A DNA stretch of 43,992 nt, taken from a virus. The translations under genes and the position numbers were made by a program. The stretch covers positions 1-43,992 of the IMG/VR virus record IMGVR_UViG_3300014501_001246; one strand, given 5' to 3'. Under the pieces are notes generated by a model. It saw only the letters and a program-made list of their open reading frames with translations. It ran no database searches and had not been told where the DNA came from. This document shows, in pieces, positions 1-43,992 of this stretch (within the stretch, counting starts at the first letter, position 1; each line of letters starts with the position of its first letter).

Positions 1-189
1 ATGGCCCCTGTCGCCCGTTGCGGCGGCATGGCCCCCGTCGCCCGTTGCGGCGGCGTGGCCCCTGTAGCCCGTTGCGGCGGCATGGCCACTGTCGCCCGTT
101 GCGGCGGCGTGGCCACTGAAGCCCGTTGCGGCGGCGTGGCCCCTGTAGCCCGTTGCGGCGGCATGGCCACTGTCGCCCGTTGCGGCGGC
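1..189. repeat. 27-bp tandem repeat, seven copies
   Basis: Seven head-to-tail 27-bp units fill 1-189 with no spacers. All share the block GCCCGTTGCGGCGGC, and variation is confined to a few positions near the other end. On the minus strand each unit encodes nine residues of the type AAATGDRGH, where the fifth to eighth residues vary (GDRG, GDGG, GYRG, GDSG, GFSG). The array is the coding C-terminal part of the leftward gene 1-597 and is cut by the window edge, so the true copy number is unknown. Such an array is also a plausible place for an assembly to break. Confidence 0.95.
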
Positions 190-597
190 ACATTCCTTTT
201 CTTTGCCGGCGAGCATTCCCTTCGCGGCGCGGCACAGGTCAACAATCGTTGTTACCTGCGTCTTGATCCATTCCGGCAGCGAGAGCGAAGCTTCGATGGT
301 GATTTTCGCGGAGACGATCTTGCTGTCCGAATCCGCTTTCTCGGCGCCTTGCGGATTCTCGACGCTGACACGCGCGAGCGTTCCGCTTCGCTCGTAGTAA
401 TTCCAGCAATCGAATGGCACGGTGCAGGCGTGAAATCCCCACGCGCAGAGCTTGATTGTTCCCTCGTGTGTGTAGGTCTTGCCAATCTCGTATTGAAACC
501 CCTGGCAGATCCAATCCGGATGGAATGCCTTATAGGCGGTGATGATGGTTGGCTGTTCTTCCGGTTGCGTCTTCGCGCGCGATTTCCATTTGGTCAT
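1..597 (-). CDS. DUF7666-like repeat protein (3' end off window)
   Basis: Leftward gene, open from the ATG at 597 to the left edge (199 codons, no stop). The ATG follows a GAAGGGGA ribosome site. Residues about 14-120 contain the pattern YKAFHPDWICQGFQYEIGK, then a Cys-containing GFHAC segment. I recognise this as the N-terminal domain of phage/prophage proteins classed as DUF7666. The rest is the nine-residue AAATG(D/Y/F)xGH repeat. In this family the domain is commonly followed by short glycine/threonine-rich repeats with a pentapeptide-like period, probably a beta-solenoid. Function is unknown. It is the last visible gene of the leftward operon that starts at 1322. Family call from recall; reading frame seen directly. 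Confidence 0.75.
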   Translation of the reverse strand, partial: MTKWKSRAKTQPEEQPTIITAYKAFHPDWICQGFQYEIGKTYTHEGTIKLCAWGFHACTVPFDCWNYYERSGTLARVSVENPQGAEKADSDSKIVSAKITIEASLSLPEWIKTQVTTIVDLCRAAKGMLAGKEKECAAATGDSGHAAATGYRGHAAATGFSGHAAATGDSGHAAATGYRGHAAATGDGGHAAATGDRGH

Positions 598-619
598 GGT
601 CCCCTTCGACATTGGAAGT

Positions 620-943
620 TCACGCGGCCCGGAAGGCGCGGCCGTCGAGCGACGGGCACAATTCGCGGGCGAGAGCGAGACAGCGGAGGTAGCGGGTGGG
701 CGTGATCGCGCCGGCCGGAACATTCGCGCGCTTCAGATCGGCCTCGACCACGGATCCCCGATCCGTCACCGCATCGACGATGGCTTGTGCGAGGATGAGA
801 TCGATCTGTTCGTCAGAGAGGGCGTTGGCCTCGTGTACGCGGGCGGCTTTCCGGAGGAACGTCTGGGCTTCCTGGCCGGCGCGCTTCGCCGGCGGCTCGT
901 TCCAGACCTTGCTTTTCACGCGGCGGAGCTTGCGGGGCTTCAT
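620..943 (-). CDS. hypothetical protein, 107 aa
   Basis: Small basic protein beginning MKPRKLRRVKSKVW. Its ATG overlaps the TGA of the preceding small gene (ATGA at 940-943), implying translational coupling. The middle (about 40-75) looks helical and acidic (LSDEQIDLILAQAIVDAV), and the C-terminus is basic. I recognise no family. It belongs to the leftward accessory operon and is followed after 22 bp by the DUF7666-like gene. Role unknown. Confidence 0.65.
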   Translation of the reverse strand: MKPRKLRRVKSKVWNEPPAKRAGQEAQTFLRKAARVHEANALSDEQIDLILAQAIVDAVTDRGSVVEADLKRANVPAGAITPTRYLRCLALARELCPSLDGRAFRAA

Positions 944-1086
944 CGGACGATCGCCCTGATGATTCGCGAGAACAGGCGCCCGAGAGCGCGCCGCTCGATC
1001 CGCTTTCCGATCGCGCGCGGCCCTCTGGCTGCAGCGTTTGCATCACCGATGAGCCGGGCGGCGCGGTAGAGAGCGGAGCGGATCAT
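940..1086 (-). CDS. small basic protein, 48 aa
   Basis: Short leftward frame from ATG at 1086 to TGA at 940. It begins MIRSALYRAARLIGDANA and continues with an Arg-rich amphipathic stretch (GKRIERRALGRLFSRIIRAIVR). Both ends overlap neighbours by ATGA (1083-1086 and 940-943), which is the best evidence that it is translated. Small basic proteins with this opening occur in alphaproteobacterial prophages, but I know no function. The long frame on the opposite strand here is a shadow. Confidence 0.6.
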   Translation of the reverse strand: MIRSALYRAARLIGDANAAARGPRAIGKRIERRALGRLFSRIIRAIVR

Positions 1087-1322
1087 GCTGCGACCCGGTT
1101 TTCAGGCCACGCAAAGCCGATGACTTCGCCGTGATCGTCTCCGTGGCCCTCGAGAGTGTGGCGGCTCGCGTAGACGCTCTCGTTGCCGTCAGCGCCGCAG
1201 CAATCGACGTACAGGTCGGAGTACTCGTCTGCCTTGACCAGACATTCGCGGCCATCGTCGATGCAGGTGAACCCGCCATCCGCAACGATCACGTCGCCTG
1301 GCTTCAGGTCTGAAAGCTTCAT
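1083..1322 (-). CDS. hypothetical protein, 79 aa
   Basis: First gene of the leftward operon. Starts MKLSDLKPGDVIVADGGFTC, an opening typical of small SH3-like/beta-barrel 'KPGD' domains that carry bound or post-translational regulators; here only the fold type can be guessed. It is acidic, with Cys residues near 19, 27 and 41-42 and a His/Asp-rich tract (EGHGDDHGEV) near the C-terminus that could bind metal. It is preceded by a TTGACA-containing element (1371-1400) that resembles the repressor operator, so it is probably silent in the lysogen. Its stop overlaps the next start. Confidence 0.7.
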   Translation of the reverse strand: MKLSDLKPGDVIVADGGFTCIDDGRECLVKADEYSDLYVDCCGADGNESVYASRHTLEGHGDDHGEVIGFAWPENRVAA

Positions 1323-1370
1323 TCTCCCGTCCCCATCCGAAGCATCGATGGGGGAGAACTAAGCGCGTAA

Positions 1371-1400
1371 AGCGATATTGTCAAGCGTGATAAACGCTAG
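1371..1400 (-). promoter_or_regulatory. operator-like promoter of leftward operon
   Basis: Read on the minus strand this contains ATCACGCTTGACAATA (1391-1376), identical over 16 bp to 2640-2655 in the repressor/Cro region. TTGACA (1384-1379) fits a -35; a weak TAGTTC (1361-1356) lies 17 bp downstream as possible -10. AGCG and CGCT arms are placed symmetrically around the core at the same centre as the CGCTA/TAGCG arms of the other site. This suggests that the phage repressor also controls the leftward operon. The identity is seen; control is inferred. Confidence 0.6.
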
Positions 1401-1433
1401 GACTCGAACGGCCGTTTGCCCAATGTTCCGCCC

Positions 1434-1622
1434 ATGGGGATTTTGGCCGTCATCTCGGCGATTGCGATCAGCGCGGCGGCGCCCGCCCCAGCACCGATGG
1501 GGGCGACTGCAAGATGCGCGGATGGGACTTACAGCTTCAGTCAACACCGAAGCGGCACGTGCTCGCGGCATGGCGGCGTTGCGGAGTGGTTGCCGCCGCC
1601 GCCGCAATCGCCACGGCACTGA
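1434..1622 (+). CDS. DUF3761-like small exported protein
   Basis: 62 residues from ATG 1434 (a TTG at 1416 in frame would add six). N-terminal hydrophobic stretch GILAVISAIAISAAAPAPA resembles a signal peptide. The following core GATARCADGTYSFSQHRSG then TCSRHGGVAEWL is the DUF3761 signature as I know it, with two Cys and two His. DUF3761 proteins are small, often secreted or membrane-anchored; their function is not established. No clear ribosome site is visible. It lies between two phage promoters and points toward the repressor gene, a usual place for lysogenic-conversion genes. Confidence 0.65.
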   Translation: MGILAVISAIAISAAAPAPAPMGATARCADGTYSFSQHRSGTCSRHGGVAEWLPPPPQSPRH

Positions 1623-1936
1623 CCAGCCAGGCGCAGGCCGCTGACTTCGATCTGGAATTCAAGGCACATCTCCGAGGCCTCGAAGGGCTCGCCCAGTGCG
1701 AAATGGATTTTCGCGGCGGTGTGCCGCCAAAGGCTCAGATCGAGCCAATTCTTCGGGAAGCGATAAACCTCTGCATCTTGGCCAACCCATCGCAGGATAT
1801 TCAGGTCATCGCCTCGGTTGATGACACGGTTATTGATTCAGACCTGTTCGATGGCTACCTGATCTACCATCACAAAACGAAGGTGGTGGAGCACAAGGAG
1901 GCCATATGGGAAGGCGCGAAATTGAACTCGAAATAA
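1559..1936 (+). CDS. putative exported protein, 125 aa
   Basis: Frame overlaps the DUF3761 gene by about 64 bp. Starting at GTG 1559 gives a classic signal peptide: basic WRR, a run of Ala/Val/Ile, then SQAQA before ADFDLEF. An in-frame ATG at 1514 would add 15 residues and spoil this. The mature part (about 100 residues) has Cys in CEMDFRG and LCILAN and ends with a Lys-rich tail. I recognise no family. It is convergent with the repressor gene (16 bp apart) and is likely a lysogeny-expressed or accessory gene. Start uncertain. Confidence 0.55.
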   Translation: MLAAWRRCGVVAAAAAIATALTSQAQAADFDLEFKAHLRGLEGLAQCEMDFRGGVPPKAQIEPILREAINLCILANPSQDIQVIASVDDTVIDSDLFDGYLIYHHKTKVVEHKEAIWEGAKLNSK

Positions 1937-1952
1937 GATTGGGGTCTCTGCG

Positions 1953-2597
1953 CTACCGTCGCTGCCAGGACCCGATCACGCGGCCCTGAATATACGCCTC
2001 GCCGAGAAGCCGCTCGTAGGCCTTGTAGCGCGGGTTGTCTGAGCTGATCATCACGCGAGCGGGATCTGAGTGTGCCACGAATTCCACGCGCTTCAGCACC
2101 AGGCCCAAGCCGTCCCAGACCACAAAGATGCCCGGCGGCGATGGGACGATATCGGCCACATTGACGAACACCTTCTCGCCAGGCCCCAGCGTTCCCAGCA
2201 TCGAATCGCCGATCACCTCCAGCACGCGCACCCGATCGGGGTCTGCCCCGAAGGCGGCCCGGAATTCGGACCGCGGAAACATGTAGCGATGCCGCACGGC
2301 TGCCGAATCAGTTTCGAGCGCCTCTTGGAGACCCCCGGGGCCAGACGTCGCACGCACGTCAATCTCGGAAATCGCGACCATGTCGGTCGGGGTATCGCCG
2401 CCCACCGCGAAGGCCAGCCATTCCGGGGTTTTGTTCACAACTTTCGCGATACGACGGATGGTGGCGAGATCGGGCTCGTTCTTACCGCGCTCCCAAGTCG
2501 CCACCGTGCTTTGCGCGGCACCCACGGCCTCGCCAAGTTCTGTCTGCGAGAGGTTCAGAGCGCTTCGCGCTTCAGACAGACGGGCATGAAAAGTCAT
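1953..2597 (-). CDS. phage repressor: XRE HTH plus S24 peptidase-like domain
   Basis: Likely prophage repressor of the LexA/CI/C2 type. From ATG 2597 it has an XRE helix-turn-helix (LSQTELGEAVGAAQSTVATW), a linker, then an S24 domain with the Ser in GDSML and the Lys in LVLKRV, the expected catalytic dyad. The usual Ala-Gly or Cys-Gly scissile pair is not obvious in the linker (ATSGPGG), so SOS-type self-cleavage is uncertain. A GTG at 2624 would add nine residues; neither start has a good ribosome site. Divergent from the Cro-like gene across an 84-bp region with dyad symmetry. Expected to repress early rightward transcription and probably the leftward operon. Confidence 0.88.
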   Translation of the reverse strand: MTFHARLSEARSALNLSQTELGEAVGAAQSTVATWERGKNEPDLATIRRIAKVVNKTPEWLAFAVGGDTPTDMVAISEIDVRATSGPGGLQEALETDSAAVRHRYMFPRSEFRAAFGADPDRVRVLEVIGDSMLGTLGPGEKVFVNVADIVPSPPGIFVVWDGLGLVLKRVEFVAHSDPARVMISSDNPRYKAYERLLGEAYIQGRVIGSWQRR

Positions 2598-2631
2598 CCC
2601 GAAGGCTATCGGTACGGCGCTCACGAGGCGT

Positions 2632-2677
2632 AATCGCTAATCACGCTTGACAATAGCGCGCATCGTGATATTCGATT
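2632..2677. promoter_or_regulatory. lysogeny-switch operator/promoter
   Basis: Between repressor and Cro-like gene. AATCGctaATCACG (2632-2645) and CGTGATattCGATT (2664-2677) form an interrupted inverted repeat with 11 matching pairs of 14. Nested inside, CGCTA (2635-2639) and TAGCG (2654-2658) form a second dyad. TTGACA at 2647-2652 with a weak TATTCG at 2669-2674 would start transcription almost at the Cro ATG (2682), giving a nearly leaderless message. The core 2640-2655 recurs at 1376-1391. Operator function is inferred. Confidence 0.7.
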
Positions 2678-2681
2678 GCGC

Positions 2682-2918
2682 ATGGCAACCTCGCAAGCCG
2701 CGCGGATCATCGAAAAATTCGTCACGCAGGAGCGTCTTGCGCAGGCGCTGGGCTGTCGCCAGAGCGTCATCGCCGGATGGAAGCGCCGGGGATTCATTCC
2801 AGCGCCCCAGCAGCCGCGCGTGCTCGACGCAGCCAGAAAACTCGGCGTCGACGTCTGTCCAGACGATTTCTTCGACGCGCAGCCCGCCAACGGCTCTGCA
2901 AGGGATGCGGCGGCATGA
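2682..2918 (+). CDS. Cro-like HTH protein, 78 aa
   Basis: Small DNA-binding protein divergent from the repressor. The helix-turn-helix is TQERLAQALGCRQSVIAGWK followed by RRGFIPAPQQPRVLDAARKLGV, which is the YdaS/Cro-like pattern in which the loop PAPQQPRVL precedes the last helix. I chose ATG 2682 (MATSQAARI) over the in-frame ATG 2676 because it lies just after the promoter -10; no ribosome site is present, so translation may be leaderless. Expected role: turning off the repressor promoter at the start of lytic growth. Confidence 0.8.
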   Translation: MATSQAARIIEKFVTQERLAQALGCRQSVIAGWKRRGFIPAPQQPRVLDAARKLGVDVCPDDFFDAQPANGSARDAAA

Positions 2919-3014
2919 GAGATGTTATTGCGGCCGGCCTGGACGGCGGTAGTATTGATGGATGCCTTGGTATTTCGACGCTTTGGGCGGACTTCGCTGA
3001 TTTCCAGACCTCGC

Positions 3015-3239
3015 CTAGCGCTCGAACCTTGCGGCAAGACCTTCGATCGCATCTTGCGCGTCTGCAAGCAGATCGGGAGGCATCATCTCCATCGCAGCGA
3101 AGAGCATGCTCTTCGCCTCCGCGTGCGTCAGCAAGCCCTTCGCCCGCAGATGCCGCATCAATTCGGCCTGCACGCACAGCGTGGCCATCAGCCTGGCTGA
3201 AAGTGCTCGCCACGCGATTGCTATCTCTTCTTCGCGCAT
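3015..3239 (-). CDS. hypothetical protein, 74 aa, leftward
   Basis: Lies against the direction of the early operon. A strong ribosome site, AGAAGGAGAG, precedes the ATG at 3239, which supports it as a real gene. The protein is helical and Leu/Ala-rich (MREEEIAIAWRALSARLMA), with a Met-rich centre (MLFAAMEMMPPDLL). No family recognised. Position just after the Cro-like gene on the opposite strand would suit a regulator or an antisense-type control of early transcription, but nothing in the sequence shows that. Confidence 0.65.
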   Translation of the reverse strand: MREEEIAIAWRALSARLMATLCVQAELMRHLRAKGLLTHAEAKSMLFAAMEMMPPDLLADAQDAIEGLAARFER

Positions 3240-3330
3240 CGAACTCTCCTTCTGTTGGTGTGGAAATCGCAGAAGACGTTGGATTGGAGGCGGCGGTCAA
3301 CGTCGCCTCCGATTCGCGGGATGGCGCGCG

Positions 3331-3465
3331 ATGAACTGGCCGCTCGTCCTCGAAATCGCCGCCGGAATGCTCGCTTGCGTGCTGTTACTTACGATCGCGC
3401 TGTGCATGGCGGCCGGGCGGGATGCGTCGAACGATGCGCAAATGCGCCGGGAGGCCAGCGAGTGA
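3331..3465 (+). CDS. small membrane protein, 44 aa
   Basis: MNWPLVLEIAAGMLACVLLL opens a single predicted membrane helix (about residues 4-27), followed by a short charged tail ending REASE. The frame extends upstream without a stop but that part lies over the leftward gene, so ATG 3331 is the sensible start. No good ribosome site. Ends 15 bp before the tRNA. Function unknown. Confidence 0.45.
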   Translation: MNWPLVLEIAAGMLACVLLLTIALCMAAGRDASNDAQMRREASE

Positions 3466-3480
3466 GCCTCCATCAAACAT

Positions 3481-3555
3481 TGCAGGGTAGAGCAACGGTA
3501 GCTCGTCAGGCCCATAACCTGAAGGCAGTCGGTTCGACTCCGACCCCTGCTACCA
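3481..3555 (+). tRNA. tRNA-Met (CAT)
   Basis: 75-nt cloverleaf with encoded CCA. D-stem GAGC/GCTC with loop AACGGTA; anticodon stem TCAGG/CCTGA with loop CCCATAA, anticodon CAT; T-stem GTCGG/CCGAC with loop TTCGACT; acceptor TGCAGGG against CCCTGCT; discriminator A. Oddities: position 33 is C instead of the near-universal T; base 1 (T) faces T72 and cannot pair; the D-stem has A11:T24. Unpaired 1:72 and A11:T24 are bacterial initiator features, but the anticodon stem lacks the initiator run of three G-C pairs. It could serve as an elongator, initiator or lysidine-modified Ile tRNA. Confidence 0.88.
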
Positions 3556-3650
3556 GGCCAGCCACTGCCGTTCCGCAGCTCTCCCTGGAAAATCTCTTCC
3601 AGCCGATCCGGGCCGCTCTTGACGCAGCCTATGAGAGAGGGCTCGCGCAG

Positions 3651-3959
3651 GTGGAAGCGAATCTCACCAAAGCGAAGCCGGCGCCCGCCGCGCGGAAAGC
3701 TGGCCTCACCCTCCAACAGAACCGCTGCCTCGAAGCGATCAAAATGCGCATCGCCGACACGGGTCGGCCACCCTCCGTCGCGGAACTGATGTTCGCGCTT
3801 GGCCTCGCGAGCAAATCTGGCGTCTTCCGGCTGCTCAATGCCCTCGAAGAACGCGGCCATATCGTGCGCCTCCGGAATCGGGCGCGATCCATCATCATCG
3901 TCGAGCCGATGACGCGCTGTCCGCACTGCCAGGGCGTGCTTTCCGAAGGCGCGCAATGA
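3651..3959 (+). CDS. LexA-like winged-helix DNA-binding protein
   Basis: 102 residues from GTG 3651, chosen because GAGAGAGG lies upstream and because frames farther upstream cross the tRNA. Residues about 19-85 match the LexA N-terminal winged helix: LTLQQNRCLEAIKMRIADTG, then RPPSVAELMFALGLASKSGV and a wing ending in RSIIIVE. There is no S24 domain. The C-terminus carries a CPHC pair (TRCPHCQGVL), half a zinc knuckle. Likely a transcription regulator of the early region. Its TGA overlaps the next ATG. Confidence 0.75.
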   Translation: MEANLTKAKPAPAARKAGLTLQQNRCLEAIKMRIADTGRPPSVAELMFALGLASKSGVFRLLNALEERGHIVRLRNRARSIIIVEPMTRCPHCQGVLSEGAQ

Positions 3960-4519
3960 TGGCGATCCCAAACCCGCGCGACCAACATTCGATAGGCGGC
4001 GAGGGCATGTCTCGCGTTTCGGTCACGCCCAATTTTCGCGCGACTCCGGACAGAAACTTTCGCGGGGATAAGCGCAACATCTTTCGCGGCCCGAACACGC
4101 GGCCCCTGGCGTTCGAACTCACCACCCATGAGTGGAACAACATTTCCGCGGAAGCCATCAATTCGCACATGCATTCCGAAGGGCTGTCGCTCAAGGAACT
4201 GGCGGAAAAGATCGGCTGCTCCGACCGTACGGTCGAGAACTACACCCAGGCGAAGACAGCGCCGGCGGGGCTGCATTTCCTGCGCTGCATCGCGGCCATT
4301 CCGGAATTCGAGGCAGAGGTCCGCCGGGTGGCGGGGCTGCTCGAGGATTCCGATCCCGTCGCCATGCATGCCGCGCTCGATCTGGTGCGCGCCGCGCAGA
4401 AATTCATGGACGTGCGGGCGCCCCGCGAAATGCCGTCGCTGCAGGTGATCGACGGCGGGGCGGAAGAGGCTGCAACCGGCGATCTGTTTGAGGGGGAAAG
4501 TGATGAACCGGACACTTAG
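3956..4519 (+). CDS. HTH-domain phage regulator, 187 aa
   Basis: Starts at the ATGATG overlapping the stop of the LexA-like gene. Residues 1-60 are basic and disordered-looking. About 70-115 carries a helix-turn-helix (SLKELAEKIGCSDRTVENYT) followed by APAGLHFLRCIAAIPEF, then a helical segment and an acidic tail (EGESDEPDT). The HTH resembles XRE/sigma-region-4-like domains in proteobacterial prophage regulators. It probably acts on early or replication genes; target unknown. An ATG at 4007 is an alternative start. Confidence 0.7.
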   Translation: MMAIPNPRDQHSIGGEGMSRVSVTPNFRATPDRNFRGDKRNIFRGPNTRPLAFELTTHEWNNISAEAINSHMHSEGLSLKELAEKIGCSDRTVENYTQAKTAPAGLHFLRCIAAIPEFEAEVRRVAGLLEDSDPVAMHAALDLVRAAQKFMDVRAPREMPSLQVIDGGAEEAATGDLFEGESDEPDT

Positions 4520-4874
4520 ACACGGGATTGCCCTTCTCGGGAAAAGCAATTCGCCAATCACGCTGCGCGAGTGGAAGCGCAGTTTCGCGCCCCACATTCA
4601 TAGTTGGTCGCAAGTGTATTCGCCCGTCTTGCTTGAGGCGCTGCACATTGCCGAGAAGACGATTGCGAAGCGCGCGACAACGTACCGGCCACCCTCGCGT
4701 CCCGAAATTTTGCGGAGATTCACGCGCGGGCGGCGCACCTTCACGCTGCACCCAACCAAAGGCTGCCGCGGCTCGACGGATTTTTCGCAGCCGGTCGGAG
4801 GCCGCCGCAAGAACAAAGGTTCCGCGCCGCTCTCAATGGCGGCTGTCGAAAAGCTTGTCGCGGCGATGGCATGA
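4503..4874 (+). CDS. hypothetical basic protein, 123 aa
   Basis: Begins inside the end of the regulator gene; ATG 4503 is preceded by GGGGGAAAG. Protein starts MNRTLRHGIALLGKSN and is rich in Lys/Arg (REWKRSFAPHIHSW; GGRRKNKGSAP), consistent with nucleic-acid contact. No family recognised. Its stop overlaps the next ATG (ATGA at 4871-4874), so it is part of the coupled early operon. Confidence 0.6.
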   Translation: MNRTLRHGIALLGKSNSPITLREWKRSFAPHIHSWSQVYSPVLLEALHIAEKTIAKRATTYRPPSRPEILRRFTRGRRTFTLHPTKGCRGSTDFSQPVGGRRKNKGSAPLSMAAVEKLVAAMA

Positions 4875-5095
4875 ACTGGCGCGCCCGCCTCCGCATGAAC
4901 AAATCGCGCCGCGCGAAATATGAAGCGCTGCACGATGCGGTTGCTGGCGAGGTCGAGAACGACCGGCTGGAAGCGCAGGTGCGCGAGATTCCCGACGCCT
5001 ATTACGACATCCCGCGGCCGGATGCGTTCGTCTCCAAGGCGGATCGCCGCGCCGAACGGCATCGCACCTACGCTCAGACGGGAGCGGTGGATTGA
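4871..5095 (+). CDS. hypothetical protein, 74 aa
   Basis: Opens MNWRARLRMNKSRRAKYEAL, strongly basic and helical, then an acidic middle (AGEVENDRLEAQVREIPDAY). Overlaps the gene before by ATGA and the gene after by TTGA. No recognised family. Confidence 0.6.
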   Translation: MNWRARLRMNKSRRAKYEALHDAVAGEVENDRLEAQVREIPDAYYDIPRPDAFVSKADRRAERHRTYAQTGAVD

Positions 5096-5319
5096 GCGCG
5101 CACCCCACCCCGCGCGAAGAACGCACGCTGCTGCGCGAGGTCTCCGGCGCCTATGTCCACGCTCGCGAACGCTATGAACGCCACCAGGCGCAGGGCAATG
5201 CCGAGCTGGCAGACGCCGCCTTTTCCAAGATGCAGGAGATCGAAGCCTCGGTCTCCATCCGCGAGCTGAATTCGAGCTGGAGGAATGAGCCTCCGCTCAA
5301 GACGAGGGGATCCTCATGA
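5092..5319 (+). CDS. hypothetical coiled protein, 75 aa
   Basis: TTG start at 5092 overlapping the previous TGA (TTGA). The protein begins MSAHPTPREERTLLREVSGA and is largely helical and charged (VHARERYERHQAQGNAEL), likely a short coiled coil. Role unknown; coupling on both sides supports translation. Confidence 0.55.
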   Translation: MSAHPTPREERTLLREVSGAYVHARERYERHQAQGNAELADAAFSKMQEIEASVSIRELNSSWRNEPPLKTRGSS

Positions 5320-5330
5320 AGGAGACGACG

Positions 5331-5693
5331 ATGGCAGAAGAGAGACAGGACGCGCCGGCGCCCGGAGCGGCGCGCAGCTTCTCGTGGTTTTTGCAGCAGA
5401 TTGGCGACGGGTCGCTGCATCACGATCTGACGAATGAACTGCGCGAGATGGCGACAGCGATGAACCAATACGTTCAGGATTTTCGCGGAGCACCCAAAGG
5501 CAAGATCGTCCTGACGCTCGATTTCAAGCTGGACAAGCAGGCTTTCGAGGTCAGCGGCAGCTTCAAGATCACCAAGCCGAAGGCGCCCGCCGCCGGCGCC
5601 GTCATGTGGACCGACAAGGCGAACAACTTCACCCAGCAGCATCCGAGCCAGATGCAGCTTTTCCCGGCAGGTGTGCGCTCGCTCGACAGCTGA
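5331..5693 (+). CDS. conserved phage hypothetical protein, 120 aa
   Basis: ATG 5331 follows AAGGAG at ideal distance; an in-frame ATG at 5316 overlaps the previous stop but has a weaker site. Pattern: FSWFLQQIGDGSLHHDLTNE, a helical segment, then KIVLTLDFKLDKQAFEVSGS and a Pro/Lys-rich strand region ending near DKANNFTQQHPSQMQLF. I recall proteins with this layout next to DUF2303 genes in many proteobacterial phages; no function is assigned. It immediately precedes DUF2303 here too. Confidence 0.65.
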   Translation: MAEERQDAPAPGAARSFSWFLQQIGDGSLHHDLTNELREMATAMNQYVQDFRGAPKGKIVLTLDFKLDKQAFEVSGSFKITKPKAPAAGAVMWTDKANNFTQQHPSQMQLFPAGVRSLDS

Positions 5694-5754
5694 GCCCGCG
5701 CGAATCGCCGGTCAACCATGAACGCCGCGGCGGCGCGGCACATTGAGGAAGCAA

Positions 5755-6705
5755 ATGGATACGCATCAACTCGAAACCTTCTCCGAACTGGCAAAGAAGG
5801 CCGTCGGGACGGAAGTCAAGAATATCGACCTGAATATCGGCGAGGGCCGCACGGCGCCGCTGATCATCATCGACGATGGCCGCAAAGCGATCGTTGCGGC
5901 CGATATCATCTCCAGTTTTGAAAAGGTTCAGCCTGCACCCTACCGCCGCCGCGGCATCTTCAAGGCCGCTGATGTGAAAAGCCTGCTCGCCTGGATGGAC
6001 GCGAACACGGCCGAGACCGCGCCGGTGTTTGGCGAAGGTGCGGAGCAGCTCGGCACAAACTGGAAGACGCCGAAGCTGGCGCTGATCGGCATCGGCAACT
6101 ACGCGGCCAAAGACAAAGCCGAGTGGCACGATTTTGGCGCCCGTTATGACTTCCCGGTTGCAGAAGCCTTCAAGGTGTGGGCTGCGAAACACGGCGAATG
6201 GTTCGAGCAGAGCGAGTTCGCCGAGTTCATCGAAAGCCGCCTCTACGATCTGGCAAGCCCTGCCTCCGGCGAGACTTCGAGCGAAGCCGTCACGCGGTTT
6301 CTAGAACTGATTGGCAGCGACCGGAAAGACACGAAGGTCGCAACACCGGCCAAGCTGTTCGAGCTTTCGCGCGGGCTGAAGCTCACCGCCACGTCGAAGA
6401 TGGAACAGAAGGTTAATCTGCAGTCCGGCGAGGCAACGCTCGTCTATGCGGAGGAACACAGCGGTGCGGGCGGCAACCCGATCAAGGTGCCGAACATGTT
6501 CTACGTCCGCATTCCGGTGTTCTTCGGCCAGGTGCCCACGCTGATCGGCGCGCTGCTGCGCTACCGCGCGCATGGCGGCACGATCAAATGGAGTTACGAA
6601 CTCTTCGCTCCCGATCTCGTGGTGAAGGAAGAGTTTGAGGCGGCGTGCACGGCGGTGAAGACAGCCGGCCGCACGCTCTGGCTCGGTTCGCCGGACAAGC
6701 CGTAG
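5755..6705 (+). CDS. DUF2303 family protein (YfdQ-like)
   Basis: 316 residues from ATG 5755, which has GAGGAAG just upstream. Features of DUF2303/YfdQ: APLIIIDDGRKAIVAADI near the start, WMDANTAETAPVFGEG about 90-105, a central KVWAAKHGEWFEQSEFAEF, and a C-terminal beta-rich RIPVFFGQVPTLIGALLRYR. The family is widespread in temperate phages, usually in the early or recombination region; biochemical role not known. Full length for the family. Confidence 0.85.
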   Translation: MDTHQLETFSELAKKAVGTEVKNIDLNIGEGRTAPLIIIDDGRKAIVAADIISSFEKVQPAPYRRRGIFKAADVKSLLAWMDANTAETAPVFGEGAEQLGTNWKTPKLALIGIGNYAAKDKAEWHDFGARYDFPVAEAFKVWAAKHGEWFEQSEFAEFIESRLYDLASPASGETSSEAVTRFLELIGSDRKDTKVATPAKLFELSRGLKLTATSKMEQKVNLQSGEATLVYAEEHSGAGGNPIKVPNMFYVRIPVFFGQVPTLIGALLRYRAHGGTIKWSYELFAPDLVVKEEFEAACTAVKTAGRTLWLGSPDKP

Positions 6706-6752
6706 AGCAAACGCATGGCCGCTGCCGCCGTAGGGCGACAGCGGATGGGGCA

Positions 6753-7082
6753 ATGATGAGCGAATACTGGATAATCACCTCGCACGAGTGCGAGCGGCAT
6801 ACGAGCCTCGACGAAGCGAAGCGCGGGCACGAGATGCTGCGCCGCTATCTGCCCGGCATCACCTTCACCATCCATCGCTGCAAGGCCTCGCTGCATTCGG
6901 CGCACCATTTCACCAAGCTGGTGGATTTGCTGCGCGACATCGTGAAGGACGGGTTCACACCGGAAAACCGGGACCGCGCGACGATTCTGCTGCAAACCAT
7001 CAAGAACCGTAGCGAAATGCCTGTCTCGCCCAACGCGCCGCCGGAATTCAAACCGCTGCCATTCAAGCGGAGAACCGCATGA
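6753..7082 (+). CDS. hypothetical protein, 109 aa
   Basis: ATGATG at 6753/6756 with GGATGGGG upstream. Begins MMSEYWIITSHECERHTSL; the first 45 residues look like a small alpha/beta domain (DEAKRGHEMLRRYLPGITFT), followed by helices and a Pro-rich tail (PNAPPEFKPLPFKRR). No family recognised. Ends in an ATGA overlap with the next gene. Confidence 0.6.
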   Translation: MMSEYWIITSHECERHTSLDEAKRGHEMLRRYLPGITFTIHRCKASLHSAHHFTKLVDLLRDIVKDGFTPENRDRATILLQTIKNRSEMPVSPNAPPEFKPLPFKRRTA

Positions 7083-7720
7083 GCGTTCTCGGCGCGGTTC
7101 GGTTCAGCTGGGCGGAAGTGATAGATGCCCGCAAGGGTGCGCGCACGCAATTGCGCGGGGTGGCGTATGTCTACGATCCCGCGATCAGCAAGCGGAAGCT
7201 CTCGCTCCATGGCCGCGCCAGGCCCGGCGATCTCTTCTGGGTTGGCGAGCCGGTCACCCATTGGTGGGGGCAGCGGGACGAAACCCTTCAGGCCCGGGTG
7301 TTCTGCGCCGATCACGCGAGCTCGATAGGGCCGCGGCCGGAGCACCTGAAGAATCACTGGATGCGCTGCCGCAACATTCCGGAGCGCAACATGCGCCGCG
7401 CGGGTTCGCGCCTGACACTGGAAGTGACCGCGAACAGGCTCGAGCATCTGCACACCATCTCCGCCGCAGACGCCGAAGCCTCCGGTGTGCGCATGGAGAT
7501 GCGACAGGGCAGGCCGCATTACGCGACGGCCGGCCATCCCGAAGGCCATGGCATCACGCCGCAAGCCGCCTTCCTCGACCAATGGCGCCGGGCCCACGGA
7601 AAGATCAGCCTCGACGCCGATCCGGTTCTCGCGGTGGTTACGTTCCGGCTGATCGAAGCGAATGTGGATCAGTTGTGCCTTGGCGGCCGCACGGAAAACA
7701 AACAAAGGGTCGCGGCATGA
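7079..7720 (+). CDS. ASCH/PUA-like phage protein
   Basis: 213 residues. Layout resembles phage ASCH/PUA-fold proteins: an early FWVGEPVTHWW strand, an Arg-rich IPERNMRRAGSRLTLEVTAN segment, the HTISAADAEASGV motif ('ITxADAxAEGV' in relatives), AFLDQWRRAHG and a final strand DPVLAVVTFRLIEANV. The family is thought to bind nucleic acid or nucleotides; some members are annotated as morphogenetic proteins. Family call is by motif order, so moderate. Overlaps both neighbours. Confidence 0.6.
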   Translation: MSVLGAVRFSWAEVIDARKGARTQLRGVAYVYDPAISKRKLSLHGRARPGDLFWVGEPVTHWWGQRDETLQARVFCADHASSIGPRPEHLKNHWMRCRNIPERNMRRAGSRLTLEVTANRLEHLHTISAADAEASGVRMEMRQGRPHYATAGHPEGHGITPQAAFLDQWRRAHGKISLDADPVLAVVTFRLIEANVDQLCLGGRTENKQRVAA

Positions 7721-7920
7721 GGTTCACACCCTTCATACATCGCGACGGCGGCACGTTCGGGCTTTGGTGGGGCGACGGGCTCAGCCTCCATCTCTACCGG
7801 GGCTTTGCGCATCACAGTTTCACGCTGCGCCTTTGGCGCTGGCGCTTCAAAGTCACCCGCCACCTGGCCCCGCAAGGCTTCAGCAACCGCCTGGTGTGGA
7901 AAGCGTGGAGGGCGGCATGA
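7717..7920 (+). CDS. hypothetical aromatic-rich protein, 67 aa
   Basis: Starts MRFTPFIHRDGGTFGLWWGD. Extremely rich in Trp, Phe and Arg for its size (HSFTLRLWRWRFKVTRHLAP). ATGA overlaps at both ends. No transmembrane helix by eye; could be a small beta-sheet protein. Family unknown. Confidence 0.6.
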   Translation: MRFTPFIHRDGGTFGLWWGDGLSLHLYRGFAHHSFTLRLWRWRFKVTRHLAPQGFSNRLVWKAWRAA

Positions 7921-8318
7921 TCGTGTATGTCGGCACGCCCTTCACGAAGTTTCGGGGCGGCCTGGACGCGGCGTATCGCGTCGCGGTCACAGTCACCGCC
8001 AGGCTCACCGCCGCCGGCATCGCCGCCTATTCGCCGATCGTTCATACCTATCCGCTCTCGACGGCCGGCGCGCCTGATTATCTCGATCACGATTTCTGGC
8101 TGGCCGCAGATGTGCCTTTCATGGATGCAGCGGGTGCGCTTCTGATCGTCAAGGCGGAGGGCTGGGACGAGAGCTACGGCATCGCGATCGAGGCGCGACA
8201 CTTCCGCAAGGCACACAAGCCGGTGGTGCACGCCACGCCGGAAGAGATTGCCCACCCCGACTTTCCGCAATGGCTGCGCCAGCGTCTCGACGCGAAGGCC
8301 CGCGAGATGGCCGCATGA
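7917..8318 (+). CDS. DUF1937 family protein (deoxyribosyltransferase-like)
   Basis: 133 residues starting MIVYVGTPFTKFRGGLDAAY, matching DUF1937, a relative of nucleoside 2-deoxyribosyltransferases. Conserved parts: the GTPFTKF loop, AYSPIVHTYPL, FMDAAGALLIVKAEGWDES and SYGIAIEARHFRKAHKPV. In the related enzymes the WxxSxG(xx)xE segment holds the catalytic Glu, here in ESYGIAIE. Possible role in nucleotide metabolism or modified nucleotides; unproven for DUF1937. Confidence 0.8.
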   Translation: MIVYVGTPFTKFRGGLDAAYRVAVTVTARLTAAGIAAYSPIVHTYPLSTAGAPDYLDHDFWLAADVPFMDAAGALLIVKAEGWDESYGIAIEARHFRKAHKPVVHATPEEIAHPDFPQWLRQRLDAKAREMAA

Positions 8319-8530
8319 CCGTGCGGGGCTTCTACGCAGCCTGTACGCTCGATCACACACCGAGCGGACGCAAATCCCGCGCCACACCCATGCATCCCTG
8401 CCAGGGCGGCTGTGGCGGCGATGTGAAGGCGGGGAGCAAACGCTGCCCGCCGTGCTCCGACATCGCGCAGCAGGAGAACCGGAGGATCAGGAACGGGGTC
8501 AACCGTGCGCGCGGAAGGGTGGCGGCATGA
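8315..8530 (+). CDS. small Cys-rich (zinc-binding) protein, 71 aa
   Basis: From ATG 8315 overlapping the previous stop. Contains CQGGCGGDVKAGSKRCPPC, an apparent CxxxC-x11-CxxC zinc-binding module, followed by a basic tail. A similar small Cys-rich protein follows the replication gene at 10845. Function unknown; size and charge suggest nucleic-acid or protein binding. Confidence 0.6.
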   Translation: MTVRGFYAACTLDHTPSGRKSRATPMHPCQGGCGGDVKAGSKRCPPCSDIAQQENRRIRNGVNRARGRVAA

Positions 8531-9153
8531 CAGCAAACAAGAAACGCAAGGATGCGCATCTCTGGGCCCGTGACCCGGACGATTGGTATGTCGAGCCGCG
8601 CTGGTGCAGCCAGGGCCTTTTCGCGGTCGAACTGTTCCAAGGCAACATCTGGGATCCGGCTTGCGGCTCCGGCCGAATTCTCGATGCGGCCCGCTGCGCC
8701 GGTCACGACACCTACGGGATGGATATCCGGGACCGGCTTAGACGTCCGGACCATGTCTTCGTGCAAGGCGATTTCCTCGCCGCTGAAGAACTCGCGCCGC
8801 ACAATATTGTCACCAATCCGCCTTATCTGCACGCGGACGCGTTTGCAGCGGCGTGTCTGCGCCGGGCGCGCCGGAAGGTTGCGTTGCTCCTGCGCGCACA
8901 ATGGGCGAACGCGGGCACGCGATCGCGCTGGTTGGAAAGCCTGCCGCTGCGCCGCGTTCTGGTGATTACACCGCGACCGTCTATGCCCCCCGGCGCCGTC
9001 ATCCTCGCGAATGGCGGCAAAGACCCATCCGGCGGCCTTCAGGATTACGCCTGGTACATCTTCGAGAGGGACTACACCGGCAATCCGGAATTCGGATGGT
9101 GCAGACGCCCCGATAAATCGAACGCGTCCCGTCTCATGGCGGAGGCCGCATGA
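8527..9153 (+). CDS. DNA adenine N6-methyltransferase-like protein
   Basis: 208 residues. AdoMet-binding motif I is DPACGSG (43-49) and the catalytic motif IV is NPPY (97-100), both intact, the set used by N6-adenine DNA methyltransferases. MDIRD (65-69) fits motif II. The C-terminal half holds PSMPPGAVILANGGKDPSGG and YAWYIFERD, common in compact phage methyltransferases. No partner restriction gene is visible, so it is an orphan enzyme that may shield phage DNA or alter gene control. Overlaps both neighbours by ATGA. Confidence 0.85.
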   Translation: MTANKKRKDAHLWARDPDDWYVEPRWCSQGLFAVELFQGNIWDPACGSGRILDAARCAGHDTYGMDIRDRLRRPDHVFVQGDFLAAEELAPHNIVTNPPYLHADAFAAACLRRARRKVALLLRAQWANAGTRSRWLESLPLRRVLVITPRPSMPPGAVILANGGKDPSGGLQDYAWYIFERDYTGNPEFGWCRRPDKSNASRLMAEAA

Positions 9154-9575
9154 CCTCGCTCTTCGAGATCGAATTTACGTCATCTGATCTGGAAATAACC
9201 AGCATCACGATCGAAGGAGAACGCACGACAATCAGGGTCGGTAGAGCGTTGTGCTCTATTACGCCAGCGGAAGTCCGCGCCGAACTATCGTTCAAAGAAA
9301 CAGAAAACCCTCAATCACAATTCCCAGCGCCTGCGGAGACGGGTGCACCAATCGCCGATGTGGAGTCGATCACAACCACGATGGGCTGTGACGACGCCGA
9401 CCACGCCGGCGATGTCTCCAACGGGGTGAAGCGTCTGGCACCGGAACCAGCGCCGGAGATGGCGGAGGCGCGTGGAAGTTCCTCCGCCATCGACGTTACG
9501 CGGGAGGATAATTTCGAGATTCCCGCGTTCCTTCGCCGCCCTCAACCGCAACGCGAGCGGCGCGAGGCGGCATGA
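9150..9575 (+). CDS. unknown protein with FtsZ-tail-like C-terminus
   Basis: 141 residues. N-terminal 45 residues alternate charged and hydrophobic (small beta domain), residues about 50-118 are acidic, Pro/Ala-rich and probably disordered, and the end reads DNFEIPAFLRRPQPQRERR (IPAFLRR at 124-130). This closely matches the conserved C-terminal peptide of FtsZ (E. coli: DYLDIPAFLRKQ), which docks FtsA, ZipA, MinC and others. As in FtsZ, it is the tip of a disordered tail. A role as competitor in cell division is inferred. The rest shows no FtsZ homology. Confidence 0.7.
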   Translation: MTSLFEIEFTSSDLEITSITIEGERTTIRVGRALCSITPAEVRAELSFKETENPQSQFPAPAETGAPIADVESITTTMGCDDADHAGDVSNGVKRLAPEPAPEMAEARGSSSAIDVTREDNFEIPAFLRRPQPQRERREAA

Positions 9576-9772
9576 GCGCGCTGAAACCCGGCGACGTGGT
9601 TCGCGAACGCGGCACGCTCTGGCCGCTGATGACGATCGCGCGCGTTTCCACCGCGATCACCAACCATCTTTGCTTCGAGTGCGTGTTCACCAATCCGCAA
9701 GGACGCGCGATCACACGCCGCTTCGTTGCCGAGCATCTGGAGGCTTATCAGCCAAAGGCGGCGGCGAGATGA
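9572..9772 (+). CDS. YodC/DUF2158-like small protein
   Basis: 66 residues starting MSALKPGDVVRERGTLWPLM, then TIARVSTAITNHLCFECVFT and RRFVAEHLEAYQP. The 'KPGDVV-(x)-GPLMTV-(x)-CxWF' layout is that of DUF2158/YodC-type SH3-like proteins; similarity is by pattern only. ATGA overlaps at both ends. Function unknown. Confidence 0.55.
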   Translation: MSALKPGDVVRERGTLWPLMTIARVSTAITNHLCFECVFTNPQGRAITRRFVAEHLEAYQPKAAAR

Positions 9773-10848
9773 GCGCGCGCAAACGTCCGAAGGGCAGCTA
9801 TCGCTATTCGATCGTACCGGCTGGGGCAATCACGGATCCCGACATCACGCCGCGCGATCTTCAGGTGCTCTGTCTTCTCGGCCGCCATGCCAACGATCAT
9901 GGCTGGTGTCGTCGAAGCCAGGTGACAATGGGCGAAGAACTCAATTGCGACCGCCGCACCGTGCAGCGAGCGCTCGACCGGCTGGTGGAGGCCGGCTATG
10001 TGCAGCAGAAGGCGGAAGGTCGCGGCAATATTCCTCCGCCAGGCCAAAACGAGCAGCCTTTTGCGGCGCATTCCTATCGCGTGCTGCTCGATCTGGATGG
10101 TGAGGACGAGCGCGCGACAGGTGCGCAAAATTGCGCAGGGGAGGTGCGCACCGATGCGCACGGGGTGCGCGCCAATGATGCGCACGGGGTGCGCACATCA
10201 TGCGCACCCTTAACAGAACATACACTTTGTGAAGATACCCCTTGTGAACAAACACAACGCGCGCGCGAGGAACCGGCTGCGCCGGATCAGGACCAGAAAA
10301 ATTCAGCCAGAAGCGTCTTTGACGAGCGTATCTGGCCTGAGTTCCTACGCTGCCCGGGATTTTCCCGCGAGAACATGCCGAAAGCTACGGCACGGCGTGC
10401 ATTCGAGAACCTCAAGCCACCGATTCCGCAGACCGGGCAGATGGTCGATTGCATCCGCGGCTATTCGAGATGGCTCGCGGCGCAGAACGCGAAGCGAAAG
10501 CCGAACGACCCGTTCCCGATGGCGCATCCATCGACCTGGCTGCATCAACGGCGCTTTGAGGGATTTCTTGAGATCGCTGCAGAAGGTGCTGCGAAAGCCG
10601 CAATCAGCGCCAAACTGTCCGAAAAGCTCGAAGGCGATCACGCTCTGATCGCCAAGGAATTTGGCACAGCGGTCTACGAAAAATGGTTTGCAGGCGCGGA
10701 TATCTCGCGAGGTCCGCCGTTTGTCATCACCACCGATAGTGATTTCAAGCGAAACTGGATTTCCACACACTTCGGCGGGCGGCTGCGGCGCCTTTTCAGA
10801 ATCGACGTCATCGGCATCGAACTCAGGCGAGCGGAGAAGGCGGCGTGA
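9769..10848 (+). CDS. replication initiator with winged-helix domain
   Basis: 359 residues from ATG 9769. Residues about 25-85 form a winged helix of the phage replisome-organiser type (DITPRDLQVLCLLGRHANDH, RSQVTMGEELNCDRRTVQRA, LDRLVEAGYVQ). The middle (about 115-185) is a low-conservation linker encoded by TGCGCA repeats. The C-terminal part (about 300-359) contains VYEKWFAGADISRG and FVITTDSDFKRNWISTHFGG, resembling DnaA N-terminal/DnaA-like helper domains, perhaps the contact for host helicase loading. Layout parallels lambda O, whose gene contains the origin. No helicase or loader gene is seen, so host DnaB is probably recruited. Confidence 0.78.
   Translation: MSARKRPKGSYRYSIVPAGAITDPDITPRDLQVLCLLGRHANDHGWCRRSQVTMGEELNCDRRTVQRALDRLVEAGYVQQKAEGRGNIPPPGQNEQPFAAHSYRVLLDLDGEDERATGAQNCAGEVRTDAHGVRANDAHGVRTSCAPLTEHTLCEDTPCEQTQRAREEPAAPDQDQKNSARSVFDERIWPEFLRCPGFSRENMPKATARRAFENLKPPIPQTGQMVDCIRGYSRWLAAQNAKRKPNDPFPMAHPSTWLHQRRFEGFLEIAAEGAAKAAISAKLSEKLEGDHALIAKEFGTAVYEKWFAGADISRGPPFVITTDSDFKRNWISTHFGGRLRRLFRIDVIGIELRRAEKAA
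10122..10206. repeat. TGCGCA iteron-like array, candidate origin
   Basis: Inside the replication gene, seven TGCGCA and one TGCGCG start at 10122, 10132, 10145, 10155, 10166, 10179, 10190 and 10201, i.e. every 10-13 bp, about one helical turn. A longer unit GATGCGCACGGGGTGCGC occurs twice (10153-10170 and 10177-10194). The next about 50 bp (10209-10260) are AT-richer than surroundings and could unwind. Same arrangement as lambda ori within O. Origin function is inferred. Confidence 0.65.
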
Positions 10849-11066
10849 TTGTTTCACATGAAACAGGAAATGTAACTGTAACGCGGCAGGCGCCGGGACG
10901 GCGACCATATCGACGCCACGCGCGCGGCACTTGCAGCACCTGTCACACCCGACCGCGAGCGAAAGGACAATCGCGCTGTCTGATTTGCGCCGCTTCGTAC
11001 ATGCGCTCACAGCGCGCCAAATCAAAAATCAAGGGGCACAATGGGCAAGAGCACGGGGAAGCCTGA
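10845..11066 (+). CDS. small zinc-ribbon-like protein, 73 aa
   Basis: GTG start at 10845 overlapping the TGA of the replication gene (GTGA). Basic protein with CSTCHTRPRAKGQSRCLICA, a CxxC-x11-CxxC metal-binding pattern, and a Lys/Arg/Ser tail. The start region coincides with a parS-like sequence, so codons 2-7 are constrained by it. Probably nucleic-acid binding; function unknown. Overlaps the next gene by 26 bp. Confidence 0.55.
   Translation: MIVSHETGNVTVTRQAPGRRPYRRHARGTCSTCHTRPRAKGQSRCLICAASYMRSQRAKSKIKGHNGQEHGEA
10850..10865. other. parS-like 16-mer
   Basis: TGTTTCACATGAAACA differs from the bacterial ParB-binding site TGTTTCACGTGAAACA at one base, in the central CACGTG. It lies at the 3' edge of the replication gene. 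Chance occurrence of a one-mismatch match in a window of this size is well below one in a hundred. Loss of the central palindromic step may weaken ParB binding. No phage parA/parB gene is visible. Confidence 0.5.
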
Positions 11067-11607
11067 ACGGGCGCGGCGCGATAGGATTGTCGAGCGTGAG
11101 CCTGGGCACGACGGCGAAAAGCCGGAATTTATGACGGCTGCGGACTATCCGGATGTCTACGTCGAAGGCAAACGCGAGCCCGTCGACGGTCCGCAAAACA
11201 TCAATATCGACCGCGTCGAATGGATGTTTCATCACGGGCAGATCAGCCAGCGCCAAGCCGCCGCTGCGCGGCGCCTGGAGGAAGATTGGCAAAAGGCGCT
11301 GATCAATCCCGTTGCATCGAGCGTGATGGTTGGTGCCGGCGGCGCGTCGCAACTGCCAAATGACGCGAAATGCGACGCCATGAAGCGCCACGGCGCGGCG
11401 CGCAAGGCGCTCGGCTATGACTGGAAGTTGGTCGATCTGGTGGTACATGGGCGATTGACGATCGTCCAGGCCGCGCGCGTCCTTAAATTGCATCACCAGA
11501 AAGCATCCGGCCAGTTTGGCAGCGCGCTCCACCACCTCGCCGATCACTATGGCTTCCCGCGGGACCAAAATGTTGGAGACACAAAAAATATTCGCGCAGC
11601 ATCTTGA
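11041..11607 (+). CDS. putative early/late regulator, 188 aa
   Basis: ATG 11041 follows AAGGGG. N-terminus basic; middle INIDRVEWMFHHGQISQRQA then RRLEEDWQKALINP; C-terminal LTIVQAARVLKLHHQKASGQ and FGSALHHLADHYGF, a helix-turn-helix-like ending similar to DUF6456-type domains in Alphaproteobacteria. It is the last early gene before the packaging module, the position of late activators or antiterminators in many phages. That role is a guess from position. Followed by an 80-bp gap. Confidence 0.55.
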   Translation: MGKSTGKPERARRDRIVEREPGHDGEKPEFMTAADYPDVYVEGKREPVDGPQNINIDRVEWMFHHGQISQRQAAAARRLEEDWQKALINPVASSVMVGAGGASQLPNDAKCDAMKRHGAARKALGYDWKLVDLVVHGRLTIVQAARVLKLHHQKASGQFGSALHHLADHYGFPRDQNVGDTKNIRAAS

Positions 11608-11687
11608 CAGCATGTACAGCAGGGATGCATCAAAGTGTCAGGTCTGATTTTCGTCACTGACGCGCAGACCGATTCCCGGACAAGCTG
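11608..11687. promoter_or_regulatory. early/late intergenic region
   Basis: 80 bp between the last early gene and the first morphogenesis gene. It contains GGTCTG (11641-11646) and CAGACC (11665-11670), a 6-bp dyad with an 18-base loop, AT-richer than surroundings. No clear -35/-10 pair. A late promoter or regulator site is plausible by position only. Confidence 0.3.
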
Positions 11688-12422
11688 ATGCCTCTCTTCG
11701 TGCTGAGCGTGCGCTCAAACGTGCGCGAGATCGAGGGAAAGCTCGACGATCTGGGGCGAAAGCAACTGCCGTTCGCCGCTTCTCAGGCGGTCAATCGCCT
11801 CGCGCCGCAGGCCATCGCCGATCTCAAGATCGAGATGAGCCGCGTTTTCGACCGCCCGACGCCCTACACACTGAACGCATTCGCCTGGAAAAAGGCGACG
11901 AAGCGTTCGATGAGCGCGGAAATCTTCGCGCGCGACTTCGCCGGCAAGGGAACGCCGGGATGGAAGTATCTGACGCCGGAAGTGTTCGGCGGCGCGCGGG
12001 CGATGAAACGCTTCGAACGCGCTCTGGGCGCGAAGTTCGGTTCAGGCCAGAGCGTCCCGGGTCGCGGCGCTGATCTCAACCAGTACGGCAACATCAGCCA
12101 GGGACAGATCGAGAAACTGCTGACGGCGCTTGGCGCTGCCGACACGACCGCAGGCCATCGCTCCAACCGGCGCGGCCGTGGACGCGGCGCGCGACGCAGA
12201 GAGACTTACTTCGTCGCCCACTCCAAACAGGACGGTTCGATCCTCGGCATCTACAAGGTGGTGAGTGCCGGCCATGTCGAGCCGGTGCTGATCTTCCCGA
12301 AGCGTGCGCCCTCCTATCGCAAGCGCTTCCCCTACCGCGAGACGGCAGAGAAGAGCTTCGCCACCAACAAGGACGCCTACTTTACACAGGCGCTCAAAGA
12401 CGCCATCGCGACGGCGAAATAA
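11688..12422 (+). CDS. conserved phage protein near terminase, 244 aa
   Basis: Begins MPLFVLSVRSNVREIEGKLD, then RKQLPFAASQAVNRLAPQAI and SRVFDRPTPYTLNAFAWKKA, followed by TPGWKYLTPEVFGGARAMKR. Further on come ADLNQYGNISQGQIEKLL, an Arg-rich loop, and a C-terminal VEPVLIFPKRAPSYRKRFPY. I recognise this as a family common in proteobacterial phages with no agreed function. Members usually lie near head-tail or terminase genes. It may be a minor structural or connector-type protein. Full length. Confidence 0.65.
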   Translation: MPLFVLSVRSNVREIEGKLDDLGRKQLPFAASQAVNRLAPQAIADLKIEMSRVFDRPTPYTLNAFAWKKATKRSMSAEIFARDFAGKGTPGWKYLTPEVFGGARAMKRFERALGAKFGSGQSVPGRGADLNQYGNISQGQIEKLLTALGAADTTAGHRSNRRGRGRGARRRETYFVAHSKQDGSILGIYKVVSAGHVEPVLIFPKRAPSYRKRFPYRETAEKSFATNKDAYFTQALKDAIATAK

Positions 12423-12515
12423 TCACCATCGCGAGCCATGCAATCCGCGCGGGTCCTTCCCCTAAGCCTTGCACGGCACGGGCAATTCGTACCGCGCTGT
12501 TTGTGAGTGGCGGCG

Positions 12516-12557
12516 GTGTAAATACCGTTTACACGGGAGCGTGAAGGTTTACACGGG
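12516..12557. promoter_or_regulatory. GTTTACACGGG repeats upstream of small terminase
   Basis: GTGTAAATACCGTTTACAC (12516-12534) is an inverted repeat with 7-bp arms. GTTTACACGGG occurs at 12527-12537 and again at 12547-12557, the second copy touching the GTG start of the small terminase gene; GTGAAGG at 12541 continues a degenerate second dyad. In lambda-type phages the small terminase binds repeated sites next to cos beside its own gene. These repeats are candidates for such sites or for an autoregulatory operator. Confidence 0.55.
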
Positions 12558-13111
12558 TGGGCGCTACCGGAACGGTTGGGAAGAAGGAATTGGCCGCCGC
12601 GCTCGAATGGTCGCGGCCGACGCTCGACAAGAGACTGAAGACCGATCCGAAATTTCCGGTGGTTCGCCGCGGCGACCAGTCGGGCGGCTGGGCGTTCAGC
12701 ATCGAGCAGGTGCGGAGCTATCTCGCCGGCGGTAAGCCGAAGGCGATCGATCCGGCGCAGCTGCGCGATGTGGTGAAGGCGCCGCTGCCGGAGAAGCCGA
12801 CCAGGCGCTCGGCGCATCACGAAGGCGAGGCGACGGCGCGGCAGCGCAAGGACGATGCGGACGCCGGCCTTCGCGAGATCAAGCTCGCCCAACTTCGCGG
12901 CGAGGTGATCGACCGCGAGGAAATTCGTCAGGTTTTCAGCGAAGCGTTCGCACAGCTCGGCAACGATCTGGATGCGTTGCCGGAAAGCATCGTCAAGCGC
13001 CACGATCTCCCGGACGCTGCGATCCCGGACATTCGCAAACAGGTCGATGACGCGCGCACCGCGATGGTTCGCAATCTGCTTGAGTTTCTCGCGGATCAGC
13101 CGGCGGCATAA
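12557..13111 (+). CDS. terminase small subunit (Nu1-like)
   Basis: 184 residues from GTG 12557. The N-terminal winged helix-turn-helix (VGKKELAAALEWSRPTLDKR) with a tip RRGDQSGGWAFSIEQVRSYL resembles the DNA-recognition domain of lambda gpNu1. The C-terminal two-thirds is helical and charged (IKLAQLRGEVIDREEIRQVF) and should bind the large subunit. Its stop overlaps the ATG of the large terminase. Recognises phage DNA and delivers it to the motor. Confidence 0.8.
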   Translation: MGATGTVGKKELAAALEWSRPTLDKRLKTDPKFPVVRRGDQSGGWAFSIEQVRSYLAGGKPKAIDPAQLRDVVKAPLPEKPTRRSAHHEGEATARQRKDDADAGLREIKLAQLRGEVIDREEIRQVFSEAFAQLGNDLDALPESIVKRHDLPDAAIPDIRKQVDDARTAMVRNLLEFLADQPAA

Positions 13112-15168
13112 TGATCGAGGGTCTTGCTTCAGCGCGCGGCGTTCTTCGCGACGCCGTCGCGTTCTTCAACCCGCCCACGCGCGAAGGCGTCGACGAATAC
13201 ACGCTTGCCCATCGCTGGGTGCCCCGCCGCACCGGCTCCGGCTATGAGCGCTGGACACATGACGAAGCGCCCTACCTGGTCGCGCCGATGCGCGATCTCG
13301 GTTCATATCGCTATCTGACGACCTGCATCGTCGGGCCCGCGCAATCCGGCAAGACAGTGATCGCCGAGAACGCGCTGTTGCATGCGGTCGGAAAACGCCC
13401 GCGCAATTTTCTTTGGTACATGCAGACCGACGACGTGCTGGAAAGCTACGTCAAGGATCGCATCAACCCGATGATTGATGCGCACGAGGAAATGCGCAGC
13501 CGTCTGGGAGGGACGAAGGAAGACAACGCAATCCATTTCAAACGCTTCGCCGGCATGCGTGCGCAGTTCCTGTCGGCGACGCATGCGAACCTTATTTCGA
13601 AAAGCGCGCCCTTCATCGTGCTGGACGAGATCGACGCCTACGACAAGGCGCTGGGCGATGCGAAAGGCCTGGCCGATCGGCGGCGGCAGTTCTTCGGCTA
13701 TCTGTCGATGATGCTGACGGTGTCGCATCCCGATCGTGCAACGGGACTCGATCCCGATAAGCATTGGCGCGACGGGATCATGCGCATTTATGCCGATAGC
13801 ACGCGCTGCATCTGGTATTGGCGCTGCCCGCTCTGCGATCTCGCCTCGAGCCCCGCACCGCCGGGCCGGTGGGTGATGTCGGTCGAATACCCGCACGATG
13901 GCACGCTGGACGAGATCGAGCGGCAAGCCCATCTGAAGTGCCCTCATTGTCAGGGCAAGATATGGGATCACCAGCGCCGCGCAATGAATTTGACCGGTGT
14001 TTGGGTTGGCGCCGGGCAGACTATCGACAAGGATGGAACTGTCGCCGGCGACCTGATCCGCAGTGACACGGCCGGTTATTGGGTCGTCGGACCGATGTCG
14101 CCTTTCCTGTTGAAGGGCATCGGCGGCCTGGCCCGCGATCGTGCAAATGCCGAACTCGATCTTGAAGTTGGCGGCGACGAAACATCGCTCAAAGGCGTCC
14201 TCGTCAAGCAGTGGGGAATACCTTTCGAATCGAAAGGCCCGCTTGGTACAGTCGATGCCGGGACCCTGGCGGAACGGGCGCAGAGCGAGGCGCAGCCGCT
14301 CGGGATCGTTTCCGAAGGTGTACGGTTTCTCACTTGCTGGATCGACATCCAGATCGCACATTTTGAAGTGCTGGTGCGGGGTTGGGGTGTCGAAAAAGAA
14401 AACTGGGTTGTCGACAAATATCGCGTGCCGGCCGATACGTCGACCGATGGCCCCGCGTGGTACAAATTACTTACGGAATTGATCGCGCGCCGCTATCCGC
14501 TTGCGACGAACGCGAACCGCGGCATGGCGATTCTCGCCATCGGATACGATTCCGGCGGCGCGCCTGGCGTCAGCGATCGGGCATATGAAGTCTGGCGGCG
14601 GCTCAGGAAAGAAAACCTCACCCACTTTCGCGGCGTGGCGGCCGGGCGCGATGTCTGGACGGTGCTGCCGACCAAAGGCATCAGCAGGACGGACGGCCCA
14701 CGGCTCTCGGTGGTCTACCCGGACAACCAGAAGAAGGACAAGAAGTTACGCAAGACCGGCGACGTGCCACTGGCGCTGTTCAACGCCAACACGTTCAAGG
14801 ACGATCTTGGCGGTCAGTTGATGCACATCGAGCCCGGTCCCGGCTACGTGCACATTCCTGCCGCGTTGCGGTCCAATGAACCGCCGCACGTCGTCTTCGA
14901 GCAACTCGTTTCCGAACACCGCGACGCCAACGGACGCTGGGAAAAACCGCACCAGGGCGTGCGCAACGAAATGCTGGACCTGATGGTCGGCACGCATGTG
15001 CTGGCCCATCTGCACGGTCTGCCGAAGATCCAGTGGAAATCACCCCGCGCCTGGTGCGCGGAGTGGGGCAAGAACAGCATGGTCGACCAAATGGAACGGC
15101 CTGAAAATGCTGGCGCCAAGGCGCAACGTCCGAAATCGATCGAGGATCTGCTCGGAGGCCGGCGATGA
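13111..15168 (+). CDS. terminase large subunit (GpA family)
   Basis: 685 residues, close to lambda gpA (641). ATPase: Walker A VGPAQSGKT (74-82), Walker B IVLDEID (169-175). A CPLC (239-242) / CPHC (277-280) pair forms the zinc insertion usual in GpA proteins. The C-terminal nuclease has an acidic WIDIQIAHFEVLVRGWG strand (about 410) and further conserved stretches to HQGVRNEMLDLMVGTHVLAH. It cuts concatemers and pumps DNA into the prohead. GpA enzymes of this kind make cohesive ends, so cos packaging is likely. Confidence 0.95.
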   Translation: MIEGLASARGVLRDAVAFFNPPTREGVDEYTLAHRWVPRRTGSGYERWTHDEAPYLVAPMRDLGSYRYLTTCIVGPAQSGKTVIAENALLHAVGKRPRNFLWYMQTDDVLESYVKDRINPMIDAHEEMRSRLGGTKEDNAIHFKRFAGMRAQFLSATHANLISKSAPFIVLDEIDAYDKALGDAKGLADRRRQFFGYLSMMLTVSHPDRATGLDPDKHWRDGIMRIYADSTRCIWYWRCPLCDLASSPAPPGRWVMSVEYPHDGTLDEIERQAHLKCPHCQGKIWDHQRRAMNLTGVWVGAGQTIDKDGTVAGDLIRSDTAGYWVVGPMSPFLLKGIGGLARDRANAELDLEVGGDETSLKGVLVKQWGIPFESKGPLGTVDAGTLAERAQSEAQPLGIVSEGVRFLTCWIDIQIAHFEVLVRGWGVEKENWVVDKYRVPADTSTDGPAWYKLLTELIARRYPLATNANRGMAILAIGYDSGGAPGVSDRAYEVWRRLRKENLTHFRGVAAGRDVWTVLPTKGISRTDGPRLSVVYPDNQKKDKKLRKTGDVPLALFNANTFKDDLGGQLMHIEPGPGYVHIPAALRSNEPPHVVFEQLVSEHRDANGRWEKPHQGVRNEMLDLMVGTHVLAHLHGLPKIQWKSPRAWCAEWGKNSMVDQMERPENAGAKAQRPKSIEDLLGGRR

Positions 15169-15299
15169 TCTCGACCAGCACGCTCCGCCAATATTTTTTG
15201 CAGCATCCCTCGAAGGGCATCCTGATTCTGTTGTTCATGTATGGGCTGAACTCACGATGCGCGGAGCGACACGATGAGTTGCGGCGGTCAGCCCTATGA
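15165..15299 (+). CDS. possible small protein, 44 aa
   Basis: ATG 15165 overlaps the TGA of the terminase gene (ATGA). Contains LRQYFLQHPSKGILILLFMY, a short hydrophobic run, then a charged tail that overlaps the gpW-like gene. ATGA coupling is the only support; the 105-bp gap before gpW would otherwise be unusual for this packed genome. May be spurious. Confidence 0.35.
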   Translation: MISTSTLRQYFLQHPSKGILILLFMYGLNSRCAERHDELRRSAL

Positions 15300-15552
15300 T
15301 CTGACGCAGACGGTTCTGACCGGCGTTTCGACGCCGACGCTGCAAACCTGGCTCACCCAGGCGCAGGCCGCCCTGCAATCGCTGATGATGGGCCAGCAGG
15401 CCGTGACGGTGACGGTCACGGGCGGCGGCCAGCACCGGGAAGTGTCGTTCAACAAATCGAACCAGCCGCAACTCGTGCTCTGGATCAAGACGCTGCAGGC
15501 GCAGCTTGGCCTGATCCGTCAGCCGCGTCGGCCGATCTGGACCCGGTTCTGA
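15274..15552 (+). CDS. gpW-like head-tail connector
   Basis: 92 residues. After an N-terminal extension, LQTWLTQAQAALQSLMMGQQ then AVTVTVTGGGQHREVSFNKS and LVLWIKTLQAQLG reproduce the helix - beta hairpin - helix fold of lambda gpW. Lambda gpW (68 aa) joins the portal after DNA filling and lets tails attach. Position between large terminase and portal is the lambda order. Confidence 0.82.
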   Translation: MSCGGQPYDLTQTVLTGVSTPTLQTWLTQAQAALQSLMMGQQAVTVTVTGGGQHREVSFNKSNQPQLVLWIKTLQAQLGLIRQPRRPIWTRF

Positions 15553-15752
15553 TGCGCATCAGCCACGATGCGAACGACCCAGGCTGGCACCGCAACGCAC
15601 ATGAATTTCGCGCCACGGTGAACGGAACGCCGGTCATCGGCTTCACCACTGCCGACGAAGAATTAGGCATTGTCCGCTGGTTCGAAATGCAGAATGGCAA
15701 GCCTGTGGAACGTGTGGCATTCGGAAAAGTAAAGATCGAGCGGGTGAACTGA
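15552..15752 (+). CDS. hypothetical protein, 66 aa
   Basis: Tightly packed (TGATG overlaps at both ends) between gpW and portal genes. Sequence looks like a small beta protein: HEFRATVNGTPVIGFTTADE then RWFEMQNGKPVERVAFGKVK. No family recognised; perhaps a minor head protein. Confidence 0.6.
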   Translation: MRISHDANDPGWHRNAHEFRATVNGTPVIGFTTADEELGIVRWFEMQNGKPVERVAFGKVKIERVN

Positions 15753-17407
15753 TGCCTCAGGTTCCCGCGATCCTCGATCGCTTCGGACAGCCCATGCGGA
15801 ATGTCGTGGGCCCACGCCTGCGCAACCGCGCCTCGCTGTCGGGGCAGGATTCGCTCGGCGTCTTTCCCTACGATGCGGCGAGCTGGTGGACCAAAGAGAC
15901 GCAGGGCTGGATGCCCAATGCGTACTCGCCCGACTACGAGATCAACTATTACCGCGACCGCATGGTCGGCCGTTCGCGCGACCTGGTGCGCAACGATGGC
16001 TGGGCGTCTGGCGGCGTCACCCGTATTCTCGACGGCACGATCGGAAATCACTATCGCCTGACCGCGATGCCGGATTACCGGGCGCTCTCGTATTGCAACA
16101 AGGCCTTCGACGCGAAATGGGCGGATGCGTTCCGCCACGCGGTCGAAGCGAAGTGGCGGGCCTGGGCGAACGATCCGAACCGCTTCTGCGATGCGGCGGA
16201 GCAACTCACCTTCACCCAGGCGATGCGGCTGGCACTCCGCCACAAGCTGGTGGACGGCGAAAACCTGCTCGTCATGGAGTGGCAGCCGGAGCGCATGGGC
16301 TACGGCGCGGCGAACTACGCAACGGCGTTCCGGCTGGTCGATCCAGACCGGCTGTCGAACCCGATGCAGATGATCGACACAAAACATCTGCGCGGCGGCG
16401 TGGAGGTAACAGACGGCGGCGTGCCGATCGCCTATCACATCCGCCAGGCGCACCAGTATGACTGGTACAGCGCCGTCGAGAGCATGATCTGGGATCGCGT
16501 AGAGCGCTGGACCGATTGGGGCCGGCAAATCGTGATCCACGATTACGACCGCGAGCGGGCGGACCAGCATCGCGGCGTCGGCGCCTTCGTGCCGGTGATC
16601 AACCGCATGAAGATGCTGACGCGCTATGACGGCGCGGAATTGCAGGCGGCGATCATCAACGCGATCCTGTCGATCGCGGTGAAGAGCCCGATGGACCCGG
16701 AAGGGCTGAAGGCCTCGCTCGACGATTCCGACGCGGTCGATATGCCGTGGTACTGGCAGGCGCGGAACTCCTATAACCGTTCCAACCCCATCGCCATGGA
16801 CGATGCACGAATACTGAACCTGTTCCCCGGCGAGGAAGTCACGCCGATCACGGCGCAACGCCCTGGCCAGCATCACGACTCGTTTACCTTCTATTGCCTG
16901 CGTAACATCGCGGCCCAGCTTGGCACCACGGCGGAGCAGCTGACGCAGGACTGGTCGAAGGCGAATTATTCCTCGATCCGAGCCTCTGTCGTTGAAGCAC
17001 GCAAGACCGTTCAGCGGCGGCGCGGCGAATTCAGCGAGAACACCTCGACGCCGGTCTATGTCACATGGCTCGAAGAGGCGATGGAGCATCCGGACATCGC
17101 GGAACTGATGCCCGCGAAAGCGCCGGACTTCGCGGAAGCCCGCGCGGAATATTCGCGCTGCCGCTGGATCGGGCCCGCCGAAGGCTGGGTCGATCCGATG
17201 AAGGAACGCCAGGGCGCGGTGCTCGGCATCGATGCGGCGTTCTCGACGCTGCAGAACGAATGCGCGCAGCAGGGGCTCGACTGGGAAGAGAATATCGACC
17301 AGCGCGCCATCGAAGTCGCGCGCTTCAAGGAACGGGGTCTCACCCTGCCGACCTGGGCTGGTGTCGAGCTGGCGAGCAAAACCGATGCACGGCCGCGGCC
17401 GCAGTAA
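15752..17407 (+). CDS. portal protein (lambda GpB family)
   Basis: 551 residues (lambda gpB 533). Recognisable segments: YDAASWWTKETQGWMPN near the start, RSRDLVRNDGWASGGVTRIL, the clip/stem region with HDYDRERADQHRGVGAF and INRMKMLTRYDGAELQAAII, then LFPGEEVTPITAQRPGQHHD and DWSKANYSSIRASVVEARKT. Forms the dodecameric ring at the capsid vertex through which DNA enters and to which terminase and connector bind. The large open frame on the opposite strand is a shadow. Confidence 0.95.
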   Translation: MPQVPAILDRFGQPMRNVVGPRLRNRASLSGQDSLGVFPYDAASWWTKETQGWMPNAYSPDYEINYYRDRMVGRSRDLVRNDGWASGGVTRILDGTIGNHYRLTAMPDYRALSYCNKAFDAKWADAFRHAVEAKWRAWANDPNRFCDAAEQLTFTQAMRLALRHKLVDGENLLVMEWQPERMGYGAANYATAFRLVDPDRLSNPMQMIDTKHLRGGVEVTDGGVPIAYHIRQAHQYDWYSAVESMIWDRVERWTDWGRQIVIHDYDRERADQHRGVGAFVPVINRMKMLTRYDGAELQAAIINAILSIAVKSPMDPEGLKASLDDSDAVDMPWYWQARNSYNRSNPIAMDDARILNLFPGEEVTPITAQRPGQHHDSFTFYCLRNIAAQLGTTAEQLTQDWSKANYSSIRASVVEARKTVQRRRGEFSENTSTPVYVTWLEEAMEHPDIAELMPAKAPDFAEARAEYSRCRWIGPAEGWVDPMKERQGAVLGIDAAFSTLQNECAQQGLDWEENIDQRAIEVARFKERGLTLPTWAGVELASKTDARPRPQ

Positions 17408-17416
17408 GAGGCTGCG

Positions 17417-18301
17417 ATGAACAACCGCTTTCCGTTCATCGCGCAGCGTTTGTTCAACAAGCCGCTCGCGATCACGCCGGAGAAGGCGGAGATTGTTGTT
17501 GCAGCGCTGGCCGAACGGCTCGGCATCGTGCAGTTGCAGCGTCTGGATGGCAGCATTCGTCCGTTGATGGACGACAATGTCGTCACCTTCGATGACGATG
17601 GCGGGGATAAGCCGGAAGAAACCCGCAAAGGGTACGACACAGTCGCCGGCGTGGCGATCATCCAGGTTGAGGGCACGCTGGTTCACAAATCCGGCACGCT
17701 GCGGCCTTGGAGCGGCATGACGGGTTATGACGGCATCCGCCAGAATCTGTTGACTGCGCTGTCGGATCGTGCGGTCGAAGCGATCGCGTTTGATGTGGAT
17801 TCTCCCGGGGGGGAATGCAGCGGCGTTTTTGATTTGTGCGACGAAATTTTCGAGGCGCGATCGAAGAAGCCTATCTGGGCAATCTTGTCGGAAAGCGCCT
17901 ACAGCGCCGCTTATGCGATCGCGAGTTCATGCTCGCGCGTGATTGTGCCCCGCACTGGCGGCACAGGATCGATTGGCATCATCGCGATGCATGTCGATAT
18001 GAGCCGCGCGCTTGGTAAGGCGGGCTTCGCCGTCACGCTGATTCGGTACGGATCGCGCAAGGCGGATTTCAACGAGATGCAGCCGCTGTCGAAGGAAGCG
18101 CAGGCGCGGGCGCAAGCCGATGTCGACACGATGGGCGCGATGTTCGATGCGCTTGTCGCGCGCAATCGCAGGATGAGCGCCGCGAAGGTGAAATCGTTTC
18201 AGGCGTCCACCTTCATGGGCGCAAACGGCGTGGCGGCCGGTCTCGCCGATGCGGTGATGTCGCCCGACGCGGCGTTCCGCGAATTGATCAAATCTCTCTG
18301 A
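17417..18301 (+). CDS. prohead protease, S49/SppA-like (GpC family)
   Basis: 294 residues following the portal as in lambda (gpC). Core: VAIIQVEGTLVHKSG, DSPGGECSGVFDL, then ILSESAYSAAYAIAS, where the Ser in ESAYSAAY corresponds to the S49 nucleophile, and PRTGGTGSIGIIAMHVDMSR with RALGKAGF downstream providing a candidate catalytic Lys. It processes head proteins during maturation. Unlike lambda C/Nu3, the scaffold-like part is a separate gene. Confidence 0.92.
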   Translation: MNNRFPFIAQRLFNKPLAITPEKAEIVVAALAERLGIVQLQRLDGSIRPLMDDNVVTFDDDGGDKPEETRKGYDTVAGVAIIQVEGTLVHKSGTLRPWSGMTGYDGIRQNLLTALSDRAVEAIAFDVDSPGGECSGVFDLCDEIFEARSKKPIWAILSESAYSAAYAIASSCSRVIVPRTGGTGSIGIIAMHVDMSRALGKAGFAVTLIRYGSRKADFNEMQPLSKEAQARAQADVDTMGAMFDALVARNRRMSAAKVKSFQASTFMGANGVAAGLADAVMSPDAAFRELIKSL

Positions 18302-18324
18302 GCTTCTCGAAAGGAGAAACGTCG

Positions 18325-18999
18325 ATGAACTTCCGCACCATTGCGGGCTCGCTGCCCTTTGCACATCTCGCCGGCCTGTCTCGCAAGGCAAAGAAAGCCG
18401 ACGACGAAGAGGATATGCGCCACAAGGGCGATGATTCCGAGCACGGCGAAGGCGACGAGGAAGCCTCTGACGAGCCCGAGCCGGAAGACGAGCACGAGGA
18501 CGAAGACGGCAAGAAGGGCAAGAAAACCCGCAAGTCGAAGAAGTCCGGGGAGGCCAAACGCGCCAAGTCCAAAGACGGGAAAGACGGAGAGGACGGCGAG
18601 GACGGCGAGGACGGTGAGGATGGAGAAGACGGCGAATCCGACACCGGCGAGGACAACGACGCGGAGAAGGGCAAGAAAGCTTCTGCGCGGTCCTATGCCA
18701 ACGGCCGGCGCGACGAACGCGCGCGCGGCGCCAAAATCTTTGCCTGTGCAGCCGCTGCCGACAATGTGAGGCTCGCCGCGAAGCTCGCCTTCAATACCAA
18801 CCTCTCGGCGTCGTCTGCCATCACCATCCTCGAGGAAAGCCCCGCGCAGGCGCGCGGCCTTCACGGCCGGATGGCGCGCACCGACACGCCGCGCATCAAT
18901 GGCGGCGGCGTGGGTACACCCGACAAGAATGCAGCCATCTCCGCGTCGTGGGATGTGGCGATGAAGCCCTTCATGCCGGAATCCGCCGCGAAGCACTGA
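18325..18999 (+). CDS. acidic low-complexity scaffold-like protein
   Basis: 224 residues; strong GAAAGGAGAAA ribosome site. Residues about 23-120 are nearly all charged (Glu/Asp/Lys), including six consecutive three-residue GED-type units at about 88-105. A conserved-looking C-terminal third follows: GAKIFACAAAADNVRLAAKL and ASSAITILEESPAQARGLHG. Similar C-terminal blocks end the protease-scaffold polypeptides of other alphaproteobacterial phages. With its position between protease and decoration gene, this suggests the internal scaffold (lambda Nu3 equivalent). Inference from composition and order. Confidence 0.6.
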   Translation: MNFRTIAGSLPFAHLAGLSRKAKKADDEEDMRHKGDDSEHGEGDEEASDEPEPEDEHEDEDGKKGKKTRKSKKSGEAKRAKSKDGKDGEDGEDGEDGEDGEDGESDTGEDNDAEKGKKASARSYANGRRDERARGAKIFACAAAADNVRLAAKLAFNTNLSASSAITILEESPAQARGLHGRMARTDTPRINGGGVGTPDKNAAISASWDVAMKPFMPESAAKH

Positions 19000-19026
19000 C
19001 GGCAGACCCCTCCGCCCCTTCGGGCA

Positions 19027-19070
19027 CCTCCCTCACGCTTCTGCGCGGGGGAGGAAAGTCGAGAACCCCC
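19027..19070 (+). promoter_or_regulatory. stem-loop element before gpD
   Basis: CCTCCC (19027-19032) pairs with GGGAGG (19049-19054). GCGGGGGAGGAAAGTCGA (19045-19062) is an exact 18-bp copy of 19795-19812, and ACCCCC follows in both. The same element thus precedes both the decoration and the capsid gene, the two most abundant head proteins. It may be an mRNA-stabilising, processing or translation-tuning element. Confidence 0.5.
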
Positions 19071-19090
19071 AACTCCCTGGAGTGTAAGAA

Positions 19091-19756
19091 ATGACCTCTC
19101 CCGTTTTGACCGAAAATCGATGGAGCGCGGGGTTTCTCGTCTCCGAAGCGAATGGCGAGCGTTCGCGTCTGCAGGGCACGCTGTTGCAGCAGACCTATGC
19201 CACCGGCGTCTATTACAGCCAGGCGGGCACCGTGCTCGGCGTAGTCGCCGACGGCTCGTCCGGCACCTATGCTGCGAATGCCGGCAACACCGGCAACTTC
19301 ACCTGCGGCACGGTGGCGATCACTCAGGGCATCATCGAGGGCACCTACGCGATCGAGTTCTTCGCCGCGACGAAATACAACGTCTATACGCCCGCCGGCG
19401 ATGAACTCGGCGAAGGCACGACCGGCGTTGCGTTCGCCGCTGGCGGTCTCGGCTTCACGCTGACGGCAGGTGGCACGGCGGCGGTTGCTGGCGATGGCGC
19501 CACCATCGCGATCGGGGCCAACGCGAATGTCGGCCTCTACGCGCCACTCAGCCTTACGGCGGCCGATGGTACGCAGAACGCGGCCGCGATCCTGTGGAAC
19601 ACGATCGACGCGTCTCAGGGCAATACGCTGGTCACCATGGCCGCGCGCGCCTGCGAGGTGAATGGCTCGGAATTGGTCTATCCCTCCGGCGCCACCTCGA
19701 CCCAGATCGCCGCTATCAACGCCCAACTGCTCGCGCTCGGCATCGTCGTCCGGTAA
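19091..19756 (+). CDS. head decoration protein (gpD-like) with insertion
   Basis: 221 residues versus about 110 in lambda gpD. The N-terminus (MTSPVLTENRWSAGFLVSEA) and C-terminus (AAILWNTIDASQGNTLVTMA, ARACEVNGSELVYPSG, INAQLLALGIVVR) match gpD. About 95 residues are inserted after AGTVLGVVA (roughly residues 53-147), a Gly/Thr/Ala-rich beta domain (GNTGNFTCG ... TPAGDELGEGTTG ... GDGATIAIGAN). Such inserts occur in other gpD proteins. Trimers cap the capsid threefold sites and stabilise the shell. Confidence 0.9.
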   Translation: MTSPVLTENRWSAGFLVSEANGERSRLQGTLLQQTYATGVYYSQAGTVLGVVADGSSGTYAANAGNTGNFTCGTVAITQGIIEGTYAIEFFAATKYNVYTPAGDELGEGTTGVAFAAGGLGFTLTAGGTAAVAGDGATIAIGANANVGLYAPLSLTAADGTQNAAAILWNTIDASQGNTLVTMAARACEVNGSELVYPSGATSTQIAAINAQLLALGIVVR

Positions 19757-19784
19757 CGGCCACTCCACCGCTTCGCGCCACCGA

Positions 19785-19820
19785 CCCCGCGTCAGCGGGG
19801 GAGGAAAGTCGAAGACCCCC
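19785..19820 (+). promoter_or_regulatory. stem-loop element before capsid gene
   Basis: Perfect hairpin CCCCGC-gtca-GCGGGG (19785-19800), running into the repeated 18-mer (19795-19812) also found at 19045-19062, then AGACCCCC. There is no T-run, so it is unlikely to be an intrinsic terminator. The phrase GCGTCAGCGGG also recurs near 42930. Probably acts on the message between the gpD and gpE genes. Confidence 0.5.
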
Positions 19821-19867
19821 TCACGAAACCGTTCCCCGATGAGGGGACACTTTGAAAGGAACCACCG

Positions 19868-21133
19868 ATGGTTTCGCTCGACATCTTTCATGCAGACCCG
19901 TTCAAAACCATTCAGCTCACCACGGCGGTGGAGAAGGTGCCCTACGTCCCCGATGGCATCGAAATGATGGGTATCTTCGAGGACAAGCCGATTCGCACCG
20001 AGGCGCTGATGATCGAACAGCGTCAGGGCAAGCTGGTCCTGATCCCGTTCAGCGATCGCGGCGCGCCGGGCGTGCAGCGCACCACCGAACAACGCCAGGC
20101 GCGCTACTGGAGCGTGCCGCGCATCCGCATGGAAGACACGATCTATGCGCGCGAGCTCATGGGCATCCGCGAATTCGGCACCGAGACGGTCCTCATGCAA
20201 GTGCAGAAGGAACTGGCGCGCCGGCTCGTGGGCCCGACCGGCCTGCGGAACAATCTGCGCTTCACGCAGGAATATCACCGCCTTGCCGCTTTGCAGGGCT
20301 ATCTTCTCAACACCGACGGCAGCGTGAAATTCAACTGGTTCACCGAATTCGGCATCACGCCGAACCCGGAGGTGGCTTACGGTCTGGTGGCGAAGACGCT
20401 GGGTTCGCTGCGCCCGATCTGCAACGAGGTCGTGCGCACGATGAAGCGCAAGGCGCAGGGCGCGTTCCTGAATTCGACCCGCGTGGTCGGACTGTGCGGC
20501 GACGATTTCTGGGATTACCTCGTCACCCATCCCGACGTCGAGAAGACCTATTTGAACTGGGCGGAGGCCACCGATCTTCGCAAGGGGCAGGCTTTCGAGA
20601 GCTACACCTTCGGCGGCATCGACTGGGTCAACTACCGAGGCTCCGACGATACGCTCGGCATTCCCGGCTGTGCGCTCGTCAATGGCAGCCCGACGGTCAC
20701 GCCGCCCTCACTGACCGGCATCGTGGTCGGCCAGTTCGTGTCCGGTCCCAATATCGCCGCGAACGTCACCGTCTCCAGCATCAACACCGGCGCCGGAACT
20801 TTCGCCATGAGCGCGAATTACGGCGGAGTGACCGGGACCTATACGCTGAACATCGGCTTCGGCAACGTCTATACCGGTGGCGGCACGATCTCCATCCCGT
20901 CGAACAAGGCCATCTTCTTCCCGCGCGGCGCGCCGGAAGTGTTCCAGCGTGCGCTGGCGCCGGCCGATTCCTTCGAATGGGAAGGCCAGCTGGGCAAGCC
21001 GGAATATGTGCAGATGATCTACGACCGCGACCGGCAGGAATGGGTCAAGGCGGAGATGACGGCCTACCCACTGCACATCTGCACCCGCCCGGAGATGCTG
21101 TTCACCGCCACGCTCGACGCGGCTGCGGACTAA
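19868..21133 (+). CDS. major capsid protein (lambda gpE family) with insertion
   Basis: 421 residues against 341 in lambda gpE. Starts MVSLDIFHADPFKTIQLTTA; conserved RGAPGVQRTTEQRQARYWSV, GIDWVNYRGSDD and AIFFPRGAPEVFQRALAPAD. Between GSDDTLGIPG and ISIPSNKAIFF about 70 residues are inserted (encoded by about 20664-20884), a Thr/Val/Gly-rich beta domain (VTVSSINTGAGTFAMSANYG) of the kind found in surface-exposed phage Ig-like domains. It probably projects from the shell. HK97-fold capsid subunit; a ribosome site GAAAGGA precedes the start. Confidence 0.93.
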   Translation: MVSLDIFHADPFKTIQLTTAVEKVPYVPDGIEMMGIFEDKPIRTEALMIEQRQGKLVLIPFSDRGAPGVQRTTEQRQARYWSVPRIRMEDTIYARELMGIREFGTETVLMQVQKELARRLVGPTGLRNNLRFTQEYHRLAALQGYLLNTDGSVKFNWFTEFGITPNPEVAYGLVAKTLGSLRPICNEVVRTMKRKAQGAFLNSTRVVGLCGDDFWDYLVTHPDVEKTYLNWAEATDLRKGQAFESYTFGGIDWVNYRGSDDTLGIPGCALVNGSPTVTPPSLTGIVVGQFVSGPNIAANVTVSSINTGAGTFAMSANYGGVTGTYTLNIGFGNVYTGGGTISIPSNKAIFFPRGAPEVFQRALAPADSFEWEGQLGKPEYVQMIYDRDRQEWVKAEMTAYPLHICTRPEMLFTATLDAAAD

Positions 21134-21152
21134 CAGTCACCGACGAGCGCCC

Positions 21153-21428
21153 ATGACCAAACAACCATCCACCGTCGTGCGGCTGTCGCGGCCGATCGAG
21201 AGCGACGGCCGCATGGTGGATTCGGTTGTGTTCGACGGAGCGCCCGGAAGCCAGCAATTGCCGGTGATCGAGCGCGCCGGCGAATACGAGCTGGACGCGC
21301 TCACGCTGCTCACCGCCATGGCGCAGCGCACGGGGCTCTCCAGGCCCGCGCTCGAACGTCTGCCCGCGGCGGATTTCAACGCCATCGCGCTCGCGATGTT
21401 CCTGCCGCGGCGCAATTCCAAACGATAG
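21153..21428 (+). CDS. tail-assembly-chaperone-like protein (gp41-like)
   Basis: 91 residues: RLSRPIESDGRMVDSVVFDG near the start, and LTAMAQRTGLSRPALERLPA then ADFNAIALAMFLPRR near the end. This layout (xLxxPIxxxG..V..., then helix, GL/GI, Leu-Pro/Ser, D(F/Y)) matches the protein at 26010, the Mu gp41-type chaperone. It lies right after the capsid gene, where such a protein is not expected, so it may be a paralog with a head-side role. Similarity is by eye. Confidence 0.5.
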   Translation: MTKQPSTVVRLSRPIESDGRMVDSVVFDGAPGSQQLPVIERAGEYELDALTLLTAMAQRTGLSRPALERLPAADFNAIALAMFLPRRNSKR

Positions 21429-21437
21429 GGTGACACC

Positions 21438-21803
21438 ATGCTCGTTCCCATCACTGCCATTGGCGCGACGATCTATTATGGCTCGCGTTCGGCCGAGCCA
21501 GGCGAGACGATCGCCGTGCCGGAGGCACATGCCGCAGCGCTGGAAGATGCCGACGCGGGGCATCGCGATGCATCGGTTGCGGCGAAGCTGCTGTCCGACC
21601 GGCGCGCGAAGATAGCGGCGGAAGCGGACAAACAACGCGCGGCCGACGAGGCGCTGCGTCAGACTCGCCTCGATCAGGAAGCTAAGGCGCGCGAGCAGGC
21701 CGCGTACGAGCGGGCCAAGCGCGCCGGCGCGGTCAAAGCCCCCGCCGCGCAACCAGCGGCGCTGCCGTCGAAACCTTCGGCGGACACGGTCGCGAAAGTA
21801 TAG
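21438..21803 (+). CDS. hypothetical coiled-coil protein, 121 aa
   Basis: N-terminal 30 residues form a small domain (MLVPITAIGATIYYGSRSAE, PGETIAVPEAHA), followed by a long Ala/Lys/Glu helix likely to be a coiled coil (KIAAEADKQRAADEALRQTR) and a Pro/Ala tail. Position after the capsid gene recalls lambda gpFI, also small and repeat-rich, but I see no real similarity. Confidence 0.55.
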   Translation: MLVPITAIGATIYYGSRSAEPGETIAVPEAHAAALEDADAGHRDASVAAKLLSDRRAKIAAEADKQRAADEALRQTRLDQEAKAREQAAYERAKRAGAVKAPAAQPAALPSKPSADTVAKV

Positions 21804-21810
21804 ACGGCCA

Positions 21811-22224
21811 GTGATCGATTTCGACGCTCTGGTCAACGCGACCGTCAACGCTACCTTCGGGGACATCGCGAAAACCGGGCGACCGGTCTCGTATCTCCCG
21901 CAAGGCGCCGGCGCGGCTGCGTTCAATCTGGATGGCGTGTTCGACGAAGCCTGGCGTGAAGTGAGTTTCAACACCTCGCGCCATTCGATGAGCCTGCCTG
22001 TCTCGACCACGAAACCGGCGTTCGGCTGCCGCCTTTCCGATTTTCCCTCCAATTTGAAGCCGCGGCAGGGCGATACGCTCACCCGCTACACGCCGCTGCT
22101 TCAGGAAAACGGTTCCCCGCTGACGGACGAGAGCGGCAACCCGCTCTACGCCGAAACGCAATACACAATTGCCGACCCGCGCCCTGACGGTGTGTCCGGC
22201 TGGTATCTGCTGATCCTGAAATAG
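21811..22224 (+). CDS. head-tail joining protein (gpFII-like)
   Basis: 137 residues from GTG 21811. Segments: GDIAKTGRPVSYLPQGAGAA, FDEAWREVSFNTSR, STTKPAFGCRLSDFPSNLKP, RQGDTLTRYTP and DGVSGWYLLILK. The last two are typical of the gpFII beta-barrel family that completes the head and offers the surface for tail docking. Order (capsid - FII - tail terminator) fits. Confidence 0.75.
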   Translation: MIDFDALVNATVNATFGDIAKTGRPVSYLPQGAGAAAFNLDGVFDEAWREVSFNTSRHSMSLPVSTTKPAFGCRLSDFPSNLKPRQGDTLTRYTPLLQENGSPLTDESGNPLYAETQYTIADPRPDGVSGWYLLILK

Positions 22225-22245
22225 CCGCGGATCAAGGAAACCTTC

Positions 22246-23154
22246 ATGCTCTGGCGCGCGATGCTTCGCAGCACGGCTGTGGGGCTCCTGACCAATGCGC
22301 TCAAAGCGCAAGGCGCGAACGTCCAGTCGAGCAAGGACACGCCGGCCCCCGATGATGGCGGCACGACCACATGGATTGTGGTCTATGCGGACGACAAAAA
22401 GCGCGGGCTGAATGGCACGCAGTATCGTTCGACCGGAACGGTGACGATTGAAATTCGCGTGGCGTCCGATGCGCGGGTCGTTCAGCAACCGGACGGAACA
22501 AATATCGACATGGGTGCCGCGGATGCGGCGCTGTTGCTGGATGCGGCCTGCGAGGCGGTGCAGAACGTGCTCCTGGGCGGGCAGGGGTTCGATGCCTCCT
22601 GCGCCTGCGTGCAAAACAGCCCAACGGTCACGCCCGATCCCGATCTTTTCCCGCTCTTCTTCGCGGGCGGATTGATCAGCGACGGCGCCAGCACCGATCC
22701 CGGTCTGAACGACAGCGATTTCGTTGCCGTGCAGGCGGTCAATGCCAACGGCACGGTCACGCTGAGCGCGCCCTGGGCGCTCGCCGGCGGCGATTACCTG
22801 CTCCATTTTGGAAGCTTTATCGGTCTGTTCGAGCCGCCGATCGAGCAGGTCGAAACCTTCACCCACGAGCCCAACGAGGATTCGAAGCGCCACATCGCCG
22901 GTGCGACGATCGAGATCGTCGGCAACGCGGTCGAAACCTTCGAGCCGGTGATCACCACACCGTTCAACGGCGTCAATCTGTATGTGGACGCGATCAGCCC
23001 GTTCGATCCGCAGGGCAACTACCGGAACCTCGAACCCTTCACCGTCGAAGCTCCACCACGCACGGCCGGCCCGGACGGGCGGCCGGAAATCGTCGGTTCC
23101 GTCGACAATCTTCAGAACCCGCCTCCCGCACCGCCGTGCGACACAGGAGACTAA
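22246..23154 (+). CDS. tail terminator/completion-like protein, 302 aa
   Basis: AAGGA precedes the ATG. N-terminal MLWRAMLRSTAVGLLTNALK, then WIVVYADDKKRGLNGTQYRS and GTVTIEIRVASDARVV; further AAALLLDAACEAVQNVLLGG helix. This is the layout of tail terminator/minor tail proteins that cap contractile tails. About 80 residues (roughly 122-205, including FVAVQAVNANGTVTLSAPWA) look inserted. The C-terminal beta part contains VNLYVDAISPFDPQGNY. Position between gpFII and sheath supports the call. Confidence 0.6.
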   Translation: MLWRAMLRSTAVGLLTNALKAQGANVQSSKDTPAPDDGGTTTWIVVYADDKKRGLNGTQYRSTGTVTIEIRVASDARVVQQPDGTNIDMGAADAALLLDAACEAVQNVLLGGQGFDASCACVQNSPTVTPDPDLFPLFFAGGLISDGASTDPGLNDSDFVAVQAVNANGTVTLSAPWALAGGDYLLHFGSFIGLFEPPIEQVETFTHEPNEDSKRHIAGATIEIVGNAVETFEPVITTPFNGVNLYVDAISPFDPQGNYRNLEPFTVEAPPRTAGPDGRPEIVGSVDNLQNPPPAPPCDTGD

Positions 23155-23157
23155 ATC

Positions 23158-24711
23158 ATGTCCGATATCATCTTCCCCAACATTCCGACCAACGAGCTTA
23201 TCCCGCTCTTCCAGCTGGAATTCGGCAGCTCCGCCTATGCCGGGCTGCCCAACCAGGTCTCGCTGATCATCGGGCAGACGACAAACAACGCGTCGGACAA
23301 TGCACCTTCGCTGATTCCGAACACCGCCTGGGCCGCGAACAATTGGGGCCCGCGCTCCGTGATCGCCTCCATGGCCGAGCGCTACCTGGGCGCCGACCCG
23401 TATGGGCAACTGTGGGGCCTTGGCGTGGCAGACAATGGCGCCGGAGCCGCGGCAACCGGCTCGATCGTCGTTTCCGGAACCGCCACGGCCGCGGGCACGC
23501 TCAACCTGTACATCGCCGGACGCTACGTGCCCGTCGCCGTGAATATCGGCGACACGGCCGGCGCGGTGATGTCCAACGCCGCCGCCGCCATCAACCTCTA
23601 TCTCGATTCCAGCCTCGTCAACCGGTATCAGGCGCGCATCGGCGACAAGGGCGTGAAACTTCCCCTCACCGCGAGCGCCAGCGGCGGCCCTCCGGCAACC
23701 ACCTTGAATCTCACGGCCTCGCACAAAGGCACGCTCGGCAATGCGATCAATATCGCGCTCAACTACTTCGCCTCGCAGAATCAGGAAGTCACCCCGGCGG
23801 GCCTCACTGTCGTCATCACCGCCATGTCCGGGGGCACGACCGACCCGCTGACCAACGGCTTCGCCGCCGCGCTCGGCAATACGGCTTACGACTTCATCTG
23901 CATGCCGTGGGCAACCACCCAGGCCCTGCTCGATTTCAAGAACCTCATGCTCGATGCAACGGGGCGCTGGTCGTGGGCCGAACAGATTTACGGCCATGTC
24001 TGGACCGCCAGAACATCGGCCGACAACAGCGGTTCCGATGCACTGAGTTTCGCGTCCGGTTCCTATGCCGATGATCAGCACATGACGTGCGTGCAGTGCG
24101 AGTTTTCGGTACCTTCAACGCAATGGGACATTGCCGCGACCTATATGGCCGCATCCGCGGCCAGCCTTCGCGCGGATCCTGCCCTGCCTCTTCAAACCCT
24201 CTATCTGCCGTCCCTTATGGCACCGCGGCGTCACCAGGAATTCACCTTCGCCGTCAAGCAGGAGCTGCTCGCGGCCGGTGTGGCGCTGATGAACTACGCG
24301 CCGGACCGTTCCTGCTCGATCCTGCGGGCAGTCACCACCTACACCATCAATCCTTTCGGCTCGCCGGACGCATCCTATCGCGACACCGAAACGCTCTACA
24401 CATCGATGGCGGTTGTGCGGCAGCTCAAGGCGGACTGCCTCGCCAAGTTCAGCCGCGCCAAGCTCGCGAGCAATGGGTATGCGTTCGGCAAGGGCAAGAT
24501 CGCCACGCCAAAAAGCATCCGCGCCCAGATCATCGCCAGCTACCGCGGGATGGAGAAAGCAGGGCTGGTCGAGAACGTCACAGGTTTCGCCAACGGCCTG
24601 GTGGTTCAGCGCAACTCGCTCGACGCAACCCGCGTCGATGTGCTGTTCGATCCGAACTATGTCTCCGGCCTGCGCGTGCTCGCCAACCTGGTGCAGTTCT
24701 CGCTGCGGTAA
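23158..24711 (+). CDS. L: contractile tail sheath protein (Mu gpL-like)
   Basis: 517 residues (Mu L 495). Begins MSDIIFPNIPTNELIPLFQL; contains the beta-domain segment GTLNLYIAGRYVPVAVNIGD, LTASHKGTLGNAINIALNYF, VVITAMSGGTTDPLTNGFAA, and the C-terminal sheath core SYRDTETLYTSMAVVRQLKA with LFDPNYVSGLRVLANLVQFS. Forms the outer cylinder that contracts on infection. Starts four bases after the previous stop. Confidence 0.93.
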   Translation: MSDIIFPNIPTNELIPLFQLEFGSSAYAGLPNQVSLIIGQTTNNASDNAPSLIPNTAWAANNWGPRSVIASMAERYLGADPYGQLWGLGVADNGAGAAATGSIVVSGTATAAGTLNLYIAGRYVPVAVNIGDTAGAVMSNAAAAINLYLDSSLVNRYQARIGDKGVKLPLTASASGGPPATTLNLTASHKGTLGNAINIALNYFASQNQEVTPAGLTVVITAMSGGTTDPLTNGFAAALGNTAYDFICMPWATTQALLDFKNLMLDATGRWSWAEQIYGHVWTARTSADNSGSDALSFASGSYADDQHMTCVQCEFSVPSTQWDIAATYMAASAASLRADPALPLQTLYLPSLMAPRRHQEFTFAVKQELLAAGVALMNYAPDRSCSILRAVTTYTINPFGSPDASYRDTETLYTSMAVVRQLKADCLAKFSRAKLASNGYAFGKGKIATPKSIRAQIIASYRGMEKAGLVENVTGFANGLVVQRNSLDATRVDVLFDPNYVSGLRVLANLVQFSLR

Positions 24712-24758
24712 GCCGACGAACCCCGTCCAAACCTTTCCCGCATCAAGGAGTGTGAATC

Positions 24759-25124
24759 ATGGCTTCGAACCGCATTGCGGGCACCTGCTACTTCCAGATC
24801 GACGGGCAGCAATACGAAACCACAGGCACCGTCTCGTGGATGGGAAGCCAGACCAAGCGCGAAGGCATTCCCTCGAACGATCTCTCCGTGCCCGGCTACA
24901 AGGAATCGCCGCTCGTTCCGTACATCGAGGGCGATTTTGTGATGACCGACGAACTGAATTCGCAGGTGCTTGCTGCGGTCGACGGCGCTGTTGTCACCGT
25001 CGAGGCCGCAAACAGTACGGTGTTCACGCTGATGAACGCATGGTGCTGCGGCGAGCTGAAGGTCGACACGACCGAAGGAAAGGTTACCTGCAAATTCGAG
25101 GGCACGTCGAGCCTCGAAGAGTAG
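24759..25124 (+). CDS. M: tail tube protein (Mu gpM-like)
   Basis: 121 residues. MASNRIAGTCYFQIDGQQYE, TGTVSWMGSQTKREGIPSND, LSVPGYKESPLVPYIEGDFV and LMNAWCCGELKVDTTEGKVT reproduce the Mu-type tube protein. Ribosome site AAGGAG. Hexameric rings stack inside the sheath to form the DNA channel. Followed by a terminator-like hairpin and an opposite-strand gene. Confidence 0.92.
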   Translation: MASNRIAGTCYFQIDGQQYETTGTVSWMGSQTKREGIPSNDLSVPGYKESPLVPYIEGDFVMTDELNSQVLAAVDGAVVTVEAANSTVFTLMNAWCCGELKVDTTEGKVTCKFEGTSSLEE

Positions 25125-25157
25125 CCTACAGCGGCGGCACGGCGAGGCAAGGGACCT

Positions 25158-25190
25158 GGCGGTTTGGACCGCCTGTTTCATTCATGCTTT
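25158..25190 (+). terminator. intrinsic terminator-like hairpin
   Basis: GGCGGT-ttgg-ACCGCC (25158-25173) is a perfect 6-bp GC-rich stem with a 4-base loop, followed by a T-rich stretch (TGTTTCATTCATGCTTTTAC). Placed after the abundant tube gene and at the junction with the leftward gene, it would lower transcription into the rest of the tail operon and protect the convergent gene. Confidence 0.65.
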
Positions 25191-25939
25191 TACTTTACTG
25201 AGTCGAGCGCGTCTGTCCGGGTGCCGAAACGACCAGATATCGCGGCCATTGCGCGCAAGTGCCTTTCGACTCGAACCGCTACAATCAAGAACGCGATCAC
25301 CAAAAAGAGCGCGAAACAGGAAGCCGCCGTGATGCCTGCGGCTACCGCCGCCAACTTACCGAATTCCTGGCGCATAGCCAAATCCTCGGAACGCTGGTTG
25401 TCGCTGGAGACGCGATCTGAGAACGCCTTGGCGAATCGGGACTCTTCTGACTCGATTGCCTTTTGCACTTCGTCTGCATTTTTGTGGGGTATGGTTTTCT
25501 TGAGGGCGGGATCCGCTGTAAGAGAATCGAACCACGATCGCTCCGCAGTCAAGTAATCGACCTCACGGTCTGGCGCAGCATCGTTTGCGTTCTCCACCTT
25601 TTGTTGACCGCATTGCTCGAAGTTATCAATGCGCATGCCACCGTTTGTTAGCGCCCCTATGAACCTGTCTTCGGCCGCGCACACAGCCGACGCTCCCTGA
25701 AGCGGTGCATTGCTTGTAGGCGCGGCGACGGCCTGGGAGGCGGCTTTGTCGTGGCTCGCGCCCCTAGTCGCCAAAGGTTGATATTGGACCTCGACGCGCT
25801 GGCTTGTGTCAGGCGTGGGAATTAGTGAGGGATAAAGACCGGCGCCCGCGTATATCGCTGCGCCGATGGTACATACGAGGAAGATCAGGCCAAGAATCAG
25901 AAGTGTCTTTTCGAGAATTCTGACAAAGAGATTTTCCAC
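25190..25939 (-). CDS. two-TM membrane protein, moron-like insertion
   Basis: Leftward gene inside the rightward tail operon. GTG 25939 is chosen because GTGGAGGG precedes it and the protein then begins MENLFVRILEKTLLILGLIF directly at a membrane helix (about 11-33). A second helix (about 196-223, ITAASCFALFLVIAFLIV) leaves about 160 residues between them, probably periplasmic, with two Cys (87 and 110) able to form a disulfide and charged helices (EVQKAIESEESRFAKAFSDR). The C-terminal tail is basic. The DNA is visibly less GC-rich than neighbours. No family recognised. It has the marks of a phage 'moron': own strand, own terminator boundary, different composition; superinfection exclusion or host conversion is a guess. 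Confidence 0.75.
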   Translation of the reverse strand: MENLFVRILEKTLLILGLIFLVCTIGAAIYAGAGLYPSLIPTPDTSQRVEVQYQPLATRGASHDKAASQAVAAPTSNAPLQGASAVCAAEDRFIGALTNGGMRIDNFEQCGQQKVENANDAAPDREVDYLTAERSWFDSLTADPALKKTIPHKNADEVQKAIESEESRFAKAFSDRVSSDNQRSEDLAMRQEFGKLAAVAAGITAASCFALFLVIAFLIVAVRVERHLRAMAAISGRFGTRTDALDSVK

Positions 25940-26009
25940 GGTGCCCTCCACTTGATCTAGTTCATACGCTCTCCAGTGAAGGCCCCGACCTACCCGAAAA
26001 GGAAAACGC

Positions 26010-26300
26010 ATGAAGCTCTCTACCCCGATCCAAGCGCACGGCAAGGAAATTGTCGAGATCGACCTGAAAAAGCCTGACGGCGGCACGATCCGTCGCTGCG
26101 GCTATCCGTTCAAAATCGAGACCGCGAAATCCGGCTCGCAGATTCAGCACATCGACGCGCAGGCGGTTTCCAACTACGTCTCGGAACTTGCCGGCATCCC
26201 GATGTCGTCCGTCGACAAGCTTTCACCTGAAGACTACATGACCGCGACCGCAGAGGTGCTAAGTTTTTTCGGGACCGCGGATGCCCAGGAGACATCCTAG
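26010..26300 (+). CDS. tail assembly chaperone, short form (Mu gp41-like)
   Basis: 96 residues: MKLSTPIQAHGKEIVEIDLK, KPDGGTIRRCGYPFKIETAK, then YVSELAGIPMSSVDKLSPED and YMTATAEVLSFFGTADAQETS. Matches the Mu gp41/TAC family in sequence layout and in position between tube and tape measure. Near the end the T TTT TTC heptamer (26264-26270) allows a -1 shift to a longer product. The chaperone coats the tape measure during tail growth and is absent from the virion. Confidence 0.88.
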   Translation: MKLSTPIQAHGKEIVEIDLKKPDGGTIRRCGYPFKIETAKSGSQIQHIDAQAVSNYVSELAGIPMSSVDKLSPEDYMTATAEVLSFFGTADAQETS

Positions 26301-26422
26301 ACCGGTACTTCGAGCTGGCGCGGGTCTTCCGCGATCTCTCCGTTTTTGAATGGTCCTTCGACGAGCTGGTAATTGCGGTGAAGCAGGTGCAGCGCATTGC
26401 TGCCCTTGAAAACGGGAAGTGA
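26010..26422 (+). CDS. frameshifted chaperone, long form (gp41')
   Basis: Translation in frame from 26010 to 26270, slip back one base, then 26270-26422 gives 137 residues. The -1 frame is open across the junction and adds 50 residues, including ILDRYFELARVFRDLSVFEW and SFDELVIAVKQVQRIAALENG, ending four bases before the tape measure ATG. This extension has no start codon or ribosome site of its own. Lambda G/GT, P2 E/E' and Mu use the same device to make a small amount of a longer chaperone that recruits tube subunits. Confidence 0.85.
26264..26270 (+). promoter_or_regulatory. -1 ribosomal frameshift site TTTTTTC
   Basis: T TTT TTC in the exact X XXY YYZ phase relative to the zero frame (codons AGT TTT TTC). 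Both P- and A-site tRNAs can re-pair after a one-base slip. The zero-frame stop comes 28 bases downstream (26298). Confidence 0.85.
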
Positions 26423-26425
26423 GTT

Positions 26426-28384
26426 ATGGCCGACCGTAACTCGTTCACCATCGTTATTAGCGCGCTCGACAAGGCGTCCGCGACCTTCCGGCACATTCAG
26501 GGCCGCGTTGCAGCACTTGGGAAAGCGACTGGCGTTACCCAGCTCGTCCAGGCGGCTGAAAACGCCGGGACCAAGTTCGCAGCCCTCGGCAGCAGGATAT
26601 CCAGCTTGCTCGGGCCGATCGCGGCGCTGGGCGCCGGCGTCAGCGCTGCCGGCCTGTTCGAGATGGCGAAGGGCGCGTCGGATTGGGGAACGCAACTCTA
26701 CATCGCGTCCAAAAAGACCGGGGTTGCGGCAGACGCGCTGGCGAAGCTCCATTACGTCGGTGAGACGGTCAACGTCGATGCCGATTCGATGGACAGGGCG
26801 CTTTTCCGGCTCAACCTGACCATTCAGAAGGCAGCCGGCGGCAAGGGCAAAGACGCCATCGCAATGTTCCGTGGCCTCGGCATTTCGCTGCGGGATTCGC
26901 AACATCATATCCGCGACGTGACGAGCGTTCTGGCCGATCTCTCCGAAGCCACGATCAGGAACCCGCAGCTCGCGCAGATGATCGCCGGCACGGCATTCGG
27001 CGCCAGGCAGGGCGCTGCCATGATCCCGGTCCTCGAAATGGGCCGCGAAGAACTGAAGCGCCTGTACGCCACATTCGAGCAGACCTACGGCAGGATCACG
27101 CCGGAAATCGTCAAGGCCGCCTACGAAGCGCATGAAAGTTTCGGCCGGCTATCACTGGCAATGAGCGGACTGAAATTCACCATCGGCTCGGCGCTCTATC
27201 CGGCGCTGGAAAGCCTGATCGTTCCTCTGACGAAGTGGCTTGTCGTCAATCGCAAGGTCATCGCGCTGCGCACGTCGCAGTGGGCCACCGAACTTGCCGC
27301 CGCGATCAAGAAAATTGATTGGGCGAAAGTGGGCGCGGCGCTTTTCGCGATGGGCCGGGCCGTGGGTTATGTGTTCAGACTGTTTGGCCCGTTCTGGAGT
27401 ACCGTTCTCATCGCGGGAGTGGTGTTTTCGCCCTTTATCGTTGCGACATTGGCGGCGGGAAAGGCTCTTGTCATCCTTGCGGTGCGCCTTCTCGCCATTC
27501 CGTTTGCCGGCCTTGTGGCTTCTATCCTGGAAGTCATTCCGATGATCGGCGGCATGGCGGACGCGTGGGCTGCGCTCGATCTCGTCCTTGCCGCCAACCC
27601 GTTCGGTGCAATCGTTATTGGCGCGCTCGCCCTCGCCGGCGCGGGGTATCTCGTCTACAAGAACTGGAAGCTGGTGAAGGGCGTTTTTCAGGAAATTGCG
27701 GACTCCAAATTCGGCAAGGTGCTCTCGGCGCTTGTCAGTTTGACGCCGGTCGGTCAGGGCGATGTCGTCAACCTAAAACGCCCTCCGCCTGGGTCCTGGC
27801 TGGCCACGGGAAATTTTGGCAAGCAAGCGCCAGGCAAAGCTCCGCGCGGAAGTGCCCCGCTCGGCGTGCGCCTCAACAACCCTGCGAATCTGCGCTCGTT
27901 CGGTCACACTCCGACAGTGCTCACAGGTTCCGGAACCTTCGCCAAATTCCCGACCGCGGAAGCCGGCGTTGCCGCTGCGGCCGGCAACCTGCTCGCCTAT
28001 CAGCAGCGCCACCATCTGAATACGATCGCGCAGATAATCGCCAGATGGGCGCCATCGTCCGAAAACAACACTGCCGCCTATATCCGACAGGTGAGCCGCG
28101 CGACTGGTTTCGCGCCCAGCGCTACGCTCAATCTTTCCGATCCCGGCACGATGCAGAAACTGCTGACGGCCATGATCAGTCACGAGCAGGGTTACAATCC
28201 CTATAGCCAATCCATCATCTCGGCCGGCATCGCCGCCCGCCTTGGCGGCGGCTCGCCGGGGCGTGACGGGAATGTGCATGTGAAGGTGGATGTCACGGCG
28301 CCGCGCGGCACAAGCGTGCGCGCCGCGAAGACTGGCGAGGCTGTCGCGTCGCTCGATGTCGGGCGAAGGTTCTCCTACGCATGA
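26426..28384 (+). CDS. tape measure protein with C-terminal muramidase-like domain
   Basis: 652 residues. N-terminal NSFTIVISALDKASATFRHI and helical repeats; several hydrophobic helices between about 320 and 410 (STVLIAGVVFSPFIVATLAA; FGAIVIGALALAGAGYLVY), as usual in tape measure proteins. Residues about 475-600 form a separate domain: GVRLNNPANLRSFG, GTFAKFPTAEAGVAAAAGNL, QIIARWAPSSENNTAAYIRQ, TMQKLLTAMISHEQGYNPYS. This matches the phage tail/virion peptidoglycan-degrading structural domain that opens the cell wall during injection. Tail length scales with the protein, so a fairly short tail is expected. Confidence 0.88.
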   Translation: MADRNSFTIVISALDKASATFRHIQGRVAALGKATGVTQLVQAAENAGTKFAALGSRISSLLGPIAALGAGVSAAGLFEMAKGASDWGTQLYIASKKTGVAADALAKLHYVGETVNVDADSMDRALFRLNLTIQKAAGGKGKDAIAMFRGLGISLRDSQHHIRDVTSVLADLSEATIRNPQLAQMIAGTAFGARQGAAMIPVLEMGREELKRLYATFEQTYGRITPEIVKAAYEAHESFGRLSLAMSGLKFTIGSALYPALESLIVPLTKWLVVNRKVIALRTSQWATELAAAIKKIDWAKVGAALFAMGRAVGYVFRLFGPFWSTVLIAGVVFSPFIVATLAAGKALVILAVRLLAIPFAGLVASILEVIPMIGGMADAWAALDLVLAANPFGAIVIGALALAGAGYLVYKNWKLVKGVFQEIADSKFGKVLSALVSLTPVGQGDVVNLKRPPPGSWLATGNFGKQAPGKAPRGSAPLGVRLNNPANLRSFGHTPTVLTGSGTFAKFPTAEAGVAAAAGNLLAYQQRHHLNTIAQIIARWAPSSENNTAAYIRQVSRATGFAPSATLNLSDPGTMQKLLTAMISHEQGYNPYSQSIISAGIAARLGGGSPGRDGNVHVKVDVTAPRGTSVRAAKTGEAVASLDVGRRFSYA

Positions 28385-28860
28385 GCTGGCGGGACGATCT
28401 TCTTCCAGCCAGCTTCAGAGGCGTGCCGTTTTTCGTGAATGACCACGAGCTTGCGCTTGGAAGGCGAAATGCCGAGCACGAATTTCCGCTCAGAGACACC
28501 GGATTCGTCGAAGACCTCGGCAAGAAAAATCGCCACTACAGGGTGATTGGTTACGTCATTGTGGTGCCCGGGAGCGGTGAATCATACTTTCCTGACAGGG
28601 ATGCTTTGATAGCCGCGCTTGAGCAGGGCGGGACTGGCACGCTTTCGCATCCCTATCTGGGCGAACTGACGGTCAACGTTGCGAATGACTGCCGCGTCAA
28701 GGAAACGCTCGAAGAAGGCGGCATGGCGACGTTCACGATGGAGTTCATCGATTCCGGCTCCAATCCTTCGCCGGTTTCCCAGCAGGATACGCAGGGCAAC
28801 AGCCAGAACCAGGCGGACCAGACGGATCAGCAGCTCGGCGATGATTTCGGCGTCGGATAA
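28381..28860 (+). CDS. N: gpN-like 'DNA circularization' protein, N-terminal part
   Basis: 159 residues. SWRDDLLPASFRGVPFFVND, HEFPLRDTGFVEDLGKKNRH, YRVIGYVIVV and TLSHPYLGELTVNVANDCRV match the N-terminal domain of the Mu gpN/'DNA circularisation' family (PF07157). The family usually continues for 200-350 further residues. Here TAA at 28858 stops it in a Gln/Asp-rich linker, and the same reading frame continues after the stop as the gene at 28879. So this is either one gene broken by a nonsense base change or a naturally split pair. Confidence 0.85.
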   Translation: MSWRDDLLPASFRGVPFFVNDHELALGRRNAEHEFPLRDTGFVEDLGKKNRHYRVIGYVIVVPGSGESYFPDRDALIAALEQGGTGTLSHPYLGELTVNVANDCRVKETLEEGGMATFTMEFIDSGSNPSPVSQQDTQGNSQNQADQTDQQLGDDFGVG

Positions 28861-28878
28861 CGGTGGAGTGCACGTGCC

Positions 28879-29643
28879 TTGTGGAGTGTAATCGGCTGTT
28901 CTCCGACGGTGCAGCGGGCGGCATCGGCGTTGCTCGGCTCCGCATCGGCCGCTTTCGCCACGCTGATTGCACTTTCAGGAATCGATCCCGGCCTCGCGGA
29001 TCTGCAAGCGGCGCTGGTCATCACCAATACGGCGCCCACCATCGCGGACGCGGTCACAAGCTTTATGCAAAATTACACCAAGGCCGTCGTAGCATCGTGG
29101 GCGCCGTTTGATGAAACGCAATCGAGCCGCGGGCCCCAGCCGGTAAACGATCCGAGCTATGGGCTTTCGACATTGGCAGGATGGGGTGACGATCTCGCCG
29201 CCGTCCCACAGAACGGCTCTCCCGATGCCGCCCAGATGCAGGCAAATCAGGCCGCGCTCGTGGCACTCGTTCAGGGTTGCGCGGTTACGGCCTATGCGCG
29301 TTTGTCGGCTCAGGCCTCTTATTCAAGTCAAGAAGATGCGGAAGCCGCGCGGGATGCGATTACCGGACTGATCGAGGCACAGGCGACCACTGCCGCCGAC
29401 TCAGGCAATGACGCAACGTTCGCGCAATGGCGCGCGCTATCGCAGGCCGTGTCGTCGGACCTGACCACGCGCGGCAAGCAGGTGCCGAACGTGGTGGACT
29501 ACACATTCCAGAATAACCGGACTGCGCTCGAGCTCGCGCAGCTGCTCTATCAGGACGGTACGCGCGCCGGAGAGCTTGTCGCGCGCAACGCTGCTCCTTT
29601 TCCGCTGTTCATGCCAGCCACCGTCGAAGCGCTGGCCTCGTGA
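28879..29643 (+). CDS. N: gpN-like protein, C-terminal part
   Basis: 254 residues from TTG 28879 (GGTGGAG lies about 10 bases upstream); same frame as 28381-28860, separated by a single TAA. The end (TALELAQLLYQDGTRAGELV, ARNAAPFPLFMPATVEAL) matches the C-terminus of gpN-family proteins. Together the two parts would make 420 residues, a normal length. The intact downstream sequence argues the C-terminal half is still under selection, by reinitiation, readthrough, or because the stop is recent. Confidence 0.75.
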   Translation: MWSVIGCSPTVQRAASALLGSASAAFATLIALSGIDPGLADLQAALVITNTAPTIADAVTSFMQNYTKAVVASWAPFDETQSSRGPQPVNDPSYGLSTLAGWGDDLAAVPQNGSPDAAQMQANQAALVALVQGCAVTAYARLSAQASYSSQEDAEAARDAITGLIEAQATTAADSGNDATFAQWRALSQAVSSDLTTRGKQVPNVVDYTFQNNRTALELAQLLYQDGTRAGELVARNAAPFPLFMPATVEALAS

Positions 29644-30723
29644 ATGTCTGTTCTCACGCTGACGATCGACGGCCAGGTTTATTCGGGCTGGACGACTATT
29701 CGCGTTACCTCGGGCCTCGAGGATGGCGCGTCAGATTTCGATGTCGAGGTGACCGAGCGTTGGGCTGAGCAGCCGACGCCCTGGCAGATACAGCTTTTCC
29801 AGAGCGTCACGATCGCCATCGACGGCACGGTGATTTTGACTGGCTACGTCGAGCGCTACGAGCCGAGTTACAACAAGGAGGGGCATACGGTCCGGATCGC
29901 AGGCCGGTCCAAGACCTGCGACATCATCGATTGCATGCCCAACATTGCGGGCAGCTTTCAGGATCAGACGCTGGATGCCATCGCAAATGCGATGGCCGCG
30001 CCCTTCGGGATAAGCGTCGTTGTGCAATGTCCGATGGGCGATGCATTCCCGTCCGCGATCCTTGAACAAACCGAGACGGCACACAGCGCGCTGGAAAAGC
30101 TGGCTCGGATGCGCTCGGTACTGATCACGGACGACGCGAACGGAAACCTTGTTCTCACACAGGCGGGTCTTGGTGGGGCGTCGTCCACGTCGCTGGTCGA
30201 AGGACAGAACATCCTCGAGGCGCGCGCCACGCTCGCCTGCAATGATCGCTACCAGACCTATGTGGTGATGGGGCAGGCGCCTTTGCCGCTTGATGGAAAA
30301 GAGCCGCTGCTCGATACGCTCGGGAGCGCCACGGACTCAAGCTGCCCGCGCCCGCGGCGCTTTGCAGAGCACGCCGAACAGGCCGCCGATGATACCAACG
30401 CCAACGAGCGCGCACTGTGGCGGGCACTGCACAATGCGGGCAAAGGAACCCAGGCGACCATCACGGTTCAGGATTGGTACCAAACATCAGATGGCTCGCT
30501 CTGGCAGAAAAATCAGACCGTTTCCGTGCAGAGCCCGATGCTGGAGTTGTCCAGGCCGCTGCTCGTGGGGCGGGTGACGTTTCTGCTCGATGACACCGGC
30601 GGCCGGCGAACCGAATTGATGCTGGCGCCGCAGGAAGCCTTCATTCCCGACGCCAAGGGCGCAAATTCCGGGCAAGGCAGCAATGCGATCTGGAACGGCG
30701 CGCAGAAAATAACCGGGTCGTGA
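29644..30723 (+). CDS. P: baseplate hub protein (Mu gpP/gp44-like)
   Basis: 359 residues. LTIDGQVYSGWTTIRVTSGL, DGTVILTGYVERYEPSYNKE, TVRIAGRSKTCDIIDCMP and LEKLARMRSVLITDDANGNL are typical of the gpP/gpD hub family. The C-terminal part has QDWYQTSDGSLWQKNQTVSV. Forms the trimeric hub that holds the spike. Starts one base after the preceding stop. Confidence 0.9.
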   Translation: MSVLTLTIDGQVYSGWTTIRVTSGLEDGASDFDVEVTERWAEQPTPWQIQLFQSVTIAIDGTVILTGYVERYEPSYNKEGHTVRIAGRSKTCDIIDCMPNIAGSFQDQTLDAIANAMAAPFGISVVVQCPMGDAFPSAILEQTETAHSALEKLARMRSVLITDDANGNLVLTQAGLGGASSTSLVEGQNILEARATLACNDRYQTYVVMGQAPLPLDGKEPLLDTLGSATDSSCPRPRRFAEHAEQAADDTNANERALWRALHNAGKGTQATITVQDWYQTSDGSLWQKNQTVSVQSPMLELSRPLLVGRVTFLLDDTGGRRTELMLAPQEAFIPDAKGANSGQGSNAIWNGAQKITGS

Positions 30724-30729
30724 TCACGG

Positions 30730-31425
30730 ATGCACCCATTCCATGACCTCGGCCGGCGTGTGCGGACGCTGGTCAGCCGCGCCAAGCTCACTTTGTGCGA
30801 TGTCAGCAATCCCGTCCGCGCGCTCGTACAACTGAAAAGTAGCATTCTCGGCACGCTCGACAAGGCCGAGCTTCATGCTCACTACGGTTTCTCGTGCTAC
30901 CCGCTGCCGGGCGGCGATCTTCTTGTGTTCATGAACACGGCCACCGCCAGTCACGCGGTTGCCATTCATTGCGACGACAGCACCCTCCGGATCACGGATT
31001 TGCAGCCCGGGGAATTCGGTCATCGAGACCAGAACCAAAACCAGATCGTCTTCCGTCAAGGCTGGATCGAGATCACCACCCAGAACGGCAAGCACATCAA
31101 GATCAACGATAGCGGCGATCTCGACATTACCGTCGCCGGGAAGGTCAATCTGAATGTCACTGGCGATTGCGACCTCATCGTCGGCGGGCAGACCAATCTC
31201 ACCTGCACCGGCAAGGTGGTCGCGAGCGCCAGCGAATTTGATCTGACGGGCAATCTGAAGGTCACCGGCACTATCACCAGCACGGGTTCGATTGCTTCGA
31301 CCGGCGGAGACGTGAGCGACCAGGTGCGCAGCATCGCGGCGGACCGCACGATTTATGACGGCCACAAGCACGGAAACGTGCAGAACGGCTCGGGATTCAC
31401 CGCCGTTCCGGATGATCTCCAATGA
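30730..31425 (+). CDS. baseplate spike protein (Mu gp45-like)
   Basis: 231 residues with an N-terminal OB-like region (FSCYPLPGGDLLVFMNTATA). A beta-helical spike of repeating short strands follows (DSGDLDITVAGKVNLNVTGD; DLIVGGQTNLTCTG; STGSIASTGG), then the C-terminal tip TIYDGHKHGN. HxH near the apex is the iron-binding motif of gp45/gpV spikes. Pierces the outer membrane on contraction. Confidence 0.9.
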   Translation: MHPFHDLGRRVRTLVSRAKLTLCDVSNPVRALVQLKSSILGTLDKAELHAHYGFSCYPLPGGDLLVFMNTATASHAVAIHCDDSTLRITDLQPGEFGHRDQNQNQIVFRQGWIEITTQNGKHIKINDSGDLDITVAGKVNLNVTGDCDLIVGGQTNLTCTGKVVASASEFDLTGNLKVTGTITSTGSIASTGGDVSDQVRSIAADRTIYDGHKHGNVQNGSGFTAVPDDLQ

Positions 31426-32030
31426 GCGATATCGCGACCGTCATCCTCGAGAACAAGACGTCGCTTTATTGCGATTGGGTCATGGACGGCCCGGATATCG
31501 AATCCGACGATGGCATGCTCACCGCCGTCACGATCTCGCTACTGACCGACCGCCTGGCCGACGCGGACGACGATATTCCCGATGCACCCGGGATCGGGCA
31601 GCCCGGTATCGCCGATCGGCGGGGATGGTGGGGCGATACGGTTCCGTCCTCGTCAACGGACAAGAAGCCGGACCTTATCGGCTCGAGGCTTTGGTTGCTC
31701 GCGCGGGCCTCTGCCACTCCACAAACCGCAACCCTGGCAAAGGGCTACATTCAGGAAGCACTGGCCTGGATGATCGAGGACGGCGTTGCCGGCCGGGTCA
31801 ATGTGGCGGCCCGGATCGACCCGCAGAACAGCGACGCGCTTGCCGTCGGCATCCAGATCGTGCGCACGGCCGCGAATGGTGCTCCGGTCAACCACGCCTA
31901 TGACTTTGTTTGGGCCTCGACCAATGGCGTGCTCGGCACGCCCGATACCATCGTGCTGCATCAGGTGCTCGGCAACGAGGCCGGCGTGCTGGTGGTCGAC
32001 CAGGACAGCAAACCCATCGACGTGAACTGA
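31422..32030 (+). CDS. baseplate wedge protein (Mu gp46-like)
   Basis: 202 residues. MTAVTISLLTDRLAD-type segment, IADRRGWWGD, IGSRLWLLARASATPQTATL and YIQEALAWMIEDGVAGRVNV match the gp46 family (related to gp25/gpW of other contractile tails). Built around the hub with gp47 and gp48. Overlaps the spike gene by ATGA; note that gp47 does not follow directly because a fibre-like gene intervenes. Confidence 0.9.
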   Translation: MSDIATVILENKTSLYCDWVMDGPDIESDDGMLTAVTISLLTDRLADADDDIPDAPGIGQPGIADRRGWWGDTVPSSSTDKKPDLIGSRLWLLARASATPQTATLAKGYIQEALAWMIEDGVAGRVNVAARIDPQNSDALAVGIQIVRTAANGAPVNHAYDFVWASTNGVLGTPDTIVLHQVLGNEAGVLVVDQDSKPIDVN

Positions 32031-32041
32031 AAGGCGAGGCG

Positions 32042-32860
32042 ATGAAACGCGCAGTCCTTTTCGCCGCGCTGTTTTGCATGCTTTCGCGGCCGGCTTCGGC
32101 GCAGCTTCAGATTTCACAGTTCCCGGCCGCATCGCTGCCGTTGAATTGCGAATACACGCTCGTTGAGCAGGGAGGCATCACCAGCTCGGCCAAGGTTTGT
32201 GACTTCGGGATTCCGGTGCAGGGCAGCACGGCGCCCGCAACCGATCTGTTCACCGGCCGGCAATGGCTCGACACGTCTACAACCCCGCCGACGCTGCGCA
32301 TTTACGACGGCACGCAATGGGTCGGGCAGGCAACGCTCAATCTCTCGACCCATGTCTGGACCCCGATCTTCTCTTCCGCCTCTCCCGGCGTTGCCGCATC
32401 GCTGGCAACCCCGGTCCCGGAATTCAAGCTGCATTCGATCCCCTCCGTGCAATCGACCGGCACGGGCACGTCGGAGCAGTTTCTCGATAGCTGGAATCTT
32501 CCCGGCGGCTCGCTCGATATCACGGGCCGCAATGTCCGCATCACGGCCTGGTTCGCCCATGCCGGGAATACGCACACGGTCACCGACAAGCTCTATTTCG
32601 GATCGGAAAGTGTGAGCGATGGTGGCGTCAGCACCGCGTCGACCGTCACGCGCCTTTCCATCGTCGTGACAAAGGTCGGGACCAACCAGCAAAGCGTGGT
32701 TCTGGAAGGCGCGGCGGGCGTCTCTCTGGTCGCTGGCTCTGCCTATATCGCGGCCACGGAAAACGATGCCGCTTCCATCACGATTCAGGCGTCGTGCACC
32801 GACGGAACGTCGAGCGCCGGCGACGGCAATCTCGTGGGCCTGACGGTTGAGCTTCTTTGA
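32042..32860 (+). CDS. short tail fibre-like protein with signal peptide
   Basis: 272 residues from ATG 32042 (AAGGCGAGG upstream). Residues 1-20 form a Sec signal peptide ending SRPASA. Residues about 21-105 repeat the pattern at the start of the big fibre (ISQFPAASLPLNCEYTLVEQ, FGIPVQGS, WLDTSTTPPTLRIYDGTQWV), so the two are paralogs in this anchoring module. The remaining about 150 residues are a beta-rich tip (LDITGRNVRITAWFAHAGNT; AYIAATENDAASITIQASCT). Its place between gp46 and gp47 is outside the usual Mu tail order. Probably a second receptor-binding protein. Confidence 0.7.
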   Translation: MKRAVLFAALFCMLSRPASAQLQISQFPAASLPLNCEYTLVEQGGITSSAKVCDFGIPVQGSTAPATDLFTGRQWLDTSTTPPTLRIYDGTQWVGQATLNLSTHVWTPIFSSASPGVAASLATPVPEFKLHSIPSVQSTGTGTSEQFLDSWNLPGGSLDITGRNVRITAWFAHAGNTHTVTDKLYFGSESVSDGGVSTASTVTRLSIVVTKVGTNQQSVVLEGAAGVSLVAGSAYIAATENDAASITIQASCTDGTSSAGDGNLVGLTVELL

Positions 32861-32878
32861 CAGGTCCGGTGCGCTGAA

Positions 32879-33946
32879 ATGCTGAATTTCACCCGCCCCA
32901 ACCTCAGCACGCTCATCCAGCAGGCGTTTGGAGATTTCCAGGCCCAGCTCCCGGGCGCCGACACGACGCTCCGGCGCTCCAACGTCACGGTCTCGTCCAA
33001 GGTGCTGGCGGCGCTCGCGAACGGGATCTACGGCTATATCGACTGGATATGGCAGCAGATATTCGCCTTCGCGCCTCTCTGGGCCTTTGTCTTCAACATT
33101 CCGCAAAAGCAGGCGACCTTCGCAAGCGGGAACGGCGTCTTCACCGGGAACAACGGCACAAACATCCCGATCGGCACGCTGTGGCAGGATTCGCTGGGCA
33201 ATCAATACGAGACGACAGCTCTCGGCACGATCGTCGGCGGAACTGCCACGGTTCCGATTCTCGCTCTCACGTCCGGCTCCGCTGGCGATCTCGCGGCCAA
33301 CGCGCCGCTCACCATCGTCAGCTCGCTCGCCAACATCAATCCGAATGGCGCGGTTGACGGGAACGGCCTCTCCGGGGGCTACAATCAGGAAACGCCGGCC
33401 GCCTGGTCTGCCCGGGTTGGGGCCTATCTGCAGCTTCCGCCGCAGGGTGGGACGCCCAACGATTACCAGAACTGGGCGATCGACGGTTACACCGACGCGA
33501 ACGGCGTTCTCCACGCCTATGCCGGCGTCACGCGCGCATGGTGCCATCCTCTGGCGAGCGGTCCTGGCACGGTCTCGCTCAGCTTCATGATGGACGGGCG
33601 GCCCAATCCGATCCCGCAGGCCGGGGACGTGGCCGCCGTTCAGGCGATCATCAATCTCGCTGCACCGGGAACCGACGTGGCGACCGTCTTCGCACCAACT
33701 GCTTCGCCCGTGAATTTCACCATCCACGGCGTTCCTGTTGCCCAGCGCGCGGCCGTAACAGCGGCGCTCCAGGCACTCTTCTCCTCCGTGGTCGGAGAGG
33801 GCCAGGGCGTGAGCCTGCAGGGGCAGATCATCCCCACGGTGCAAGGAGCAGCCTTGGCCTCTGGCGTCACCGTGGTGGCACCTAATGCCGATCTCCCGCC
33901 GATCGCGGGCACGATCTATACCTTTGGGGCACCCACCTACACATGA
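32879..33946 (+). CDS. baseplate protein J-like (Mu gp47)
   Basis: 355 residues. RPNLSTLIQQAFGDFQAQLP, VLAALANGIYGYIDWIWQQI, then GTLWQDSLGNQYETTALGTI and NGLSGGYNQETPAAWSARVG ... GGTPNDYQNWAIDGYTD are the gp47/J signatures. C-terminal VAQRAAVTAALQALFSSVVG. Wedge component controlling sheath contraction. Confidence 0.92.
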   Translation: MLNFTRPNLSTLIQQAFGDFQAQLPGADTTLRRSNVTVSSKVLAALANGIYGYIDWIWQQIFAFAPLWAFVFNIPQKQATFASGNGVFTGNNGTNIPIGTLWQDSLGNQYETTALGTIVGGTATVPILALTSGSAGDLAANAPLTIVSSLANINPNGAVDGNGLSGGYNQETPAAWSARVGAYLQLPPQGGTPNDYQNWAIDGYTDANGVLHAYAGVTRAWCHPLASGPGTVSLSFMMDGRPNPIPQAGDVAAVQAIINLAAPGTDVATVFAPTASPVNFTIHGVPVAQRAAVTAALQALFSSVVGEGQGVSLQGQIIPTVQGAALASGVTVVAPNADLPPIAGTIYTFGAPTYT

Positions 33947-34461
33947 CCACTTCCCTTGCGCCCTTCGCAGGCCTCAGCCAGGACGATTTTCTTGCCGCGG
34001 CACAGGGCAACTTGCCCAAGGGGCTGGCATGGCCGCGCTATCAGGAAGCCGTGCAGAGCGCCTTCTGGCGGGCCGCGGGAGGTACATTCAAGCGCCTGAA
34101 CGATGCGATCTCCACTTTCTTCGGCAGCGAGCTCGACCCGTCCCAGACCGTCACCTATCTGCCGGCCTGGTACGCGCGCTTCGGCCTGCCGACGATCGAC
34201 TGGGCAACCACGGCCCAGCTCCAGGCCCTGCTGGTTTGGCGGTTGCGCGACCGCGGGGGTTTCGCGGATAGCCGCTACATCGCCATGATGGCCACGCTCG
34301 GCGTTGGCATCACTTGCGCCCATCCGGGCGGAGCGGCGGCGTATGCCCTCACCATTCACGCACCGGCCGCTCTGACAGCCGATCAACGAGGCACTCTCGT
34401 CACTCTGGTCACGCCGCGCGTCCGCGCCAGCGTGGTCCTAGCCTTCGTCTACGACCTGTAA
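33943..34461 (+). CDS. baseplate protein gp48-like (YmfQ/DUF2313)
   Basis: 172 residues. LPKGLAWPRYQEAVQSAFWR, then SELDPSQTVTYLPAWYARFG, and ALLVWRLRDRGGFADSRYIA match YmfQ/Mu gp48. It links the wedge to the tail fibre, whose gene follows after 16 bp. Overlaps gp47 by ATGA. Confidence 0.88.
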   Translation: MTTSLAPFAGLSQDDFLAAAQGNLPKGLAWPRYQEAVQSAFWRAAGGTFKRLNDAISTFFGSELDPSQTVTYLPAWYARFGLPTIDWATTAQLQALLVWRLRDRGGFADSRYIAMMATLGVGITCAHPGGAAAYALTIHAPAALTADQRGTLVTLVTPRVRASVVLAFVYDL

Positions 34462-34477
34462 TTTCCGGGAAACATCC

Positions 34478-37400
34478 ATGAAGCTCACGCGCGCCCTTTT
34501 CGCGATTGCCCTGGCTTGCGGTTTCGGCACCATCATGCCGGCCGCGCGGGCACAAATAACGGGCGCGATTTCCCAGCTCCCGCCCGCGTCGGTCCCCCTG
34601 AGCAACGAACAGACGCCGGTTGTACAGAATGGCATCGCCAAGCGAGCCTCGGCTCTCGCCTTCGGGGTGCCCGCTGCCGGCACGAGCGTACCGACACCGA
34701 TTGCGGCCGGCCAGTTCTGGCTCGACGAATCCACCTCGCCCTACACGCTTCGCCAATGGGACGGCACGAGCTGGGCGCCGCTCACCACGGTCGATCCGAC
34801 AGCACATTCCGGCGTGCAGCCGCTGGCCAATGGAGGAACGGGACAGGTCACGCCGCAGGCCGCGCGCGCAGGCGCCGGGCTCAACATCGACAGCGCAACG
34901 CCGGTCGGTGACGGTAACTATCAGATCCTCGCCACCGATCGCACGCTTGTCACCAATCACGCCCTTTCCGCCCCGCGGGTGTGGACCCTGCCCGCCGCCG
35001 CTGCCGTCAATCCCGGGCAGATGCTGATTGTGCTCGACAGCTTCGGTGCCATCAGCGGTTCGAACACGCTGACACTGATCGCCAGCGGCTCCGACCATAT
35101 CGCCGGCGCACCTTCCGTCGCGCTCACCAATACCTATTCCGGCTCACTGATCGTGAGCGATGGGGTTTCTACGTGGACGCTCTATTCCATCCCGATGAAT
35201 CTGGGCGGCTCAACTGTCGCCGGCGGCGACCTGAACGGCACGTATCCGAATCCGCAGGTCAGGAAGATCGATGGTCAGACGCCGGCCGCCGTCGCTACCA
35301 GCGGCAGCGCCAGCGATCTTGGAACGGGCACACTCCCGAATGGTCGGCTCTCCGGCGTTCCAAATAGCGCATTGGCGAACGCCGCGATCACGCTGGGCGG
35401 GCAATCCGTCGCGCTGGGCGCGAGTGCGGCAACAACCGGCAATGGCAACAAACTCTGCACCGGAACCGGCAGCTATACGCCGGGGCATCTTGTCAGCGTC
35501 GATGCAAATGGAAATTGCAGCGACTCGGGAAGCGCCAGCGCTCCCGCTGCTCCGGGCGGCACGAGCGGGCAGATTCAGTACAACAACAGCGGTGTTCTTG
35601 CGGGTGAAACGATCGTTCCGCAAGCGAATGGCGGAACGGGAAATTCTGCCGGGACCGCTACGCCATCCGGCACGGCCGGCGGCGATCTTTCCGGTTCGTA
35701 TCCGAACCCGACGGTGTCTCAGGTTGGCGGCCATGCGCTCGCGGCAACCGCGCCGCTCGGCGTTTCCAACAGCAATTATTCCTGCCCGACCTGCGCCACG
35801 ACCGGGACGGGCGGCGCTCTGTCTGCTTCCGCACCGGCTCAGATTAGTTCCGGCGGTAATATTTCCGTCAACACTTTCACCACTTCCACACCCGGCACGG
35901 CTCCGGCCAGCGGCGGCGGTACGACGAACTATCTTCGCGCGGACGGCACGTGGAGCGCGCCGCCGGCCGGCACACCCGCCGGCACGAACGGGCAGGTGCA
36001 GATCAACAATAGCGGCGCGTTCGGCGTGTCAAACGATGTGGCAACCGGCGCGGCCTCTTTCGCGGCGTTCCAGGCCGGTTCGTTTGGAAACTTCGCGACG
36101 CGCGTTTTTGTCGACGGCCACAATGGTCCCGGCACGCCAGGTGCTGCCTGGTACACAAAGGTTTCGGCTTGCCCGGGCTCGATCTCGCCGGACGGCGGCG
36201 CCTGCGCGCAGACGGCGGATGGCGCGCATTGGTGGGATTCGGACTTCGGCCGTTATCCGAACCTGGCTGTGTACGGGCTTCAGCCCTCCTCCAGCCCGCA
36301 GGACATGACGGCGGCGGTCAATTCCGCATGGACAGCCATGGCCGCGGCGAACGTCTCGCACATCCTGCACAGCGACGCCATTCCGTTCGGCTACACCGGC
36401 AATCTCAATATTCCGAATGGTTATTACCTCACCTGCGATACCGGCACGCAGGCGATCAACTATGCCAGCATTTCCGCCACGATGCCCGGGCTGCTGTCGT
36501 TCAATCTTGGAACGGCCGGCTCGCCCACGGGCTACACGATCAATTCGGGCAAGCAGGGAGGGATTTTCGGGTGCTATGAGATAAACACGCCAGATCTCGC
36601 ATACTACCCGAGCCCGACCACGCGGCAGCAGCTGACCATCATCTCCAACATGGTCGGCACGATGAACACGGTCAGCCAGACGGGCGCAGCGGCGCACGAT
36701 CTTGTCGTGCTTGGCGGCGGGACTTGCTTCGCGTTGAACGGAGGCGGAGGGCAGGCGTTTTACGACAATTACGGCGACTGCATGAACGGCGCCACGCTGG
36801 AGAACCTTGGCGACGTGCCCACGATGCACGACGATCGCTGGGGCGATTATCTGTTCAAGAATATCGGTTCGTCGAAGTTCGTTCAGATACCGGTCACCGG
36901 CCTTTCGTCCGGCGCTGGCGGCGCCTGCCAGCTCGCCACGGGGACCTACCCGCAGCAATCCGCGCCCGACAGCTTCTCCGTCCTGGCCGGGGATTACGGC
37001 CATCTGGTCGGATCGAACACCGGCTGCGACGGCCCGAACTGGTCCGTCACCGTCTCGGGCTCCAATATCACGCTTCCCGGAAGCTCTTACGCCGGGCCGT
37101 CCGGCTATACAGCGACGGCCGTCAGCGGCAATCCGCTGATCTCGCTCTCTTCGCCCGTGAATGTCGAAGACGGCATGACGATCACCGATACGTCGGGTTC
37201 TGGCTGTTTCACCAATGATCTCATTGTTGCGGTCGGCACGAAGGATTCGCCGCTTGGCCCGTCGCCGCTGAACGGCATCCGGGTCCAGACAAATCCGACT
37301 TGCGCGACCTCTTCCGGCAGCGTGTCGTTCAGCAACCCGGCCTACACGCAAGTGATCATGACGGCCTCGATCGGCACAAACGTGCTGACCGTTTCCGCGA

Positions 37401-39217
37401 TCAGCCAGGGCACGATCGTGCCGGCGACAACTTTGTTTCTGAACGATGGCACGGTCGGAAACGTGCCCTATGGCGTGGCGATCACCTCGCAACTGACCGG
37501 CACGACGGGAGGCACCGGCACCTATCAGCTCAGCCAGACGGTCGGCACGGTTGCGTCCGAAGCGATGACGGCCGGCGCCGTCTTCGACATTTTCACCAAT
37601 GTCCGCAACGGCATCGGCTTCTACGGTACGAACTCGAAAGGCACCAAATGCACCGGTAGCTGCTTCGACTACGCGCACGAAACCCATTTCGAGTGGGACA
37701 ACGGCTTCCAGTGGGCCAACTGGGTCGATTCTGGCGGCGACAGCGACCCCAACCTTCACGATCCTGCCCAGATCGGCATAGAATTCCGCGGCACCGCCAG
37801 CGCCAATATTTTCAGCGCGTGCACGATCCACGCCGCTGCCGAAGCCGTCGTCGGCATCGCGCAAAACGGCACAACCAACGTCGTCGAGGGCTGCACGTCA
37901 CTCGGCGAATCCGACTCCTCCGGCTCCATGTTCGATATCGAGTCCGGCAAGGTCACAATTTCCGACAGCGGCACCGGCTCGTCCAATTCGAGCTTCGTCG
38001 GCAGCGGCATCACCGCCCTAAAGCTGGTCGGCAACACCCTGGCCTCGACCTTCGTGGGCGTGCAGTCCCAGGCGACCCTCGCCAACAACGTATTTTGCGA
38101 CGGCGATGCCACCAAGCCCGGCTCGACCATGTCGTGCCCGAACGACCCCAACAACCGCACGCTCTGGGCGCCGCTCGATCTCTGCAACGCGGCCTATTCC
38201 GGCGGCTGTTTTACGCTCAACCAGGGAGCCGCCGGCGCGCTGGTAATCACGGCGCCCGGCGTGGGCGCCATAAGTTTCAGCATCAACCCGACGACAGGGC
38301 AGATTTCCGGGCTGCTACCCGTCCCGACGACGACCGCCCGCGGCGGGGTCATTGGCCTCGCGGGCGGAACCCCACACAATGTTGTTCAGTACATCGATAC
38401 GGTGACTGGCGCGCAGAACTTGACGCGGCTTGGCTGTGGCGATTTGTCGACCGCAGCGCCGTCCTGCTCGACGGACACCACGAACGCATCAAACATTTCC
38501 TCCGGTACGCTGGCAGCGGCACAGGGCGGCGCAGGTGCGGTCAACGGCGCGCTGGCAGGAAACGGGTCCGGTGCAGTCTCCCAAGCGGCGTGCGCAGGGC
38601 TTTCCAATGCCGCCCCCTCATGTTCCACCGATACGACGAACGCTGCCAATATCACCAGCGGCACCCTCCCTGCGGCGCGTTTGCCGGTGCCGACGACGGG
38701 CGCACTCGGCGGAGTCGAAAGTATTTCATGCACTTCCGGCAAATTCATTACCGTCGTTCCGACAACCGCCGTTCAACCTACATGCACGACACCCGTAACC
38801 GGCGCAACAGAACAAAGCACGAGCAGCAACCCTGCCACACCCGGCACAACCTCTTCATTCCTCATGCAGGGATTGGCGGGGTCGATAACAACCACCAAGA
38901 CCGGAAATGTGCTGATAACCATTTCCGGTTACGCGGCCCCGCAAAACGCGGTGACAGACGGGATAAAATTTCAGATTTCCTATGGAACAAGTACGCCTCC
39001 ATCTAACGGTCACGCATTAACTGGAACACAAGTGGGCTCGGTTGAGCAATCTCAAGTCGGAAACGCTTCAGTTTATAACATGCCGTTTTCCATTACTGCC
39101 GTTGTGACCGGCCTTACCGTAGGAACTACGTATTGGATTGATTTGGCCGCTGAACTAACGGCTGGAACGACCAGCACGCTCAACAATGTGACGATTGCTG
39201 CCGTAGAGATTTCCTGA
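34478..39217 (+). CDS. tail fibre/tailspike, 1579 aa, with signal peptide
   Basis: Largest gene. Residues 1-25 are a Sec signal peptide (KLTRALFAIALACGFG...PAARAQ). The next about 90 residues share the ISQLPPASVPL ... GQFWLDESTSPYTLRQWDGT module with the gene at 32042. Then come fibre-type repeats (GGDLNGTYPNPQV, GGDLSGSYPNPTV; GQIQYNNSGVL, GQVQINNSGAF). From about 545 a wide beta-helix-like region (VFVDGHNGPG, GFYGTNSKGTKCTGSCFDYA) with embedded Thr/Val beta inserts suggests a spike, possibly enzymatic. Near 1320-1410 two copies of AAPSCSTDTTNASNISSGTL-type units occur. The last about 130 residues form a distinct, lower-GC tip. Receptor binding is inferred. Confidence 0.82.
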   Translation: MKLTRALFAIALACGFGTIMPAARAQITGAISQLPPASVPLSNEQTPVVQNGIAKRASALAFGVPAAGTSVPTPIAAGQFWLDESTSPYTLRQWDGTSWAPLTTVDPTAHSGVQPLANGGTGQVTPQAARAGAGLNIDSATPVGDGNYQILATDRTLVTNHALSAPRVWTLPAAAAVNPGQMLIVLDSFGAISGSNTLTLIASGSDHIAGAPSVALTNTYSGSLIVSDGVSTWTLYSIPMNLGGSTVAGGDLNGTYPNPQVRKIDGQTPAAVATSGSASDLGTGTLPNGRLSGVPNSALANAAITLGGQSVALGASAATTGNGNKLCTGTGSYTPGHLVSVDANGNCSDSGSASAPAAPGGTSGQIQYNNSGVLAGETIVPQANGGTGNSAGTATPSGTAGGDLSGSYPNPTVSQVGGHALAATAPLGVSNSNYSCPTCATTGTGGALSASAPAQISSGGNISVNTFTTSTPGTAPASGGGTTNYLRADGTWSAPPAGTPAGTNGQVQINNSGAFGVSNDVATGAASFAAFQAGSFGNFATRVFVDGHNGPGTPGAAWYTKVSACPGSISPDGGACAQTADGAHWWDSDFGRYPNLAVYGLQPSSSPQDMTAAVNSAWTAMAAANVSHILHSDAIPFGYTGNLNIPNGYYLTCDTGTQAINYASISATMPGLLSFNLGTAGSPTGYTINSGKQGGIFGCYEINTPDLAYYPSPTTRQQLTIISNMVGTMNTVSQTGAAAHDLVVLGGGTCFALNGGGGQAFYDNYGDCMNGATLENLGDVPTMHDDRWGDYLFKNIGSSKFVQIPVTGLSSGAGGACQLATGTYPQQSAPDSFSVLAGDYGHLVGSNTGCDGPNWSVTVSGSNITLPGSSYAGPSGYTATAVSGNPLISLSSPVNVEDGMTITDTSGSGCFTNDLIVAVGTKDSPLGPSPLNGIRVQTNPTCATSSGSVSFSNPAYTQVIMTASIGTNVLTVSAISQGTIVPATTLFLNDGTVGNVPYGVAITSQLTGTTGGTGTYQLSQTVGTVASEAMTAGAVFDIFTNVRNGIGFYGTNSKGTKCTGSCFDYAHETHFEWDNGFQWANWVDSGGDSDPNLHDPAQIGIEFRGTASANIFSACTIHAAAEAVVGIAQNGTTNVVEGCTSLGESDSSGSMFDIESGKVTISDSGTGSSNSSFVGSGITALKLVGNTLASTFVGVQSQATLANNVFCDGDATKPGSTMSCPNDPNNRTLWAPLDLCNAAYSGGCFTLNQGAAGALVITAPGVGAISFSINPTTGQISGLLPVPTTTARGGVIGLAGGTPHNVVQYIDTVTGAQNLTRLGCGDLSTAAPSCSTDTTNASNISSGTLAAAQGGAGAVNGALAGNGSGAVSQAACAGLSNAAPSCSTDTTNAANITSGTLPAARLPVPTTGALGGVESISCTSGKFITVVPTTAVQPTCTTPVTGATEQSTSSNPATPGTTSSFLMQGLAGSITTTKTGNVLITISGYAAPQNAVTDGIKFQISYGTSTPPSNGHALTGTQVGSVEQSQVGNASVYNMPFSITAVVTGLTVGTTYWIDLAAELTAGTTSTLNNVTIAAVEIS

Positions 39218-39249
39218 AACTCCGCTTCCGGCTTCCAAGGAACCACCCC

Positions 39250-40170
39250 ATGAACCAGATCGCAACGCCTTCCGGGCGCGCATTGACGTGCACCCTTTTT
39301 GCGCTTGCCGTTCTCGGCTGCGCTGGCGGTGGCAACGTACCGGTTTCGTCCGGCGTGATGCTCGGCGCATATGTGCCGGGCGGAATTGCCTCGCTGGAAG
39401 CGCAGACGGGGCGGCCGCTTGCGCTCGATTATCGATATGTCACGCTCGGTGCGTCCGCGTTCCCATGGCTTGCCGACGATGCCGCGCACGGCCGCGCGCC
39501 GCTTATCGGGCTTGCACCGGGTGGCGTGACAGCGGACGGTATTGGATCAGGCGAGTACGATGTGGCTCTGACCGCCCTCGCCATTGCATTAAAGACCTTC
39601 GGCAATCCGGTTGCCTTGATCTTCATACCAGAGCCGACCGACTGCAAACTCACGACGTTCTACGGCCCGAACTGGTGCGCGACGCCAGCAACGATTTCCG
39701 CAGCCGCAGGCCAGTACGTCGTTGCTGAGGAACGCGCTTGGACGATATTTCAGCAGTCCGCACCGAATGTCCGGTTCATTGTCGCCATGGAAGGAACTGC
39801 ATACAAATCCGGCCTATGGAAGCAATTCTATCCTGGCTCCGAATTTACTAACTATCTCGGCATGGACCATCGCTATGGCGGCAGCGGGCCAGCCTATGAC
39901 TTCGCGAGCGATGCCGACGTCAAGGCGTTCTGGACGGCGGTTCAGTCCAGCGGGCGCTCCGGCATCGTCACCGAAACCTGCGCAGGCCCGGCATATGAAG
40001 CCGAACTGATCTCGACCGCGGCGAAAGAACTTCCGTCCATGCCGCAGATTGCGGGCTTCGTGCTCAACGCGAATCCCGGCGGCGATGGCTGCGGAGCACC
40101 GAATGCAGCGGCAATCGCGGCGTTCAAGGCGATGGCAGCTGAGACGTACTATCAAGCGAAGCTGCAGTAG
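39250..40170 (+). CDS. GH26-like glycoside hydrolase lipoprotein
   Basis: 306 residues. Lipobox AVLGC with Cys24 after a hydrophobic stretch. The rest looks like a GH26-type TIM barrel: VMLGAYVPGG, LDYRYVTLGASAFPW, ALIFIPEPTD with Glu128 as candidate acid/base, FIVAMEGTAY, and GIVTETCAG with Glu242 as candidate nucleophile. GH26 enzymes cut beta-mannans and related polymers. Position directly after the fibre suggests a capsule/exopolysaccharide depolymerase, but the lipid anchor implies action at the host membrane rather than on the virion. Family by motif pattern; substrate unknown. Confidence 0.62.
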   Translation: MNQIATPSGRALTCTLFALAVLGCAGGGNVPVSSGVMLGAYVPGGIASLEAQTGRPLALDYRYVTLGASAFPWLADDAAHGRAPLIGLAPGGVTADGIGSGEYDVALTALAIALKTFGNPVALIFIPEPTDCKLTTFYGPNWCATPATISAAAGQYVVAEERAWTIFQQSAPNVRFIVAMEGTAYKSGLWKQFYPGSEFTNYLGMDHRYGGSGPAYDFASDADVKAFWTAVQSSGRSGIVTETCAGPAYEAELISTAAKELPSMPQIAGFVLNANPGGDGCGAPNAAAIAAFKAMAAETYYQAKLQ

Positions 40171-40173
40171 ACC

Positions 40174-40803
40174 ATGCGTCCGATCGATGCCGCGCTGCTC
40201 CACGAGCTGGCGCAGGGCGGCAATGCAACCATCATGGCCGGCGTGGCGCCGGAGCTCGAGGCTGGCGCGGCCGTGGCCTGGATCGATACGCCGCTGCGTG
40301 CCGCGCATTTCCTCGCCCAAATCGCGGAGGAGAGCGGCCGGTTCACGCGGCTCGAAGAGGATCTGGATTACAGCGCGGCGCGCATCGCCGAGGTCTGGGG
40401 GCGTCTGGCGCCACGCGCGGACGCGCTCGCGCACAACCCCGTGCAGCTCGCCAATGCGGCTTATGCCACGCATGGCGGCAATCGCGGCGAGGCCTTTGGC
40501 GACGGCTGGGCCTATCGCGGCCGCGGGCTGATCCAGCTCACCGGAAGATGGAACTACATGTATTACGGCGGCCGGATCCGCGAGGACCTGGAACACGCGC
40601 CCGACCGCGCCTCGATGCCCGCGATCGCCGCGCGCCTGGCGCTCGCCTTCTGGACCGCCCGCAGCTGCAACGCCGACGCCGACCGCGACGACACCGAAGC
40701 CGTCACGCGCCGCATCAATGGCGGGATCAACGGCCTCGAAGACCGCAAGGCGCTGAAGCACCGCGCCTATGAGCTGCTGACCGCGCCGGTCGCGGTCGCG
40801 TGA
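40174..40803 (+). CDS. endolysin, GH19 chitinase/lysozyme-like
   Basis: 209 residues, no signal peptide. LRAAHFLAQIAEESGRFTRL with the Glu pair at 52-53 is the catalytic helix of GH19 endolysins; second Glu around 61. FGDGWAYRGRGLIQLTGRWN and RRINGGINGLEDRKA are further hallmarks. Cleaves peptidoglycan glycan strands; needs a holin (candidate at 43059) to reach the wall. Its stop overlaps the next frame. Confidence 0.9.
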   Translation: MRPIDAALLHELAQGGNATIMAGVAPELEAGAAVAWIDTPLRAAHFLAQIAEESGRFTRLEEDLDYSAARIAEVWGRLAPRADALAHNPVQLANAAYATHGGNRGEAFGDGWAYRGRGLIQLTGRWNYMYYGGRIREDLEHAPDRASMPAIAARLALAFWTARSCNADADRDDTEAVTRRINGGINGLEDRKALKHRAYELLTAPVAVA

Positions 40804-40826
40804 GTACCAAACAAAAGGACAATATC

Positions 40827-41177
40827 ATGCGTCTCGCTCTGGCGTTTGCACTCGCGTGTGCGCTTCCCGTCGCGGCCTCTGCACAATCCATGGCCGGCAT
40901 TTGCTTGCCGTACCAGAAAGACTGCCTTCATTTCGACGCGGGCTTCATATCGAAAGCAGACGCGGAGGAAATGTGCCGATCATGGCCGCCCCAAAGCGCC
41001 GACGAAATGCTGGAGTGCATACACGACGAGCAGCTTTCGGCGATGGAATCGGTGGCAAAATGTTCAATCGGCGGCCAGACGTTTTTCGTCGAAGGCGCAG
41101 ACTTGATGCTCTACCCAGCCAATAGTTATCTCACGGGCGCGAACCGCCTTGAGTGTCATCTGATTCCACCCGGCTGA
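40827..41177 (+). CDS. secreted Cys-rich protein, 116 aa
   Basis: ATG 40827 has AAAGGA upstream and begins a clean signal peptide (MRLALAFALACALPVAASAQ); a GTG at 40800 would add nine residues. The mature about 96 residues contain six Cys (GICLPYQKDC, EEMCRSW, LECIHDEQ, AKCSIGG, LECHL), suggesting three disulfides and a periplasmic or extracellular home. Family not recognised. Sits in the lysis block; may modify lysis or be a conversion gene. Confidence 0.65.
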   Translation: MRLALAFALACALPVAASAQSMAGICLPYQKDCLHFDAGFISKADAEEMCRSWPPQSADEMLECIHDEQLSAMESVAKCSIGGQTFFVEGADLMLYPANSYLTGANRLECHLIPPG

Positions 41178-41178
41178 A

Positions 41179-41391
41179 ATGCGCGCTGCAATCGTTCTCG
41201 CGCTGCTTCTCTCCGGCTGCGCGGGCGTGCATCTGTCTCAACCTGTGATCATTGCGCGTGGAGTAACAATAGCTCCGCTCGTGCAGGGCTGCGATTTCCC
41301 GCCAACGCTGCCGATGCTCGGCGGCAGCGACGGACTGCCCGACTGGCGCGATGTCTGCGCCGTGCTGGTGGCGAAGGTGAGTGCAGAGTGA
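41179..41391 (+). CDS. small lipoprotein, 70 aa
   Basis: MRAAIVLALLLSGCAGVHLS: short signal with lipobox LLSGC (Cys14). The mature part is about 56 residues with Pro-rich PTLPMLGG and two Cys. Resembles small o-spanin-type lipoproteins in size, but a better Rz/Rz1 pair lies at 43292-43992, so its role is open. TGATG overlap with the next gene. Confidence 0.6.
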   Translation: MRAAIVLALLLSGCAGVHLSQPVIIARGVTIAPLVQGCDFPPTLPMLGGSDGLPDWRDVCAVLVAKVSAE

Positions 41392-41795
41392 TGGCGGATC
41401 GCTGGATCACACAGGACCGCTTCTACGAGCCGGAGAAAGGCTTGCATGGCAACTGTCAGCAAGCGGCGGTCGCGAGCCTGCTTGGGCTGCGGATTGATGA
41501 GGTTCCGAACTTTATTGAGCAAGAGGACGGGTTCTGGACATCCTTTTTCAGGTTTGTGACCGACCACGGGTACACGCAAGTCGAACTGGGCGGGCACCGT
41601 CATTTCGACTGCTACTACTTGGCTTATGGGCCATCCTCTCGCGGGGTGTCGCATACCGTTGTCTTCAAAGCCGGCAAGCTCGCGTGGGACCCACATCCGA
41701 GCCGCGAAGGAATTCGCGAAGTCGAAAGTGTCTGTTTGCTCGTCCCGAAGGACCTCGCGGAGTTCCGCCGCGTCAATTCCATCAAAATTAGATAA
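41391..41795 (+). CDS. papain/C39-like cysteine peptidase-fold protein
   Basis: 134 residues from ATG 41391. LHGNCQQAAVASLLGLRIDE carries the candidate nucleophile Cys22 at the start of a helix; RGVSHTVVFKAGKLAWDPHP supplies His88 and Asp100. This Cys-His-Asp order with 'GxCxxAAVASLLG' is the pattern of small bacterial C39/papain-fold proteins seen in phage genomes. No signal peptide, so it acts in the cytoplasm unless released by lysis. Could cut peptides, ubiquitin-like tags or amides; substrate unknown. Confidence 0.65.
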   Translation: MADRWITQDRFYEPEKGLHGNCQQAAVASLLGLRIDEVPNFIEQEDGFWTSFFRFVTDHGYTQVELGGHRHFDCYYLAYGPSSRGVSHTVVFKAGKLAWDPHPSREGIREVESVCLLVPKDLAEFRRVNSIKIR

Positions 41796-41927
41796 CACCC
41801 CATCAATGAGCCGTTCGTGCGTTCGCTCTTGGCCCTTAAAGGCTGAGTCGGCGCTATAGCGTTCGTGCGGACGGTTCTTTGATGTGGCGTCCATAAGACC
41901 ACATCCAATAGCGCAAAGGAATGACAA
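41796..41927 (+). promoter_or_regulatory. structured intergenic region, lysis block
   Basis: 132 bp with several symmetries: CGCTATAGCG (41852-41861) is a perfect palindrome; GTTCGTGCG occurs at 41813-41821 and 41861-41869; GATGTGG (41881-41887) pairs with CCACATC (41899-41905) across 11 bases. An AAAGGA ribosome site for the next gene lies near 41914. Could be a promoter/operator or an RNA control element; no clear -35/-10. Confidence 0.45.
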
Positions 41928-42248
41928 ATGCTTAATGCCCTTATTGCCCAACTGCTCGCGTGGTTCCAAAACACGGGAGTGACCGTCGTGGCGAAGCTTA
42001 CACTCTCCGCCACCACCATCGTTCAACAGCTGCCGGCCGACGAACAGCAGATCCTCGCCGACGCGCAGACCAAGGTTCTGAGCGATATCCAGGCCGGCAA
42101 GTCGGCCGGGGAAGCGCTGGCCGACGGCTGGACCGTTTTCTACAATGAAGAGCGCAGCGAAGCCTCCAAGGTCGGCCTGCAGCTCTTCACCGCCTTCTGC
42201 ACGGCGCTGGGCGCGAATACCGCGGCTCCGGCCCTGAAGGCGGCGTAA
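41928..42248 (+). CDS. hypothetical protein, 106 aa
   Basis: MLNALIAQLLAWFQNTGVTV begins an amphipathic helix too polar for a membrane span; then IVQQLPADEQQILADAQTKV and a C-terminal QLFTAFCTALGANTAAPALK. Good ribosome site (AAAGGA). Family not recognised; similar small helical proteins precede holin/spanin genes in other phages. Confidence 0.6.
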   Translation: MLNALIAQLLAWFQNTGVTVVAKLTLSATTIVQQLPADEQQILADAQTKVLSDIQAGKSAGEALADGWTVFYNEERSEASKVGLQLFTAFCTALGANTAAPALKAA

Positions 42249-42253
42249 GCACT

Positions 42254-42913
42254 ATGGCCATGGCAGGGGCCGCAGTCACAGAGCTTGAGGTCTGCGGCCT
42301 CTGCCTCGCCATCCATGACGATCCGCAATCGGTCGCGTGGGATCATCTTTGGAGCAAAGGTTTTGGCTTCGTCGGTCACAAGCGCATCCGCGACACCGAC
42401 GTCGTGATCTGGCGCGGCTCCTACGATCCATGGGACTGGTATCGCGATCTCTCGGCGGTGACGGTTGTATCTCCCGCCATCGGCCGGGTGCATGACGGGT
42501 TCCTTTCTGGCGTGGAGAGCCGCTACGACGAGGTGGAGGCGGCTCTCGGCCGGCGCGTCGTCATTGGCGGCCACTCGCTCGGCGCGGCCGAAGCGGCGGA
42601 TCATGCAGGCCTGCGCATCGCGGCTGGCAAGCCTGTGGAACACGTCTATCTCTATGGCTGCCCGCGGCCGGGAATGCAGAAACTGGCCGACGTGCTTGCG
42701 CCCGTGCCGATCACAAGCCGCAAGAATTTGAGCGATCCGGTGACGCGGGTTCCGTGGGATATCCCGCTGTTCGATCCCTATGTGCACGTGCGACCGCAAA
42801 TCCCGATGGCGGTGCAGCCGCCGGCGAGCGACACCGATTTCTTCCGTGAGCATCATTGCGAATTGTACTTCGCGGGCGTGAAGGCGCTCGCATCTCAATC
42901 GCCGGGCAAGTGA
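42254..42913 (+). CDS. class-3 lipase-like alpha/beta hydrolase
   Basis: 219 residues. GGHSLGAAEA has nucleophile Ser108 in the GHSLG elbow; Asp161 in NLSDPVTRVPW and His200/201 in FFREHHCELY complete a lipase triad in the expected order. VYLYGCPRPGMQKLADVL is the lipase-3 strand before the acid. No signal peptide. In a lysis block it may attack membrane lipids or outer-layer esters to help release; mycobacteriophage LysB is a functional precedent, not a homolog. Confidence 0.78.
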   Translation: MAMAGAAVTELEVCGLCLAIHDDPQSVAWDHLWSKGFGFVGHKRIRDTDVVIWRGSYDPWDWYRDLSAVTVVSPAIGRVHDGFLSGVESRYDEVEAALGRRVVIGGHSLGAAEAADHAGLRIAAGKPVEHVYLYGCPRPGMQKLADVLAPVPITSRKNLSDPVTRVPWDIPLFDPYVHVRPQIPMAVQPPASDTDFFREHHCELYFAGVKALASQSPGK

Positions 42914-43044
42914 CGCGGGCGCCCGGGGCGGCGTCAGCGGGAGACCCCAACAACTTTCTCTCCGAATTCAGCCGGATGCGGGCCTGGCGCGCCGTTGCAG
43001 GCGTTTATTCATCCGCAAATCCGGCAACCGCCCCACCCCCCTAG
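42910..43044 (+). CDS. doubtful small frame, 44 aa
   Basis: GTG 42910 overlaps the lipase stop (GTGA). Sequence MTRAPGAASAGDPNNFLSEF continues to a Pro-rich end. It fills most of the gap before the holin candidate. No ribosome site and composition like non-coding GC-rich DNA; GGCGTCAGCGGGAGACCCC here resembles the elements near gpD and gpE. Confidence 0.25.
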   Translation: MTRAPGAASAGDPNNFLSEFSRMRAWRAVAGVYSSANPATAPPP

Positions 43045-43058
43045 ACATTGGAGCATCC

Positions 43059-43295
43059 ATGCTGATCAGCACCGACCAGGCGCAGGCCGTGCGCGCAACC
43101 GTGAATGCTGCCGCGTCCGGAGATTCCCCGATCGGTCACACCGTCAGCGCGGCCATGCTGGGCGGCGGCCTGTCCGGCATCATCGTCTGGCTGCTCCAGC
43201 TCGCGCATCTCGATCCGCCCGCCGCAGTCGCGCAGGGCATCACCGCCTGCTGCATGGTCGCAGCGAGCTGGATCATGCAGAAGGTGAGCCAGTGA
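43059..43295 (+). CDS. holin-like protein, 78 aa
   Basis: Two hydrophobic segments: TVSAAMLGGGLSGIIVWLLQ and AVAQGITACCMVAASWIMQK, joined by a short loop, with a polar N-terminus. Size, topology and place directly ahead of the spanin genes suit a class II holin that releases the endolysin (40174) across the inner membrane. Stop overlaps the next GTG. Confidence 0.68.
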   Translation: MLISTDQAQAVRATVNAAASGDSPIGHTVSAAMLGGGLSGIIVWLLQLAHLDPPAAVAQGITACCMVAASWIMQKVSQ

Positions 43296-43639
43296 GCGCG
43301 CTGGGAGAAATCGGCGCGCTTGCGTTCGCAGGCGCCATCGTCGCCGGCTCCTATTTTCTGGGCCATCACGAAGGTTATTCCAGCGCGGCCAGCGCATGCG
43401 GCACTGCCTCGCTCAAGGCCGAATTGATGGCCGAGAAGAGCGCGGACGCCTATCTCGCCGCGCAGGTGAAAAAACAGGATGCCGCTATCGCGACGACGCA
43501 AAGCGAAAAGGACAAGATCGCGGCGCTGCTCGCCTCGGCGCGCGATCGCGTCGTTACCATCCGGACGCCGCAGGATTGCTCGCTGGGCCCCGATGCCGTG
43601 TCGCTGCTCAACAGCGTGCGGAAGGTTGGTCCGCGATGA
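43292..43639 (+). CDS. i-spanin (Rz-like)
   Basis: 115 residues from GTG 43292. N-terminal membrane anchor IGALAFAGAIVAGSYFLGHH, then a periplasmic coiled coil (LKAELMAEKSADAYLAAQVK; QSEKDKIAALLASA) and a C-terminal segment DCSLGPDAVSLLNSVRK. This is the Rz architecture: inner-membrane spanin subunit that joins the outer-membrane lipoprotein to fuse the two membranes at the end of lysis. Confidence 0.78.
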   Translation: MSALGEIGALAFAGAIVAGSYFLGHHEGYSSAASACGTASLKAELMAEKSADAYLAAQVKKQDAAIATTQSEKDKIAALLASARDRVVTIRTPQDCSLGPDAVSLLNSVRKVGPR

Positions 43640-43992
43640 GTGCTGTCAATAAATTCCACCATCTGGTAGGGGCGATTTTCTTAACAGTGGCCCTGGCCGG
43701 ATGCGCGACGAAGCCGCTGGCAACGGCCACGGTCACCGCGCCAATCACCGGCACGGTCAATATCGGCGTGCCGACGCCCGCGCCCATCCCGGTGGTCAAG
43801 ACCATCGTGGAGACGTGCAATCCGCCGCCGCAATTCCTCGTGAAGCACCCGCCGCTGCCGCTGATCGCGCAACCAAGCCTCACGCGCGCGCAGGCACTCA
43901 ATCTCTGGCTTGACGACATCGGCGCCTATAACGATCTCAACGTCGACGATGGCGCGCTGATCGACTGGCTCGCGGCGAATTGCCGGGGCTGA
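43636..43992 (+). CDS. o-spanin (Rz1-like lipoprotein)
   Basis: 118 residues, ATG overlapping the Rz-like stop (ATGA). Signal with lipobox TVALAGC (Cys23), then a Pro-rich mature part (VPTPAPIPVV; PPLPLIAQPS), the composition usual for o-spanins, though longer than lambda Rz1. Ends LNLWLDDIGAYNDLN...WLAANCRG. Outer-membrane partner of the i-spanin; the stop codon is the last three bases of the window. Confidence 0.75.
   Translation: MSAVNKFHHLVGAIFLTVALAGCATKPLATATVTAPITGTVNIGVPTPAPIPVVKTIVETCNPPPQFLVKHPPLPLIAQPSLTRAQALNLWLDDIGAYNDLNVDDGALIDWLAANCRG

Follow-up and report, generated by a model that had tools for sequence, protein, structure and literature searches.

The locus raises a simple question: why does a small phage protein end in what reads as the C-terminal tail of the bacterial cell division protein FtsZ? 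In E. coli, this tail is a docking hub common to FtsA, ZipA, MinC, ZapD, SlmA and ClpX. The window, by which we mean the whole 43,992-nucleotide stretch of viral DNA analysed here, encodes a 141-aa protein that the sequence-only reading had described as carrying IPAFLRR at residues 124-130 and as being otherwise unlike FtsZ. Translation of positions 9150-9575 confirmed the tail, giving the C-terminal end REDNFE-IPAFLRR-PQPQRERREAA, in which the core is preceded by DNFE and followed by 11 residues (FtsZ-tail-like peptide DNFEIPAFLRRP). The remainder of the protein was indeed not FtsZ-like, as neither Pfam nor PHROGs yielded a family for it or a match to the GTPase domain of the FtsZ/tubulin family. 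Homologues were found neither in 50,697 phage records nor, by seeds, in IMG/VR or in 84,980 genomes, and a PDB sequence search with the tail gave no match. Among window ORFs of at least 40 aa, the only other FtsZ-like core was LPYWLR, encoded on the opposite strand within a frame of 100 aa.

Set beside the FtsZ conserved C-terminal peptide (E. coli DYLDIPAFLRKQAD), the phage tail has in common the IPAFLR core, acidic residues at -1 and -4 (here Glu and Asp), a hydrophobic residue at -2 (here Phe) and, as far as can be predicted, a flexible tether. It differs in lacking the GTPase domain, in its 11 further residues, and in the residue following RR, which is Pro in the 141-aa protein and Gln in 23 of 29 alphaproteobacterial FtsZ tails. 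The acidic, hydrophobic, acidic order of the flank is that of alphaproteobacterial FtsZ. I374 and L378 of E. coli FtsZ, given as critical for tail interactions in the sections of PMC4117426 that were available, both have equivalents in the phage protein (I124 and L128). An AlphaFold2 model made without an alignment was poor throughout (mean pLDDT 47), with strands at 16-22, 25-30 and 33-37 that suggest a possible N-terminal beta stretch (16-37), and with pLDDT below 50 at residues 1-13, 38-51, 53-56, 58-102 and 107-118. The low-confidence middle of this poor model, at 58-102 and 107-118, is consistent with a flexible linker that would place the motif near the C-terminus; pLDDT rose slightly across the motif and the residues after it.

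The gene probably belongs to the early operon of the phage (Table 1). Judged by its gene content, the window virus is a temperate phage, because it encodes a CI-like repressor with a weakly Cro/CII-like neighbour as well as terminase and portal genes, the latter two (Pfam) lying downstream of the early region.

Table 1. Positions of the features of the window discussed in the text
Feature	Position	Strand	Remarks
CI-like repressor	1953..2624	-	HTH_3 + Peptidase_S24
tRNA-Met	3481-3555		early region
DNA methyltransferase	8527..9153	+	phrog_799, E 3.7e-44; stop overlaps start of the 141-aa gene (ATGA)
141-aa protein gene	9150..9575	+	ATG 9150, stop 9575; FtsZ-tail-like C-terminus
FtsZ C-terminal-peptide-like motif DNFEIPAFLRR	9510..9539	+	IPAFLRR at 9519-9539
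66-aa ORF without family	9572..9772	+	ATGA overlap with the 141-aa gene
Replication initiation protein	9772..10848	+	phrog_270, HTH_36
tRNA-Arg (gcg anticodon)	22516-22606		to the right of tRNA-Met

In complete scans of IMG/VR, [DE]IPAFLRR was present in 59 stretches compared to 5 for the scramble [DE]IPFALRR with the same codons, the only scramble used as a control. Both here and in the genome searches, only CTN codons were allowed for Leu and only CGN codons for the first Arg; this restriction was lifted for the searches of 47 records and 17 named phages given below. With the window excluded, 53 of the 59 motif sites (3 of 5 for the scramble) lay in frames of at least 60 aa, and the site was no more than 25 residues from the C-terminus in 36 of 53 motif frames compared to 1 of 3 scramble frames. 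By protein cluster, there were 19 for the motif against 3 scramble frames, which were left unclustered (two-sided P 0.0009). The FtsZ signature expression matched none of 119 viral motif proteins of at least 60 aa. When 47 motif phages were searched along their entire records, which may be fragments, a looser pattern gave 48 sites, one in each of 46 records and two in the remaining one, and the reversed pattern gave none; as these records were picked for having the motif, one copy each would also be expected from a rare chance event. Among 17 named alphaproteobacterial phages searched whole, acid-IPxFLRR was found only in the already known ppBeUSDA76-1; loose matches in the other 16 had neither the acid nor the exact core. 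A still looser pattern gave a second core in ppBeUSDA76-1, IPIFLRR without the acid, in a different frame.

Two columns that the search pattern left unspecified agree with the consensus of alphaproteobacterial FtsZ. With the third core residue left free ([DE]IPxFLRR), the matches listed formed 60 viral protein clusters, a sample that leaves out proteins shorter than 60 aa, contains one named phage (L343) besides the window, and has some out-of-frame noise. Among these listed matches, Leu stood at -2 in 19/60 clusters (background 0.08, P 1.2e-7) and Asp or Glu at -4 in 26/60 (background 0.128, P 4.6e-9), with at least two acids at -6 to -2 in 23/60; columns -3 and -6 were not significant. For comparison, FtsZ tails were picked regardless of their tail sequence (55 matches, 30 loci fetched, 29 with a closed frame): all 29 had the core, 24 had Leu and one Phe at -2, and 25 had an acid at -4. 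The tail of the 141-aa protein agrees with them in the core, the acids at -1 and -4 and the hydrophobic residue at -2. At the free position x, Ala was present in 20/60 viral clusters and Asp or Glu in 19/60 (among the matches listed), compared to 26/29 and 0/29 in the FtsZ tails.

The proteins that carry the motif are unrelated to one another. Above the Pfam cut-offs, carriers matched MT-A70 (L025), N6_N4_Mtase (L078, L067), GapR_DNA-bd (L051, L282), HTH_23/28 (L044), DUF3102 (L259), DUF5131 (L292) and DUF2800 with PD-(D/E)XK (L277). Weak matches were to HTH_3 (L253), DUF3102 (L293), RMF (L041) and a zinc ribbon (L329), and many of the 30 carriers scanned had no family (e.g. L005, L032, L262, L276, L287, L297, L304). 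In L259 and L276 the motif closes the protein; in other carriers it stops a few residues short of the C-terminus or, in L287, L297 and L262, lies close to the N-terminus. In the fetched loci, it was present on 19 MT-A70 proteins and absent from 3, with 7 versus 13 for GapR-like proteins and 2 versus 4 for N6/N4 methyltransferases, counts that are biased because the loci were fetched for having the motif; one of the 3 MT-A70 proteins counted as lacking it (L014) has GIPAFLRR. In nine loci (L025, L036, L077, L089, L091, L120, L244, L249, L343), an MT-A70 protein has the motif and a GapR-like protein of the same locus lacks it, and other phages have the motif on GapR. In L304, both of these proteins lack the motif and a third carries it, and in L277 it is on the gene adjoining a motif-less GapR. 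From these sequences, the early gene that bears the motif thus differs between phages, normally with a single copy in each genome.

Homologues of the MT-A70 carrier include some with the motif (the identical L515, and L517 with 44% identity and a different tail ending in DDLTIPEFLRRRVTA) and some without it (L516 with 69% identity, L518, L519, and also L520 and L521, which have internal stops), so the motif is an add-on to MT-A70 and not part of the enzyme. In 146 genomes from a single genus, at least 7 MT-A70 matches were found, 5 of 7 without the motif; at most 12 candidates were scored per genome, and one genome with a motif-bearing MT-A70 protein (G001) was missed. This presence and absence fits a portable module that the carrier does not need. 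As for hosts, Bradyrhizobium phage ppBeUSDA76-1 (OP596613.1) has the motif on an MT-A70-like protein, prophage-like loci with a motif-bearing MT-A70 protein were found in Bradyrhizobium (L146) and Afipia (L161) among the matches listed, and the named phages with GapR-like matches have mostly alphaproteobacterial hosts.

E. coli FtsZ itself ends in IPAFLRKQAD, according to the portion of PMC8138137 consulted. The K version IPAFLRK was present in 5 viral stretches in a complete scan of IMG/VR, which is not above the scramble. In one of these (L452), a frame of 110 aa, or 67 aa if counted from an internal Met, ends LDIPAFLRKQAD and matches E. coli FtsZ across KQAD too. This is a putative gene, overlapped by a frame on the opposite strand, and its protein has only the motif in common with the 141-aa protein. 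Among the other four, L450 has IPAFLRKQPEP within a protein truncated where the contig stops, the frame of L451 finishes in IPAFLRKARG and that of L453 is 18 aa long; L454 finishes in IPAFLRKQAD at a contig start and may belong to a host ftsZ gene that ends there. Taken together, these cases are suggestive of viral motif versions that may be matched to the FtsZ tail of the host. The contigs of L450 and L452 also encode similar proteins (MALHTxLPIYKxAYDLL...), which may be Avd-like accessory proteins of diversity-generating retroelements.

In cells, FtsZ is the widespread owner of the core. Across 289 alphaproteobacterial genomes, after removal of sites whose next codon begins with C (most of the FtsZ ones), 15 sites remained in 14 genomes, compared to 2 reversed-control sites: 8 in FtsZ, 1 in MT-A70, 1 in a DEAD-box helicase, 2 in alike family-less proteins of one genome, and 3 others. 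DEAD-box helicases L347 (GDDIPAFLRR) and L371 (FDDDIPAFLRR) end in the motif. Such helicases were considered as a conserved host owner and rejected, as 20 of 21 closed frames of alphaproteobacterial RhlE-like relatives (L375-L399; 30 loci fetched) have another kind of C-terminal tail, xP[AS]F, e.g. GDHVPAFLLRP. In VIT/VWA proteins of other proteobacteria, acid-IPAFLRR lies 69-159 residues before the C-terminus (e.g. DDLDYLEIPAFLRRE in L525); this assignment was made by Pfam for L178 of Competibacteraceae, by TIGR03788 below its cut-off for L193 of Thauera, by clustering for L228 and L239, and by motif context only for L524 and L525. The class of Aromatoleum (274 genomes) had 7 sites compared to 3 control sites, none of them phage-tail-like on reading.

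The proposal of FtsZ-tail mimicry, made for one protein in the sequence-only reading, is therefore supported beyond that example: the motif is enriched, its carriers are unrelated, its flanking columns are FtsZ-like, and the equivalents of I374 and L378 are present. The decoy that blocks or rewires host division, also suggested in that reading, would be one possible use of such a mimic. For the 141-aa protein, we consider it about evenly balanced whether the C-terminus is a tethered FtsZ-tail mimic that docks on tail readers, competes with FtsZ and delays septation. The protein would probably be made early, from the operon it shares with the DNA methyltransferase and replication initiator. Its copy of the FtsZ tail, held on a flexible tether, would then dock onto host tail readers, FtsA first and perhaps FzlC, MinC and ClpX, and compete with FtsZ for membrane anchoring and regulation; as a further step, septation might be held back during phage replication. 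Both residues critical in E. coli are present, and such a tethered competitor is the simplest reading. In the available passages of PMC4117426, the free FtsZ tail peptide binds SlmA, and earlier work is referred to for ZipA and FtsA; those of PMC9098913 describe FtsA binding measured with a labelled tail peptide. For Agrobacterium, the accessible part of PMC13170164 names FtsA and FzlC as membrane tethers of FtsZ, and these two may read the phage motif. The benefit to the phage could be a delayed septum, as with lambda Kil, which made cells longer upon induction and delayed lysis in the extract of PMC3961180 at hand. Other phages would attach the motif to any early protein at hand, usually one per genome. 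In its general form, that temperate phages, above all of Alphaproteobacteria, each have roughly one FtsZ-tail motif, which is portable, has been gained, lost and moved among unrelated early proteins, is perhaps matched to the host's own FtsZ tail, and plugs into the divisome hub, the proposal is tentative and falls somewhat short of an even chance.

Other explanations can account for parts of this evidence. The motif may be a docking tag by which early proteins, and phage DNA along with them, are brought to membrane- or septum-located FtsA, so as to position replication or to aid segregation of a lysogen. The MT-A70, N6_N4_Mtase, GapR_DNA-bd, HTH_23/28 and PD-(D/E)XK carriers act on nucleic acid, DUF3102 and DUF5131 are of unknown function, and the single copy in 46 of 47 records would suit such a tag; however, carriers are interchangeable, many (the 141-aa protein included) have no assigned domain, and DNA proteins are in any case common in early operons. 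We regard this explanation as somewhat unlikely. We hold it unlikely, a little more firmly, that acid-IPxFLRR is read by some other shared partner, of host or phage, that is not a reader of FtsZ tails. Asp or Glu at x, common in the viral proteins among the matches listed and absent from all 29 FtsZ tails, would be explained by such a partner, as would the related xPAFL tail of RhlE-like helicases (xP[AS]F in 20/21), IPAFLRR in cellular VIT/VWA proteins, and the several carriers that are nucleic-acid proteins. Against it, columns -4 and -2 agree with FtsZ, and the L452 frame matches E. coli FtsZ over KQAD.

As the consulted portion of PMC8138137 counts the C-terminal FtsZ sequence AKEPDYLDIPAFLRKQAD among ClpX signals, with PMC5256927, likewise available in part, also cited for this explanation, the motif could serve as a degron or handle that shortens the life of early proteins or ties up ClpXP. 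A C-terminal degron would fail in L297, L287 and L328, whose motif lies close to the N-terminus or a long way from the C-terminus, and this explanation is very unlikely. Finally, the motif could be real elsewhere and the likeness in the 141-aa protein alone a matter of chance. The gene has no homologues, and evidence from its conservation is thus nil; in addition, a first scan without the acid was full of out-of-frame noise. Yet eight residues match in frame, 11 residues before the end, in an operon with a methyltransferase and a replication gene, and the scramble occurs in just 5 stretches of the whole collection, which makes such a coincidence highly improbable.

Phage proteins aimed at the divisome are already known, and mimicry of the FtsZ tail by a phage appears to be new in the open-licence literature, in whose full texts no paper describing it was found. 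Kil (lambda), Gp0.4 (T7), Icd (P1) and T5.008 are described, in the excerpts seen, as acting on FtsZ itself (Icd and T5.008 as phage division inhibitors in PMC11897509 and PMC10714956), and Kil acts also with ZipA (PMC3961180, in part). The accessible text of the Gp0.4 paper (PMC13423816) makes no mention of mimicry, FtsA or the C-terminal peptide. No sequence relation between these inhibitors and the 141-aa protein was found in the 50,697 phage records, Pfam or PHROGs. DicB, of phage origin, is likewise a mimic of a division protein, but of MinD, by which it recruits MinC (PMC3961180, in part), and not of the FtsZ tail. SlmA, a DNA-bound member of the FtsZ-tail network, reads the tail, whereas the phage protein would supply one. 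By these descriptions, the inhibitors above hit FtsZ directly; the target of a tail mimic would be the docking hub instead. Short linear motif mimicry is well known in eukaryotic viruses, and, if the tethered FtsZ-tail mimic is real, it operates in phages too. The motif would then be a sequence handle for divisome-targeting proteins that are invisible to homology searches, and its effect should survive a swap of the carrier and disappear when the two residues are mutated.

The window phage itself probably infects an alphaproteobacterium, on the weak grounds of its DUF2303 and portal matches. The best DUF2303 matches among those listed were phages of Aurantimonas, Sinorhizobium, Labrenzia and Rhizobium; overall, 13 of 34 DUF2303 records were from Arthrobacter and 8 of 34 from Burkholderia. 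The portal protein had its best match in an Acetobacter phage and was about as similar to those of Serratia and Citrobacter phages. No relatives of the replication initiator were found in IMG/VR, and a terminase search gave one distant contig. The possibility that homologues of the window methyltransferase lie beside the motif was rejected, as 15 matches in 14 of 190 genomes gave no IPxFLRR and two looser sites. The first ORF opens with nine-residue repeats (MAPVARCGG and variants), seen by eye as tandem DNA at positions 1-190 of the window, where the record begins.

Follow-up and report, generated by a model that had tools for sequence, protein, structure and literature searches.

The virions of tailed phages are assembled, in the textbook view, wholly in the cytoplasm. 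Virion proteins with Sec signal peptides (SPs) and disulfides are known from filamentous phages, as exemplified by coat proteins such as pIII. The fibres described here share operon position, an N-terminal module, and tip or shaft similarity with the tail fibres and tail collar proteins of tailed phages, but differ from them by a Sec SP and paired cysteines. They also differ from pIII-type proteins, which are assembled in the membrane and extruded, in that they belong to tailed phages released by lysis. The open-access papers searched did not describe tail fibres with an SP in any tailed phage; such fibres may have been noticed earlier elsewhere.

In Mu-like phages, the baseplate cassette runs from gp44 to gp48 and is followed by the tail fibre, which in Mu lies after gp48. 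This cassette is the reference to which the present locus is compared.

Two fibre genes in a Mu-like baseplate operon

The DNA analysed here ("the window") is the whole 43,992-base virus record IMGVR_UViG_3300014501_001246. Judging from gene homologies, it belongs to a Mu-like contractile-tailed phage, with a GpA-type terminase, a lambda-type portal, an S49 protease, a capsid E protein, a sheath, a gp44-like hub, and homologs of gp45, gp46, gp47 (baseplate J), and gp48. The hub and gp45 to gp48 follow the order of the Mu-like cassette. The window differs from it, however, by an extra SP-bearing fibre (the "short fibre") between gp46 and gp47, and by the nature of the gene occupying the Mu fibre position after gp48, which codes for a 1579-residue SP-bearing fibre (the "giant fibre"). 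The resulting order is gp46-short-gp47-gp48-giant (Table 1). The intergenic gaps flanking the fibre genes are short (11, 18, and 16 bases), and no excess of promoters or terminators is seen around them. Together with their place within the baseplate operon, this suggests expression late rather than in lysogens. At the 5' end of the window (positions 1-705), a plus-strand frame encodes a highly repetitive MAPVARCGG/MATVARCGG-type repeat.

Table 1. Features of the fibre region, in window positions (a slash marks the predicted cut)
Feature	Positions	Strand	Remarks
Mu gp45-like and gp46-like baseplate genes	30730..32030	+	immediately 5' of the short fibre
Short-fibre SP, MKRAVLFAALFCMLSRPASA	32042..32101	+	predicted cut before Q21; direct reading and SP rule
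Short-fibre N-terminal module, ISQFPAAS...WLDTSTTPPTLRIYDGTQW	32102..32395	+	C36 and C53 flank a predicted β-hairpin, in register
Short-fibre tip domain	32411..32857	+	match to a Microcystis phage hypothetical protein (33.8%, E 2e-6)
Mu gp47-like (baseplate J) and gp48-like genes	32879..34461	+	between the short and giant fibres
Giant-fibre SP, MKLTRALFAIALACGFGTIMPAARA	34478..34552	+	predicted cut before Q26; direct reading and SP rule
Giant-fibre N-terminal module, ISQLPPAS...WLDESTSPYTLRQWDGTSW	34553..34831	+	no cysteine in the module
Giant-fibre shaft segment	34889..35191	+	resembles the tail spike of Pseudanabaena phage Pam5 (44.6%, E 6e-17)
Giant-fibre Cys-rich shaft/body	35456..38785	+	28 cysteines as 14 consecutive close pairs, C327-C347 ... 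C1418-C1436
Putative lipoprotein, lipobox ALAVLG/C24	39250..40170	+	next operon gene after the giant fibre
Small SP-bearing protein, MRLALAFALACALPVAASA/Q	40827..41177	+	SP rule; six mature cysteines

Both fibre reading frames were confirmed, at 32042-32860 (short, 272 residues) and 34478-39217 (giant). SPs were assigned with a home-made heuristic rule, distinct from SignalP, which looks for a basic n-region, an uncharged hydrophobic core, and an A-x-A-type site; shuffled sequences pass it in 6.6% of cases. It is positive for five of the 34 window genes: the two fibres, those at 39250 and 40827, and, weakly, that at 28879. By this rule, both fibres display all three elements of Sec/signal-peptidase-I SPs, with strong cores, in agreement with the first-pass annotation, which had placed an SP ahead of a shared module in each of them. 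The two proteins are 41% identical over residues 1-104 and 3-110, SP included (E 2e-18), and 45% identical after the SP. The ATG opening the short-fibre SP is preceded by AAGG (and GAGG), that of the giant fibre only by a weak GGGA. A start downstream of the SP, giving a cytoplasmic fibre, was tested and rejected: no Shine-Dalgarno-like sequence accompanies the ATGs lying in frame within the SPs (32078 and 34535). Trimeric autotransporters (type V secretion) were also discarded, as Pfam showed no C-terminal outer-membrane anchor domain, giving no match for the giant fibre and none of relevance for the short fibre.

The module that follows the SP is shared with SP-less phage fibres, and its fold is like that of phage tail-fibre and tail-collar proteins, the tail collar protein of Rhizobium phage vB_RglS_P106B being a structural neighbour. 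Sequence and fold searches of the PDB with the module returned no meaningful match. Several members possess, in addition, a tip or a shaft similar to PHROG tail-fibre families.

Two further genes of the region code for products of an exported type. The lipobox that the first-pass annotation reported in the gene at 39250 is plausible, and its product harbors four further cysteines (C132, C143, C244, and C281); searches of Pfam, PHROG, and PDB sequences gave no match for it, and it may resemble a TIM-barrel glycosidase. The late cluster also includes, directly after a GH19-type endolysin gene, the small protein encoded at 40827-41177, which is likewise predicted to be exported and of disulfide type and has no family match.

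Related fibres with and without a signal peptide

The first related fibre seen with an SP was that of Bradyrhizobium siphophage ppUSDA122Bd-1 (OP596612), the virions of which have been observed by TEM (PMC10127595). The text of that paper mentions neither tail fibres nor SPs (PMC10127595). Both tandem fibres of this phage consist of an SP and a module with a Cys pair. The SP and module are common to ppUSDA122Bd-1 and the window phage, but the former is a siphophage with a different tail module. In its record (L169 in our set), the "hypothetical protein" at 7918-9366 on the minus strand, is the other of these two SP-bearing fibres and shares the module and the Cys pair with the annotated tail fibre beside it.

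A survey was performed with the post-SP module only (three alignments) against IMG/VR, phage and plasmid records, and 782 alphaproteobacterial genomes. After redundancy removal at 80%, and with marine proteins of loose similarity left out, it yielded 39 SP-bearing and 32 SP-less fibres; two of the former (L020 and L019-7151) were taken as SP-bearing by hand, their automatic start having fallen upstream of the SP. Thus, an SP directly precedes the same module in 39 non-redundant relatives although the queries lacked it, which argues that the window SPs are not chance hydrophobic starts and bears out the first-pass annotation on this point. IMG/VR was also scanned for close relatives of the short fibre, the giant fibre, and the gp47 protein, and with a two-row module alignment, in each case without a match; a scan of genome contigs gave three loci, only one of them a true relative. 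Matches of the giant-fibre N-terminus to Microbacterium phages were set aside, as these proteins lack an SP and their alignment is loose.

In most SP-less fibres, M[S/T/A/P]Q opens the protein at the predicted SP cut point, in line with the mature [A/S/D..]Q start of their SP-bearing relatives; SP-less L015 (MSQNSLVLPTTG) may thus be compared to SP-bearing L047 (...FIGRA/SQNGLALPTTG), and the window-type SP-less relatives L110 and L152 start with MADxRISQLP. A ribosome-binding-like site lies right at the M[S/T/A/P]Q start. This coincidence of start and cut point indicates that the SP is an extra unit placed ahead of an ordinary virion-fibre N-terminus.

The hydrophobic stretch might, instead of directing export, be a structural anchor or a trimerisation helix of a fibre assembled in the cytoplasm. 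Hydrophobic helices can indeed serve as anchors, and SP identity between relatives (0.38) exceeds that of shuffled sequences (0.27). The modules of the same pairs are, however, more conserved (0.49), the SP-less homologs manage without the stretch, and Ala or Val is found at -3 in 31/39 relatives and Ala at -1 in 39/39, bearing in mind that the choice of site favours these residues.

It has also been considered that, with an inefficient SP, a fraction of the fibre stays in the cytoplasm and enters the virion, while the rest is exported. Such a dual localisation would account for the virion-type module and for export together, and several SPs do contain internal ATGs. Yet these internal starts mostly have no ribosome-binding-like sequence, one being found before the SP start in most SP-bearing members, and the strength of the SP cores does not fit inefficient export; we regard this reading as the least probable of those weighed here.

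SP-bearing members come from IMG/VR, environmental contigs and isolate-genome prophages alike. The first-pass annotation had held that a majority of homologs starting after the hydrophobic stretch would speak against export. Such a majority does exist in the 782 alphaproteobacterial genomes, where every module homolog found is SP-less. It leaves export standing, since the SP-bearing fibres form their own groups with their own cysteine signature.

Cysteine pairing in the SP-bearing fibres

The modules of SP-bearing fibres contain two cysteines in 33 cases, none in six, and one in no case, whereas those of SP-less fibres contain none in 30 cases, one in two, and two in no case (Fisher p 2e-14). 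The positions of the module pair differ between proteins: C36/C53 in the short fibre, with an equivalent in L011, C6/C43, C32/C52, and others in L021 and L013. In a structure model of the short fibre, reliable in the module only (pLDDT about 72-90 over most of it), C36 and C53 (mature residues 16 and 33) flank the hairpin strands 18-23 and 26-31 in register, their proximity being judged from the strand register. The Cys pairs of shafts and tips are much more variable between proteins than those of the modules.

Over the complete proteins, the number of mature cysteines is even in 32/34 SP-bearing fibres (p 7e-8), as compared to 15/25 SP-less fibres, and cysteine density reaches 1.22% versus 0.60% (p 3e-6). 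Cysteines are also paired consecutively along the chain. Successive gaps in the giant fibre are 20, 89, 3, 126, 11, 77, 46, 51, 18, 49, 33, 60, 32, 116, 4, 53, 24, 68, 13, 16, 8, 76, 10, 42, 10, 36, and 18, and permutation gives p<5e-5 for this protein alone and p<5e-5 for 31 SP-bearing proteins together, versus p 0.47 for SP-less fibres (six proteins testable). In a control set of 104 other non-redundant genes lacking an SP, taken from these phages and from the window, 35/77 have an even count and no pairing is observed (gap test p=0.34); the set retains a few mis-started SP-bearing fibres, which weakens the contrast. The short fibre departs from the even, locally paired pattern, having three mature cysteines, one of them unpaired.

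The association between SP and cysteines has few independent events, since the SP state changes only ~5 times on the module tree, twice with firm support. A tree-based independent-pair test, underpowered with its two supported pairs, agrees with the association in most pairings and contradicts it in none.

As the SP-bearing fibres carry even, paired cysteines, and their SP-less relatives and the other non-SP genes do not, export to an oxidising compartment is likely. We consider it very probable, from these sequence patterns, that SP-bearing fibres are exported by Sec and fold oxidatively in the periplasm. The first-pass annotation had taken the signals to imply export, and the recurrence of SPs, the SP-less starts at the cut point, and the disulfide signature, which is peculiar to the fibres with an SP, all support this view. 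It had also proposed an N-terminus reused as an assembly anchor, which is disfavoured: SP-less homologs start just after the stretch, and paired cysteines are absent from them. An anchor or trimerisation helix in place of an export signal therefore appears improbable.

Probable export and possible docking on the virion

The window fibres would be synthesised late, alongside the baseplate. Export to the periplasm, cleavage after A20 (short) or A25 (giant), and disulfide-bonded folding there are predicted steps strongly supported by the sequence. The exported fibres would most likely meet virions assembled in the cytoplasm when the inner membrane gives way during lysis, and may dock through the N-terminal module also used by SP-less virion fibres. 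Docking is suggested, more weakly than export, by the retention of a virion-type module and by the fact that most SP-bearing phages show no SP-less substitute. We lean slightly towards this complete scheme, in which fibres exported via a cleavable SP and folded with disulfides in the periplasm would dock on virions at lysis. The unpaired cysteine of the short fibre and the absence of cysteine from the giant-fibre module count against it, as does the ability of some siphophages to infect with their tail tip alone.

Alternatively, the exported fibres might never join virions and instead bind the receptor on the producer or on neighbouring cells, resulting in receptor blocking, superinfection exclusion, or protection of the progeny from debris. 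For biofilm modification, which the first-pass annotation also named, at most a candidate neighbouring gene speaks here. The export and disulfide evidence fits a role away from the virion equally well. Moreover, two contigs possess an SP-less fibre as well, so that the exported ones might be additional: in L100, an SP-less copy accompanies two SP-bearing ones, and L011, with the same gp45-gp46-SP-bearing fibre-gp47-gp48 order as the window, has a canonical SP-less fibre after gp48. L100 (IMGVR_UViG_3300005513_000301, 3859-9044), where the SP-less fibre directly follows the tail tip and is accompanied by its two SP-bearing paralogs, offers a natural comparison. In siphophage-type contigs, ppUSDA122Bd-1 among them, one or two SP-bearing fibres are found after the tail-tip gene, and about 17 of the about 28 SP-bearing contigs, window included, carry two SP-bearing modules. 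But 27 of these about 28 contigs, L100 being the exception, show no SP-less module copy, and the window has no other module-bearing fibre. The genes also lie in the middle of a baseplate operon with expression late rather than in lysogens, and they keep a virion-type N-terminal module that a decoy does not need. A role away from the virion is the main rival of docking at lysis but the less likely of the two, and docking is favoured.

More tentatively, and with somewhat less than even confidence, these phages may form a class of tailed phages in which virion construction is split between two compartments, the cytoplasm supplying the head, tail, and baseplate and the periplasm the Sec-exported, disulfide-bonded fibres, and these parts are joined only during lysis. 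If fibres are indeed exported by Sec and disulfide-bonded in these roughly thirty phage sequences, of myophage as well as siphophage type, host recognition would be decided by host secretion and oxidative folding (Dsb), and lysis might be the stage at which fibres are added or exchanged. Gene callers and annotators should then neither trim nor discard such N-termini.
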